A stretch of 64,000 nucleotides of DNA from Gossypium raimondii (lineage: Eukaryota > Streptophyta > Magnoliopsida > Malvales > Malvaceae). Positions 1 through 64,000 of this stretch are shown here, one piece after another. Numbering within the stretch: the first letter of the stretch is position 1; every line of letters begins with the position of its first letter. The stretch lies in assembly GCF_025698545.1 (NCBI RefSeq), contig NC_068569.1:5766001-5830000 (forward strand), written 5' to 3'. Under the pieces are notes generated by a model. That model was not told the DNA's origin, searched no databases, and saw only the letters and a program-made list of their open reading frames with translations. The position numbers and the translations under genes were made by a program.

Positions 1-747
1 TGGAATCTTCGAAAGGATTGAGCCCTAACGTATTGGGTTCCAACTCTTTCGTTGAATTTGAATAATCAAGAATGCTCTTTAATCAAAACATAAATAAAAA
101 GCTCATTATCGGGAATTCAATACGTTGTGTCCTAACGCATTGGATGTGACACGTTGATTTCTCGAGATAAAGATTTTTCTAAAAAATAATAAAGGCAATA
201 TTCAACGTTTAGAATATTGAGAATTTGTGCCCTAATGTATTGGACTGCGATTTTTTCATCTGACTTAAACAATTGAATATCCTTTTAAATTTTATTGCAC
301 GAGTCTTTTGGACAAATTCATTTTTGAGGAGGTGAAATATCATGCCCTAACTCATTGGGTGTGACATTTTCTCTCTCCGAAATGAGAGAGTCTTAATGGG
401 TAACTTGTTTTATATAAGTTTTCACAAAGGATCGTATTTTAAATATCTTCAAAATTTTCAATTCTCGACATTAAGACACTAATTAATCAACTAGGTACCA
501 AAATTTTTTTGGCGTTACGAGGATGCTAATCCTTCCTCGTACGTAACCGACTCCCGAACCTGTTTTTTTCTGAATTTCACAGACCAAAAGCATTGTTTTA
601 ATAAATCTAAATCGTTTATTAAAAACAACCGTTTTACGAGATAACCCGATCACACCTCATAAAAAAAAGATTGGTGGCGGCTCCCACATTCGTTTTCATT
701 TTTCAAAACCCAAGTCGACCCTGTTTTATCAAAATATGATTTCGACA
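1..747. mobile_element. 3' part of a Ty3/gypsy LTR (Tat/Ogre-like), entering from the left edge
   Basis: Non-coding sequence with a repeated motif of the form CCTAACGYATTGG at about 25, 131, 229 and 344, spaced roughly 100-115 bp, followed by a segment near 671-690 (GGTGGCGGCTCCCAC) that plant gypsy LTRs of the Tat/Ogre type commonly carry, and a likely LTR end TTTCGACA at about 740-747. No internal coding domain is in view, so I cannot say whether it is a solo LTR or the end of a longer element lying to the left. Family assignment is from memory of similar LTRs. It is a fossil fragment. Confidence 0.5.
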
Positions 748-3050
748 ATTATATTTAAAAAATTTATAAATGATTTTAATAAAATAAAATTAAAAAAATA
801 CATATCATAATTAAATAAATTTATTTTTTGTAAATTACGATAAATTTTAAAAAACCATCTATTTAGGGCTATTAAAACTCTCTCTCGAAACTACTCACGA
901 ATTTTTTAAACTTAAAATCTTATACAATTTAAATCTCTCCAACAAAATTTTCATCCAAATACCCCTTAATTTTTTTTTGATATTTTTATATTCATTTTGT
1001 TGTTTATATACTAATAGTGTCGTTTTGACTGAAAAATTAACAGCAGAAGCAAAAAGTTAAACGGTGTTTTTTTGGATTATCTGATATATTGGTTGGGTGC
1101 TTTTCTAAGCTTGCTAACTTGGTTAGATTAATATTTAATTAAATACTAAATATAACAATAGTTTCATTTTTTAAAGCATAAAGATTTATTTTGTTTCTTT
1201 AATTTTATAAAAGAGTTATTTTAGTCCCTTATTTAATTTTTTGTTTTTTTAGCCCTTTAATCTATCAAATCTCCTTAAAATGGGATAGAAAAATTAACAA
1301 ATTGTAGATGTTGCATACATGTGTATTGCTATATGTATGTCACATTAGCAATTAATAATTTTTTAAAATTAAAAATATTTATAATTTTATTATAATTATA
1401 ATTTTAAAATAATTTTTGAAATTTTCTAAAATTTTAAAAATTAATTAATTAATTATATGGTATCCACAACAACAGCAAAATTAATAAATATTAACTGTAA
1501 AGTCATTTTTGATAATTTAATAAATGGTATACTTTTAAGGACTAAAAAAATTACATAAAAGACTAAAGTGACTTTTTCTATATATTTGGAGGGCCAATAA
1601 AACAATCTACGTTTATTTTGCTTATAAAAGATCTATTGACTTTGTAGTTAACTTGTGATGTAGATTGAGTGAAAGCTAGTAATGACTTACGAAAGAAACG
1701 TTAGGGAGTTGCTAGGAAATTGCTTCAAGGATCCCATCCCGTGTGAAGAAAATGGTGATTTGGAACTTAAAATGATGTATTGTTTGATTCTTAATTTTTC
1801 TTCTAAATTTTTTTTTCTGTATATGCTTTTACTTTTTTGTATTAATTTCAGTTCGAAGATTCTCCTCATACCCATTGCTTTGAATATTAAGATTGAATTA
1901 GGAAGTAATTATAGGATATAAAAATAATTAATAATTGATATGAATATTTTTTTTTTTTAAAATTGTATCCATACAAGTATATGAGTGTCACAGATGGATG
2001 TTTATAAGAAGCTTACAATTAGGAGAATATTACTAAAAAGGTAGAGATCAATTTCCATATATACCCTACTCACATGGAAGTGAAAAATAGAATCCTAGTT
2101 TCATTGGTACTATTCGTAATTCGAGGTTAGAAATAGGAGGGGGTTACTTGGAAGTATGAGAAAGTTGGAGGGTAGACTTACAAAAGGTGGCAGTTTGGAC
2201 GGTTAAGATTCGGATGTTATTTCTGAATAAATACAACGTCATATGGTCCTCAGATGACGCGGTGGACCCCTTTCCAAACCTACCCAACTAATCTTGTTTA
2301 AAAGGCATAAGGTTTTGAAGGAGTTTTTTTCCTAAAAAAATATTTGTTCTCAATAAAGCTTAATAACCCCCATGATATATGGGTATAGAATTAAGATAAG
2401 TGAAGAAAAACTCTGAAATTATTTAAAAATATTTTTTCATTGCTAAAACGGCATGCCCTTTCTTGAACTGGAAAGCGAAAACAACCCAGATCTACAAAAA
2501 CAAAATTTAATAAATAAAATTTGAAGGCCCATTAGCTTCTTAAGCCCACTCTAAAGTGTCAACAAAAACTAAAAAAGAAATCCATAAATCCCAAAATCCA
2601 AAGTTCATTAAGCAATAAACATTTGTTAAATGTTTAGATTTGCGAATTCTCTCTTTCCCTAATCGGGAAAAAATTTAAAATTGTAGTAATGGTTAGATTT
2701 TGGGTCACTCGTTTAACACACAAATCTTTAATCTGATTGATCTAAATTAATTTTATTATAAATAAATTAAATCTTAAATCATTTTGAGTAATTTTAAGAA
2801 AAAACACTCTCTTCAGGAGGCATATGAAGAAAAAGGAAATTCTTCATGCTGGTCAATTCTGTTTTTATTTTCAAAGTAGTAAAGATATTTAGAATGAAAT
2901 GATGAATCAATTTTTCGATCATAAAAACAAATATTTAACACCCAAATGGATTAATCTTAATAACACCTAGTTTTCCCTTCTTAAATCTGAAATCACTATT
3001 TCCACCATCCTTAACTATATATATGTAGCATAAGTAACCAAATTAACAGA
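748..3050. other. AT-rich intergenic DNA with one MITE-like inverted repeat
   Basis: No convincing gene. Around 1180-1640 lies a sequence whose two ends are imperfect inverted copies (TTATTTTAGTCCC-like on the left, GGACTAAAAAAATTAC-like on the right), the layout of a small non-autonomous DNA transposon. A loosely similar sequence sits at about 22,530-22,870. Exact ends and target duplications could not be fixed. Short ORFs here (for example 1682-1921) have no recognisable protein features. Confidence 0.35.
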
Positions 3051-3158
3051 AACTTCAATAATGTGATCTCGTTAGAATTACATGAACACAACATTACTCT
3101 AACACTCATTCCCTTAATTACTTCGCTTTGCAGTAGTTGTTTAACTTCAATCACTACA
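3050..3158 (+). other. Possible 5' untranslated exon of the ICR gene
   Basis: A strong donor-like sequence (CAATTG|GTAAGTTT) at 3158/3159 lies about 1 kb upstream of the first coding exon in a pyrimidine-rich leader-like context. Inference only; the matching acceptor before 4179 was not fixed. Confidence 0.25.
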
Positions 3159-4178
3159 ATTGGTAAGTTTACTTTATACTTTTTGTTTGTTCTGTTCTTT
3201 GGGATTCCCCCAAAAATTGCTGTAAAGAGAAAGACAATTATTTTCCTTTGCATATTTGAAGTGAAAGTTTTTGTTTCTGTTGATTTGTCCCTTTTCCCCC
3301 CTTTCTTCTTTGACGAAAATGGAATCTTAAAAAGGTTTTCGCTTTGGTGACTTTAGCCTCTCGTTTTTTCAAATAGAAAAATGAGTGGTTTCTTAAGCTG
3401 CAGTAGATGTTGTTTTGAAGTTACCAACAGTTGATGTTTTTAATCTTAAAACTTGTTTCTCCTTTTGCTGAAATAGTTTTCCCAAAAATATTGATTTCCT
3501 GAGAAACAAACGAGTTTCATACTTCATAAATGTGATTTTGTGTTTTGGCGCAAAACGAACAAAAGTTTGACCAGCATTTGAAATCATTTTTTCTTTTAAT
3601 CTAGTGTCCACGTTTCACGGCATCAATGGAGGACTTCATAGATGACAATAATACCCCCTTTCTAGTATTTAATACAGTTAGTTAAGAAACCATGAAAAGA
3701 AGGGTACATTAATGGAAATTTATTTGTTTCCATAAGTGTAAGTAACTTGTAGGACCCTTGTGACTATAATAATGTCTTGTGGATCATGACCCAGGTAAAT
3801 TTTGCGGTGGCATTGGATGTGGCAGAGATTTCTGGTTTGACCTTTTATTCAACATATTCTTTTACCTCTGCTTTGGTTGGTCTTTTTTGCCTTTATAGCT
3901 TTTATGTGAAAATCTAGGTTATTAGGACATCTAGATACTGAGTATTTTTATGTGTTTTGAAGTTAATATCTTTAGGTTTATGTCAAAAATTGAGTTATAT
4001 AGGAATTTCGAAAGAAGAATTAGAGCCTGTGTCTTTCAATATGAGCTAATTAAATTCATTGACATTGGATTCTTCAGTCTCAGCTTGTGGTCTGTGGGTC
4101 AGGGAAGCATTGAAGTTGTGAAGGATAAATAAACTTGACTTGCTATTTTAACATTGAGATTAAGAGTTAATTAAAATT

Positions 4179-6614
4179 ATGCAGACATCAAAAGGAAGGT
4201 AACTTGCATTCCCTTTTATGACTGTTCATTCTCCCTTATCACAGGTTTCTTATGTGGTTCTTAGGCAGCAAATTTATGTTTTGTTTTCTTTTTCCTTGAA
4301 AGAAAGATGCTTAGTTGGAATTGGAGCTTCTTCTTCCATTTAAACAAATGCATATAGGTGCGATGAATGCTTATTCTTGTTTGTTACCCTTTATGATCAC
4401 CCGGGTTGCCTGGGATTTAACCACTGCTTGAAAGGCATACAAATGCATATAGGTGCAGTGCATCCTACTACTCCAAGCTTTTCAATTTTATCATGCACTG
4501 TTCATTAACTACCGATGTTTAACAGAAATGGATCTTCGGAAGTGCCGCCAAGGGTCTATCCTCGAGCAGTTCGTCGACTCAAGCCAACCACACTAGACAC
4601 CGATGCAGTTTCTACTTCGAATCGGGCAAGCAGAACTTCAAAAGAGAAAAGCCCTAAGGTTGTTGAGCGCTATTTACCTAGAAGCCAAGCTCCAGAGGTA
4701 TACAAAAGGAAACATTATAGACTTCATGCATGATCATCTAGCTTAGTACTTATAACCCATTTTCCTCCTTTTATAATAGCAGCATGCCAATAGGCAACTT
4801 GTTGATCTCATTAATGGGGATGGGCTTATTTTTCAACCTTTCCGATTAGTTGTGTTGATGCAGACGCATTAGCGTCCCATAGATTTGTCTTTTTCAAATT
4901 AGAAATTCGAGTTTAGCACTTAGAATCATGGCTCTTTCGATCCTTCGCGAATCCGAACATCTAACCTTTTCTGCTTTTCTTGCTTCAGAAGAAGCGCCCC
5001 AGCAGAATATCTGAACTGGAGGTACGGAATTCACAGCTTCAAGAAGAATTAAAGGTGGTGAAGGAGCAGTTAAATTCATCCGAATCATGCAAGAACCAGG
5101 CTCAGCGAGATGCCAAGGAGTTCAAGAAGCAACTGTTGTCCATGTCTGCAAAGCCCGAAACGTGTCGAAAACAGCTTCTTGAGTCTGCCTCTGAGGGAAC
5201 TCGTGTTGTTGAACTCGAGCTGATATCACAAGGACGGGATCAAGCCTTGCAGCCGGAGCTTGAAGCTACCCGAAAGCAGCAGTCTCTTGACTCGGCTGTG
5301 AATGAGATTCAACGACTTAAGGATCATCTTGAAATGGTGGCTGAATCTGAGGCTAAACAGACCAAGCAAGCGGAATCAACGATTTTGGATTTTAAGGACT
5401 TGAACGGAAACCTGATCGAAACTCTTTCTCTTGTATCAAACATGAAACACCGGCTAAAGGATGGCCAAGAATCGGAACCTCAGGCCGAAGTATTGGCTAG
5501 TGAAACTCTGCTACAACTTGAAGCTGCGAAAAAGACTGTTGAGACACTTAGATCCGAAGGCATGAAGGCCGTCGAAGCTTACAATTCCATTGCTTCAGAC
5601 ATAGATCAGTCAAGGGAACGTGTTTATTCACTGGAAGGTCTTATTAACAAACTTAAGGCAGACCTGATCAACGCTGGTTGCATTATCTCTCTTGATTCTG
5701 ATGGTGGTCGAATAGTTGTCGAGCATCCAACACGAGAAAGTGAGAAACCTGAGGAATCTCAGCAACTTGAAGCAGAGATTTCTTCTTTAAGATCTGCTCT
5801 CGAAACAGCTGAGATTAAACGCCTTGAAGAACAAATCCAAAGCATTATACAGATAAAGAGTGCTCATGAGCAGATGGACCGGATAAACACCAGAGAGGCA
5901 GAGTTGTTAGCCGAACTAGAGAAAGCAAACTCTTATATTATTGACTTGAAGGCGAATCTGATGGATAAGGAAACTAAGTTGCAGGGTATTTCGGAGGAAA
6001 ATGAAGAGCTACACATGAAGATTGAGAAAAACTTGTTATGCCGGCGAGAAGTGGAACTCGAAAACAAGCTTAAGGCATTGAAGGAAGCTGTTGTTGATCT
6101 GAAGGTAAATATGATGGATAAGGAGACAAAACTTCAAAATATATCCGATGAGAACGAGATGCTCCGGTCGGAAATCCGTAAAAGGGACATGAACATAGGT
6201 AAATCGAACGATGAAGTGGCTGCTGAGCTAGAGTTGACAAGGGCTGCAAAGCAAGAAGCTATTATGAAGCTTGGACTTGAAATGGAGGAGGCAGATAAGA
6301 ATAACAGGAAAGCAACCAGGGTGGCTGAACAGCTTGAGGCTGCACAGGCGGCCAATTCGGAAATGGCGGCCGAGTTGAGAAGATTGAAGGTGCAATCGGA
6401 GCAGTGGCGTAAGGCTGCTGAATTAGCTGCTGCATTGCTTTCAGCAGGTAATAATGGAAAGAAACTCATTGAGAGAACTGGTTCACTGGACAGCAACTAT
6501 AATCCAAAGATTAGCTCACCTTATACTGAAGATATGGATGATGATTTGCTGAATAAGAAAAATGGGAACATGCTGAAGAAGATTGGGATCTTATGGAAGA
6601 AGCCACTGAAATAG
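4179..6614 (+). CDS. ICR/RIP-like: Interactor of constitutive active ROPs (ICR/RIP family), closest in type to ICR5/RIP5 and ICR2
   Basis: Coding exons are 4179-4198, 4526-4697 and 4989-6614, giving 605 residues. The first exon is only 20 nt (MQTSKG plus two bases of an Arg codon) and joins in frame to [20 protein letters not shown], the family's conserved N-terminal motif. All junctions are GT-AG. The rest is almost entirely heptad-rich coiled coil (about residues 68-540), with the family signature [11 protein letters not shown] at the start of exon 3, [20 protein letters not shown] near the end, and a basic C-terminus [12 protein letters not shown]. Known family role: plant-specific scaffolds that bind active ROP GTPases through the coiled coil and link them to the plasma membrane, microtubules and polar growth. 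Length fits ICR2/ICR5 (about 580-620 residues) rather than the shorter ICR1/ICR4. A 5' untranslated exon ending near 3158 (CAATTG|GTAAGT) is possible. The ATG at 4515 lies in the intron and is not the start. Confidence 0.9.
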
Positions 6615-8543
6615 AACACCTATATTATATATATGTATTGCCAAAATTGCATAGAATCTATATTGTCTCTTTTACCCTATTTTCCTGTGGATGTCATATC
6701 GGCGTATGCTTACAGTTGAAAATGCAACTTGTGGTGATGTTGGATTTGGATTCCATTGTTGTTTCAGCTAAGCTGCTTGCTTAATATTAGGCCATCACTT
6801 AATCGGCTGCTGAGTGATAATATGAATTACTATTTTTCTTAATAAATATGATTATGCAGGGTGATAACATGTTGCTGTCCAATGAACTGAGATTTTGATT
6901 GATGATAATGGATCAAAGTTGCTCTTAATGAACTTCATTGAAAATAACAGCAACTCTTACCTTGAAAAGAAATTAATCTAAAAACCCAAAACCAAATCAA
7001 AAGTTAGTCCCTTGAAAAGAAAATGCTAGCTATCATTATCTTGCTTTGAGTTGATGGTACGACCATTGGAGGTTTTGTGATTTAAGATGGACTCCAACTT
7101 TTAAGTTAATAAAAATTTTAAATACGGAGTAAAATAATCGAGAAGTAGATGATTAGAGGTGGACATTAATACAGTGTAGCTAATTTCATATCTACACCAT
7201 TGCTATTGATAAAAAATTGGTTCTGTAATCATTTCGTCCATAATGGTTAGAACTAATGAATTTAAATGACTATTATGATAAAATGCATTATTTTATTTAA
7301 ATTTAATCATAACTTTTTTAATTAATAAAATGAATTACCTAAATAATTTATGAGATGACGTTATTATTTAATACGTTGTTTGTTTTACATTTGTTGAAAT
7401 ACGAATTGCATTCTTAATTTTTGAAATTTATTAATTAAGATTTTATATTTAAAAATAATTTAATTTCTTCATTTGACATTTATAAATATTTGTCATTGAT
7501 GAAGCTCCACAAGGATTGAATCGGTGCCTGTTTGCTGATAGTTTGGTATCACAAAAATATATTTCAGTATCACTAATACCAATATTATCGCATACATCCA
7601 TTGCTAATGCAAGCTTTGAACTTGTCATATTGTATTTTGGGCTGCCTATTGGGTCTATATGGATATTTATTATCTTGGTAGTAGACTGGTTTATGGATCT
7701 GGATAGCAAATATCTATTTTTTTAGTTTCGGAAACTTGCATTTTACTTCAAACATATTAATTTTTTTTTAAAATTATTTATTAAAATGTTATTTAGGTTA
7801 GATTAGTTCGAAATCAAAGCATTCTATTTTTGAGTCCAAGAAAAAATTAATTTCTAATTCAGTTGAATGGAGAGTTCAGACTTGAGTACGTTTAGTGGCT
7901 CTATGTAATTTTTTTTATACAATTGTCTAGAATTACCCATAACCTCTCAATCTTTAAATAGGAGGATAAATAGACTTCAACGCACTTTAACCTACGTCTT
8001 CATATAGTAGCAACAATGTCAATCTGACAGAGTTCAGACTCTATTGGCAACTATATATATATAATTAATTATTAATAAAATTCATAAAAAATATATATAT
8101 CTTTATAAGTTTTGAAATTTAAATATTTAACTTCTTAACTTAATTACTCATCTTTCTTAATTAACTATTTAAATATTAATGTTTATTTAACATTAAAATG
8201 ATTTTTAAATATTTAAAGTATTCTTTAAAAATGAATTCAGAAATCCAACTGCTTAAGTAAAGTTTAACCGATTGGGCGAGGAGTCAGATTGATTTCAACT
8301 TGTGATCCAATTGAGTCCAAATTGCAGTATGAAAGTAGCTTCAAATTGTCGGTCATAATTATATCATTTTCCTAATATTTTAAATTTTTTTGACATAAGT
8401 GATATCTAAACTATTTTTTTTAAGTTGGTATTTCCGTCACTCAGACCATTAAGTAGTATATTTAAAAAAGAAGATGAATTCATAAATTGATACCTAAACG
8501 ATATATTTTTTGGTCCCAAATAGTACCTGAACATCAACATCTG
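6615..8543. other. Intergenic, no gene seen
   Basis: The first few hundred bases should hold the ICR 3' UTR. The remainder is AT-rich with no coding signature. ORFs at 7449-7725 on both strands overlap each other and show no family motif. Confidence 0.5.
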
Positions 8544-8547
8544 CTCC

Positions 8548-8709
8548 ATTATTGAGGCTGAGGTATGGGTATTGCACAATGGGCTACAATATGCTTGGAA
8601 TATTGGTGCAAGGAGGATTATATTGAAAACAGATAATTTAGAGGTTGTTCGGTTGGTAAATAAATTAATATTGGGGATTCATAGTAATGTTGTGTTAAGA
8701 GATCTTTAA
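8548..8709 (+). mobile_element. LINE ribonuclease H domain fragment
   Basis: One open frame reads IIEAEVWVLHNGLQYAWNIG, then ARRIILKTDNLEVVRLVN and ends LGIHSNVVLRDL before a stop. This is the middle of the RNase H domain found at the C-terminus of plant L1-type non-LTR retrotransposons (pattern EAE-A-L--GL--A---G...-E-D---VV-L). It is about 54 codons long with no reverse transcriptase nearby, so it is a dead 3' fragment. Confidence 0.6.
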
Positions 8710-9600
8710 CTTTCAAACATAGCATCGGTGTCCAGAGTTATAGATTAAGACCTGGAGGATGTAGAATGACTAGGTTGATGCTTGTTTAGGTTTAGTTTTA
8801 AATATTCTTTAAAGAAAACATTTATAAAATGAGTCGTCAAAAATTGCTGCTCTAAGTGGATACTCGACAAACAATAAACATGATATTTTAATCAAAGTGC
8901 ATCACAACGAATTAAGTTGGCTATTTTATTGGATTAAAATAATAAATTAAATTCAAAACTTGGATTGCGTTAAGACTCAATTTCTAGGGAGGAATTACTA
9001 AAAAAGATGTGCATTGTCCACACTCGTATTTCTTTTGTTCCTAAATATTTTAATAACTACTCCTATCTAAGGTCACTTAATATGCGATTTAAAACAATAG
9101 TGTTATTTTAAACATGATAAATTTATTTCTTTTAAGAAGTAAAATAAATATTGTATAAAAATAATCATCTTTAAAAATTGTATTGAAGGCATTAATTTAT
9201 AATAGGATAGTGAGGTATACTGTGATTCAACGCTGAAACAGTATTATATTAGTAGTAGAATGTTTAAGCTAATTTTCTAACACTTGTTCCATCAAGGTGA
9301 CAATATCTTAAGTAAGATTTTGTCTGGGATGAGTGCTTTTCCTTGTCTCACTGAATTGAGAGAGATCATGATCTATATATTCATTTCTTATTACTGACAT
9401 GTGAATTTAATAATCTGTTTTTAGTATTGGAATCTACAGGAAGCTGAAAGTAATCAGTTATGATGACAGAATATCTAGAAAACATCAACTGATTCAAAAT
9501 CCGATGGTTCTGCAAATGCAAACTAACCTAACTTTAATAATATATGTTTTTCAGACAGTTCAGACCTGACAGACAAATCCATGAAACATCTCTCTCACTC
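8710..9600. other. Intergenic, no gene seen
   Basis: AT-rich sequence between the LINE fragment and the 3' end of the Dof gene. Nothing recognisable. Confidence 0.5.
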
Positions 9601-9907
9601 TTTCATTCTTTTTCTCTACCATCTTCTGCAAATTCCCTTAATTGGTTACCAAACAAATTTCAATCATCATTTGCTTATCATCCAATAATAGAACGAAAAT
9701 GGCAATTTTTTTTAAAGAAAAAGAAAAAGAAAATAAAAGAGAAGAAGGGGAAAACACTGATGATTCCGATGAATCAAATCTCCTAACACAAAAAAACAGA
9801 TTAACAGCTACTGAAATATGCTGCTTTCAGACATTAACAAAAGACAAGAACAAGGAACAGAAGACCAAGTCTTTTTCTTTTTCTTTTTTCTTCTTCTTTT
9901 CTTTTTA

Positions 9908-11252
9908 CTACATTAGAGGGCTATTGAGAAGTCCATGCCAAGATGAATTGAAGCCATTCCAGGTTCCTCTTCCAGAATCAAAGTCGGCAATGGAAAGCTC
10001 TTTCTTCATTGTTGTAACTGTACTTGCGTTACTCATTTCTTCATTATGATATGGTACCATAAGTTCCCCGTTAAACCCCATATCTTCAACCTCCCCCATG
10101 TTCTCATTTCCAAACCCATAGTAAAAATTCTGCAAGCTGTTCTGGTTTCCAAGGAAACTGCTTCTTAGTGCATCAACAATGGCAGGATTGGGTGGTGAAG
10201 TACTACTGGTACAACCGTTAAGGCTAGGGTTTCCAAAATCATCAAACCCTAAAGGGAAACCGGACTGTTTTTGGAGCCGAGCAAAGGCCAGGCTTAGGTC
10301 ATTGGTGTCGTAATTCAAAGGTGGGAGGTGACCAGCAATGAGTGGGTTAGTAGTGGATGTTAATAACGGTTGATCTTGGCTTCTCTTTGATGATGATGAC
10401 GATGACGACGACGATGATGATCTTTTGTTCTTCCTGCACCCACCGCCCACCGGAACATTTCTCAATGTGCCTCCTTTGGTCCAGTACCTCCTGCATGACT
10501 TGCAAAAATACCTTGGCTGAGAAAGGCTGTAGTTGTTGTAATAACAAAATTTGGTGTTGATGGAATCACATCTTGGGCACTTGAGTGCTTGTTCATGTTG
10601 AGGTCTTGGCTTTCTCGCTTGTTGTCCTTTTGAGTTAACCGACATGTTTTCCATTGAAGGGTTAGCCATCTCCTGATTTTTTTTTAAGAAAAAAAAATAT
10701 GACCAAATTGCAATAAATAAATATTTGTTCTTAATCAGGTTTATAATCTAATACTTGGTCATATCTTGATTGATAGGAACAAATTGATATGATTAATCAG
10801 TGGGGTCATGAAGGGATAGTTCAGAATTTAGAGCCTTTTAATCAATTTGTTTTTTTTCTCTCTTTAATATTCACTTGATTATAAGAACAGAAAAGAAAGA
10901 AAGAAATCAACATTAGTTCTAATTTAATTCAAATCAGAACAACTGTGACACAGAAAAACAAGTTCTATAAATTTGTAAAGAACATACATAAAAAAAACTA
11001 TAGCTTATGTTGATAACCAAAATTTATTTTCCTTTTCCCTTTTATAATTTTGATCTTTAGAAACAGAAGACGATCGACTCCTAATTATATTAGCATAACT
11101 GAAGTTAACACATCTTTTCGAATTTTCAGATAAAAAACAAACCTCCCAAAATTCACAAGGCTCTACCTACATCGCGAAATATATATAGAAACACTTGTTT
11201 CTTTATCATAAATATATGTATATACCTGGTGTTGTCTGGTAGAAGGATCCAT
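9908..11252 (-). CDS. DOF5.3-like: Dof zinc-finger transcription factor, DOF5.3/TMO6-like
   Basis: Two coding exons: 11226-11252 (nine codons, MDPSTRQHQ, then GTATAT donor) and 9908-10672 (acceptor TCAG, then GAGATGGCT). Together they encode 263 residues; the intron is 553 bp. The Dof finger has C41, C44, C66 and C69 (C-X2-C-X21-C-X2-C) with the sequence [20 protein letters not shown] followed by [15 protein letters not shown]. After it come a poly-Ser stretch, a [12 protein letters not shown] motif (about residue 134) and a C-terminal [20 protein letters not shown] motif. The last two match what I recall of Arabidopsis DOF5.3/TMO6, a phloem and vascular regulator. Dof proteins bind AAAG sites in DNA. 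A TATATA at about 11,430 on this strand is a plausible core promoter. Starting at the ATG at 10669 would give 253 residues and lose the first exon; I prefer the spliced form because the junction keeps frame. The exact family member is less certain than the family. Confidence 0.9.
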
Positions 11253-11427
11253 CCATGCAACAGAAAAAGAAAACAAAATATGCAACACAGCTAAGGAAGC
11301 GCCAACTTTGGGGGGTTGTTTTAACAAGAAGAGATCAAGTGCAAAGAAGATGAGGGAAGAGAAGAAGAGAGATGGGTTTTGTTTTTGGTAACAACTCAAA
11401 GCAAAGCAAAGCAGCTGCAAAGGTGAA

Positions 11428-11437
11428 GATATATAAA
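11428..11437 (-). promoter_or_regulatory. Possible TATA box of the Dof gene
   Basis: A TTTATATATC sequence (reading the minus strand) lies about 180 bp upstream of the proposed start codon in a CT-rich leader. Position and sequence fit a plant core promoter, but there is no further support. Confidence 0.35.
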
Positions 11438-11459
11438 GCAAAAGCTAGGCCCCTCAAGT

Positions 11460-12550
11460 ACGCCTCCCAATGAGAGAGTGAGAGAAGAAATGAATTTAGT
11501 TTTATTTTTTATTTTTCATTTTTACCTATCCCATTGAGCTGTAATGATGAGTTTCCCGTACGAGATAATGATATGTTTGTCTTGAAGGTAGATAAATATT
11601 ATATTATATATTTATATAATTTTTGTTTATTCATATTTTTTTTTTCTGTGTCTTTTTGATATTGTATTCATATTTCAGTCATCAAACAAAGCTTTAAATG
11701 GAAAGAAAAACCTAGCTAAGATAGTCTATGGCCTTGGGGGCCAGTACATGTGGGTCCGTTCTCGCGTGGATTCGACTATACTGTGGGGTCCATCTGACTC
11801 AGGCTCCTCACACTCCTTTGCGATTCATATATAATTCTGTATCTGCCTCCTATTTCTTTTATATACCATATTCGAATTTAAGTTTTATAAACTAATTATT
11901 GTTTATTTTATAATTTTTAATGTATTAACAATTTCTTTTTATATAATTTTAATATATTTTAAAATTTTACAAAAACATAATTACATAAAATATATATGTT
12001 GAAATCAAATAAAAATAAAATTTAAAGACAATTTTTGCGAGAATCAACTTTGAAATAATATAGTTCAAAATTTGTAATCTTTATCGATTTTTGACCCAAA
12101 TAATATAAAAAATTATTTATCTAATATGCCCTCAATTAATTATCGAAATAATATGGGAGTGTGATATGCAAGGGCAAATGGGCACCTAAAATGACGAATT
12201 GGGGTAGGCTAGTCTGTGTTAGGGGAGTAGGATCCTGCTCCCTTGACATGAATAAGCCCTTTCATTGTGGGATTTTGGGAGCAAAAATAACTTTTTCCAT
12301 TTAAACTCACACCTTGAAATTCAAAACAACCTTAATAAAAAAAACCCACTTAACTGAAAAAAGAACTCAATAGTGAAGATCTTAAAAAAACGACCATGAA
12401 AATGGAGAATGATTTCGTTGCATATGTATACAACAAAGGTCAAATTTACCTGTTTGAAATTGGTGCCTTTTTTTAATCGAATCAACAGGTTGATGTAAGG
12501 TTCAATTGAGATGCTAAGATTAATGAAGTAAGAAAGTTGAAGCGAAATCA
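11460..12550. other. Upstream region of the Dof gene, no gene seen
   Basis: AT-rich DNA between the Dof promoter and a decayed Mutator transposase. ORFs such as 12321-12674 (-) have no family signature. Confidence 0.45.
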
Positions 12551-12589
12551 TCTTGCCATTGTGGAAGGATGATATCAAGGCTCTTCTAC

Positions 12590-14150
12590 AGATACCCAAT
12601 GCCATCCAATCATTGTATTTATAATCTATTGGAACTTGTTGACATTGAAGATGTGAATACAATGGCATATGCACATACCAAATACAGGGACCTACATGCT
12701 GCTAAGCTGTATGCCGAGTTAGAATGCAACAATGTTGAAGCGAAGGAGGATATTCAATGAGCATCATCCGCAGATATTGTAAATGAAGTTACTCCAATAA
12801 ATCAATATAATTTTGGAGCTCAATGTTGTTACAACTTCGACCATAACATCAGTTTGGTCAATCTGACTAAATGTGGTGCAACATCAACATCTGGTGGCTA
12901 CCTTAACTATATTTAACCATCAATCGTTCGGTTTGAAAATAACATAGGGTTACAATATGGTATAGAAGAAAAATAGGAGTAAGATGAGGAGGTCCTAAAT
13001 GACGATGTTGATGAATTTAGCGACCAAGATTCATATGAAGTTTTCAATGACGAATGTGATGAAGATCAAGTTCAAGAATTTCATGAGTTCCCCTAGACTA
13101 GTCGAGCTTTGAGTGGCATGGTAATCCAATTCCAGCCTACTGAATATTTATGGACTATAGACCTTGATGTTGCCAATACTGTTGAGTTCCCGAAGTAACC
13201 AAAAATAGTGCCCAATCATGTATTGCTGAAAGATAGGGAAACAAAAGAGCTTCGTGTTGGGTTGCAATATCCAAATAAGGAGTTATGTGTTTCCACAATT
13301 AAAGATTATAGTTTAAAAGTGTCGGTGGACTACAAAGCGACCATTTCAAACTCGATGCTATACATGGAAGAGTGTTGGAATGTAGCTGGTAGGAGCAGGT
13401 TGAGGGTCAAAGTTGCATTTATTAAGCAATCTCGGATGTGGGAGATACAGAAGTATGAGGGACCACATACTTGTATTGCTGCAAGGTTGAGCCAAGTTCA
13501 TTGAAAATTAGATACAAAGTTACTCAACAGATATATCAAGCTGTTGGTTGAGGTGAGGCGCACTATGTCAATAGTTGTCTTGGTGGCAGAAATGCAAAAC
13601 CAATATGATTACATAGTATCATATTGAAAAGCGTGGAGTGCCAAACAAATAGCGATGAAGGACCTATATGGGGTAAAGATGTTCCACCGTATTTTTTGGA
13701 CATTCCTATCTTTTGTCAGATGAGCCCGTTCTATGTGTAAAGATATTCCACGGTATTATTTTTACTTTCCTGGCTTGTGCCAGGGCGTTCCCTCATTGTA
13801 AGCCAATTGTCCAAGTTAATGGCACTTGGCTTTATGGGAAGTACAAGAAAACCTTGCTAATTGCGGTTACAATGGATGGGAACCGAAATGTTGTACTAAT
13901 TGCATTCACATTTGTTGACAAAGAAAGTATGGAGTCGTAGGAGTTTTTCTTTAACTTGAGATGTCATATTGTTACTCAAGACGCAATTTGCTTGATGTTT
14001 GATAAAAGGAATAGTTTTGTTGTTGCAATTAGACATTCTGGTGCCCCTTGACGGTCTATCAACTGCATGTGCCATGTAGTGAATAACTTCCACCAAAAGT
14101 GCAAAAATAAATCGTTACATAAACAAGTGATGAATATGGGTAATAAATCA
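12590..14150 (+). mobile_element. Decayed MuDR-type (MULE) transposase, N-terminal half
   Basis: Translation on the + strand shows, in order: an acidic region near 12,990-13,090 (DDVDEFSDQDSYEVFNDECD); the MuDR DNA-binding domain at about 13,208-13,500 (for example NKELCVSTIKDYSLKVSVDY and WEIQKYEGPHTC); and the start of the MULE DDE domain at about 13,770-14,100 (FPHCKPIVQVNGTWLYGKYK, LLIAVTMDGNRNVV). The reading frame is broken by several stops and shifts, for example the stop after LSQVH at 13,502 and TAG after SMES at 13,938. The usual first catalytic Asp in VDGTWLYG is Asn here. The sequence stops matching near 14,150, so the C-terminal half is missing. It cannot encode an active transposase. 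Confidence 0.8.
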
Positions 14151-14224
14151 GATCCATTCTAATAAATTATGTTTTTATATATTTTCATTTAATTCAAATG
14201 ATGACTATAGTCTTCACTTCAAGA

Positions 14225-14545
14225 CTCTAGAGGTTACAAGTTGTAAAGACACAGGTTTAACCAACAGATTGAAAGGCCCTGAATTTGTCCCTGACCTGAT
14301 GGAACAGTTCACCGCTGGCCCTCTTCCTCATACCACATTAATTTCAAAACCCCCAAATTGTGCGTCCAAATGTTATTGTATGTGAAAACAATACAAGCTG
14401 CTTACCAGCAGACAACGGCTCTGTCTCAGCCTAAATCATTCCTGATCGCCTGAAGATCTCTGCGATTCAAATCACTCCTAAATGAGCACACAAAAGCATG
14501 AACCTCGTGCTCCGAGCACATCACGACAAAACAAGGTTTGAATTA
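14225..14545 (-). other. Unidentified exon-like segment
   Basis: This stretch is less AT-rich than its surroundings. On the minus strand a frame reads CSEHEVHAFVCSFRSDLNRR then DLQAIRNDLG before a stop (about 14,434-14,523), and a good donor (CTG|GTAAGC) follows near 14,404. It may be a captured gene fragment belonging to the neighbouring Mutator element or an old pseudogene. I do not recognise the family. Confidence 0.25.
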
Positions 14546-15850
14546 AACATCCAAACAGCTTTTTATTATTAAATATTACAAGTTCCTTTCCTAATCACGT
14601 CATTTGTTATAATGGTAACCATTTGTGTGTATTTAAGTTGATTCAATTTGTCTATTGAAATCATAATAATAAAAATATATAAGTATTTGGGATTTGTCTG
14701 ATTAATATAATCAAATTTCAGATTCAAATAATCATCTCTCATTATTTTATAAATACAGAAGTATTTAGAATTTGTCTGATTAAATATTATATTAATATTT
14801 ATAATTCATTTAAATGAATTTTCAATTAATAAATAAGGGATCAAAATAGATTAAAAAATTCACAATTAAATCGTTCAAGGACCAACAGAGGGTCCAATCC
14901 TAAGAGAAGAAAATAGAAACCTAATATATGGCCCTCTAAACAAGTTGAATGCTGATATACATCGACTCATTAATTACGTTCATGAGCTAAGTTACCTCTA
15001 AAGTCAAACTTCAATCCCTATCAAAATAAATTTCATTTATTAGTGCTTTTACTGTGACTAATGCATGAATTTCAATTCATCAGTGGCGTTTAAATTTCTC
15101 AACTTAAACTTAAAGCCACTCTTACTATGAAAAAACATTTAAACATATTATAAATTGTGTTAGTGAGAGGGGAAGGGTGTGATGATTGGGGGCTAATAAT
15201 GATAGCTAGCAGTGGGAGTGGTGACAGTGACAAGAGGAGGATCTTCTATCTTCATTTGCCCATTGTTGAGTAACATGTGGAGACCGCATATTCAATCCTA
15301 ATAATGTGGTCTGTTTCTTAAAAATATCACCCTTTTATCTTTTATAGAAATTGCTTAGCAAGTAAGAATTTAAGTACTTACGTAAAGTGAATCTTTAAAA
15401 CTTTTTTAATATCGGATTTATTAACATTTTACAAACTCTTGTCGTGAAAGTTAATTTTATATTTTCATCATACTCAACACGCAACAAATATAATTAACAT
15501 CACACCAGTTTTCTTTTTCTTTTCTTAATATTAAACTTTAAATTTTGTATCTTAAACTATCCTTACAAAATTTTGATGATTTTAAAATAAAATTACAAAA
15601 GAAAATACTAAAAGAGAAATTAATCAGAAATTTTTTTTCTTAAGGTTACTTCAGATGGTGTAGAGCGCGATTTCGATGAACAAGGTTTTTTAATTCATGG
15701 ATTCGCAATCCTTTTTAAATGTATATCAATTTATAAATTCAAGCATATCTTGTGCTAAAGCAACAAGGTAACTAATTGTTTGGCAAAGGCGGCATTAAGG
15801 AGTTTAAATCAATTAACTCTTTTCGAAAAACCACTAATTTATTTTATATG
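14546..15850. other. AT-rich, no gene seen
   Basis: No coding signal, no clear repeat ends. Confidence 0.45.
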
Positions 15851-16573
15851 ATTACTTGAGGAAAATGCTAATAAGTCTCCACAGGAAGGATCCACAGTTT
15901 TTGCTTTTAGGAGTGTATTTTTATTTATCATTTTTTATAAAATTTGAATTACAAAATGTGCAATAATTTTTAATTATAAATTATAAATTTTGAGTATTCG
16001 GGACTAAATTATAAAAATTTTGAAATTTAGGGATTTAAGTGAAGTTAGAGAGTTAAATCTAGTTTAAAGTGGGAATTGAATGAAAATATAGAATTAATTG
16101 TGTAGAAATAAAATTAGTCTCTATTTAGGGACTAAATTAAAAATTAGGCAAATGTTGAATAAAAATTGAAATATTCAATGTGAAATTGAATTGTATTATA
16201 TTGATCAATTTTAATTGTTTTAATTCCATAGCTAACGTTGTGCATGAAACCTCGACTAAGAAGGGAAATGATAAAGTCGACGAGGAATAGCTAGGAAGTT
16301 CTAGTTTGTATTTCTATAATCCGAATATAATTATTAATTGTTGTATTTTGATTTAATGTTTATGGTAAGTAGTTGAGGTGAGGATATGATATTTTGATAT
16401 TGAACTAAATTGAATTCATTGTACATGTGATTATATGGAAAATTTATATTTGATATTGATTGTTATTGAATTGTGAAATTAAATCCCTATTAACTGTATC
16501 GAGCTGAGTCAGATATAGATGGAATGCCATAGGATTGAAAGAGTTCAATGATTCTTCGATTACAAGTCAATGA

Positions 16574-16704
16574 GACACGGGGTGTCAATCTATTACTTCG
16601 GATTAATTCGATGAGGCACTAGGTGCCAATTTACTTCGGTTTAGCCGATGAGACACTGGGTGTCAACTTAGTACTTCGAATTATCCGATGAGGTACTGGG
16701 TACC
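16574..16704. repeat. Four tandem units each carrying a small covarying hairpin
   Basis: Units at 16,574, 16,615, 16,652 and 16,692 (spacing 37-41 bp). Each has a 5-bp inverted repeat around a 3-nt centre: GACAC-GGG-GTGTC, GGCAC-TAG-GTGCC, GACAC-TGG-GTGTC and GGTAC-TGG-GTACC. Where one arm differs between units the other arm changes to match. The units lie inside the gypsy LTR and share flanks such as GATGAG on the left and ACTTCG between units. Confidence 0.8.
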
Positions 16705-17479
16705 AAACTGATGTATTTTGGTTGGACCAGTGTATCCGTCCAAGTCGTGTTAATAGGGGTAATTAAATGAAATGATACTATGATTGGTATTGGAAACTAT
16801 TGAATGTGAAATCAAAATGAGACACATGGATTGTGTATCATATTGTGAAAAGCTATTTGAGATAGCAAATGATAAGAATTGAATATGTTATGAATGATTT
16901 GTTATGAACTGATTAATTGAATGGCTTTTGTTATTGTATGATTAAATGTGCATGTTATTTTAATTTTGCTTTTAAATATTGGGATTATAGAAATACCACT
17001 GAATTTATACTCAGTGTACGGTTTTATTTTCCATGCGCAGGTAAGGTACCTAAGTGTGATCGCCGATTTAGCATCCATCAACTATCCTGATCTCAAATAT
17101 GGTGATGTATACTTCTTTTGTGTCGACATGTACCTAGGGCGTTTAAATGTTAACTATTTTTTGGTTTAGTTGTAAACAAGATTATAATTTTAATGTTGGT
17201 TGATATATATAAGCAAGTATTCATGATTTAGGTAAAATTTTGATTGAAATTGGTATGTTTACAATGTGGATTAAATGATGCTTCAATTAATATGTTTTGA
17301 TAATATAATTGTGGTACCTACGAGGGTACATTGGTTAGACATTTGGGTTGATTATTTTGACATGTTTTGAAGGTATTTGATTGTGTTTTGAATTGGTTGA
17401 ATGAATGGTTTTTTAGTTGCTTGGTGTATAAGATTGTAGGGAATGGTAAACTTGTTGTTTAAGATTCATTTTGAGTCCA

Positions 17480-17855
17480 TACGGCCAGATACACGGGCGT
17501 ATGGCTGGACCGTGTGAGACACACGACTAACACATGGGCTTGTGGTTTGGCCATGTGTCCCCTGCGACTTTAAAATTTTAAAATAGAATGCTCAGGTATT
17601 TTCACACGAGCAGAGACACGGGCATATGCCTCAGTCGTATGTGACATACGGCCTAGCACACGGGCGTGTGACTTGGCAATGTGAACCCTGTACTTTAATA
17701 TTATAAGTCAGTATACTCACACTGCCTAGCACACGGGTGTGTGGCTTGGCCGTGTGACATAAGTCAGTGAGCACCCAGTTTTAGACATGGTCTAAGACGT
17801 CGGTGTGTCTCTTGACCGTGTGAGCCGCATGACCTGGCCACACGGGCGTGTGTCC
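17480..17855. repeat. Array of CACACGGGCGTGTG-like near-palindromes in the LTR
   Basis: Perfect copies at 17,657-17,670 and 17,839-17,852, with variants (CACACGGGTGTGTG, ACACGGGCGTATG, ACACGGGCATATG) between, mixed with GGCCGTGTGA and TTGGCCGTG motifs. The block is far more GC-rich than its surroundings. It is a known kind of block in Malvaceae gypsy LTRs, as I recall. Confidence 0.7.
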
Positions 17856-18087
17856 CTTATTCCTTTGAGAAATTTTGATATTTTTGAAAAAAATTTATGA
17901 GTACCCGGTTTAGTCTCGATTTGTTTCTAACACATATTTTGGGCCTCGAGGGCTCATAAAAAGAAAAATATGATTTATTTACAATATTTTTTGTTAAATG
18001 GTATGAAATGTTTGTATTTGATCTGAAAAGTTAGGTAATGCTCTATAACCCTGTTCCGACGATGGATAAGGGTTAGAGGGTGTTACA

Positions 18088-19535
18088 TTCCCGATTAAAG
18101 GCTCTTTGTGAACTTCTCGTCTTGAGAGAGAGCTTTCTGTTTAAGTGCTCATAAAAGTATTCCCGGATATGAAATGACGGATTTATAATATTGTACACTT
18201 CAGGTGTACTACCCAAGTATCCATCGAGATTTCATATGATTCAACGGATGAAATTCTTATATGATAACATATGAAATCAAGATGAATCAATACTCGTAAA
18301 TACATGAATTACATGAGACTAGATTTTTATATTTGATGAGCTCATCCTTATTGTTGAGGTTTAGATTAAATGAATGACTAACATGCTTGGTGAAGTTATA
18401 TGTTAGGCAAATGGTCAAATTACTTTGGATGCATTTTGTATGCTTACTTTATGTATAAATGTATGGTAAGTTAATTTCCATTATACGGACTTACTAAGCA
18501 CTAAGTGCTTACTTAGTTATATTTCCTCTGTTTTATAGTTCTCGGAGACTCATTGGGTTGGAAGCTTGGCGGAGATCACTCACACTATCCACTAACCTAT
18601 TTCAGTACAATTATGAAACTAATTTTGGTTATAATGGCATGTATAGGTTAACTTGGCCATTGTTGGCATTTTAAATATTTTGGTTGTAACTAGTCATTGG
18701 TATGACTTGTGTTTGGTATATTTTGAAAAGTGTTTATATAGACGACCTTAACATGTTTGATGTGTGAAATTAAATGGATGGAGATAGCATAATTGATAAA
18801 GTATGCATATATGTAAATTTGATCAATTAGGTAATATTGAGTACATGAATACATGTGATGAAGTATCATGCATAAGACATGGTTTTGGCTTGGTTTAAAT
18901 ATTTTGAATTGGTTGGTGAATGTGTCTAAGTGTTTATGTAGGTGGAAAGTGAAATTGGGTGAGGAATAAGGCTTGGAAATGACCTTATTTTGTCCACACT
19001 GACAGAGACACGCGCGTGTGCCTCAGCTGTGTGTGACACACGGCCTAGCACATAGGTGTGTGTTCTGGCCGTGTGTCCCCTGTATCTTAAAAATTCAAAA
19101 CAAAATTCTCACGAATTTTCACACGGCCTGGCACACGGGCTTGTGGCTTGGCCGTGTGACCCGTGCACTTAAATGTATTACAAGTCAGAGAGTTACACGG
19201 GCTGGGGACACGACCGTGTGCCCTACTTCAAATACCACAAAGCCTAAGACACGAATGTGTCACTTGGCCGTGTGAGGCACACGGGCGTGTGTCTTTACAC
19301 TTAAGAAATTTTTTTAAGGTTTCACGAAAAATTCTCTAAGTTACCGATTTAGTCTCGACTTATTTCTAAGGTATGTTTTGGATCTCGATGGCTCATATAA
19401 GGGACAATATAATTAATTTATAATTAATTTCTGATATGAATGTTAAGTAATATAAAATATCTGAGTTTGATCTAAAAATTTCGGTAATGCTTCTAAACCA
19501 TGTTTCGGTGACGGATACGGGATAGGGGTGTTACA
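18088..19535 (+). mobile_element. Ty3/gypsy LTR sequence, second related copy
   Basis: From about 18,930 this repeats the layout of the preceding copy: a CACGGGCGTGTG-like motif block (about 19,005-19,292, perfect CACACGGGCGTGTG at 19,278-19,291), a GGATCTCGATGGCTCAT segment matching GGGCCTCGAGGGCTCAT of the first copy, and a terminus GATAGGGGTGTTACA at 19,535. Sequence 18,088-18,900 between the copies is also LTR-like and non-coding. Nested or tandem LTR relics; order of insertion not resolved. ORF 19,018-19,275 is a by-product of the GC-rich motifs. Confidence 0.55.
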
Positions 19536-19549
19536 GATTTTGTGTTGGA

Positions 19550-21165
19550 GACAAAAGTAAGTGCAACGGTAATAGTATTATAGAGCACAATAGAAGGATA
19601 ATTATAGTAAATGGTAGGAGTAAACATTAGTTGAGGAGAAAAATATGTGCTCGATGTTTGTTGAGCAGCTCTATAAGTAATAGGTGTTTGTGGTGAAGCA
19701 ATATAGGAAGTATGTGATACAAAAATAGTAGTAGGTGATTGAACAAAAAATGGCTTGGTGATATGGGTTGACTTGATGCTATAGTTGTGGTATATGTGAT
19801 CCTGTAAGAGTAGTAGTAATGGGAAAATAAGTGGTTATGCCCCCAAAGAAGGTGTCAAATCAACAGAAGCATTTGGATACAATATGCCCCATTTGGCCAT
19901 ATAACTAACATTGAGGCATTGAATTGTTACCTTATTTTTCTCTTCCTCGGGCCCTAAAACCATCAACATGTCCTTGTCCTTAATAGTATGGTCTAGGTAA
20001 GTATCCTTGTTGAGAGTCAATAGACTTTGAACCGTCACCATTTTATGGCTAAGATACATGAGCAATAGATTGAACTTGAGATTGTTGTTTTTGAACAACA
20101 AGATTTGTAGATATAGCTATAGGAGGTGACATTAACATCATCTATCGAACCTTAGCATCCAATAAAGCAGATGTAATTCTAGCCAAATCATACTCTTGCT
20201 GACTGTATGTAATATTAAGACAATATTTTCATATTCAAATGTCAAGCTATTAAGAAAAGTACATTGATGTTCTTCTTTAGTAATCACTTATCCACATCTA
20301 GATACAACATCACATATATGCTTTATTTTAGCAAGATATTCTTTTATGCTTTTATTTTCTTTATTGACATTATACAACTTGCATATAAAGTGCACTTTCT
20401 TAGTTCAAGACTGATTAGAAAATACTTGATGTAATTTTGACCAGATTCCATATAATGAATCTAAACCAACAAGATGTGTATGCAATGTAGGACTAACCGA
20501 TGTCATTAACCAAGATGCTAAAACTAAATCTTGTTGTTCATAAGGTGTCAATTTGGGATTTTCAAATTGCTTACCATCAACATCTTTCACTGTACTAGCA
20601 AATATAGAAACAATACCTTCAACATAGATTACAAACAATGAGTTTTAAGAATCAAGAAAACATGTTGTCTCCATGTAAGGTAATTGCTTTCATCCACTAG
20701 TAACACAATGTTCTTAGTGAAAAGCAAAGTTGTAGATTCGGGATTGATCATTGTAGGATTTAAAGAAATGACTGCAAGACTGTCACTTTGATTTGTATTT
20801 TCGATCAACACCATTGTTGCTACTTAAACACAGAAGAAACACATAGATTTAACACTAGAATTTGCTAAAGTATGCCATGGATCATAACTTTGATACCATG
20901 TTGGAAAACTGATTAAAGATGAACAACAAAGTAAAAAGAATTAAAAGAAAAAGAAAAATGGAAGATGAAAAGATAGTACTAATTTCCTTGTTCAACAAAT
21001 AGAGCTTAGACCGGCTTATATACTTAAAGGTATATCCAACTAACAAATATATAGAATAACCATTGTGACAATCTCACAACAACTAACAGCTAATCAATTA
21101 GTCGACATCAGTTGAAACACAACTGTACAAGTACAACAACTTCAAAAAACTCATGCACATTAAAC
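19550..21165 (-). mobile_element. Ty1/copia-type relic: LTR, primer-binding site and gag remnant
   Basis: Reading the minus strand: an LTR at about 21,165 down to 20,899 ending in CCAACA; then directly a primer-binding site TGGTATCAAAG (20,888-20,898) that fits the initiator-Met tRNA end used by most plant copia elements; then gag-like protein (near 20,629-20,814 and 20,405-20,638) with LLVDESNYLTWRQHVFLIL and LASWLMTSVSPTLHTHLVGL, typical of the copia gag (UBN2-type) domain. More gag-region sequence continues to about 19,835. Protease, integrase and reverse transcriptase are absent, and no second LTR was seen. It is a broken fossil with several breaks. Confidence 0.7.
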
Positions 21166-21169
21166 ATGT

Positions 21170-23980
21170 GGTTTATTATCTAATAGTGTACAAAAAATCA
21201 ATAAATATTATAACGGAATTTCAAAAAATAGAATATTAATTTATCAAGTGTTTATTTATTTTAATATTATTCGAAAATTTAAATGTTTTAGTCACTCGAT
21301 TGTGTAGTTGAGTGACACAAGAAATTAAAAGAAAGCAACTTCAAAAAGAAATTTCCCCTCATGTAAATCAATTATTAAAGCATGTGTATGTTATTGCGAT
21401 CTATTTGTGACGATAATTGGAGCTGCTTGAAGCAGCTTAAATTTGTGTTGGTAATATTAGTTGATTTTGATGACTGATTGAGGTGATAGAGATTGTAGAA
21501 ACTTGTGTAACAGAGAAACATCGTAAATATCATTTCAGTTTAAAAAAATAATTGTAAATAGTAAAATGAATAAAAATTAAAGCAAAACAAAATTTGAAGT
21601 TAATTAAGTAATACTGGAATTCTATGTACAACATCGAATTAGACAAAGCTCTAATTCTCGTTCTTTTAAAAGATAATCATTAAATTTATGGTAAAAAAAA
21701 GCTAATTATCCATTTAAAAGGAAAAAAAGAAATGAAGTTTGGAATCCACTGAAAATGATGATCAATAGTTGTATCAAATGGCTGGACAATCTAGATACAA
21801 CCATCCTATATTATTATATTACATTTATGGGCCAAGAAGATTGTTTGATAGGCGAGAAAATCAATGTTACCAACCAAAATTCTAACTTGTCATTATCTGT
21901 CAGACACTGGAAGACAATAACCAGACAATGATTGACTCCTCCACTTCTCATCCTTTCCCTTTCATTTTGGATATGCTAATCTATACTTATGGGTTTTTAA
22001 TACTTAATATAATTATTATTTTTTGAATAATATCTAACAAAATCTACTTCTATTTTAATTTATTTCTTGAATTATATGACAAAGTAGTAAATTATGGTAA
22101 TTAAGTAGGATTTAAGGATAATTTTGGGGAGACAAGAATGAGGAGCTAAGGGTAGGGTGAGACAAGTGGAAAGATCAGTCAGGTTAGTTGACTGGTCAAA
22201 TTTATATCAGTCAAACAACACTCTTTAATAATAAAATTATAATAATTGTAGTAAAAATAGTAATAATTTTAAATGAAAAAAGTGAAAGGTGTAATCAAAA
22301 ACTGTGCCGAGATGGAGAAGGGTGGCATCTTGGGTTAAGCTAAGAATCTATGAATCACCACTCCCACTCCAAAGAATCTCTATGGCTAGGGTCAATATTA
22401 TCTTCTCTCTTTTTATAAAGATTTCAACTTTATATTTTTTAAATCAATTTAATATACATTTTCAAATAATTATTTGAATTTTATAAAGAAGGTTTCCACA
22501 ACATATTGTTATTTTTTAAACTTAATGTTTTTTTCCTATCAATTTTATATAAAAAAAGTTATTTTAGTCAATAATTTAAATTTTTTTAGTTTTTAAACTT
22601 GTTTCGTCAAATCACTTTAAAATAGACGAAAAAGTTAATGCTTTGATAATTTTATTGATGTGACATACATACGGATTGTCATATAGATAACATATAAGCA
22701 TTTAATTAATTTTAAAAATATTTTATACTTCTTTTCTAAATTTAAAAATTAATTAAATACTGAATGTTTTCCACTTGACATACACATTGGTAAAATTAGA
22801 AAACTTCAATTTTAATTTATTTTGTAAAGTTAAAAATTAAATAAATAACTAAAATATTTTTTAAAAAAAGTGAGAGGGAAATGAATTGTTATTACTTTTA
22901 TATATAAAAAAATTAGGAGCGATTCGTTAATCATAGCGTGAAATGTTGAAATCAAAATGTAATCGTAAGACATAAGAAAATCAGTATAGTACTAACTACT
23001 AAATTAGTGAGTTAGTTGTAGCAATGAAAAAATAATAATGATTTAAGAAGGTAAAAGAATTGAAACTAAGGAAGGGGGAGATTGGTCGTTGGGGCGAGTG
23101 GCGAGTGGGGAGTGGGGTCCAAAATGACAGAATCCTAGATTAGATTGTATTTGTAATAAGACCAAACACGTGGCTGGGTTGGCTGAAGGGAATTAATGCG
23201 TAATGCAAAGCAAAGAAACCTCGACTCATCCAACTAGCAAATTAGTTTATAGGTACGATACTCTAGGATTATAAAAAATGGAAAATATGTTCGCCACCGC
23301 CATTCGAGTTTCTTCAATCCCAAGTAAAAATGCTGATCTTAAAGAACAAGGCATGTTTCTGTCTCGATAATATATAATTTAGTAGGGTTTGTAAATCGGA
23401 TGGGACCAAAATTCGACCCTGAACCGGGTCCATTATGACACAGGAACTGTAGCCTAGAGTTTGAGTAAATGAAATGTTGTCTTGGGACTAGTCCAGGGGG
23501 CTGGGGTTAGCAATGGCATACATGCAGTTGTCAGTTCAAAATGGACTTCCTGCAGGAGGTGGAAGCTGGACCAGCAAGCCCAACCCCACGCCAATAAGTG
23601 TCTGGGACCTCTCACCGTGCCTGCTTTTGTTTCAACCTCATGACCTACTCTTGATTCTGCTGCTTGTTTAATCTGATGGTCTGTCAGATTCTTGCCGCCT
23701 TTGTCTGCTCTCCTATTACATATCCACTGTTTCATAGCTTTACCATTCAGACTTTTCTTTTACCAAATTCATATGTTTAACTATCCATTTAATGGATTCG
23801 GTACACCATATTTTTAATACAAAACATGTTCAATCGATATAGAAGAAAGGTTTTGCAAATAGGTTTGAATTTAAACTTGCCGATGGTCACAATCTCCACT
23901 TGTTGAATGTCAATTATGGTATTAGGCTTAATCACGTGCCCTCCGCAATTTGTACTTTACAGTAGAATTATTATTGAAGT
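21170..23980. other. Intergenic, AT-rich, no gene seen
   Basis: Includes a loose MITE-like stretch at about 22,530-22,870 resembling that at 1180-1640. A less AT-rich patch at 23,400-23,740 has a 93-codon ORF on the minus strand (23,454-23,735) with no recognisable domain. Confidence 0.4.
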
Positions 23981-23989
23981 TTTTATACT

Positions 23990-24275
23990 GACAATCAGGT
24001 TATATTTTGTTCATTTTATTCAAAAAATAGGTAAACTAGTCCATATATATTAGATTAAAGAGCAAATCGATAATTTTTTTTAAAAAATTGATGTAATTGA
24101 TGGAATACCCAAACAATGATTGTCACTTGTACCTCATGCTGACATACATGGAACAGTTTTTAACAATAGAAATTAATGCAATTTTTAATAAAAAGACTAG
24201 TTTATCCTTTGATCTAATGTACAAAGATTAATTTATCATTTTTTGAGTGAGGGGATAAAATGCAATTTAACTCTT
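23990..24275. mobile_element. Small inverted-repeat element (MITE-like)
   Basis: The left arm (ATTTTATTCAAAAAATAGG, then TAAACTAGTCCATATATATT) is an imperfect inverted copy of the right arm (GACTAGTTTATCCTTTGATC, then CATTTTTTGAGTGAGGGGAT). About 285 bp in all. Exact ends and a target duplication could not be fixed. Confidence 0.45.
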
Positions 24276-24833
24276 AACACAATACAATAACTTTTATGAT
24301 ACTGAATCTGTCCTCATTTTGTTTTATAATGAAGCGTCTACTCATTTAGTTCTGGTTTTGGAGGTTTTCCATTGATGACTGGTATAACATATTTTGTGAC
24401 ATTAATTGTAAGTTTTATAAACCTCCCCTATAGTTAATGATATTGTAATTTTATAGCAAACAAGTAGATGCAATAAGTATAAATCTGTCACAACAAAAAA
24501 AACTTCTTCTCTTTACCATTCATCCCTAGCCTTGGATGCCTTCAAATTTCCTAAGCATTTAGTGATACACGATTTTCATTCTCAATGTGGATGCGAGCAT
24601 CGAATTCATATTTATGTCCGACACATAGGTGTAAATATCGGATCCATATGAAAGTTAGAACAACAAAGTTTTCAAGCATGCATGTGACTGCCATACATTG
24701 CCTGCTTAAGTTGCTATCCAGAAAACAAAGTCCCAGATTTTGAAAGGAAACTTGAAATTCATACAAGATCCATGAAATGGCAGAACATCATCTTCTTGCA
24801 CACCCAACCTGACACGTCCCCATTCAATATCTC

Positions 24834-25520
24834 TCATTGCTTGGCCATTAGATCTTTGATCAACCCCAGTATCTCTTTCCTCATTTCACCCACCACCGAC
24901 GGAGTCACCTGCTCCTTTAGAGCAGAAAACCACAAATCAGTGCCATCTTTGTTTTCACTGCTTTCATACCATGAGCATATGGTTCTCGCAGTAGCTGTAA
25001 CGTGTAAGCCACAATCGTAGCCATTAACTTGCTGAGGTGTGTCGATGCATTCTTGATACTTGTCATTACTGGTTGAACTTGGACCACCATTATAACCAAC
25101 CACAGATTTAAACAGCTTCATAGCATGCCTCTTATTCATTTGCTGATTGCTATCGTGATGGACAAAGATATTAGCACTTCGGTAATATGCAAGTAAGCTC
25201 CAGTGACTTCCGCCTTCAGCTAAGCTTACATCATCGTTGTTATTGACCGGAAAAATCACGAGGTTCTTATCCGGCAATTTAAGGGGTTCCAGAAAATCTT
25301 TGAGACCATCAACATCGGGGCAGTTAGTTATCCAGAAAGCAATTGATGGTGGAACCAATAGGATGTCCTCTGAAGGATGACTTGAAGATAGGAGACTAAA
25401 ATAGAACTCGATGATTCTATCATTCAGATAATACGGACCACTGAGGATGTCCAAGTCTGATCGTCTAAGCACAACATCGTTGTAACTGAGAATCTTGTCA
25501 TCTGCAGCAGATTTTCCCAT
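24834..25520 (-). CDS. DEN1: NEDD8-specific protease DEN1 type (Ulp1/C48 cysteine protease)
   Basis: A single coding exon of 228 residues starting MGKSAADDKILSYNDVVLRR. The C48 protease catalytic residues are all present: His106 in EGGSHWSLL, Asp123 in VHHDS, the oxyanion Gln164 in DTPQQ and Cys170 in NGYDCGLH. Length and motifs match the short plant DEN1/SENP8 group rather than the larger SUMO proteases ELS1 or ESD4. Known role of the family: processing of NEDD8/RUB precursor and removal of NEDD8 from proteins other than cullins. The gene corresponds to what I recall as Arabidopsis AT5G60190. A 5' untranslated exon probably lies at 26,518 to about 26,640, spliced to just before the ATG. The open frame looks intact. 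Confidence 0.9.
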   Translation of the reverse strand: MGKSAADDKILSYNDVVLRRSDLDILSGPYYLNDRIIEFYFSLLSSSHPSEDILLVPPSIAFWITNCPDVDGLKDFLEPLKLPDKNLVIFPVNNNDDVSLAEGGSHWSLLAYYRSANIFVHHDSNQQMNKRHAMKLFKSVVGYNGGPSSTSNDKYQECIDTPQQVNGYDCGLHVTATARTICSWYESSENKDGTDLWFSALKEQVTPSVVGEMRKEILGLIKDLMAKQ

Positions 25521-25524
25521 GCTC

Positions 25525-26640
25525 TAGATACTAATCTGTTTTTCCGAAAACTAAACTTTCAAAATGAGGAAAAAAATGGTTTAATTTACTAAAAAAAAAA
25601 GAACTAACAGCTAATCATATGCTAAAAGAATGGTTTAATTCCACTTTCTTGCAATATAACAGTTTTTGAATCCTTGAAGTTAGACCATCAAGTGCCAGTA
25701 AACTGGAGTAGATAAAGAGATAAGAGACCCTCAATCCCTTAGGCTCATCAATTTGTGTTTGAATTTTATCATAGTAGAAAGCAGCTTTATTCGGCATATG
25801 GATTTGCAAAACAGTTTACTAAAATTGAAAAAGGATGGAAGCAAGATTTGACGACTAACATGCACAAACATGAGGTAGTACGATGAACAACAAAATCAAC
25901 TCTGGTTCAAGCTGTATATCGGTTTCGTGGCGTGTGGCCTATGCTAAATCAATGCTACAACACAAGGATGATGAATTGCAATACGAGTTCGATAACCAAG
26001 TAAGCAATCCAGATTTAATATTCAGGGGCAGCCCGGTTAAGATATCAACTCTAATGTGCTGCAATAACTTCTTCATGTCCAAGGCAACTCACAATAAGAA
26101 TCCTAATTTTGGATTCATCGAGAACACGAGACAACACGAACTGTGTCAATATCTAAATGAAATTTACGATATACCATTTGCAGTGTATCCTTCCCCTAGT
26201 TATACGCTATACCATTTTGAACTTCAATCCTTGAGCGAAAGGATCAAATAAAATCCCACAAAATAACAAACTCAATAATAATTTTCAATACAAAAAAAGA
26301 AAAACCCAAACCAAATAAATATTTCTCTGCAATTTAATCCAAAAAATAAGTTCTCAGCAATTGATAGTCAAGATGACTAAATAGTTTGGCATACTCTGTT
26401 TAAAAGAAGACAAGGAAACCTCAAAACTCCAAAGGTAACTAATCATAAGCAAAACAAACAGTGGAAGCTTAAAATCAATAAAATCCACTTACAGAAAAAG
26501 TAAAAATGATGCCTAACCTTGAAACGAAAATGTTCTTCTTCTTCTTAGATTAATTGTTACCGACGGAACACAACGCCTATTTTTCAAGAACTTTGGAGGA
26601 TTGTTCTTTCCCGAATTTTAGAGAAAAAGAAAAGGAAAGA
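25525..26640 (-). other. Likely 5' leader intron and untranslated exon of the DEN1-type gene
   Basis: On the minus strand a leader-like GA-rich exon ends CAAG|GTTAGG at 26,518/26,517, and an acceptor TCTAG lies a few bases before the DEN1 ATG. The intron would be about 1 kb. Within it is an open frame on the + strand (25,883-26,251, 122 codons) with no recognisable domain. Inference from splice signals only. Confidence 0.4.
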
Positions 26641-27650
26641 ACATGAACTATAGAGGCAGAACCGCGGGCCAATACCAAAAATTAAATAGCCCAGGTTTGT
26701 AGGTTTTATTGGGGCTTATGAACCCAACTGGCCCAGGGCAAACTTTTTCCTTTTTTTTGACAAACCTATTTAACGATACTACCGCCAAAGGCTTCAACAG
26801 AATGGTAGATTGAAACTCCAAGGGTCTCAAATCTCAATCAAATTTTTATATTTTTAATTAGGTTATTTTCACTTTTTACAATATTTGTTTCAATATAAAT
26901 TTTTTCTAATAAATGTAAAATTACTCTCTTATTCTCAAAAATATCTGACTAAAATTTTTCTATAAGACATTTTTAAATTGATAACACTATATTTATTGTA
27001 GCATCCTCATACCCGACTTGAATATCGAGTCTATTACATTCTTTCATTTATCAAATATTTTCTTACAAATTTTCATAACTTTTCAATTTGACTTTTGTCA
27101 TAAAAATTCAATATGTACTAATTAATAATATTAAATCAATTTTCTTTCTTGTTGCATTCTAACCACATAATTTATCTTATTAAATTTCTATGTATTTCAC
27201 TTCTATTATTTCATTCATATATTTTCTCAAGTTTAACAATTTAATCTTTAACATCATAAAAATTCCTTATTTTTCATAATATCTTATACATATTTCATCA
27301 TTTCATAACACATTCATTAAATTTTTATTATAATTTCCTCATTCACGTATTATTTCATACTTAAATTTTTGTGTATTTTTCAATTTAATTACTATTTGCT
27401 TGTAATTTAATTAAGCCATAAATCGATTATGAATCATAACAATGTAGAAGCATCTTTGTGCGTGACTCATTTTCATCCAACGTCCCACAAAATTTCTATG
27501 ACTCTTGCTCCATTTATCTCCACCGTTCGATCCTTCCTTTAATACTACCGTAATAAAATAATAATAAAAAATCCGCTCCTCCAAACCTTCCCACCGCTTC
27601 GGCGTTCGGATCCAAGAAATATTCCCTTTCCCCTCCTCAATTTCCTCCAT
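26641..27650. other. Shared upstream region between the DEN1-type and F-box/WD40 genes
   Basis: About 1 kb between two divergent genes. A GGCCCA-rich stretch at about 26,665-26,740 (AATAGCCCAG, ACTGGCCCAGGG) resembles plant site II elements found upstream of housekeeping genes. The remainder is AT-rich. An ORF at 27,411-27,650 (-) has no family signature. Confidence 0.35.
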
Positions 27651-27736
27651 ATTCCCAATTACACTTCATTTATTTGGAAAATTAAGAACAGTTCTAACAA
27701 CTCTCTTCTTCAAAGAACGAATTATTAATCTTAGAG

Positions 27737-28037
27737 GTACCTTTTTAATTTCAAATTTGTTTTTTTTTTCTTTTTGACTTTCTGGGTTCTGGTTAGATCC
27801 TGCGCACCTTCTATTAATTGTTAACCCTTCAAATTTCTTCAATTCATTGGATATTTTCTGATTAGTTTTATTTTAATACTTTTGGGTTTCAGTTTTTAGG
27901 GATTGTTAGATTTAGGCATCTTTGTTTAAGGGTAAGTTCAGATTCTGGGTTTGAAATATTTCTGGTTTAATTACTTTTTGAGGCCTTGAATTAGGGGATT
28001 TAGGTTTATAGTTATACCATTGAATTAATAGTTCCAG
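27737..28037 (+). other. Likely 5' UTR intron of the F-box/WD40 gene
   Basis: Donor AGAG|GTACCT after 27,736 and acceptor GTTCCAG|GTG at 28,037, 20 bp before the ATG, with a T-rich interior. No ATG in the short second leader exon. Inferred from splice signals. Confidence 0.5.
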
Positions 28038-28057
28038 GTGAAATTTTCATTCATTTT

Positions 28058-29701
28058 ATGGCATTTGAATGCCAAGAAAGCACTGAGATTTCTAAGAATC
28101 TAGCTAATTATTCTGAGTCAAACCATTCTAGTTACAATTCCGCACCTGAAAATTTGGAAACTTCAAAACCGTCTTTGGATTTTAACCCTAAGAAGGGCAT
28201 TTCAAGCTTTTATGGTTCAAAACAGTTACCTCCTAATGATGTTTTTACGAATGCCCGGCGGTCAATCACTGATCTCCCACCAGCCTTAGTTTCAGAAATT
28301 TTGAATTACCTCGACCCTAAAGAGCTTGGTATAATATCTTGTGTGTCGACCATTCTCCATAATATAGCATCCGAGCATCACGTTTGGAAAGAGTTTTATT
28401 GCGAGAGGTGGGGTTTACCAGTTGCCTCGGGACTTTTGGGTGCTGGGGCTTCCGATGAGAAATCATGGAAAAAATTGTTTGTGGAGAGGGATTTTAGGAG
28501 CAAGACATTTTTAGGAAGGTGTAGCATTGATGTTTTATATGGTCATACTGAAGCTGTTAGAACTGTGTTTCTGTTGGCTTCCGCCAAACTCATTTTTACT
28601 GCTGGATATGATTCGGTTGTACGAATGTGGGATATGGAGGAGGGGCTGTCAATTGCATCGTCGCGGCCCCTTGGTTGTACTATTAGGGCTGTTGCAGCTG
28701 ATACTAAACTATTAGTTGCTGGGGGTACCGATGGCTTTATCCATTGTTGGAAGGCAGTAGAGAGTCTTAAGCACTTGTTTGACCTTAAGGGTGTTGAGAA
28801 ACAGAACAAGGAGTTTCGACTGTGGGAACACGAGGGGCCTATAACTTCTCTTGCTTTGGACCTTACTAGGATATATAGTGGTTCTTGGGACATGACAGTT
28901 CGTGTTTGGGATAGGTCATCACTGAAGTGCACACAGGTATTGAGGCATGGTGACTGGGTTTGGAGCCTTGTTCCTCATGACACAACTGTTGTAAGCACAT
29001 CAGGTTCTGATGTGTTTCTTTGGCAGACAAATACTGGGACTCTGTTAAATGTTATTCACAATGCTCACGTTGGTAATACTTATGCCTTGGCTCGGAGTCG
29101 CACTGGAGACTTCCTTTTTACTGGTGGAGAAGATGGAGCGATACACATGTTTGAGATTATAAGTGGGTCTGACGAATCTAGTGTCGTGCAGGTTGCAACA
29201 TGGATTCCTCACTCAGGTGCTGTTTACTCACTTGCATTTGAGTTTCCCTGGCTTGTTTCAGCTTCCAGTGATGGTAAACTTGCACTAATTGATGTTCGGA
29301 AGTTGTTGAGGGCCAGTAAGCGCACCTTGGGGAAAAGGGTTTCAAGGGATAATGACATTGACCAAAGGAACATAGAGCCACCCCAGAGAATGCTCCATGG
29401 ATTTGGGTGCAATTTGTTCTCAGTCGGTATTGGTGCAGATCGAATTGTCTGTGGGGGTGAAGAAGGTGTTGTTCGTATCTGGAACTTCTCAGAAGCTCTA
29501 GAAATTGAGCAGAGGGCACGGGCACTAAGAGGAATACGTTTGGAGAATAGGATGAGGCGACGCAGACTTCAAATTGAGATGAATAATAAGGGTGGTCGAA
29601 CTGATCAATGTTCTGTTGCAGCCAAGAAGAAAACAGTCAATGGTGATAGGAATAGTGTCTGGCACAGTAAACGTAGCATAAGCTCCAAGGTGAAGACATA
29701 A
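28058..29701 (+). CDS. FBX2-like: F-box/WD40 repeat protein, FBX2 (At5g21040) type
   Basis: One uninterrupted coding exon of 547 residues. An F-box covers about residues 70-117 (ITDLPPALVSEILNYLDP, then HNIASEHHVWKEFYCERWG). From residue 160 there are about six to seven WD40 repeats, e.g. GHTEAVRTVFL...DSVVRMWDME, EHEGPITSLALDL...DMTVRVWDRS, HSGAVYSLAFEF and a final GGEEGVVRIWNF, followed by a basic tail with RMRRRRLQIEM. Known family role: substrate receptor of an SCF ubiquitin ligase; the Arabidopsis counterpart FBX2 has been linked to phosphate starvation responses. A 5' UTR intron is likely at 27,737-28,037 (GAG|GTACCT donor, TTCCAG acceptor). It converges with the FHA gene to the right. 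Assignment to FBX2 is by overall layout and recalled sequence. Confidence 0.9.
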   Translation: MAFECQESTEISKNLANYSESNHSSYNSAPENLETSKPSLDFNPKKGISSFYGSKQLPPNDVFTNARRSITDLPPALVSEILNYLDPKELGIISCVSTILHNIASEHHVWKEFYCERWGLPVASGLLGAGASDEKSWKKLFVERDFRSKTFLGRCSIDVLYGHTEAVRTVFLLASAKLIFTAGYDSVVRMWDMEEGLSIASSRPLGCTIRAVAADTKLLVAGGTDGFIHCWKAVESLKHLFDLKGVEKQNKEFRLWEHEGPITSLALDLTRIYSGSWDMTVRVWDRSSLKCTQVLRHGDWVWSLVPHDTTVVSTSGSDVFLWQTNTGTLLNVIHNAHVGNTYALARSRTGDFLFTGGEDGAIHMFEIISGSDESSVVQVATWIPHSGAVYSLAFEFPWLVSASSDGKLALIDVRKLLRASKRTLGKRVSRDNDIDQRNIEPPQRMLHGFGCNLFSVGIGADRIVCGGEEGVVRIWNFSEALEIEQRARALRGIRLENRMRRRRLQIEMNNKGGRTDQCSVAAKKKTVNGDRNSVWHSKRSISSKVKT

Positions 29702-30388
29702 CGGCTGTCAGATGATTTATGATTATACTTACTTTATGCCTTTAGGCTTCCAACATATTCATCTTTTTTCTATTATGACAAGATTATACACAATAACTTT
29801 GTGACTGTATGGTAACTATGATATCTTTTAGTTATCCATGGATTTTAATCTCATTTGTATGATCTTGCATTTCAATCTTTTAGTTCTTGTGATATTTTTG
29901 ATAGCTGGGCCTTGTTCTTATGGTTGCCTCCATAGAGAAGCTGGGGTTGAGCGTTGTTGGTATTTTATTGAAACTACTGCTTCTATTTACATGCCTTTAG
30001 TTTTTAATGATTCTCAAATGGTAGGCATGTGCACATTTCTTATCCATTTACAGTTCCAGCTATATGCAAATTCCAGTGGAGTTTAGTCAGTGTTTCAAAC
30101 TTTCATGTTACCTTTTCAGCATGCATCTAAAGTTGGAATTTAACTTATGCGGTTTTTAAACTACTCGTGTTTTCATTGCATTAAATTTAAAAATGGGAAA
30201 ATTGTTGGTTGGTACACATGTTGTAGATTTTTGGACGATTACATGCTGATAAAGAGAGTATATTCATGTATTTCGTTCCATGTTGAATGTATGTGGAAGA
30301 AATTCGGATTACATAAAGAGAAAACATTTGAAGGGATAAAAATCTAATGACAAAAATTGAATGCCTCCTCAACAAAATCCTGCAATAT
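29702..30388. other. Convergent 3' region, no gene seen
   Basis: Holds the 3' UTRs of the F-box/WD40 gene (+) and the FHA gene (-). Small ORFs at 29,838-30,347 have no family signature. Confidence 0.5.
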
Positions 30389-31604
30389 TTAGTCCATTGA
30401 AGGACCCTCGGTTGCAGTTTCACTTTCTACTTTATCAGCAGATTCCTCTGGTTTGCTTTCGATGCTGGCAACATTCTCAAGCTTCGAGACACGAAACATT
30501 GCCAAATGAATATCCCCTACATCAAAAAAGAACCATTACATAGACATAACTCAAGAAAACATAGTCTTGTTTGCCTCAGTTACAATGCAGAATTTGGGAT
30601 ACTTTTCCGGGGTTATTGGATTGAATTGAAGTTGAAGAGTTGGGGGTATTTACCGAATATAAGAAAACTTCCGGGTGGCACCTTGGAAACAACCCCTGGT
30701 CTTAGCCTCTGGTCATTGATGAAAGTCCCATTTGTACTATCCAAGTCTGTCACCAGAAGATTCCCTCCTTTCTTCTGAATCCGAGCATGAATTCCCGATA
30801 CTACAGCATCCAGAGATGTACGTATGATTCCATATCAAAGTTATTAGCGGAATGAAAATAATTTATTTCATAGCTGAAACAAATATTATCCCAATTTTAC
30901 ATTTTCATTAAATTTTGGGATACTTGGGATAGGATAAAAGAATTTAAAATTAAAATATTGAGTATAATGGTAGTCCAATCAACTGTTGCAACTGGAATAA
31001 CTTACCTGTTGCAACTGGAATCACCACATCTGCCTTATCAGGGAGGCGACCAACAGTCACTTCGCTCTACAAAATGACCAAATAAAATCCACCATGGATG
31101 TTATTTTCAGTGCAAAGATAGAACAGTGACAATGGCAACATTCTTCTTTTATGGTACTTACGGAAGCAATTTCAAACGCATCTGGCATTTGAACCTTAAA
31201 TCCAATGTGTCTTGAATCTCCATCACCTAGTTCAACAATGCATCAAAATGTTGGCGATTTCTTAAACTAGCTATCCAGATTCAGAAACCAGATAAAAAAA
31301 TTTAACCCTGTAACAGCATGAAAACACTGACTCACTGACCTGCAGGTTCAAGAAGCCATCGATCAGTGACATCTGTGGAAGTATTACTTTCACTTTCAGA
31401 AGCAAAAATAACCGCAACATTTCTTTGTTTCCTTAATCTGTTTCTATCAAATTTGAGCCTGACACCATAGTTTTTGCAGGACTGAAAAGGGACCACCAAA
31501 TTTGATGCAGAAAGAGAGGCTTTTGACTGAAGGAAGGAAGGTGAAAGAGTAGCCGAGCAGCTTTGGAGCTTTGCTTGAGACAAAGATCGTGCAGTCATCT
31601 CCAT
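30389..31604 (-). CDS. Plastid-targeted FHA-domain protein (At2g21530 type)
   Basis: Five coding exons on the minus strand: 31340-31604, 31162-31226, 31006-31066, 30654-30800 and 30389-30516. All join in frame with GT-AG introns and give 221 residues. The N-terminus (MEMTARSLSQAKLQSCSATL, Ser/Ala-rich, few acidic residues) looks like a chloroplast transit peptide. The FHA domain follows with its key residues: GR in SEVTVGRLPDKADVVIP, the S-x-x-H of VSGIHARI, and STNGTFIN. The C-terminal exon reads DIHLAMFRVSKLENVASIES. FHA domains bind phosphothreonine peptides; the plastid partner is not known to me. The start at 31604 (GAAATGG) is chosen because an apparent longer frame upstream begins at TTG, not ATG. 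It lies tail to tail with the F-box/WD40 gene and head to tail with the XTH gene. Confidence 0.85.
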
Positions 31605-31977
31605 TTCTGCAAGAGGATTCAAAGTTGCAGTACGAGTGTGAGTTCGGTTCTTTTGGATTGTGTGGATAAAAGTAGAAGGGTGTTTTTGGGAAACATGTGA
31701 TATAATTATTATGTGGCATCCATTTATTGCGTTGATAGGGATATGGATAACAGTGTTATATATGCAGTGGCTTCTTGTCTTTATGGGGTGAGGCGTGAGG
31801 CACTATTTTTATTTTTTTACAAAGAAGGCCACACTTGAGTAAGGCATCACAAATATCGGGATTCGCAAATTAAACTCATTTGATGGGATTTTGAAAGCGA
31901 TTATATGATAATGATTCTTCGCTCTGAAGTAATTCTAGCAAGAATCTGTGAAATGCTTAAAAGTTATTGCAGTAATT
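31605..31977. other. Promoter region of the FHA gene and 3' UTR of the XTH gene
   Basis: About 370 bp between two minus-strand genes. No separate gene seen. Confidence 0.5.
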
Positions 31978-33121
31978 TTAACTGATACACTCCCTTGGTA
32001 ACTCAGTGAATCGTGCTTTATCTTTACAATAGTCATAAACCAAATGCTTTCTGCGAGCCCATTTAAGTTGATGGCTCCTATGCCTGTTTAACACAACGAA
32101 AGCTGGCTTATCCCACCAGAACCGTCCGAGTTTGCCACATTGGGCCATAATATCGTCTGTTTCAGGCAATAATTCGCAAGCATCGATGATGAAAGACCGA
32201 CAGGTTGAAAAGAAGGGAGCATTGGTCCAGTTGATCTTCACCTTCCCACCTTGCGTGGCCCAATCATCGGCATTCCACACTGACCCTCGGATGCTCATCG
32301 CCTGCTGTCTTGGAAACAGCACACCCTTGTCTTCTTTGTTGGTAAAAACACGTATGGGAATTCCATAAACAAGAAACCTGTTTAGATTGCCAACGAATAT
32401 TAAACATGATATTTCAAATAACTGAATAACATAGATTTGAGTACAGTTTGTTGCTTACACGTACACAATTAAATGGCGATTCCAGAAAAAAGAGTATGTA
32501 TGGAAATCAAGTGTGGGATCGAACCAAAGGGTATGCCTTTGCTCTCGATTGCCGGTGCCATTGACGTAAATATTAGTTTGGACTAGGTATGGCTCTCCCG
32601 ATACATTCCCGAGAAACTCAAAATCCAGTTCGTCATAAACAGGCCCTTCCGATGCCATCTGCATTTCCCATTCTTAAATTTCTCAAACATAATTTTTTAC
32701 AGTCATAATCTAGTAATACTAATCTTACATAAAAGGCGGTGACGGTTCCAGCTGAGTCTCCTTCAATTAGTTTGATCTGCACACTTGCTTGCCCAAACAA
32801 ATACTTCTTCTTAGACTCAAATCCACAACCTATAATCAATCACATCACCATTTATTTTAACAAATACATTCCTAATCATTTTGATCACAACAAAAGACAA
32901 AACACTCATTACCCAAAGCAAAGCAGAGAAAGGTTGGCATTACCAGAAACATTGTCCAGAGTTAGCTTGATCTGGTCTCCTTGAGAGATAATGTGATTAG
33001 GAGCCCAGTTGTACTCAAACACTTCACTAATGTTACCACACATTGGTAACACTAAATTCGCACAAACGAATCCCACCATAAATATTGCAATTTCCAGCCT
33101 AGTACAAATATTTGAAGCCAT
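31978..33121 (-). CDS. XTH9-like: Xyloglucan endotransglucosylase/hydrolase, XTH9-like
   Basis: Four exons on the minus strand: 32944-33121, 32729-32829, 32459-32658 and 31978-32377, giving 292 residues, normal for XTHs. An N-terminal hydrophobic signal peptide (about residues 1-30, [16 protein letters not shown]) sends it to the cell wall. The GH16 active site is DELDFEFLG with both catalytic Glu residues and the Asp, followed by the family's conserved N-glycosylation site NVSG. The XET C-terminal domain includes [20 protein letters not shown] and a terminal [20 protein letters not shown]. The enzyme cuts and rejoins xyloglucan chains in the wall. Segments such as [18 protein letters not shown] and [15 protein letters not shown] resemble Arabidopsis XTH9 as I recall it. 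The third junction reads [15 protein letters not shown] where most XTHs have IVFYVDGIPIRVF, so that splice site is either shifted or carries a short insertion. Confidence 0.9.
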
Positions 33122-36100
33122 CACCACAACTCCAAATCCAGAGGCTCAACTCAAAGCAGTGAGACAAAGGCATGCATGCATTATATAGCCCATAGTTTGT
33201 AATTGGAGCCATGTGAGTCTGAGCAAATGGAAAGGATGGTTACATCAGAAAGTGAATGAAAGTGGTGGGGGGAGGTTAATGGCCACTAACAGGAATGGGA
33301 AAATCCATTAGCTTAGCTAAATTAGAGAATAAAATGAGTTGTCATCAACTTTCTTACTGCTAACTACACTTTTAATGGTGTATATTTACCACTGCAAAAA
33401 TGGCCCAATGTTTATATTGATGGTGGTTTGTAAAAGTAGCTAACCCAGCAAAAAGAAATTTATTATAGCCTGAAACGAGATCAATTTTGGTTTATAATAT
33501 ACTCTTAAACATAGTCTTCCTTTGTTTATTATCTAATATCTGCAAACCTCTCTAATCTATACCCGTAATCAAATGCTGTCCCCTAATGCATTTATAATTG
33601 CAAAATTTTGAACTGAGAGGATTTGCTTTTATTGCAGCTAAGCAAAAGGAAAAAGAAATATGATATAAAGGGTAATTAGGGTATTGAATGTTTAGTTTTT
33701 TAATTTAAGCTAATCTTTGAGGTTTAGGCCCTTGTTTCAAGGTTTAAACTTAGGTTTGCTTTTTTTTTTTTTGAAATAAATAGAGATACAAAGTAAATAA
33801 ATTAGAGTCTTAAAGAGAATCCTCAACCAATTTTAAACCTATTTTGCTTATACAAACTATCTTGACAAGATCATTAGGAATTAAGTTCTCTTCTTTAGAA
33901 ATATGCTGAATTTCTCACTGCTTTATCCTTTTCAGAGTATGATGAATTCTTCTAATTAAGGCAGAGAGAACAATCGGGATTTTTTAAAATCATTATGTTA
34001 TTTTAATCGATATGATCAATCATTTTCAAATTAAACTGATTAATCAATTAACATATATTTTAACTAACTTAACACTGGTCATTGAAGTCGATTAATTGAC
34101 TTTTTATTTGTTATGTTTCATTAATTAAGTTTTATTAACTTAATCATGAAACATCATAATTGTTGAATGGAAAGGTAAAATTTTTGTATGTAGAACTAGT
34201 TTTAGCCTTTAGGGTGTTTTATTCTAGTTTTTGGGGTTAATTAAAATTTAGTTTGAGTTAAAATAATTTGGGTTTATGGTTTAACTTATATTATATATTT
34301 TACATAGTGTTAATATATTTAAAATAAATAAATAAATATATATAAAACCAATCAAGTCGATGAATTTGATTATAACTTTCATCATTTTAATTCAATCTTA
34401 AATGGATTTATTCAAAATAACTAACAAATTCGAATGTGTTAATTAAGTTGGTTAGGTCAATTTGGATAGACTTTTACTCATCCCATTAGTGTTCTTTTTA
34501 AAGTTATGTTATTGTTATAATTATCTTTTATATTACATATTTATTGTATCTCAATTTATTTTAGATTTTACATACTTTGTCATGTTCACACTCGTGTTAC
34601 ATATCAATCTTGATATATCTTGAATAATTTGTTAATATTATACAATTTAGATAAAATTAATATTTTATTTTCGTGTGATCAAAGTGTTATAAATATCAAC
34701 AAAGGTTAGTTGTATTGGTAGAAGACATTACATTCTTAAAGATAGACATATAGTCAAATATTAGAGATAATGTTGTTGAAATGAACAGTTTGGACCACAA
34801 ATATGAACCTTAAAACGAACATGGAAAATATAAAAATATATTATAAATTCACACAAATTTTTATATGTTAATAATTTATTTTATATCTTGAAGACAATCG
34901 TTTTAGATAGATTTTTATGTTTATTTTGTGTATTTGTATTATGTTTATATTATTTTTCTTATCATGTTATAATTTATTTTATTTTATTATATTATTTTTA
35001 TGTCGTGTATTTATAAACTTGAAAATTGAATCATTTTGTATATAATGAGCATGTTGAAAGATTAGATCTAGATAGATGATGATGATGGAATTATGGATTA
35101 AACATCGATTATGAAGGCCTACCATCTCAAAACTAGTGAGGACAAGCCCACTAACAAAATCTGGTTTTCGTAGGCATTGTGTTTCAGATATGTTCAAGTG
35201 TAATTTATTATTTTCCATAGTAAAATTAATTATATAAATTTAAAAATATTAAATATGGGTTTTTCATGTCAGCTTCACCGAACTCGAATGGGTTTTAGAT
35301 AAAGAATAGTTCAAACGTTTTTGTTTTAGAATTTTAATTAAAACTATTTTGAAAGATTTTATAATAGAGTATATCCACAAATATAAATATATGCTTAGGA
35401 CAAAATTCGAAAGAAATAAAATAAAGGCTATACACATGATATATACATATTTGGACATGATTGTTCAAGGAATAAGAACATTCACCTCAATCAACGATGC
35501 CAAAGTTTCAGTGATTAATTAGAAATTGTTTTGTAAGGTACGATTATAAGTATTATGTATAACTAATTATTAGACTCCATGCACAAAGGTAATTACAATT
35601 ATAATCAACACATTTCCTGTAAGTACAATTAAAATTAAACAATAGATAAAAATAATAATCTAAATATATCTAAATTTAAATAAGTCACATCATGTATGTA
35701 ATAAAATTTAAAATATGATAAAATTTGAACTCAAATGCGTAAATATATATTAAAACCTCAAACTAATATTTTTTTTAATTCTGCTTTGCTGCTTTGATGG
35801 TTGTTTTCAGGTGATATGGATTTTATTTTGTTGGAAAAAAAACTCGAACCTATTAATTTTAATTCAATTAATTAAGTTTGTAATTTATATTGGGATTGAT
35901 TCTCCAATTTTGGTTTACTAACCAATTCAATTGACGGAATGCTCTCCTAGATGTCAACATAAACAGGGAGTTCCATATATGGTGAAAATCCTTTGATGGA
36001 CTTTTCAAGGATTATGCAATTAAATTCCATCAATAACATTGTGATAATTCAAGATTTTGCTAATCTTAGTAACTAAGGTGAGATATGATTTTTGATTGGT

Positions 36101-36158
36101 TGATTGTCATTATACATACTTTCCATCAATAACTCAATTTCTTTTTATATTATATATG
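33122..36158. other. Upstream of the XTH gene and AT-rich intergenic DNA, no gene seen
   Basis: The first few hundred bases should hold the XTH promoter. The remaining stretch to the Mutator element is very AT-rich; short ORFs at 34,979-35,458 lack any family signature. Confidence 0.45.
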
Positions 36159-36339
36159 TTTGTTTTAGGGTAAAATACCAATAAAAGCCCCTTTTTTTTT
36201 TACTTACTGAAATGGGCCAGGTAAAAAATTAATTACAGGAATGGGCTTATTTCCCCGAACGCGTCCACATCAGCGCGTTGTCAGGTGACAAAGCAGGAAA
36301 ATGCTTCCTCAAGGAAGCGCTTTTCCCATGTCTCTGCGT

Positions 36340-37170
36340 TAGGGTTAGGGTTTTGGGCTTTGGATTTAGGGTTAAGGTTTTGGAGTTTTTAGGTTTAGGG
36401 TTTTAAAGAAAAAATTAAATAAATAAAGGATTAGGGATTAGGGTTTCTTAATTAAATTAATTATAAAATTTTTAAAATTAGATTAGGGTTTTGTGTTTAT
36501 GGTTTTTAAGGAAAAAATTAATTAAATTAGGGTTTAGGATTACTTGAGTAAATTAATTATAAATTTTTAAAAAAATCAGATTAGGGTTTAGTGTAGAGAT
36601 GTCCATGGCGGGCTGGCCCGACGGCCCGTCCGAAATATGTGAGGGTTTGGGTAAAAATATAGGCCCGAAATATGGGTTTGGGCAAAAAACAATGCCCGTT
36701 TAGAAAATAGGCCGGGCCTCGGGCACCGCTTTTTAGGCCCGGGCCCGGCTTGGATCGAATATAATAAAAATATATATTTTTAATTTTTAAATTTTTAAAT
36801 ATTTTTAAAATACTTTTTTTAATTTTTTTAAAAATAAATTTTTGGTGCTTATTAAAAAGTGGGTCGGGCCGAGCTCGGGCTTAGGAATTTTTTCCCGGGC
36901 CAGGCCTGGACAAAATTTTAGGCCCATATTTCGGGCTCGGTCGGGCTTGGGCCTAGGATGAGGGTCGAATTTTTTTTTGGGCCCGGCCCGGCCGATGGAC
37001 ACCTAGTTTAGTGTTAAGGGTTTTTAAAGAAAAATCAAATAAATTAGGGTTTATGGTTACTTGAGTAAATTAATTATAAATTTTAAAAAATAGATTAGGG
37101 TTTAAGGTTTAAGGTTTTTAAGGAAAAACTAAAATAAATTAGGGTTTGGGGTTTAGGGTTACTTAATTAA
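36340..37170. repeat. Degenerate telomere-like TTTAGGG repeats inside the Mutator element
   Basis: Repeated GGGTTTAGGGTT, TTAGGGTTAGGGTTTT and AAATTAGGGTTTA-type strings are spread over about 830 bp, interrupted by the MITE at 36,594-37,005. They are irregularly spaced with longer AT-rich units between, so this is satellite-like sequence of the element rather than a real telomere tract. Confidence 0.6.
36594..37005. mobile_element. hAT-type MITE nested in the Mutator element
   Basis: A 412-bp element with an 8-bp target duplication GTTTAGTG (36,586-36,593 and 37,006-37,013), the length typical of hAT. The ends are inverted: TAGAGATGTCCATGGCGGGC on the left and, read inward from the right, TAGGTGTCCATCGGCCGGGC. 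Both arms are rich in GGCCCG. The interior is AT-rich. An ORF of 65 codons at 36,805-37,002 (-) is only the GC-rich arm read in one frame. Confidence 0.8.
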
Positions 37171-37621
37171 ATTATTTGTTAATTTAAAATAAAAGCTCTC
37201 GAGCCATACAAGTAGATCATGTCCAAATCGCAATAGTTGAACGTTATTGTAAAAAACTATATTGTATTATTTATATTTTAAATGAAATAATATAGAAATA
37301 CTCAAAATATTGTCTTATTTAAAAGAATTTATATTTTATTAAAAATATTAAAGTAAATTACAATTACTTTATTTAAAACAATGTTTTATTTTATTAAATG
37401 GAATAATATAGAAATATTCAAAATATTGTCTTATTTAAAAGAATTTATATTTTATTAAAATATAAAAGTAAATTTCTATATTATTACATGAAATAATATA
37501 AAAATATTCAAAATGTTTGTATAAATATATTAAAATAAAAATCGATCTCTGTGCTTGCCGGATTCAGTGCCACATGGTGGTCGTTGACGGTTACGCGCTA
37601 GATTCCTCATTTGTCCAACTT

Positions 37622-39546
37622 CTAGTGGGGGTTGTGGTTGCTCTGGGGGGATTCTGGTTCCTCCGGTAGGGGATCTGGTTGTCGGTGTTGGGAGGATGAC
37701 CCACATTGATAGAATAGTGACTGTGGAGGTGTTTGCATCACCGACGACGAAGGTTTTTGAAACCTATAAGGTGATGGGGATTGGTAAAAAGAAGAGCTCC
37801 CCGACGGCCCCTCGTGCGACGGTGGCCTATAGATCGGCAGTCCACTCGTTGTAATCGAAAATGGAGATGAATCGGGCCATTGACTCCCACTTGCCATAGG
37901 ACTAGAAAAATGAAACATATAAGGGTTAGGATACATAAAAGGGCTAGGATACGCACCTGGCATCATCTGAAAAAGTTGTGTTGTGGGTGTCGTCGATTGA
38001 AGTGTTGGGCCGGGTGACTGTGTCGGTGCTGTTGCTGGGCCTGGTGATTGTGGGGGCGCTGTTGATGGGCCTGCGTCGTCGTCCTTTCTTCTTGGATTTA
38101 AAGGGCCACGTCGCTCCCTTTGGACACGCAATTGCCGCTGCCTCTCCTCTTCCGACAGTAAATACAGCTTGCCATGGATCCTAAACCATGGCATGCATTC
38201 CGGCATGCACGCTAATTCTGGAATGATGATCGATTCTCGAGTAGGTATATAATCATATCGATCTTCCCACATTTGGATATAGTGTAACCAGAAACTCAGC
38301 CAATTCGTATGCAATTGCCTAAGTCGATTCTGTGATGATCATCCAACACCTCAGGTGCCACGGGAATCAGTTGTTGGAATCCAAATTGCCGTAATACTTT
38401 GCCCGATTGGTGCATCTCCACGATTGCAAAGTTGACCAACGGGACTTTCACATGCCAAACATTCAGATTTTGGAAGTATTAATCCGGAATTACTGCTCGG
38501 ATTGCTGGATCCTCGTATGGTATCCATTGAAACTATATGAACATGATGGAAATATTAGTTATATACATAATACTAAATACGAATCGACTATCTCATTATG
38601 TATATCTATTTTATTTAATACTTGTGCTTCTGACCTTTGGTCTAATAGAAGTCGTATATCTTCAAGAGAGGTAAGTAATCGAGCATAACTTGCCGAATGG
38701 TTCCACCTAATTAAATAAATTTTTAGCATACGATTATAATTTAAATTTATGTAATAATTGTAAAATCTAATGTAAAATTTTCCTCGTTATGAGTGGGAAT
38801 GTATATGGGTGGTCCACTCGAGGACGTAAAAATGGAAAGTGAAACCGTGCCCATGACTGCAGTAGTAATAGGCAACCTCCGATTTTTGCTTTATTCGGTC
38901 GTGTCACCCTGCACATCTCCCAATACAATGTTGCCAACACGGCAGACCCCTAACTAATTTCACCAGCTGCTCTAAAATCAACGAGTTTCAGCAGCCATCT
39001 CAGATGTACAAGGTTCCGTGACAAGTCCGGCATCAGATAACCTCCAATTATCTCAAGAATGTATGCCCGAGCATATCAGATTCTTTCTAGTTCGGTAGAA
39101 TCATCATCCGGCTCCAGGGATGTGTCTCGTAACCAGCCCATCTCAATCCGACCTCCGTTAATATTCTCCGGAATAGCGCCCAACGTGATAGTACACTCTC
39201 CACATGGAAGATGGAATGTGTGCGTCTCGGGTCTCCACCTCTCTATCAACGCACTAATGAGTTTCGGGTCCAACTTGCATCCTCGGCCTACCGTCGCCAC
39301 GTGCCAAAAACCCGCTTCTCGCAGGTAATTCTCTATCAACGGTGACAGAGGACCATGCATATTACGGATATAGCATTGCAATATCCGATCTACAGACTTT
39401 TATAAGAAATAATAAAATAAAATTATTTAAAATTGCATAAATGAAAAAATCTTAAATAATATTTAAAAATTAAATTTAACACTTATCATTTTCATTTGTT
39501 TGACGGATATGTGCTTGTTATCGAGATAAATTAATTCTCCGGCCAT
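37622..39546 (-). pseudogene. PMD / MAIN-like protein gene carried by the Mutator element, degraded
   Basis: Read on the minus strand from ATG at 39,546: MAGELIYLDNKHISVKQMKM, then after an intron SVDRILQCYIRNMHGPLSPL and the PMD core (HVATVGRGCKLDPKLISALI, ERWRPETHTFHLPCGECTIT). Farther on comes ENINGGRIEMGWLRDTSLEP, and at the far end a 230-codon frame (37,622-38,314) with WEDRYDYIPTRESIIIPELA and a Pro/Ser/Gln-rich tail. This is the aminotransferase-like plant mobile domain, related to MAIN. The expected segment between TITL and the AIPENINGG region (EDVQLQLGLPVDG-type in relatives I recall) is missing, the donor after exon 1 reads ATAAGT instead of GTAAGT, and middle exons carry stops. 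Likely not functional. Confidence 0.65.
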
Positions 39547-39967
39547 TGCTAACACGATCAAATTTTTATGATTTAAAAAAATTCCAAAAAAAATAAAATT
39601 AGAGCTTTTTTTAAAATAATTAAAGAGAGCTTTAAGAGGAATTTGAGAGAAATATGAGAGAATATTGGAGAGAAATATGAGAGAATTTGAGAGAAATGAT
39701 TTAAGTGTGAAAAAAATAAAAGGGGGGTTTTATAGTTTTTTTTTACGGTTGGGGGGTACCAACGGCTATTTTTTTATCGTTGGTACTGTAGCGACACAGG
39801 AAAAGCGCTTCCTTGAGGAAGCGTTTTCCTGCTTTGTCACATGACAACGCGCTGACGTGGATGCGTTTTTTGGGAATTAGGCCATTCCGGTAATTAATGT
39901 TTTACCGGGTCCATTTTAGTAAGTTTTTAAAAAAAGGGCTTTTATTAGTATTTTTCCCTTTGTTTTA

Positions 39968-40700
39968 GGTATATGTTTGGAGTTTGTGGTATATTATCTT
40001 CAAGATGTAATAATATTATCTTCAAGATTTAAACTTATCCCGGAATGTGCCTTATCATTGCATCAAACTATTTATTAATAACAACCCAATTTTTGTCAAA
40101 GATTCTTATTAACTTTTTCTATATTTGGCTTTACTGATAACAAAATATAATACAAACAATAGATGGGAGATCTTTGAATCATAATCTTTAATTTCAAATG
40201 GATAGTCAAGTTCCAACGTGCTATGGTTCTTCCTTATCCCAATTCCATAGCCCATATGCCATACAAAACAATTTTATAAAACACGTAATAATTTGTGGAT
40301 AAGAAAAAAATAAACTGAAATTTCGATTCATATATGTTAACTATCATTTTTAAATATTATATAAATTAATTCTAAATTCAATAAACAATTTAAAAGCAAT
40401 GGCCAGAACTTGTCAAAAATAAATCATACCAAATTTACATGAAATAATTTCCAAACACAGATTTATATCTTCATTTTTTTCCTTAAAATATTCGTATTTG
40501 ATGTCTTATATATATTATATATATATATTCATAAATGGGGATAAGAATAGGCTATTGGAAGCGGTAAAAGGTCAGCTAAGAGGACTCACCGGCATTGACA
40601 TTCCTTTTGAAATTCTTTCACCATTATAAAGCTACAAAATCCAAAAGAACATACATGGAACAGAACCTATTCTTAGATAAGGAAAACAATGTCACATACC
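39968..40700. other. Intergenic, no gene seen
   Basis: AT-rich sequence between the Mutator element and the first miR169 promoter; probably contains upstream control sequence of that miRNA gene. Confidence 0.4.
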
Positions 40701-40722
40701 AAGTCAAAACATTTCATACCTC

Positions 40723-40730
40723 TATAAATA
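40723..40730 (+). promoter_or_regulatory. TATA box of the first miR169 gene
   Basis: TATAAATA 87 nt upstream of the mature miRNA. The same box sits at almost the same distance in the two other miR169 genes in this window. Confidence 0.7.
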
Positions 40731-40796
40731 GAGACTTGAAATCAAAGAATAAGCATCCCATCGGAGATTGGAAGAGAGGTCTAATATGGGGAAGCA

Positions 40797-40902
40797 GAGC
40801 CTTGTTTCATAGCCAAGAATGACTTGCCTACCCATCTCTCATTATTGGCTGGGAAGCTCACAAGCAAGCAGGCAAGCCAGTCTTGGCTAACTTGACAGGC
40901 TC
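40797..40902 (+). ncRNA. MIR169: miR169 precursor, copy 1
   Basis: The 5' arm holds a miR169-like sequence at 40,810-40,830 (TAGCCAAGAATGACTTGCCT plus A). The 3' arm at 40,871-40,890 (GGCAAGCCAGTCTTGGCTAA) pairs with it, and the stem continues outward from GAGCC at 40,797 to GGCTC near 40,902. The loop is about 40 nt. Compared with the usual miR169 sequence, base 9 is A instead of G and the last base is A. miR169 guides cleavage of NF-YA transcription factor mRNAs, acting in drought, nutrient and flowering responses. The transcript is nuclear and processed by DCL1. Confidence 0.85.
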
Positions 40903-41389
40903 TTTTCTCTCATGCTAGATCTTCTCTTCTTCTTTAATACATCATCACCTACCCTTTTCTAAATCTTCTATTAACAAATGCTACTTTTGATGGTTGGAGA
41001 TTTATGATTTATTCTAAGAGTTTTTGTAGGATTATGTATACTCTCCGGAATTTATGAAATATAAATCCATATTTTTCTATTCATATTCCACCTTTATGCT
41101 TTTGTTTATATGTGAACAACTTCTTTTTAGAAAAATGGGCTTCTTTTCCTTTTACAAAACAGTGAAAAGGAATAGAAATGAGATGTTAAATTCGAAAATT
41201 GATTTTTTTAGTGGTAATAGTTATGCTGTGAGTCAATATAATTTGAATTCAATCCTCTAATAATCTACCCTTACACTTAATTATCAAAATAAATAAATTA
41301 ATTAATATTTTAAGTTTCAAAATGATTTTTTTAGAAATAATAATTTTATTACGACAAACGAGAAAAGTACGTAACCAAGTCCCAAGCCG

Positions 41390-41990
41390 ATGAATTTACT
41401 TCATACACCCTGTTCTGACATCCTCTACTCTCATCGTACAGATCAGACATAGCATCATGACATAAAATCGAAAAAAGACTAGAAGGAGATTTTTCCCATT
41501 CAAAGTGGGTTGCATCAGATAATGCGTACGAGCCACTTTATTAGTTTTTCGACCAGTATAATAGGATATTTTGAAATTAAGAAGCAAGCGCTTGACAGTC
41601 TGAAATTAACATACTCAAATCAGAAATATCATTACCATCACACTTTAAAACCGAAATCACTCGGAGAATGTTACTCTCAATCATAATTCCGTCCATACGA
41701 AGAGTCTTCAATCAAGAAAGAGCTTCTTGGACCGCAAAGGCTTCAACAACCTTCTGCCCAAACAAACACGATAATGACCTGAAAGACCCTTAATGAACAC
41801 CGCCGGAGCTCCTTACAATTGCCGCAAAGCTGGTCGGCCGATCTCTCACAAAATTTGCTGCATCGACTTTACATTTATACCAACACAGAAGGGGCTTGGC
41901 CTGCAAATGGGATACAACTAAGGATAAAACGACAGCCGTCGACACATCCATATTCTTCCAACGGTACCTGTTTCTATAAAACCGTATACT
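41390..41990 (-). mobile_element. LINE ribonuclease H domain fragment
   Basis: On the minus strand frames read WYKCKVDAANF, RPTSFAAIVRSSGGVH, then VVEAFAVQEALS, LKTLRMDGIMIESNILRVIS and DGNDISDLSMLISDCQALAS, ending with a degraded SGSYALSDA-type motif. This is the complete order of the plant L1-type RNase H domain (W-K-NVDAA ... EA-A-EAL ... ESD---V ... I-DC). It is split by stops and frame changes and lacks reverse transcriptase, so it is a dead fragment. Confidence 0.65.
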
Positions 41991-42049
41991 TCATGGCACT
42001 ATCCGGCGAGTGAAAAAGCGAAACAATCACATCTGAAACAGAAGAATTT

Positions 42050-43300
42050 GAGAAATCAAGCCTAGCTAATTGCCAAACTTCAAAAGCTTTAATGATTTTT
42101 TATTTATTGATAAAACACATTTAGAACTAAAACGATAGTTTAGTGTTGCTTTTGAAAAATACAGTAAAAATAATAAATATATTATTACGGTATTTCAATA
42201 AAAGCATGAAAAAGTAATTTATTATAACTTATTATTAAAATTTTGATATATGAAATATATATTTTGAATATTTTAAGTAATTAATATTAATTATTTGTAA
42301 AATTCAATTTAATATATAAATTATATTTTAAATATTAAAATATAACCATTACAAATTAAAATACATAATTTATATATTTGAAATAAATTTTAATAAAAAT
42401 AATTTTATATCCAATATAAATATTACATAAAATACATTAAATTATAAATAAAGGTTAAAATATCATTTTACTCCAAAATTAATTTTCTCAAACCCAAAAA
42501 CTTAAAAGAGAAAAGTACTTTTAGCTATTTTTGTTTAAGTTTAAAAGTACTTTTAATTTCAAAATTGTAGTGAATAAAGCCTTTGAGTTCATAGCTAAAA
42601 TAAGTTCTAGAGATAAAATAGAAAGCTTTTTCCAAAAGCATAATGATAAGAATTTTATTTAAATATCATATTTCAAGAAAAAATAATCTCCTCACGATAG
42701 ATTTGCTTTGGAAGAATAACAATTTTGTACCATTAATTATGTGGTGCAATCGGAGTTTTACTTTAATTATATAAATCAAAGAATAGATGGGATTCATGTC
42801 ATGTGTATACAAATAAAAAAGGCTACTTGGATGCGTAAATTTTTTCAGATTAATACGAGTTTTGATTTTTTTTTTAAATGAAGAGTTTTCTGGGAGCTGA
42901 TTGAAAAAAATTTTAACGACCCATGTAATTATTTGTCTTATGAATGTTATTTAAGAAAATTTTGAAATTAAAATGAATGTTAATATATTTCTTGGTGGAT
43001 GTTTATAATATGATTGTACAGCTAATCTCTAGTTGTTTTATTTTTTTAATGAATTGTAAGTAGATATGCAAAGAAATAAATTAAAATTTAGCAAATTTTA
43101 TTTTCTTCAATTTTTAAGGTAGTGAGTAACTAATTAAAATTTTTAATTACATTTTGGTATTTGAATTTAATCATTATGGTTTATTATGATAATTGGATTG
43201 TTATTTTCTAATTGCTAAAAAGGTAAAAAGAAAAAAAAGATAAATTGTTAAAAAAGTAGAAGGACTAGCTGTGCAAATTGATTTAAATTTTGGTCCGAAA
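42050..43300. other. Intergenic, AT-rich; one possible MITE
   Basis: At about 42,120-42,650 the ends contain inverted GCTTTTG/CAAAAGC-type strings (GTGTTGCTTTTGAAAAA on the left, TTTTTCCAAAAGCATAATG on the right), which may mark a small DNA element. No gene seen. Confidence 0.3.
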
Positions 43301-43309
43301 TGATGTATA

Positions 43310-44930
43310 AGCAATAGTAAGAAGTTTGGGGGGCTGCAACCGCAGTCAGTGAAAGAGCAATTAGCCGAAGTTTCCTCCTCCATGGCGTAAATAAATCAGT
43401 CTCATATCTAATTATTTTTCTACGCGTAAACTCTTAGTTTAGCAGTCAATTTATTTGTTATTTATCACTCATCAGTACTTCTAATTGGTTTCTGGTCTAT
43501 AATTACACAGTTCCTAATTTTCATGCATATTGGTGCTTCTTTTCGAACCCAAAATACTTGGGGGTTTACAGTTTCAATATTTTATGCAGCTGAAGCAATT
43601 GTATCGGTGGCATTTTTTATTCCAAGCATAATTGTTCCTCAAATGGGCGATGGAAATATTTATACGTATCGAAAAATATTTACATTATTATATATTATCA
43701 TAAAATATTAGTCTAAATTAAAAGTGGTTTAATTTAGTTAAAGTTTATTTTTTTAAAAATGAAGAATCCAATATTAAAAAAAAAACACATTAATAGCAGT
43801 AGATTTGTTGGAAAAGTTGAGATTTCACTGATAATCATGTAGTTATTTGCAGTAAACTGGTACATTCCTGCAGCTGCAAGATATGAAAGTGCTACACCCG
43901 TGCCACCTTCTGTTATTAGCCACGGTGCTAACTGACTCTGTGACAACTCGGGTTCAAAAACATCTCCTTCACGTCCTCATACGGATCGCGATTTATCCAT
44001 TGCCCCGCCTGCTCTCCTGTCAAATGTGTTACCCTTTTTGGGTACCTATGAGTCCCACGCGGCCTTGTTGTATTGTGGAAAAGTCTATCACATCCTTGGT
44101 TCGAGCCAAGGGAGGCTTACTTTCGGAACACAATAAAGGGACTGGCGTGTAGGATGGTGCGGGAGAAATATCCTGAAACCCAGGTCGTTAGATAATCAAA
44201 CTATACTTCCCCAGTTTTGTACATTTAATTCGATTTCCCTCATTTTTTCAGGGAATTGGGGTTTTGCTCATGGTGCTCTTGGTTCAGTTACAGGCACTAC
44301 TGCATCCGTGTAATAAAACTTGAAACTTAGCAATTAAACATCATTGAAGTTTAGTTCATAGCAGGGATAATATCTGGTAGACTTTGCTCTTCAACACTAA
44401 AAACTTAGGCCTGCTGGCATTGACAAGTCAAATATCAGCTGGATTTATGATTTTCTTCTCTATATTTGATAAGCCAGTAGCTCAGCATTAACACTGTGTT
44501 AGTGTTTGGTAGGAGAGAAAATGGAAGGAAAATTGTCCACCTTTGCATTTCTTCCCCCTCCAAATCCATTCCTCACAATGAAGGAAAAATAACTTCTTCC
44601 ACTTCATATCAAGAATACATTAATCTATATAAGATGAATGTGCATTCCATGTCAAAAGCAGGAGCTTTAACTACTTTTTTCATTTCGTACTTCTTCCACT
44701 GAAGCAGCACTACAATTTCTTTCCTTTAATGAGTACCGATCTGTGGCTATTTTACGTCATTTTCCAACACAATTTGGATAGCTTTCTCATTTCTGTAACT
44801 TGAATAGTATTTTTCTTTCTTCATGGGTTTATCAGTTCTGCAGTACTTCAGAGAATATTTTCATGGTGGTTGGAGATCAGCTCATCTTACCGGTTTGGTA
44901 AGATTCCTGGAAAAATCACTCAACTCGTAA
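43310..44930. other. Exon-like segments of an unrecognised, probably decayed gene
   Basis: Several short segments are less AT-rich and have protein-like frames: on the + strand WGFTVSIFYAAEAIVSVAFF (about 43,558-43,620), NWGFAHGALGSVTGTTASV after an acceptor at about 44,253, and QYFREYFHGGWRSAHLTG near 44,845; on the minus strand GTGVALSYLAAAGMYQFTAN near 43,850-43,910. The first and last of these are hydrophobic and could be membrane segments. I could not join them into one gene and do not recognise a family. Confidence 0.2.
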
Positions 44931-45860
44931 TTTACTTATATATATTACCTTCACTAAAATAGTTCTCCTGAAAAACTAAAATAGTTTACATGTTATGAAT
45001 TTCATTTCCTTTTCTTAAAGTTATCAGTTATGCTGTAATTATTTTTATGCTTTTCTAAGTTATATATTTTTCCTAATTTTCATTTTCATGCTGCACTAGT
45101 ATTCAAGTTTTGAGTTCCAAATAATTCAATCCCAAATTTGGCCTTACATTAGTCATTGAATTATTAGCTACTAACACCTTCAAATGAAAAAACTCTGCCA
45201 TATTAAAAATGGGCCTCAAACAACAGTTTTTTTTTTACTCATTTATAAGATTTGGTTTCAGTAAAATCTGTCGAAATTTAGGACAAATGAAAACAGGCAA
45301 CTCGAGTGAGTGTCGGATATAGCTATGCGTAATTTCCATCATTGGTATCGAACGAGGTTATATTAGAAAACAAACGAAGCATAAAACGAATATTAGACCA
45401 AAGAAAGAAAAAAGATGGCAACTGAACATTTGTAATCTGCAATTTTCTCTTTTACTTCCATTGTTGCCTCTGCATAATTTTCAACTTTACTTAAAAGGAA
45501 AGAAGAATATATTCCAATAGGGATTCAATTAAAAGGGTAGACCAAAAATGGAAAGGCAGAGATATTGGACTGGGATTTTCATTTTGTAAAGCTAATTGAT
45601 GATTGCTCAACTTGTCCACTATCAACCCCTATTTTCTGTCACCAATTAAAAGAAAAAAAAAGAGTCAATGATTTCATCAAAAGATGTGGCTTTTCATTTG
45701 ATATCATAGATGTTTGATCCTATTTTTATTAATAAAATTCATCAAAAGAACATTTTCCTTGTGCAAGAATTCTCCATTCAAGACTACCAGAATATATTCC
45801 ATTTATATGGACAGTGACATAGCCATTAACAATGTCAACTAGAGTTTGCTTTTAAAAATA

Positions 45861-45868
45861 TATAAATA
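45861..45868 (+). promoter_or_regulatory. TATA box of the second miR169 gene
   Basis: TATAAATA 88 nt upstream of the mature miRNA, followed by ACCAAGAATTGTGTTCACC, which is shared with the third copy. Confidence 0.7.
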
Positions 45869-45929
45869 CCAAGAATTGTGTTCACCATTGGTGTGCATAA
45901 AAACTGAGAAGGAGAGAGGTCTTACATGA

Positions 45930-46080
45930 TGAAAAGAGTCGTGTTTGGTAGCCAATGATGACTTGCCTGCATCTTTCAAAGAGGTTCAAAATCTCTGTAT
46001 CAACCATGGAAAAGAACCAGAAGCTCTTTGTGAGGGTGCCAGGCAGTCACCTTGGCTAATCTAACAGGTTCTTGTCCCTC
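45930..46080 (+). ncRNA. MIR169: miR169 precursor, copy 2
   Basis: The miRNA-like sequence lies at 45,949-45,969 (TAGCCAATGATGACTTGCCT plus G) and its partner arm at 46,042-46,060 (GGCAGTCACCTTGGCTAAT). The loop is about 70 nt, longer than in copy 1. Base 8 of the mature sequence is T where the family has G; the opposite arm still carries the C-containing CACCTTGG, so this position is unpaired or mispaired in the hairpin. NF-YA mRNAs are the expected targets, but the change may weaken targeting. It derives from the same duplication as copy 3. Confidence 0.75.
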
Positions 46081-46130
46081 ATGTTAGACTTTCTCTGCTT
46101 TGTCAATTATCTATCTGAATTTATTTATTT

Positions 46131-47790
46131 TTTTATAAAAAAAAGGGGTCATAGTCTGATATATGAACAAACTGGGAAGATTCTCAGGTACTCAAAACTT
46201 TGGTATAATATGAAATGACATGTATTTCTGAGTATTTGCATAATCCAAAATAATAGTAATACATTGAAGTGATTTTGATTGAAATGAAGTTTTTGTGTGT
46301 TCACTGATCAAAAAGTTATGATAATGAGGCCTTGGCATTGGATCATGATAAAAAGGTAACACTAGTATCATACTAATAAATTCTGCAAATTTACATCTTG
46401 TAGATGCCATCAAGTATTGGATGACTTTTTAAATATACAGTGAAATTCTGCTCATTATAAATATTATATACATATTTATTCTGGGGCATGGCTGCTTTGT
46501 TTGGATGGTTATCTTGACAGTGTACTATGCTAAGCAAAGACTTAATTCCCATTGCTTGCTAACAATATTTTAGTTTTCCCTGATGAGATTTGGAAAACCC
46601 AGGGATCATATATTGTTTTTGCTTTGGAAGCAAAGTTTTCAGCTATGTTGAATCCAAAAGCTGGTTGGAGGTTGAGACTCAAAGGGGAAAGCCTTCATGG
46701 CAGATGAATGCTGCTATGCTATGTTGAAATTTGGATGAATAAAATTCTCATTTTACTTTTTTTTTTTTTGAAACAAAGTTATTTAGTTTTCAATAAATCG
46801 TATCGGGGAGTCATGAAAATGTAAACCCAACCATTTATAGATTTATATTTTCTTAAACATTTATATAGTTATTATAATTTGTTATGTCAATGTATTATTA
46901 TACAGTTATATAAATTTTAACGTATTACTAATTCATGTAATATAAGTTTTGATACAGAAAAGATGAAAATTTCACTTCCAACAAACAATCAGTGATGTGT
47001 ATTCTTTTATTGTCCTTTCAGTTCTTTTAAATACTGTATTCTCTCTTATGTTAGCACCTACTTTCACACTGTAGTATATTTGTATACAGAAAATATGCAG
47101 TTAAATCATTTGTATGTAAAATTTCTTTCTCAAAGGAGTTAAGTGTCTCTTTCAAATAAAAAGAATACTGAAGAAAGAAAGAAAAAGTTAATTAATTTTA
47201 CCAATTCAAACCTAAAATAAGAACTAACTACAAAATTTAATTTTTATATGCGAACAAATATATTATCAAGTATAATATCATATCAATTTATTATTTTATA
47301 TAATTTTGTAAAAATCACATTATTTTAAGTAATGAATATAATAAATATCGTGTAAATCAAAATCAAAATTTTAAAATATAAAAATTCATAAATTAAATTC
47401 ACACTTTATATATAATACAGACTAATAATAAAATTAAATTAAAGAGAAATAGATGAAAAGTGTACCCAAAGAACTTGGGAGAGATTAACTTGCATATACA
47501 GATGATTTCTTTTGGAATCAGGAATTCTAGTAGTGACCTATTGTTACCCTTTACTTAGACCTAATTCTACTAAGGTCCTAAGAAAAATTCCAAGTGAACT
47601 AATTATGTTATTCAGAAATGCTTTTAAACATATAAATTTTTTAAAAGATTAAATATACTATCATATAAACTCGAGTAAAAATACATGAGCATTATTTTTC
47701 AAATAAAAAATCAAATATGCTCTAGATATACTAAAATAACCTTACTTAGTGCACGTTGTATTCAATTTTGTTTTTGGCACAATTCAATAT
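46131..47790. other. Intergenic, no gene seen
   Basis: AT-rich sequence after the second miR169 gene. Short ORFs without signature. A region at about 46,500-46,740 is slightly less AT-rich and may be transcript tail. Confidence 0.4.
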
Positions 47791-47794
47791 AGCA

Positions 47795-48660
47795 AGCCTT
47801 ACTGGGAATTAAATAGTTGCTGAATAGACTGAAGCAAATGTAGGAGCTGATATTATGACGAAATCTTTTTGCAGGCCTGCATTTTTCGAGGAGACCCCAA
47901 AATCGGCTATTCTTTTTTATTTTGCTGGACTAAACTTCCAATCTTACACATCTCTAGTTTGTACTATCTTCTCTTCTTTAATAATAATAATAATAATAAG
48001 CTTGATAAGATTGTCTCAACTCCCAATGGATTAAGTTATAAGCCTTTTCTTTTTCAAGGCTCCTGGAGAAGATAGAGAGACTTCTTATGATAGCCCAATT
48101 TGGTTTAATCAAGAGCGCTCTGATCCAAAGCACCAAAAGGGGTCATTTAATGAAAATTTAATGGTGTTTGTTTATGATTGTAATTTAATCGACGGAATAC
48201 TAAGTGATTTTCTTTTGCTCTTATTTTAACCCTTTGGTGTCCCTTCTTTTTACTCTTCAAGTAACTTCGTTTTTTTCTTTTGAGGTTTATGGCAGCAAAT
48301 GACCCGTCGTCTCTCCCCCGCTGAAGCTCAGGCCGTAATTACTGAAGCATCAGCTCGGATAATCGATCAAGGTTTCGATGCCGCGATGTTCACCGCCAAA
48401 ACCGTCATTGGTGCATTCCTTCCAATCAAAAGCTACTTGAGGCTGGCGAAGTAATTCACGAGGCACGAGGATCACCAAATCAGGGATGGTCTCTTGGACC
48501 ACGCCATCAGTAATAACATCATTGAGAAACCGGGCTCCGCGACTTTGATGATGTTGTAAAGTTCCTCGAATACCTGAGATCACCTGTGGGACAGCAAGTG
48601 CAGTACTTGGAGCAGCAGAAGGCTAAGCTGCGCAGAAAGCCAAGTAATTAATTCTCTTTC
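47795..48660 (+). pseudogene. Unrecognised small gene, copy A (tandem pair with copy B)
   Basis: From ATG at 48,299 the frame reads MTRRLSPAEAQAVITEASAR, IIDQGFDAAMFTAKTVIGAF, LPIKSYLRLAK and then stops (TAA, 48,452) where copy B has Lys-Phe-Thr. Beyond it the protein resemblance resumes: IRDGLLDHAISNNIIEK, then in another frame RDFDDVVKFLEYLRSPVGQQ and VQYLEQQKAKLRRKPSN before a stop at about 48,650. So copy A has an early stop and a shift, or is spliced in a way I cannot see. Upstream sequence from about 47,795 is also repeated before copy B. I know of no family with this motif. It sits between two miR169 genes. Confidence 0.5.
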
Positions 48661-48843
48661 ATGTTGGCAGCTGATCTTACACTTTGTATATTCGTATACA
48701 CATTTTTTTACAGGGAATAAAATAGTTGCATAATAGACTCAAGAAAATGAAATTAAACTACAGAGTTCGAAAGCAGTTAAAGCTTGTCAAGATAATCTTA
48801 ACTCCCAAAGGATTTACTCTAAAGCTATTTTTTTCACGTCTCT

Positions 48844-49327
48844 TTGTATTTTGTAGGTTGCCTCTCCCCCGATCAAGCTCAGGCGCAGATCACTGAAGCA
48901 TCAGCTCGGATCATCGAGCATGGTTTCGACGCTGCATTGTTCACTACTGACGCCGTTTATGGCGCAGGCTTACCCATCAGTCAATTCCTGAAGGTTGCAA
49001 AGAAATTCACGATGTTCGATCGCGGTTTCAGGGATGAATTGTTGACCGAAGCCATAAGAAGTAACATCATTGATAGTCAACTTTCTCTATTAGTTTGAAC
49101 AGCGATCGAAGTACTCTGTGCAGACGGCAAAACTGTGCCGCAAGGTCGGGGATGATGGAGTAGTACAGGAAGCCGCTGTAAAGATCTTTAAGCCACAAAT
49201 GGATGATTTTGCCACACCTCAGAAACGTGGGAGTATCCTGGAATTAGCAGGTGGGGTTGAGGTTCCACCAGCTGTTGATTCGCTCACTTGCCCACCTAAC
49301 AAGCGAGCTAGAGGCAACTCGAGCTGA
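48844..49327 (+). CDS. Unrecognised small gene, copy B (tandem pair with copy A)
   Basis: The frame after an acceptor-like GTAG near 48,857 reads LSPDQAQAQITEASARIIEH, GFDAALFTTDAVYGAGLPIS, QFLKVAKKFTMFDRGFRDEL and LTEAIRSNIID, then reaches a stop at 49,096. A second frame from 49,118 continues (QTAKLCRKVGDDGVVQEAAV, KIFKPQMDDFATPQKRGSIL) and ends PPNKRARGNSS at 49,327, a basic tail that could be a nuclear signal. The second part aligns with QQKAKLRRKPS of copy A, so both parts belong to the same ancestral protein. Whether they are joined by splicing or by an old shift is unclear. GC content is higher than in its surroundings, which fits real or recent coding use. No function can be assigned. 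Confidence 0.45.
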
Positions 49328-49753
49328 AGTCAAGTCTCAAGGATGGCCGATGGCGTCGAAAGGCGGCAGTTTTCTCTTTTTGCTTCCTTGGTTGCCTCTG
49401 CAGTATTTTAACTGTGCTTGAAATCTATGTTTTTATCCTACTATTTAATTTTCTTGAAATATTAGTGTTAAACAAGTATAAGATATGCTCTTCTAAGAAT
49501 TCTCTAAATACATAAAAAAAATTGGAACACAAATGTTGGCTACCTACAAGTCGACACGCCTAAAATGGAATGTGATTTGGTGAATCAAGTTGAAGATTTA
49601 TCAATCTGTGCACTATCAATTTCAACCTTTTTTTCTGTCAACCCTTCAAAAAGAAATCTCCATTGAGGATTGACCAGAATATATTCCATTGCATTGACAG
49701 CTACAAGATACAATAATGAGATGCTAATTAACAGTGTCAACCTTTTAGAAATC

Positions 49754-49761
49754 TATAAATA
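49754..49761 (+). promoter_or_regulatory. TATA box of the third miR169 gene
   Basis: TATAAATA 88 nt upstream of the mature miRNA, in the same context as the second copy. Confidence 0.7.
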
Positions 49762-49828
49762 CCAAGCATTGTCTTCACCATTGGTGTGCATAAAAACTGA
49801 GAAGGAGAGAGGTGTTACATGATGAAAA

Positions 49829-49965
49829 GAGTCGTGTTTGGTAGCCAAGGATGACTTGCCTGCATCTTTCAAAGAGGTTTAAAATCTCTGTATCAACTAT
49901 CAACCATGAATCTTTTTCATGGTGCCAGGCAGTCACCTTGGCTAACCTGACGGCTTCTTTTCCCT
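49829..49965 (+). ncRNA. MIR169: miR169 precursor, copy 3
   Basis: The mature sequence at 49,842-49,862 (TAGCCAAGGATGACTTGCCT plus G) has exactly the common miR169 form. The 3' arm at 49,928-49,947 (GGCAGTCACCTTGGCTAACC) pairs with it. The outer stem has GTCGTGTTTGG on the 5' side. The loop is about 65 nt. This is the copy most likely to give canonical miR169 and to direct cleavage of NF-YA mRNAs. Confidence 0.9.
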
Positions 49966-49999
49966 CATGTTAGACTTTCTCTTCTTTGTCAATCGTCTA

Positions 50000-51410
50000 T
50001 CTCAAATTATCATTTGTTTGGGTATAAATGAAATATGAGAAGAGACATCTAATCCATAACTTACATTTTCTTCAGCAATCCAAATTCTGAGAGGATAAAT
50101 AGTAAGTGAATGTCTTGTATGTGCTATTCTCTTTTTTAGGTAAATTATTCAGTGAAATTGGCATTTGAAAATGTTTCAAATTTACAATTTGAATCCGATA
50201 TACCGAATTTATGCATTTAATTACTTTATCCATAAAATTTATGGTAGTTGCTCACTCAACCGTTGGATATTAGAGAGTGAATCGCATGTTTAAATATGGC
50301 AGCTGGGGTTGAATTTGCCAAAGAATGTCTCTAAATTTACAGCTAGATATGAATCGCATGTTTAATTATTATTTACAAATTAATTTTCACATTTTTTAGT
50401 TAATAAATCATGAGTAGGGTCAGACCCAACCCATAAACTCCCATGCAATGTTACTGCCTACCTCTGTTTTGTTTGGATAAAGAGAAATACTTGTTAAAAG
50501 AAAATTATAATTAAAATAGGGTGATATTAAAATTATTAACATGACAAATCTAATCAAATGTTATTTTCCATTCGCCTTCATATACAATTTATTTGAATAA
50601 AAGAATCAGAGTATGCATACATAAATATATAAATTGGGGTCAAATTCTCTAATTTGGATGGGGAGAATTGATCCAACTTTGTAGGTATAATAAGAAAGAA
50701 TCAATCAAAGCACTGGTCTTCTTTTACCCAGCCTTTTGGTCCTTTTAAACCTTGTATTCTTCCTCTTTATCATTGAAACCTTCTTTTTACTTACTTCATC
50801 TAACACCTTTCCACATATTGAACAGGATCTGCACTTAAACTCAAATTTATGCAGTAAATGCATATGTAAAAAAAATTATTTTCTCAATAAATTTTCAAAT
50901 GAATTAAGCATTTTTTCCCAAAAGCAATATACGAAAACTATACACAAACAAACATATATAAAAAAAATTGATATCTTCATCGATATTATGATTTATTGGA
51001 TGGAAAGATTACTTACATGAAGCCATGGTGGACAGCCATCCTGCAAAAATTAAGGCAGTGAGAGCACCAAACATAAACCATGCTGCTTTGTCAGTTACAA
51101 CCCTTTTTGTTTTTGCTCTAATTCGATGGTATGGAGAACTATGGATAGAGTGCAGACCAAGAAACTTTTGTTAAACAAATCAAATCATCAGACTATATTA
51201 CAAGTTACAACAGAATACTAATTAGCTTTTGTATTTTTATACATGGAATTTCCTTGGGATACAAGAATTCTAAGGCTGACCTAATTTTGTTTTTTAATTG
51301 ACCGAATACCTTTGCTTGTTTTAAGGAAATATGCATAGATGGGAGTTGAAATCAAGTATTAATAAGCTACGCGTCACAATTATGCCTCGTGTATTAATAT
51401 AAATTTGTAT
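50000..51410. other. Intergenic; one exon-like membrane segment on the minus strand
   Basis: At about 51,017-51,110 (-) a frame reads VTDKAAWFMFGALTALIFAG, then WLSTMAS and meets a good donor (TCAT|GTAAGT). It looks like an exon with a membrane helix, but no partner exons were found and I do not recognise the protein. The remaining stretch is AT-rich without signature. Confidence 0.25.
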
Positions 51411-51418
51411 TAAAGATT

Positions 51419-51622
51419 ATGAATAAATTTGTGTTACATCAAGTTTTGCGTCGAAAATGGGAGATTCGTGTCCGACATTTCCCGAGAAGTCTTAATGGTG
51501 TTGCTAATCACATGACTAAATGTGCTGATATAAGTAGCTCTTTGATATGTTTATTTAGATCTCCACCGGCTTCCGTCATGAACTTGTTGGGAAGAGATCG
51601 CAGCATGTCTATTTACTCTTGA
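51419..51622 (+). mobile_element. LINE ribonuclease H C-terminal fragment
   Basis: A 67-codon frame reads LRRKWEIRVRHFPRSLNGVA then NHMTKCADI, with later PPASVMNLLGRD. This matches the last part of the plant L1 RNase H domain (W-I---H--R--N-VAD-MAK, then PP-------D). Only the 3' end of the element is left. Confidence 0.6.
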
Positions 51623-51659
51623 TTATAGTTTTATCTAATGTAATCTTTTTCTATCAATA

Positions 51660-52170
51660 TATATATCATAACGAAGATGGATGGTAAATTTTTATTAAAG
51701 ATTAGGAATAATAAATATAATCTTTTAATATGGTCGATAAAAATGGATACATTATCTAATCAATTTAAACTAATTGTATATATTGTAAGTGAATTTACGA
51801 AAATATTTTAAATAGATTTAATATAAAATAGAGAAATTGAGTATAATTGTAAATATACTTTTCTTACTAGAAAAGTCATAAAACGAAATCAAAATTTAAA
51901 TCATATAATTGTCTTACCACGCGTGCAATTGTATTTATTATAATTTAAAAATATATATATACTAGATAAATCGATCATATACGACAATAAATGATAAAAG
52001 ATAAGGATTATAAGAAACATTAATGTTAAATATGCAATATGTACAACAAGTATAATCAAATACAAATTGAGTAATAATACCAAAAAAAATACAAATTAAG
52101 TAAATTGTGATAGTTTTTTTAAAAATTAAAACTTAAATAGTTTTATAAACTTTTTTTATTTTAGTTGTTC
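51660..52170. other. AT-rich, no gene seen
   Basis: Very AT-rich sequence between the LINE fragment and the fold-back element. Confidence 0.45.
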
Positions 52171-52180
52171 AATTAATTTA

Positions 52181-52985
52181 GAGTAAACTACACCCATGGT
52201 CACTTTTGTTTACCTTATGTTACGTTTTAGTCACTTATGTTTGAAATGTTACGTTTTAGTCATTTACGTTATCATGTTGTAACATTTTAGTCACTGAGCC
52301 ATTAATCGTTGTTAATGGTGTAACAGTAGTGACGTGTACGTTAAATCATCATTTCAAACAAAATTTTAGGTTAAATTATACAATTGATCCCCATATTTTT
52401 TTCGTTTTAAGTAATTTAATTTTTTTCTTTTATGTTGTTTAAACTTTCCTCTTTTTTTCCATTCTCTTTTGTTTCTCCCTCTGTTTTCATACCTTTCCCA
52501 TTTCTTTTAACATATTAGAAAGTCGAATTGGCAATGAAAAAAGTAGGAAGTAGACTGTCATCATTTGTCTATAACCAAAACCCTATAACCAAAACTCATA
52601 AACCCATGCCATGCTTCTTTCTTCACTACCAATTCGACTTCCTGGTATGTTAAAAGAAATAAAGAAGGTAGAAAAACAGAGGGAGAAGCAGAAGAGAATG
52701 GAAAAAAAAGGGAAAGAAAGAAAGTTAAAAGAACATAAAAGAATTAAATTTCTCAAAACGAAAAATTATGGGGACCAATTGTATAATTTAACCTAAAGTT
52801 TTTGCTTGAAATGATGATTTAACGTGCCACGTCAACTTACCATTACACCATTAACGACAATTAACGGCTCAGTGACTAAAATGTTACAACACGATAATGT
52901 AAGTGACTAAAATGTAACATTTCAAACATAAGTGACTGAAATGTAACCTAAGGTAAACAAAAGTGACAATGAGTGTAGTTTACCC
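52181..52985. mobile_element. 805-bp fold-back Mutator-type MITE
   Basis: Flanked by identical 9-bp target duplications ATTAATTTA (52,172-52,180 and 52,986-52,994). Nearly the whole element is one long inverted repeat: GAGTAAACTACACCCATGGT on the left and GGGTAAACTACACTCATTGT read inward from the right, and inner segments also pair (CTTTTTTTCCATTCTCTTTT with AGAATGGAAAAAAAAG; GTCGAATTGGCAATG with ACCAATTCGAC). The arms are about 350-380 bp with a loop of roughly 60-80 bp near 52,545-52,610. No coding content. The arms remain similar, so the element is moderately young. Confidence 0.85.
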
Positions 52986-53299
52986 ATTAATTTATGATAG
53001 TAAATTTAAATAAATAAAAAATATAGAAAAATAGCGTACATACTTTTCTTTGGAATGGTACTTTATACCATGAACTAACAACTTTCAATCTTTGTCCATA
53101 AATGGTTAAAATTTTGAGTTGACTTTGAAAATAAGAAAATTTTCTTCTTATTACGAGCAATTGAAAGAAGCGAGTGACAGTGATGGTGTATTTTTTTATG
53201 TTTTTTTAACGAAAGCCATCTCGAAATTGGAGGCAAGGAGAAGCCTCTTTAAGAATTTTTATATACCATATAAAAATTATTTTCTAAAAGGATAAGCAT

Positions 53300-53316
53300 G
53301 CTGGAATAGCTCAGTT

Positions 53317-53349
<33 letters not shown>

Positions 53350-53373
53350 GAGGTTCAAGCCCTCCTTCTAGCG
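53300..53373 (+). tRNA. trnN-GUU: tRNA-Asn (GTT)
   Basis: A 74-nt cloverleaf: acceptor stem GCTGGAA with TTCTAGC; D-arm GCTCAGTTGGTTAGAGC; anticodon arm GTGGCTGTTAACCAC with anticodon GTT at 53,334-53,336; T-arm GGAGGTTCAAGCCCTCC. A run of T follows shortly after (GGTTTTTC), which serves as a Pol III terminator. It has no intron. It is a nuclear-type plant tRNA-Asn. Confidence 0.93.
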
Positions 53374-53943
53374 GTTTTTCTCTAGCTCTAAGCCTTTTTT
53401 ACCTTGGGTCTTCATTGTGTTATTTTCATTTTTAATTTTATATTTCGGCCATCACGCTCCTTACTTTTCCCAGTTCCTTTGTTTTGCAGGTATGGCATTT
53501 CCTCCACCTCCAGGTTTTACCACCAAAGCACAAAAATTGAATGGAATTGAAATTGCATTGGTTTCATAGAAAATTAACCAAAATGGGAATTCTCAGCACA
53601 TTTTATTTTGTATCATATGAAGATTTTAATCTGCTGAGCGAAAAAGGAGTTGCATCCCACCCAAGACAAATTCAATTCAATGTTGCATGTCTAAGTAGCC
53701 ATTCTTCCCAATCGAGAGGGAAACTAAAAAAAGAAGATGGCGTAAACAGAAAACAAATGCAGTAGCCAGCAGGTATGGATGACGAGTTACATTCTCGTCG
53801 CTCGCGAGTAACAAGCTTATGAACTCGGTAAATATTATAATATAGATTTTATTTCGGCAAGTTATATCGGTAAATATAAATAAGAAAGCCCAAAATCCAA
53901 ACAATAATAAAAGTGAAAAAATAGGAGGCAGGTAGAGGTGGGG

Positions 53944-56900
53944 ATGGCAACGACGGTGGTGAAGAGCGCGTTGCAGGCGATCCGAGAGAGGGGTCTCCGC
54001 TCATTCCTAAGGGATCTCAAGGAAGATGGCTTCACGTTCGTAATATGCTCTCTTCCCTTTTTTATCATTTGGACTTCTTAAAACTTGCATTAATTCTTCG
54101 ATTAAGGAAACTACCCCCCCCCCCGGGTTTTCACATTATTCTTCCATTACTTTACTTACTATTATTCCTTTTATTTATCCATTAGGAAATGCATCTTCGA
54201 TGGAAACCTTCTGTAAGTCAGATTCTCTTTTTACTTGAAAATCTCTCTCTCAAAAAGAAGAAGAAGAAGGTAGAATTAGAAGGTAATTGAAATTGAAGTT
54301 TTAATAAATTTATAATTAGGGTAAGTGGTTTGCAGCTTTAAGTTCAATTGGATCTGGAAATGATTGGCAATGCACTTGATTTGTGGAGAAAAAACATGAA
54401 GCTAGCAATATTGTCCGGTTTCCCTGAAATGTTTTTGATCCGAAGATTATAAAGCTACAACTTGAAATGGCATTCAGTGTCTGCAGGAAAGAAAGGAAAA
54501 AATTTTGTTCTTAGATACTGAATTCACTGGTAAACCAAGTATAATAAATTTCTTTTAACCCTTAATTGTTTAGAAATTTAAGGTTTGAATCCGAGCTCCA
54601 TTGGGTCTATTCCATGTTACTTGCTTCACATTTGATGGGAAGAAATGGTTTGCCCTTGGTAATTGTCTTGCTTGTGACGAAGTTTCTACTGCTGACTTGG
54701 ATTTGAGTTTCAGTGGTTTTCACTGAAAATTTTGTGCTCGCATGAAAGAAGACTTGCCATGTTTCTGCCAGCTATTAACCATTTCATCAGTTACAATTAA
54801 ATGCAATCAGGTCCATACTCTTAGTCTGACATCGTCCCTTGGACATTTTGGAACCTTGTGAGAATGATAAAATGCTTGCAGAACTTTCCAGTGTCAGCTA
54901 CTAAACCTTCTCGATTTTATATAATTTGAGATGTAATGACATGATATTTTTGCCAGTCCCATACAATGTCAAGATATTAGATCAATTCTGAGTGCAACAT
55001 GCTGAATTTAGAGACATCTTGCTTTGGTAGTCTTTCATTGAAAGTGACATCTTAGGTTGTTATTGCATACATTTGTTTATACTAGCCATAGTATCTCTAT
55101 TGGCATGTAAATCTGCAGACTAGCATCCTTAATCTTGCATTGCAGTTCAGTTGCCCTTAAATGGGACCAGATGCCTTATTCATCATCATTTCTCATCTAC
55201 CTTTGGTCTGAATTCGTGAAATGTGCAATGTCAAGAAGCATTGCTTTGAGTTGTGATCAAGGCTTGAATAGCTTATGCAATTTTATTGGGCTAATTAGGT
55301 TTCTTCTCCTCAAGCTATACCATTCTTCACCAAAAACTCTTCTTAAAGTATTCTTTGCACAGACATGTAGCTATATGTTTCTGTTAGGTAAGAAGGGTTT
55401 ACCCTGATAGTGAGTTCTGAATGACAATTGCTTTCTTTACTCTTTACAGTAGCAAATGAATATGATGGTGAAAAAAAACTACATGTCATTGTGGGGGAAA
55501 GGTATCTACTATCTAGTCTAGATATCTTGTATTGGTTCCAGGAAAGTTATCAAGCTGAAGCAGAGTGATATTTGTAATCTTTTTCTTTTTCAGAAAGAAA
55601 AAAAAAAAGAAAGAAAAGAAAAGAAGAGAAGATGTGCTTGTCTTGGTCATAAAGGTCAAGTTCCCATAATGTTTGATAGTCAATCTGCTTATGTTGGCAT
55701 GTCATTGTTCTAATTAGTGGGACAAGCTAAACTTGAATGAAGCTAACCTTTTAGCTCGTCAATTGCTTTTATTTGTTTCCAGCTGAAAATGAGGTTCCAT
55801 TTTTCATGTTCTGCTATTTTTTGACTAATTCCATTTATAGGGGGCTTTCACACGCTTATATGGCCTTGACAGCCATGCTCTGTATTTTGGTATTCCTATT
55901 ATACTACTTTTTATAGTTTGAGTTTTTTCTTTTGAAGAACAAAATAAATTTTGTTTTTATTTTATTCTTACCAGTTCTTCATACCTCTGGCTTCTATGTG
56001 TAGTTCTTTACTTTCAAATGATCCTTGAGTTCTGAAGTTAGTTTGCATATATTCATCATTATTATTTATTGCATCTTCGAAAGCAATTTGCTTGATTCAT
56101 CCAGGCAAACTAAAATCCATAACATTGGGGCAACAGTTGGGGGTGTTGATAAGTTTGGCAACAAGTATTATGAGAAACTTGGGGACACTCAATCTGGTTA
56201 GTTTCACTGTTCCTTTTTATATAATGTACATGTTGAAAATGCACCACCAGTTCCATATCAGTGGTGAAAAAGAACTGTGTTCAAGAAATAATTGCTAGAA
56301 GTAGAGACAGCCTCTTTCCCTTTCTTGGTCTCGATTTAGCATAAACATATATCGAGCCAGAGAGAACTTGGATTGGTTTTAGTGCAGATTAAGGTGATGC
56401 TTCCTCCAAGTTGTGGCTGTGGAGGTGGGCTATCTCCTCCTGATAAAGGCAGAACTGGATTATGTTTTTATGTGCACTTGAGCTTTGAATACTTGAATGC
56501 CTTCAATCAATAAAAAATATCGTCCCTCCCACAGCGTTCCTGAATTTTCAGATTTCATGTTTCCTTTTCTTGCATGCATGCATGCATGATGTATTTAATT
56601 TTAACAATCAACTTTTTGAAAGCTGTAAATACTTCCTCCATGAGTGTACTTAACAAGAGGCTGTTATCTCGCTTTATGTTTATAGCTGACGCATACTATT
56701 TATGGCATTTGTAGGAAGACACAGGTGGGTTGAATATGCAAAAAAGGATTGATATGATGCATCTCAGGTACCCCCAGAATGGCAAGGTTGGCTTCACTGC
56801 ATAACTGATCACACAGGAGATGAGGCAAGTCCTGTTCTGTTCTATGTTACATGCATAAAAAGGATTATGTGCTTAAGAACTAGACCCAATAGTAATGGAC

Positions 56901-57252
56901 CTAACATGATTACATGACAGGAGAAAAATAACTAAAACACAATATGCTATGAAAAAATTACACAAACAAGATGCAAATATATGAACATATCAGAATCTAC
57001 CTAAGATGAATTATTAATGTATCATAAATATATTAATACTTCAACAGGGATACAATTACAAACGACAGGTCTATTAAGATATTTGTTTTTTCAGCTTTTG
57101 ATGCTAAAACCTAAGAGGTATGGGTTGAGCACAAGGAAAACTTATCTGGAAAGGGGAGTGAATTTATCTACCATTCTAAAGGACATGCACTTAATCCTTG
57201 TCAGAGAGAGTGGACTAGGTATCAATCATGGCAACCCACGAAACCTGAGTAA
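53944..57252 (+). pseudogene. NDUFA12: Complex I subunit NDUFA12 (B17.2, At3g03100 type), damaged copy
   Basis: Five exons: 53944-54035, 54186-54212, 56105-56196, 56715-56824 and 57096-57252. Spliced they read MATTVVKSALQAIRERGLRS FLRDLKEDGF (joined here for clarity by a space), TKCIFDGNLL, QTKIHNIGATVGGVDKFGNK, YYEKLGDTQSG, RHRWVEYAKKD, YDASQVPPEWQGWLHCITDH, TGDELLMLKPKRYGL and EHKENLSGKGSEFIYHSKGH, ending QSWQPTKPE. This covers the whole of the mitochondrial complex I accessory subunit. Two lesions break it: a TGA at 56,750-56,752 where relatives have Arg (CGA), and a lost G at about 57,129 that shifts exon 5. Intron 4 also starts with GC (GAG|GCAAGT). Intron 2 is 1.9 kb. Exon-intron structure is kept, so it is an old duplicate rather than a retrocopy. 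Confidence 0.8.
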
Positions 57253-58518
57253 TCTTCCAAAACCAATCTTTTTTTTTTTTCCTTACTTTGCAAACACTGG
57301 GTACTTCACTGTATTTTTTTTTCTTTTTTTGATGAATGATGTCTTCTATTCGTCTCAAAACAATAGCAATTATGCATTTATTTGCTGCAAAACTATCTAC
57401 TTGATATTTCATCAATTAAAACCAACTTGGATGTTGCAAATAATCTCTCTTCATCTGATTCTCAAATTGTTCTGTAATCCATGATTTATATTCAGAACTT
57501 ACTAAACAAGCTAATTTCAATGTTTAATCTCTTGGATCATATTTATGGTGACCAGTTAGTAAATAAATTGTACCCATTAAAAAAAAGCAATTCACTTCCT
57601 GTTTCATTTGATTAAATGAAATGAAAAGAAAAAGTTTATCACTATTATATGTTTACGTTTTGTTTGGAAATTTAATATTTTAATTTTAAAAGTTTATATT
57701 ACACGTTTGATTTTTGAAAATATTTTTATTTTATTTCTAATTTGTAAAAAATATTTTTATTTTATTTTTAAAAAGAATACAAAAAATTCAATGATGAAAA
57801 CATGTTTATTATTTATTTTCCTATAATAAAACATGAGAAATAAAAATATTTATACATTTTCATGGGATTTGAGCCAGGGTGACATTTGATATTTAATAAC
57901 TGTTTGATTTTTTAGGTTAATTAATTTAATGTTAAAGTCAATTTGATTTTTAGTAAAACGGTGAAAATAACTTTTATTGTTTTTAAATTTTTAAATCTTT
58001 TCATTCTTCAAGAAACATTTTAAAAATTTCAACTATGTTTTATTCAATATTTTCTATTTTTAAGAAAATGAAACCAAAATGAGAAATATTTTTAAATCAA
58101 ATGTAGTCTAAAGATTTTAAGTTTTGTTTGTGGAAATTATGTGTAACTGAATCAATTTAAATTGAATTAATTATTCAATTAAGTATTAATAAGATTGAGC
58201 ATTTAACTCGATTTAATACCTATAATAATTTATTCCAATGGTACATTCTAATATGATTGTAATTTATAACTTAAAATATATTTTACTAAAATTAGCCGCA
58301 CATGTAACTGAAGTTGCAATGATGTCCAAACAACCCATCTCAAAATCAAATGTTCTTATTCAATCAGCGATAGCCACCACCATTACTTAACAGTAACACC
58401 ACCAGGCCCCCTAGTCTTCGTGTCTTGTCCGAGTTACTTCTCATCGCACTCTCTTTTGACTTGATATATACTAGAGCGAAGCGCGGCAGCGTCACCTGCG
58501 GTTGCACCAACCCAAAAG
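57253..58518. other. Intergenic and CNX1 promoter, no other gene seen
   Basis: AT-rich sequence. The last 150 bp before the CNX1 ATG are less AT-rich and probably hold its transcription start. Confidence 0.45.
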
Positions 58519-61500
58519 ATGATACCAGTCGACGAAGCTCTTCAGATTGTGCTCAGCGTTGCCCAGAAACTGCCACCTGTCACCGTCCCACTTCACCAAG
58601 CTCTTGGAAAAGTTTTGGCTCAAGATATCGTTGCTCCTGACCCCTTGCCTCCTTATCCAGCCTCAATCAAGGTTCGCTCCAAATCCCAGTTTTCTTTTTC
58701 TAAAAAATGAACCAGTTTTGAGATGTTGAGATGGGTACTTTTATCATGCTATAATTGGCTCTTTTTTTTTCCAATTATATAGATTGAATAGGCCCTTGGG
58801 TATTGGTTAGTTTTTGGTTTTTAACTTTGAAGTTCGAAAGGTCGCCTTTTTCAATCTCATTCTAACATGCGATTGGGATCTTTGATTTTTTTTTTATGTA
58901 GAAGTTGATCATATTCAATTTCTTTGTTTCATATATAAATGGCTTTTCAATTTGTTTTTTCATTTTGCTTCAGCATGAAAATTCCCTTTTCAGGGCATTA
59001 GGAATAGTGGATGAGGCTATATTTCTATTGTAAACTATCTTCCCCTGTGTTCAAGATTGATATATATCTCATAGTTGGGTAGATTTGTGGTGTGTATTAC
59101 TATTATCTGAATATACTGAGACTTCTTGCAGGATGGTTATGCTGTGATTGCTTCGGATGGTCCTGGTGAGTATCCTGTAATAGTTGAATCAAGAGCTGGA
59201 AATGATGGGCTCGGTGTCACAGTGACTCCTGGAACTGTTGCATATGTCACAACTGGAGGTTAGTCTGTTCTTTCTGTTATCATGTGGACAGTAACAGGTC
59301 CTGTTATCTTCTGCATTTTTGCTGACTTTTTCCATCTTTGAATAACTTAGCTGTATAATTGCTTTGCTTTGGACGTGTGTTTATCCAAAGTGGTGGAATT
59401 TGTGAATGTTCTGGAAGTATCTTTCTTTGAAATTGAAACCAATTACTGGTCTGCTAAAGGGTGCCAAAGTAGGCTAATGAAAAGAAGCTTGCCCGTGGGT
59501 TGCTTGTTGATAACTTATTTTTGTCCATTCATCTTTAATTATTATTCGTAAAAATAGATAATCTTTCTAAACATAACATTGCTTCTTGAGTGGCCAATTG
59601 AGTGTTGTTGCCTTTTGCTAAATGATCAAGATCTTTAAAACATGATCTCAAGTGTGATCATACTTTTCCAAAAATGAGATTGATAATAATTTAAGTTTAA
59701 ATAGGGCTTCTTCTTCTAATTTTAGGGCATAATATGGTGACATTTGAGCTTCTAATATGTTTAAATCTTAATCTTTAAGACTTAACTAGTTTCACCATAT
59801 TGTTTTGCACTTAACTTTTTCTCAAGATTTTGTCCATTTTGCACCTTTTTTTTTCCCGTCAGGACCAATACCCGATGGTGCTGATGCAGTTGTCCAAGTT
59901 GAGGACACTGAACAGGTTAAAGCTCCTTCTGAAACAAAGCATGTAAAGATATTGGTGCAAACTAGTAAAGGTGTTGATATTCGTCAAGTGGTATGGCATC
60001 ATTAACTCCTCTCACTTCACCTACTTCCGTCTTCTATTCACTGTCTCATCCTTCCTTTTCCTTTTTCTGCTACAAACCATCCTTGTCTCTATGATAATTT
60101 TTTTCTGCCTTGCTACTTCCTCAAAGCCTTTGTTAGTTGTCATAACAACTGAGTCAATGATTCAGAAGATTGAAGTAATATGTTCACGGTAAATAATTAG
60201 TTATTTACGCCCTTCTGGAAGCATTAATAGGTACATTGGAAATTTGGTTCTATTGCCAAACAGCTAAAGGTCTCAATTGGAAAAGTGTACGTTACTCGAG
60301 CACTCTGAATGTGTGCATACAGGTCTATGGCTTGTTGGAGAATAGGAATGAAGTTAAACTTCCATGGCTTCTCACCTTCTGTATAAGTTGACCTGACTTT
60401 GTTTATCTATGGTGAAAAAGAAAAATAGAGAAGAAGCAGGACACAATGAACTTACTGTGTTGTCCAATTGTGTGTAGCTTCTAATATTTTTCTTTTCGAA
60501 TGAGTGTACTTTATATGAAACAATTTCACATTTCCATGCTTTCTGTCATGTCAAAAGCTCAAACAAGCATCTGTTTGCAGGGATGTGACATTCAGAAAGA
60601 TGCAGTAGTTCTAAAATCTGGAGAAAGATTAGGTGCTTCAGAAGTGGGACTACTTGCTACAGTTGGTGTTACTATGGTGAAGGTACTACTTTGCCTACTG
60701 TTTTCATTTTAATGACTTTGCATAATCTGATGATATGGCTGATTTTCAGGTGCAGCCTACACCAACAATTGCTGTACTTTCTACTGGAGATGAACTTGTA
60801 GAGCCCACAATAGGATCCCTAAGTCGTGGCAAGGTATCGTTGGAGTATCTGAGTTAAATGTTCCAAAATGTAGATTGTTCAGCTTCCTAAAACAAAATTT
60901 GTGTAAGGTTAAATTCTCTAATTAGGCCTGAAGGTTCTTCCTGAAGCACCTCCCTTCCGAAAGGGGAAAGAAAAAAGAAAATTGAATCTGAAAGAAGGCT
61001 GGTATGGTTGACTTATTATATACAATTTATTCTTGGTGCAAAGGGTTGGAAAGTTTGAGGATCATGAAATATTGCAACCATGGTGATAGTGAGATCACAG
61101 GTAATTGCACATGGGATGCTAGCAAGGGAAGTTAGAAATAAGTTTTTGAAGCCTGATATGCTAGTTGTCACACCTAATCTGCAGCTATGTTATCGCTGGT
61201 CTTTCAATAAAAATGACATATATTTACAGAATCTAGGAGAATAATGAGCATTCTCTTTCTTTGTTGCTCTCTAATTTCTTCCTGTTCCACCTTTTCTTTT
61301 TGGATTTCCTCCAGCTCATATTTTGATGGATGAGCTCCTTTGTTTTGTGAATTTCCATCAAGACATCATTTAGGCTGGTTGATGGATTATGCAGATTAGG
61401 GATTCCAACCGTGCAATGTTATTGGCAGCTGCAGCACAGGAACAATGCACAGTGCATGACCTTGGTCTTGTTGGAGATGACAAAGAAGAACTTGAGAGGG

Positions 61501-64000
61501 TCTTGGATGGTGCTTTTTCTTCAGGGATTAATATTCTTCTGACTTCTGGGGGCGTTTCCATGGGAGATAAGGATTTTGTGAAGCCACTGCTTGAAAAGAA
61601 GGGGAAAGTGCACTTCAACAAGGTCGTTTTCCGTGTATATTTCTTCATGAGAAAATTACTTTTGTATAATCAGGCAAAAACTGTTCTATTCTTTGTTCCT
61701 AATTGCCTTGGAGCTTTAGATTTTTATATGGTATCCGGAACATCATTGATTAGACATCTATTGTAACTTTGTTTGGATTGATTTCCTTGACAGGTTTGCA
61801 TGAAACCAGGGAAACCATTGACATTTGCAGAGATATGTTTAAACCGGGCGGAGAATGCATCAGTGAACAAAGTTCTTGCATTTGGTTTACCAGGGAATCC
61901 AGTTAGCTGTCTAGTTTGTTTCCAACTCTTTGTGGTCCCAACCGTACGTCTCCTAGCTGGATGGGAAAATCCACATCTTTTGAGGTTGCTGAAACTTCCC
62001 ATAAATTGTTCTATTTCTGTTCCTGTTAGTCTATTTCTGACACTGTCCTGTTTTCCTTCTGTTTGTTATATAGAGTGCAAGCTCGACTTCAACAACCATT
62101 AAAGACAGATCCAGTTCGGCCAGAATTTTATCGTGCTACTATCAGATGGGAGGCTAATGATGGATCGGGGAGTGCCGGGTAAATTTAGAGCTATAGTTTC
62201 CTTGATCATAGGTCTCCTCACTTTTTCGATTTCTTGTTCAGTTAGATCCTTCTTGGACCTAATTTATCTGTAAGTGTCATGGTTTTTGCTATTCTATTCT
62301 ACCTTGTAATGCTATTATAATTGTGTTAAGAGGCAATTTGTTTCTTTCGGATTTTAGATTTGTCGCTGAGAGCACTGGCCACCAAATGAGTAGTCGGCTT
62401 CTGAGTATGAAGTCAGCTAATGCTTTACTCGAGTTGCCAGCTTCAGGGAGAGTTATTCCTGCTGGAAGTTCTGTCTCAGCCATTGTTATTTCTGATTTAA
62501 GTGGTACCCCATTGAGCAAGGCTGCATCGTCATATGATTCAAGTTCAAGTAGTACGCCACATAAAAGTGTGTCAAATGAAATAATGGGAGATGGATCTCA
62601 GGATGTGCAGTTCAAAGTAGCTGTTCTTACAGTGAGTGATACTGTTGCATCAGGTGCTGGGCCTGATCGAAGGTATGTGGTTGCTTATTGCTTCTTCAAA
62701 TATTGAATCATTTCCTAGGTTAAGGTTCTGGTTTTTCTATGAATTGTAATATCTCAAGAGAGTCTTATTATTTTCCAATTAAAAACCAGATTCCAAAGGC
62801 TAGAACCATTGACATAGAAAGCTTGAGCTACAATAATTTTCACTTACTTTTCTTTGGGATATTTGATTATGGATCTAGTTGGAATTTGTTGTTCACTTAA
62901 ATCCCATCTATTTCAAATCTAAATGTGCAAGGGCTATGACTGCTTGCATTTCAGATTTGCGAATATGATTCCATATTATATATTATGAGGGTCATGTGAC
63001 TTATGTCACTCCTAACTACGATTCATCCATTGATTTCTTCAACACCTAATCATTCTAACCCTGCAACCCAAATACTGAAAAGTGAGTTTACAAAGGTTTA
63101 TTGTTCAACCAAAAGCATCCCGATACACCACTTTGTTCCAGTTTGTCAAAATGGTCACTTTATGGATGCTAAAGTGATAAAGCAGAGTTGATGTTCCACT
63201 TTATTCTAGTTAGATATGAAATGGGTGAAAGCTCTGCTACAATATTGAGCCAAAATGTTTGTCTGGTGTCAGATCATTTATGTCACTGGCTAAGTTTATC
63301 TTTTCTTACAATGGCCTTTAAAAAGGACTGCATTCATTGAGCTCCCAGTTTCCATGCATCTAGATACACCTTTAAATAATTGTTTCATAAAGGTCACATA
63401 TTCGATGCTAAAGCAAACAAGCAAAGTTGATATTGTCCCATGACGAAGTGAGACATGGGAATACTGAATACTTTGCTACAACATATGGAAACAGCAATAG
63501 TACATTTTGCATGAAGACTTTTTGTTCCAGCTCTTAGTATTTTAGGTACCGTCTGTTTTTCTTTTTTATTTCTTTTTATCATTTCTTGGGTGCATTCACA
63601 AATTTGACTTTATGGTAACCATCTAAATGTTGGCACTTTTCACGCTTCCCATTAATGTTTTATCTATTAATCTCAGACCCGAAACCACCTTCAAGATGCA
63701 CCAATGGCAAGTTGTTTACATTTGGCAACATGACCTATGTATAATTAATTGATACTCAACAATTATGCGAGTTACTTAGTTGAAGTGAATAGGTAGTAGC
63801 TCCCACTGTTGACTTCCATCTTTTTATGCTCTATCATAAAGCCAGATTTCTAAACCATGCATATGTTTTCTGAAATGTTCTAGAAGGCTTTTCTTCCTTA
63901 ACCCATAACCTTTATTGTGATGGTAATCTTGCATAATTATGTCATGATTCTATCACTACAATCATGTCAGATTACTATCACAACAACCTTCATATTTGCT
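58519..64000 (+). CDS. CNX1: Molybdenum cofactor biosynthesis protein CNX1 (gephyrin-type), 5' part; runs off the right edge
   Basis: Nine coding exons are visible: 58519-58671, 59132-59258, 59863-59990, 60581-60682, 60750-60833, 61395-61622, 61794-61984, 62074-62178 and 62358-62672. All join in frame (477 residues so far). Exons 1-9 encode the MoeA-like E domain: start MIPVDEALQIVLSVAQKLPP, PDGADAVVQVEDT, IAVLSTGDELVEP, then LTSGGVSMGDKDF and FGLPGNPVSCLVCF. Exon 9 ends with the first strand of the MogA-like G domain (FKVAVLTVSDTVASGAGPDR, splitting an Arg codon). The rest of the G domain must lie beyond 64,000. CNX1 makes MPT-AMP (G domain) and inserts molybdate (E domain) in the cytosol, completing the cofactor for nitrate reductase and other Mo enzymes. 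The open frame is clean, so it looks functional. Confidence 0.92.
62673..64000. other. CNX1 intron 9 (to the window edge)
   Basis: Over 1.3 kb after the donor AG|GTATGT without a further CNX1 exon. No clear repeat was recognised. All other CNX1 introns in view are 67-604 bp, so this one is the longest. Confidence 0.6.

Follow-up and report, generated by a model that had tools for sequence, protein, structure and literature searches.

A MIR169 tandem array in cotton with one member apparently captured and spread by a PIF/Harbinger-type transposon

Tandem and whole-genome duplication account for most of the expansion of conserved MIR genes, and MIR169 clusters occur in Arabidopsis and sorghum. 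The question raised by the present locus is whether three miR169 hairpins in Gossypium raimondii constitute merely one more such array of equal genes. The window, i.e., the entire stretch of DNA analysed, comprises 64,000 nt (GCF_025698545.1, NC_068569.1:5,766,001-5,830,000, forward strand). Scanning these 64 kb for a miR169 20-mer with up to 3 mismatches gave exactly 3 matches compared to 0.01 expected, and the mature sequences start at 40810, 45949 and 49842, the 5' ends assigned to them in an earlier sequence-only reading. On the plus strand, all three hairpins reached the gathering score of RF00645 (MIR169_2; cut-off 50 bits), with 56.6 bits for copy 1, 55.4 for copy 2 and 64.7 for copy 3. 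Each copy folded into a stable hairpin (-48.1, -56.3 and -61.4 kcal/mol for copies 1, 2 and 3; z = -3.6, -5.3 and -7.8, respectively), and 0 of 200 shuffled controls folded equally well in each case. The mature sequence lies in the 5' arm and within a few bases of the family sequence in all three copies; the miRNA/star duplexes contain 2-3 unpaired bases in the mature strand and 1-2 opposite, and each allows for a star strand with a 2-nt overhang. On the same strand, TATAAATA boxes are found at equal spacing to the mature sequence in all three copies. The mature matches, Rfam scores, folds and duplexes thus confirm the claim of that reading that three miR169 hairpins lie on one strand. The features are as follows:

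40723-40730, plus strand: copy 1 TATAAATA box (exact match, 87 bases upstream of the mature 5' end; putative function)
40798-40903, plus strand: MIR169 copy 1 hairpin (RF00645, fold, duplex)
40810-40830, plus strand: copy 1 mature sequence, A at position 9, with the star at 40871-40891 (duplex)
45346-46478, plus strand: copy 2 unit and flanks, the segment found in PIF/Harbinger-type elements (reaching 46788 in 2 of 6)
45439-46133, plus strand: local duplication, copy 2 half (self-alignment of the window)
45861-45868, plus strand: copy 2 TATAAATA box (sequence match; putative function)
45937-46072, plus strand: MIR169 copy 2 hairpin (RF00645, fold, duplex)
45949-45969, plus strand: copy 2 mature sequence, U at position 8, with the star at 46042-46061 (duplex)
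48284-49327, plus strand: broken ORF of unknown family in two tandem copies, between copies 2 and 3 (direct repeats D2/D4)
49366-50019, plus strand: local duplication, copy 3 half (self-alignment; precursor tree support 96/95)
49754-49761, plus strand: copy 3 TATAAATA box (sequence match; putative function)
49830-49958, plus strand: MIR169 copy 3 hairpin (RF00645, fold, duplex)
49842-49862, plus strand: copy 3 mature sequence, UAGCCAAGGAUGACUUGCCUG, canonical (exact miR169 match), with the star at 49928-49947

With its own TATA box and hairpin, each copy would yield miR169 via the usual Pol II and DCL1 route. A resemblance of copy 2 to a CCAAT-box (AGCCAATGA) was taken as coincidence.

Judged by alignment, copies 2 and 3 are sisters and copy 1 is more distant, as had been claimed. 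The main block shared by copies 2 and 3 spans 377 columns at 82-83% identity (45765-46133 and 49651-50019) and is accompanied by two separate collinear blocks upstream, of 59 and 90 columns, so that the 'about 700 bp' previously given for this duplication holds as a span and not as a continuous alignment. What copy 1 shares with them amounts, in direct orientation, to two matches of 57 bp located around its arms and, in inverted orientation, to an echo of the arms plus a single weak match of 73 columns to sequence beyond copy 2. The precursor tree, from which the six transposon copies described below were excluded, leaves copy 1 unplaced and flags long branches. The supposed protein-like genes between the copies did not hold up: a Pfam scan of 7 of the 69 ORFs of at least 45 aa found no match at E 0.1, and 3 overlapping pieces gave none at E 1. 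The best protein candidate among these ORFs, 48284-49327, contains in-frame stops, and a DNA search of this genome finds it at a single place.

The three copies differ in their predicted fit to NF-YA targets. A miR169 site is present in 15 of the 17 NF-YA genes of the same genome. Pairing scores of 4 or less were obtained at 14 of these 15 sites for copy 3, at 9 for copy 1 and at none for copy 2, which scored 5 or worse at every site and whose U8 creates a mismatch at position 8 with all fifteen. The canonical copy 3 fits best the sites of the CATCCTTGG class, and copy 1, with A9, pairs with the CATTCTTGG class at least as well. Targeting of NF-YA by the cluster is supported by the hairpins, TATA boxes and NF-YA sites, and its products are predicted to cleave NF-YA. 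Given a mismatch with copy 2 at each NF-YA site identified, the three copies are not expected to be equally active, and copy 2 probably contributes weakly or redundantly. The suggestion that the cluster allows dosage and sequence changes in NF-YA control is therefore borne out for sequence, as the fits to the site classes differ, and is unsupported for dosage.

Taken by itself, a MIR169 tandem cluster is ordinary; what apparently happened to copy 2 is much less so, and is invisible from the window alone. A 601-base query from copy 2 recovered six dispersed places in the genome at 95-96% identity, and the whole shared piece amounts to 1.1-1.5 kb with 93-97% identity to the window at these six places. 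The segment, 45346-46478, includes the copy 2 hairpin, its TATA box and flanks, and its right edge is at 46478 or 46788, depending on the element line; TATAAATACCA, the counterpart of the copy 2 TATAAATA box, is kept in 5 of the 6 hairpin-bearing transposon copies. The surroundings of the six insertions belong to a repeated element. Collinearity extends over approximately 6.6 kb among four of the places and over 6.5 kb between the remaining two; alignment from one group to the other is piecewise. Seven more elements lack the hairpin and retain a scar, which in six of them joins 45346-45460 straight to 46244-46478 (4 of these 6 being known from match coordinates only), and one is deleted further. 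In two relatives, L056 and L057, the element lies on both sides of the slot and nothing matches the window.

We read one element end to end (C5:40726885-40735097, 8213 bp). Its terminal inverted repeats, CACTGTGTTTGGTTCGC and CAGCACGTTTGGTTCGC, are alike at 13 of 17 bases in this one element read at both ends, and TAA stands on both sides. Among the ten elements other than L056 whose left ends were checked, the flank is TAA or TTA in 8, CTA in L049 and CAA in L058. Both elements scanned, L048 and L052, gave DDE_Tnp_4 (PF13359) matches (E = 9.2e-15 and 1.1e-14) that cover the second half of the domain only. A Myb match was not found in two further ORFs of L052, one of which gave a sub-threshold Emr1 match. 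Judged by DDE_Tnp_4, the inverted ends and TAA/TTA, the element is a DNA transposon of PIF/Harbinger type.

Because the segment recurs in these elements, deletion scars exist and two relatives are without the insert, the transposon apparently captured the copy 2 unit and recently spread it, including to other chromosomes. Copy 2, flanked by about 0.6 kb upstream of the hairpin, TATA box included, and by 0.4-0.7 kb downstream of it, would have been copied into the element while the donor stayed in the cluster (transduplication); insert-bearing elements would then have come to occupy at least six places, and hairpin-deleted derivatives at least seven. We regard it as likely that the trio is a tandem array in a diploid, probably D-genome, cotton, this judgement applying to the explanation as a whole, capture included. 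In support of cotton, one stretch of the genome aligns with chain 7d5k_A (7d5k being cotton CesA7) over 179 of 179 residues. It is unlikely that the locus is an ordinary tandem cluster of three equal dosage genes and that the dispersed copies are unrelated background. Tandem MIR169 arrays are indeed known from soybean (see below), and there are three more tight MIR169 pairs elsewhere in the same genome; however, the copy 2 segment recurs with at least 0.4 kb of non-hairpin flank on each side within one transposon family, the copies differ at key positions of NF-YA pairing, and as a full account this explanation is contradicted by the transposon copies, the deletion derivatives and the insert-free relatives.

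The transfer could also have run in the opposite direction, copy 2 having come to the cluster from the transposon, by insertion or gene conversion, rather than being the donor. In favour of this, the homology between copies 2 and 3 around the hairpins falls within the transposon-shared segment; the sites that inform on direction with copy 3 as the outgroup are few and split: at two, copy 2 agrees with copy 3 against all six elements, and at two, the elements side with copy 3 against copy 2. One of the former is suspect because it lies at CTG. We nevertheless consider this direction very unlikely: no element sequence or terminus was found beside copy 2 in the window, element relatives without the insert exist, copy 2 adjoins its sister copy 3 in the same orientation, and the alternative right edges, 46478 and 46788, are natural if the capture took in the longer piece and trimming followed. 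Given L056 and L057 and the lack of element sequence beside copy 2, it is simpler to suppose that the transfer ran from the host to the transposon.

It is exceedingly improbable that the functional MIR169 genes lie on the minus strand, where MIR169_5 exceeds its cut-off at all three hairpins (48.2, 67.9 and 78.7 bits), with higher bit scores than MIR169_2 on the plus strand at copies 2 and 3, and where copy 1 folds better (-53.5 vs. -48.1); this candidate was rejected since it is the plus strand that carries the evenly spaced TATAAATA boxes and the mature sequence, with an exact match in copy 3, E-values are better for the plus-strand model at all three copies, folding is more stable on that strand for copies 2 and 3, and a near-perfect hairpin resembles its own opposite strand (14 of the 20 places in the genome above the MIR169_2 cut-off match both strands).

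Returning to capture by the transposon, none of the 6 hairpin-bearing elements reached the MIR169_2 cut-off. As assembled, the L052 hairpin folds poorly (-28.8) and the other five fold at -42.1 to -46.1, compared to -56.3 for copy 2. The lesions cluster at CHG and CG sites. Among gap and multi-column differences in four elements, 73 of 156 events fall at CAG/CTG, compared to 2.3% of 4000 control windows; CAG/CTG is the strongest of 32 trinucleotide classes, and the next four contain CG. Single substitutions are less enriched (9 of 77 at CWG vs. 3%, and 13 of 77 at CG vs. 7%). Real deamination would give a similar enrichment of substitutions. Because differences cluster at CAG/CTG, we set aside the small indels as true decay of the hairpin, and we prefer nanopore errors at methylated cytosines, given that deamination makes no indels; the lesions may accordingly be sequencing artefacts, if the reads are, as presumed, nanopore reads. 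The part of the supporting paper, PMC10687267, available to us, which deals with bacteria and modifications in general, describes errors in low-quality genomes as mainly mismatches rather than indels, with 5mC counts alike, which disfavours a simple transfer of its findings to cotton. From the error pattern, methylation and silencing of the captured copies appear probable. MIR copies in methylated transposons may thus appear mutated in such assemblies while being intact.

The transposon copies bear the promoter region of copy 2 as well as its hairpin. A rather unlikely extension is that transposon siRNAs direct methylation, in trans, of the promoter of native copy 2, in which case one member of a conserved MIR169 cluster would have come under the control of the transposon, or else that intact, unsilenced hairpins multiply U8 miR169, in which case a mobile variant with altered targets would be multiplying in cotton.

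A single genome contains the donor, the captured segment, the element, relatives without the capture and the deletion derivatives, and because all of these are visible there, how a conserved MIR gene becomes mobile and afterwards decays can be dated and tested. No capture of MIR169 by a transposon in cotton appeared in titles or the starts of abstracts in the open-licence literature, among the matches listed. In the portions of two further sources available to us, a 2026 review on how plant transposons capture genes (PMC13317346) has 'microRNA' in one reference title only and no 'Harbinger', and a paper on maize MIR clusters (PMC2773440) adds nothing further on MIR169 clusters.

Comparison with known systems, each as described in the accessible part of its source, places the locus as follows. 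The tandem MIR169n, -d and -e cluster on soybean chromosome 9 (PMC3481472), which agrees with the claim that such clusters are known in other plants, resembles the cotton array in its tandem genes, diverged members, and birth and death of copies, whereas the cotton array has a member that was, in addition, apparently captured and spread by a DNA transposon. Pack-TYPE elements are class II elements that capture host DNA, with Harbinger-PIF among the superfamilies surveyed in rice and maize (PMC8903248); the cotton element is similar in class, captured host DNA and superfamily, but Pack-TYPE elements are called non-autonomous, whereas L048 and L052 keep a partial transposase domain, and what the cotton elements carry is not coding DNA but a MIR gene and its promoter region. 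A comparable case in cotton is GosTE (Shen et al. 2020, as described in the review PMC10004981), in which an element of the PIF/Harbinger superfamily multiplied a conserved MIR gene, MIR482/2118D, in cotton, including G. raimondii. By description rather than by sequence, the present case differs in that the gene is MIR169, and in that GosTE is called a MITE, whereas the one MIR169 element read end to end is 8.2 kb long with a partial DDE_Tnp_4 domain and at least seven elements have lost the hairpin; an Rfam search of 10 element loci gave 4 gathering-score matches, all to MIR169_5, although Rfam may not cover this MIR482. Taken together with the MIR482/2118D case, these findings suggest that PIF/Harbinger elements moved MIR genes in cotton more than once.

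The sequence-only reading had proposed three clustered miR169 hairpins on one strand of the window, and we confirmed all three on the + strand at the positions claimed, each with a TATAAATA box 87-88 bases 5' of its mature end:

40810, + strand: mature 5' end of copy 1; TATAAATA box at 40723, + strand
45949, + strand: mature 5' end of copy 2; TATAAATA box at 45861, + strand
49842, + strand: mature 5' end of copy 3; TATAAATA box at 49754, + strand

This 8-mer occurs three more times on the + strand between 40 and 51 kb, never near the hairpins, and its spacing from each mature 5' end argues for three independent + strand transcription units, one per copy. The mature sequence of copy 3 is UAGCCAAGGAUGACUUGCCUG; compared with it, position 8 changes from G to U in copy 2, and position 9 from G to A in copy 1, whose last base is A. 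The U8 of copy 2 (window 45949-45969) creates AGCCAATGA, a match to the CCAAT-box consensus that NF-Y itself binds; the likeness is probably a coincidence. The Rfam model MIR169_5 also matched the minus strand of all three hairpins. Other genes in the window are:

9911-10747: Dof zinc finger gene
24834-25523: Ulp1-type protease gene
28004-29698: F-box/WD40 protein gene
53300-53373: tRNA gene (Rfam, 71.7 bits)
61383-61763: molybdopterin-binding (MoCF_biosynth) domain gene

The window lies at C5:5766001-5830000 of a genome assembly of 750.78 Mb in 281 contigs, of which C1 to C13 measure 48-63 Mb each. A cellulose synthase stretch in this assembly (L081) is identical to PDB chain 7d5k_A, cotton CesA7, at all 179 compared residues, and its paralogue L080 matches at 176 of 179, which points to a cotton genome. 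Across the assembly, the Rfam model MIR169_2 gave 39 matches, of which 22 were above the cut-off, corresponding by our count to 20 distinct places; 14 of these were listed on both strands, as expected for near-perfect hairpins. The 20 places include three tight tandem pairs (227-250 bp start to start):

C2:31603551: tandem MIR169 pair
C7:362733: tandem MIR169 pair
C11:58100202: tandem MIR169 pair

The C7 and C11 pairs each combine a canonical and an A9 mature sequence, like copies 3 and 1. Tandem MIR169 arrays are among the findings reported for soybean (PMC3481472). In a tree of 21 precursors (from 24 mature-like matches, three being dropped because the script found no star arm), copies 2 and 3 were sisters (support 96/95), and copy 1 sat on a long branch and was not placed. 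Copies 2 and 3 also share a gapped local duplication (45439-46133 vs. 49366-50019).

Searching the genome with 45700-46300, the segment around copy 2, returned 26 matches including the window itself: six at dispersed places (L048-L053; 95-96% identity over the full query), copy 3 (83%, partial query), and 18 shorter ones. Alignment showed that the six places have in common a host piece, 45346-46478 (93-97% identity), which extends to 46788 in L050 and L052 and is surrounded in all six by a repeated element. L048, L049, L051 and L053 are mutually collinear over about 6.6 kb. L050 and L052 share 6.5 kb of collinear sequence; between the two groups, the alignment is broken into pieces. The element at C5:40726885-40735097 is 8213 bp long, has inverted ends (CACTGTGTTTGGTTCGC / CAGCACGTTTGGTTCGC, 13/17 alike) and is flanked by TAA on both sides; one of its ORFs, and one in L052, matched the transposase domain DDE_Tnp_4. 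These inverted ends, TAA flanks and DDE_Tnp_4 matches are marks of PIF/Harbinger elements, to which the carrier would belong; a TAA/TTA target duplication is given for Tourist MITEs of this superfamily (PMC10004981).

In two relatives, L056 and L057, element sequence flanks the slot left and right but MIR169 is absent, and no element sequence was seen adjoining copy 2 in the window, so that transfer from host to transposon is the simpler direction. At least six elements fuse 45346-45460 directly to 46244-46478 (L046 and L047 by alignment to the window, the other four from match coordinates), and L058 on C13 retains 45346-45406 only; such counts are lower bounds, as only the best candidates were scored, 40 of 198 in the search that gave those coordinates. 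Since the capture edge at 45346 is common to all elements as far as read, one capture followed by deletions suffices to explain them. With clustered differences and CG/CHG contexts left out, pairwise comparison of copy 2 with the six elements leaves 4 to 9 differing sites among 1104-1120 positions, which points to a recent capture, perhaps under a million years ago at an assumed substitution rate; this age is an underestimate owing to the filter, and the capture would be older if the unfiltered differences (93-97% identity) are real. The slot of L057 (1232-1968) is filled by about 736 bp of other sequence, with no Rfam match at E 0.01, possibly another capture.

The six captured hairpins lie outside the 20 MIR169_2 places: as assembled, none reaches that cut-off (four of the six appear as matches below it), four are above the MIR169_5 cut-off on the antisense strand, and one folds poorly. 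In our reading of the alignment, hairpin differences fall mostly at CAG/CTG sites. Across L048, L049, L051 and L053, there were 156 events that were gaps or spanned several bases, and 73 of them touched CAG/CTG, vs. 2.3% of control windows, and the next four enriched classes all contain CG. This clustering suggests that methylated cytosines within repeats were miscalled during sequencing, in which case the hairpin lesions may be false, with a hint that the elements are methylated.

A Pfam search for NF-YA, the miR169 target family, found 29 exon matches, which we grouped into 17 genes. Taking a score of ≤5 for the best of the three mature sequences as a site, 15 of the 17 carry one, always on the gene strand, and two (C5:8489701-8489980 and C10:329923-330187) have none in the fetched sequence. 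The base opposite miRNA position 8 is C in all 15 sites, which form two classes, CATTCTTGG (n = 9) and CATCCTTGG (n = 6). Scores of ≤4 were reached by copy 3 at 14, copy 1 at nine and copy 2 at none of the 15 sites. Copy 1 scored better than copy 3 in five CATTCTTGG sites and equally in four, copy 3 scored best in all six CATCCTTGG sites, and copy 2 was poorer than copy 3 throughout (15/15). By these predicted scores the cluster members look specialised, and copy 2 stands apart from the other two.

For cotton, a review (PMC10004981) reports one case in which a MIR gene was multiplied by a PIF/Harbinger element, namely MIR482/2118D by GosTE. The cargo here is MIR169, a second MIR family relative to that account. 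The MIR169 case displays the donor, uncaptured relatives and deletion derivatives within one genome.
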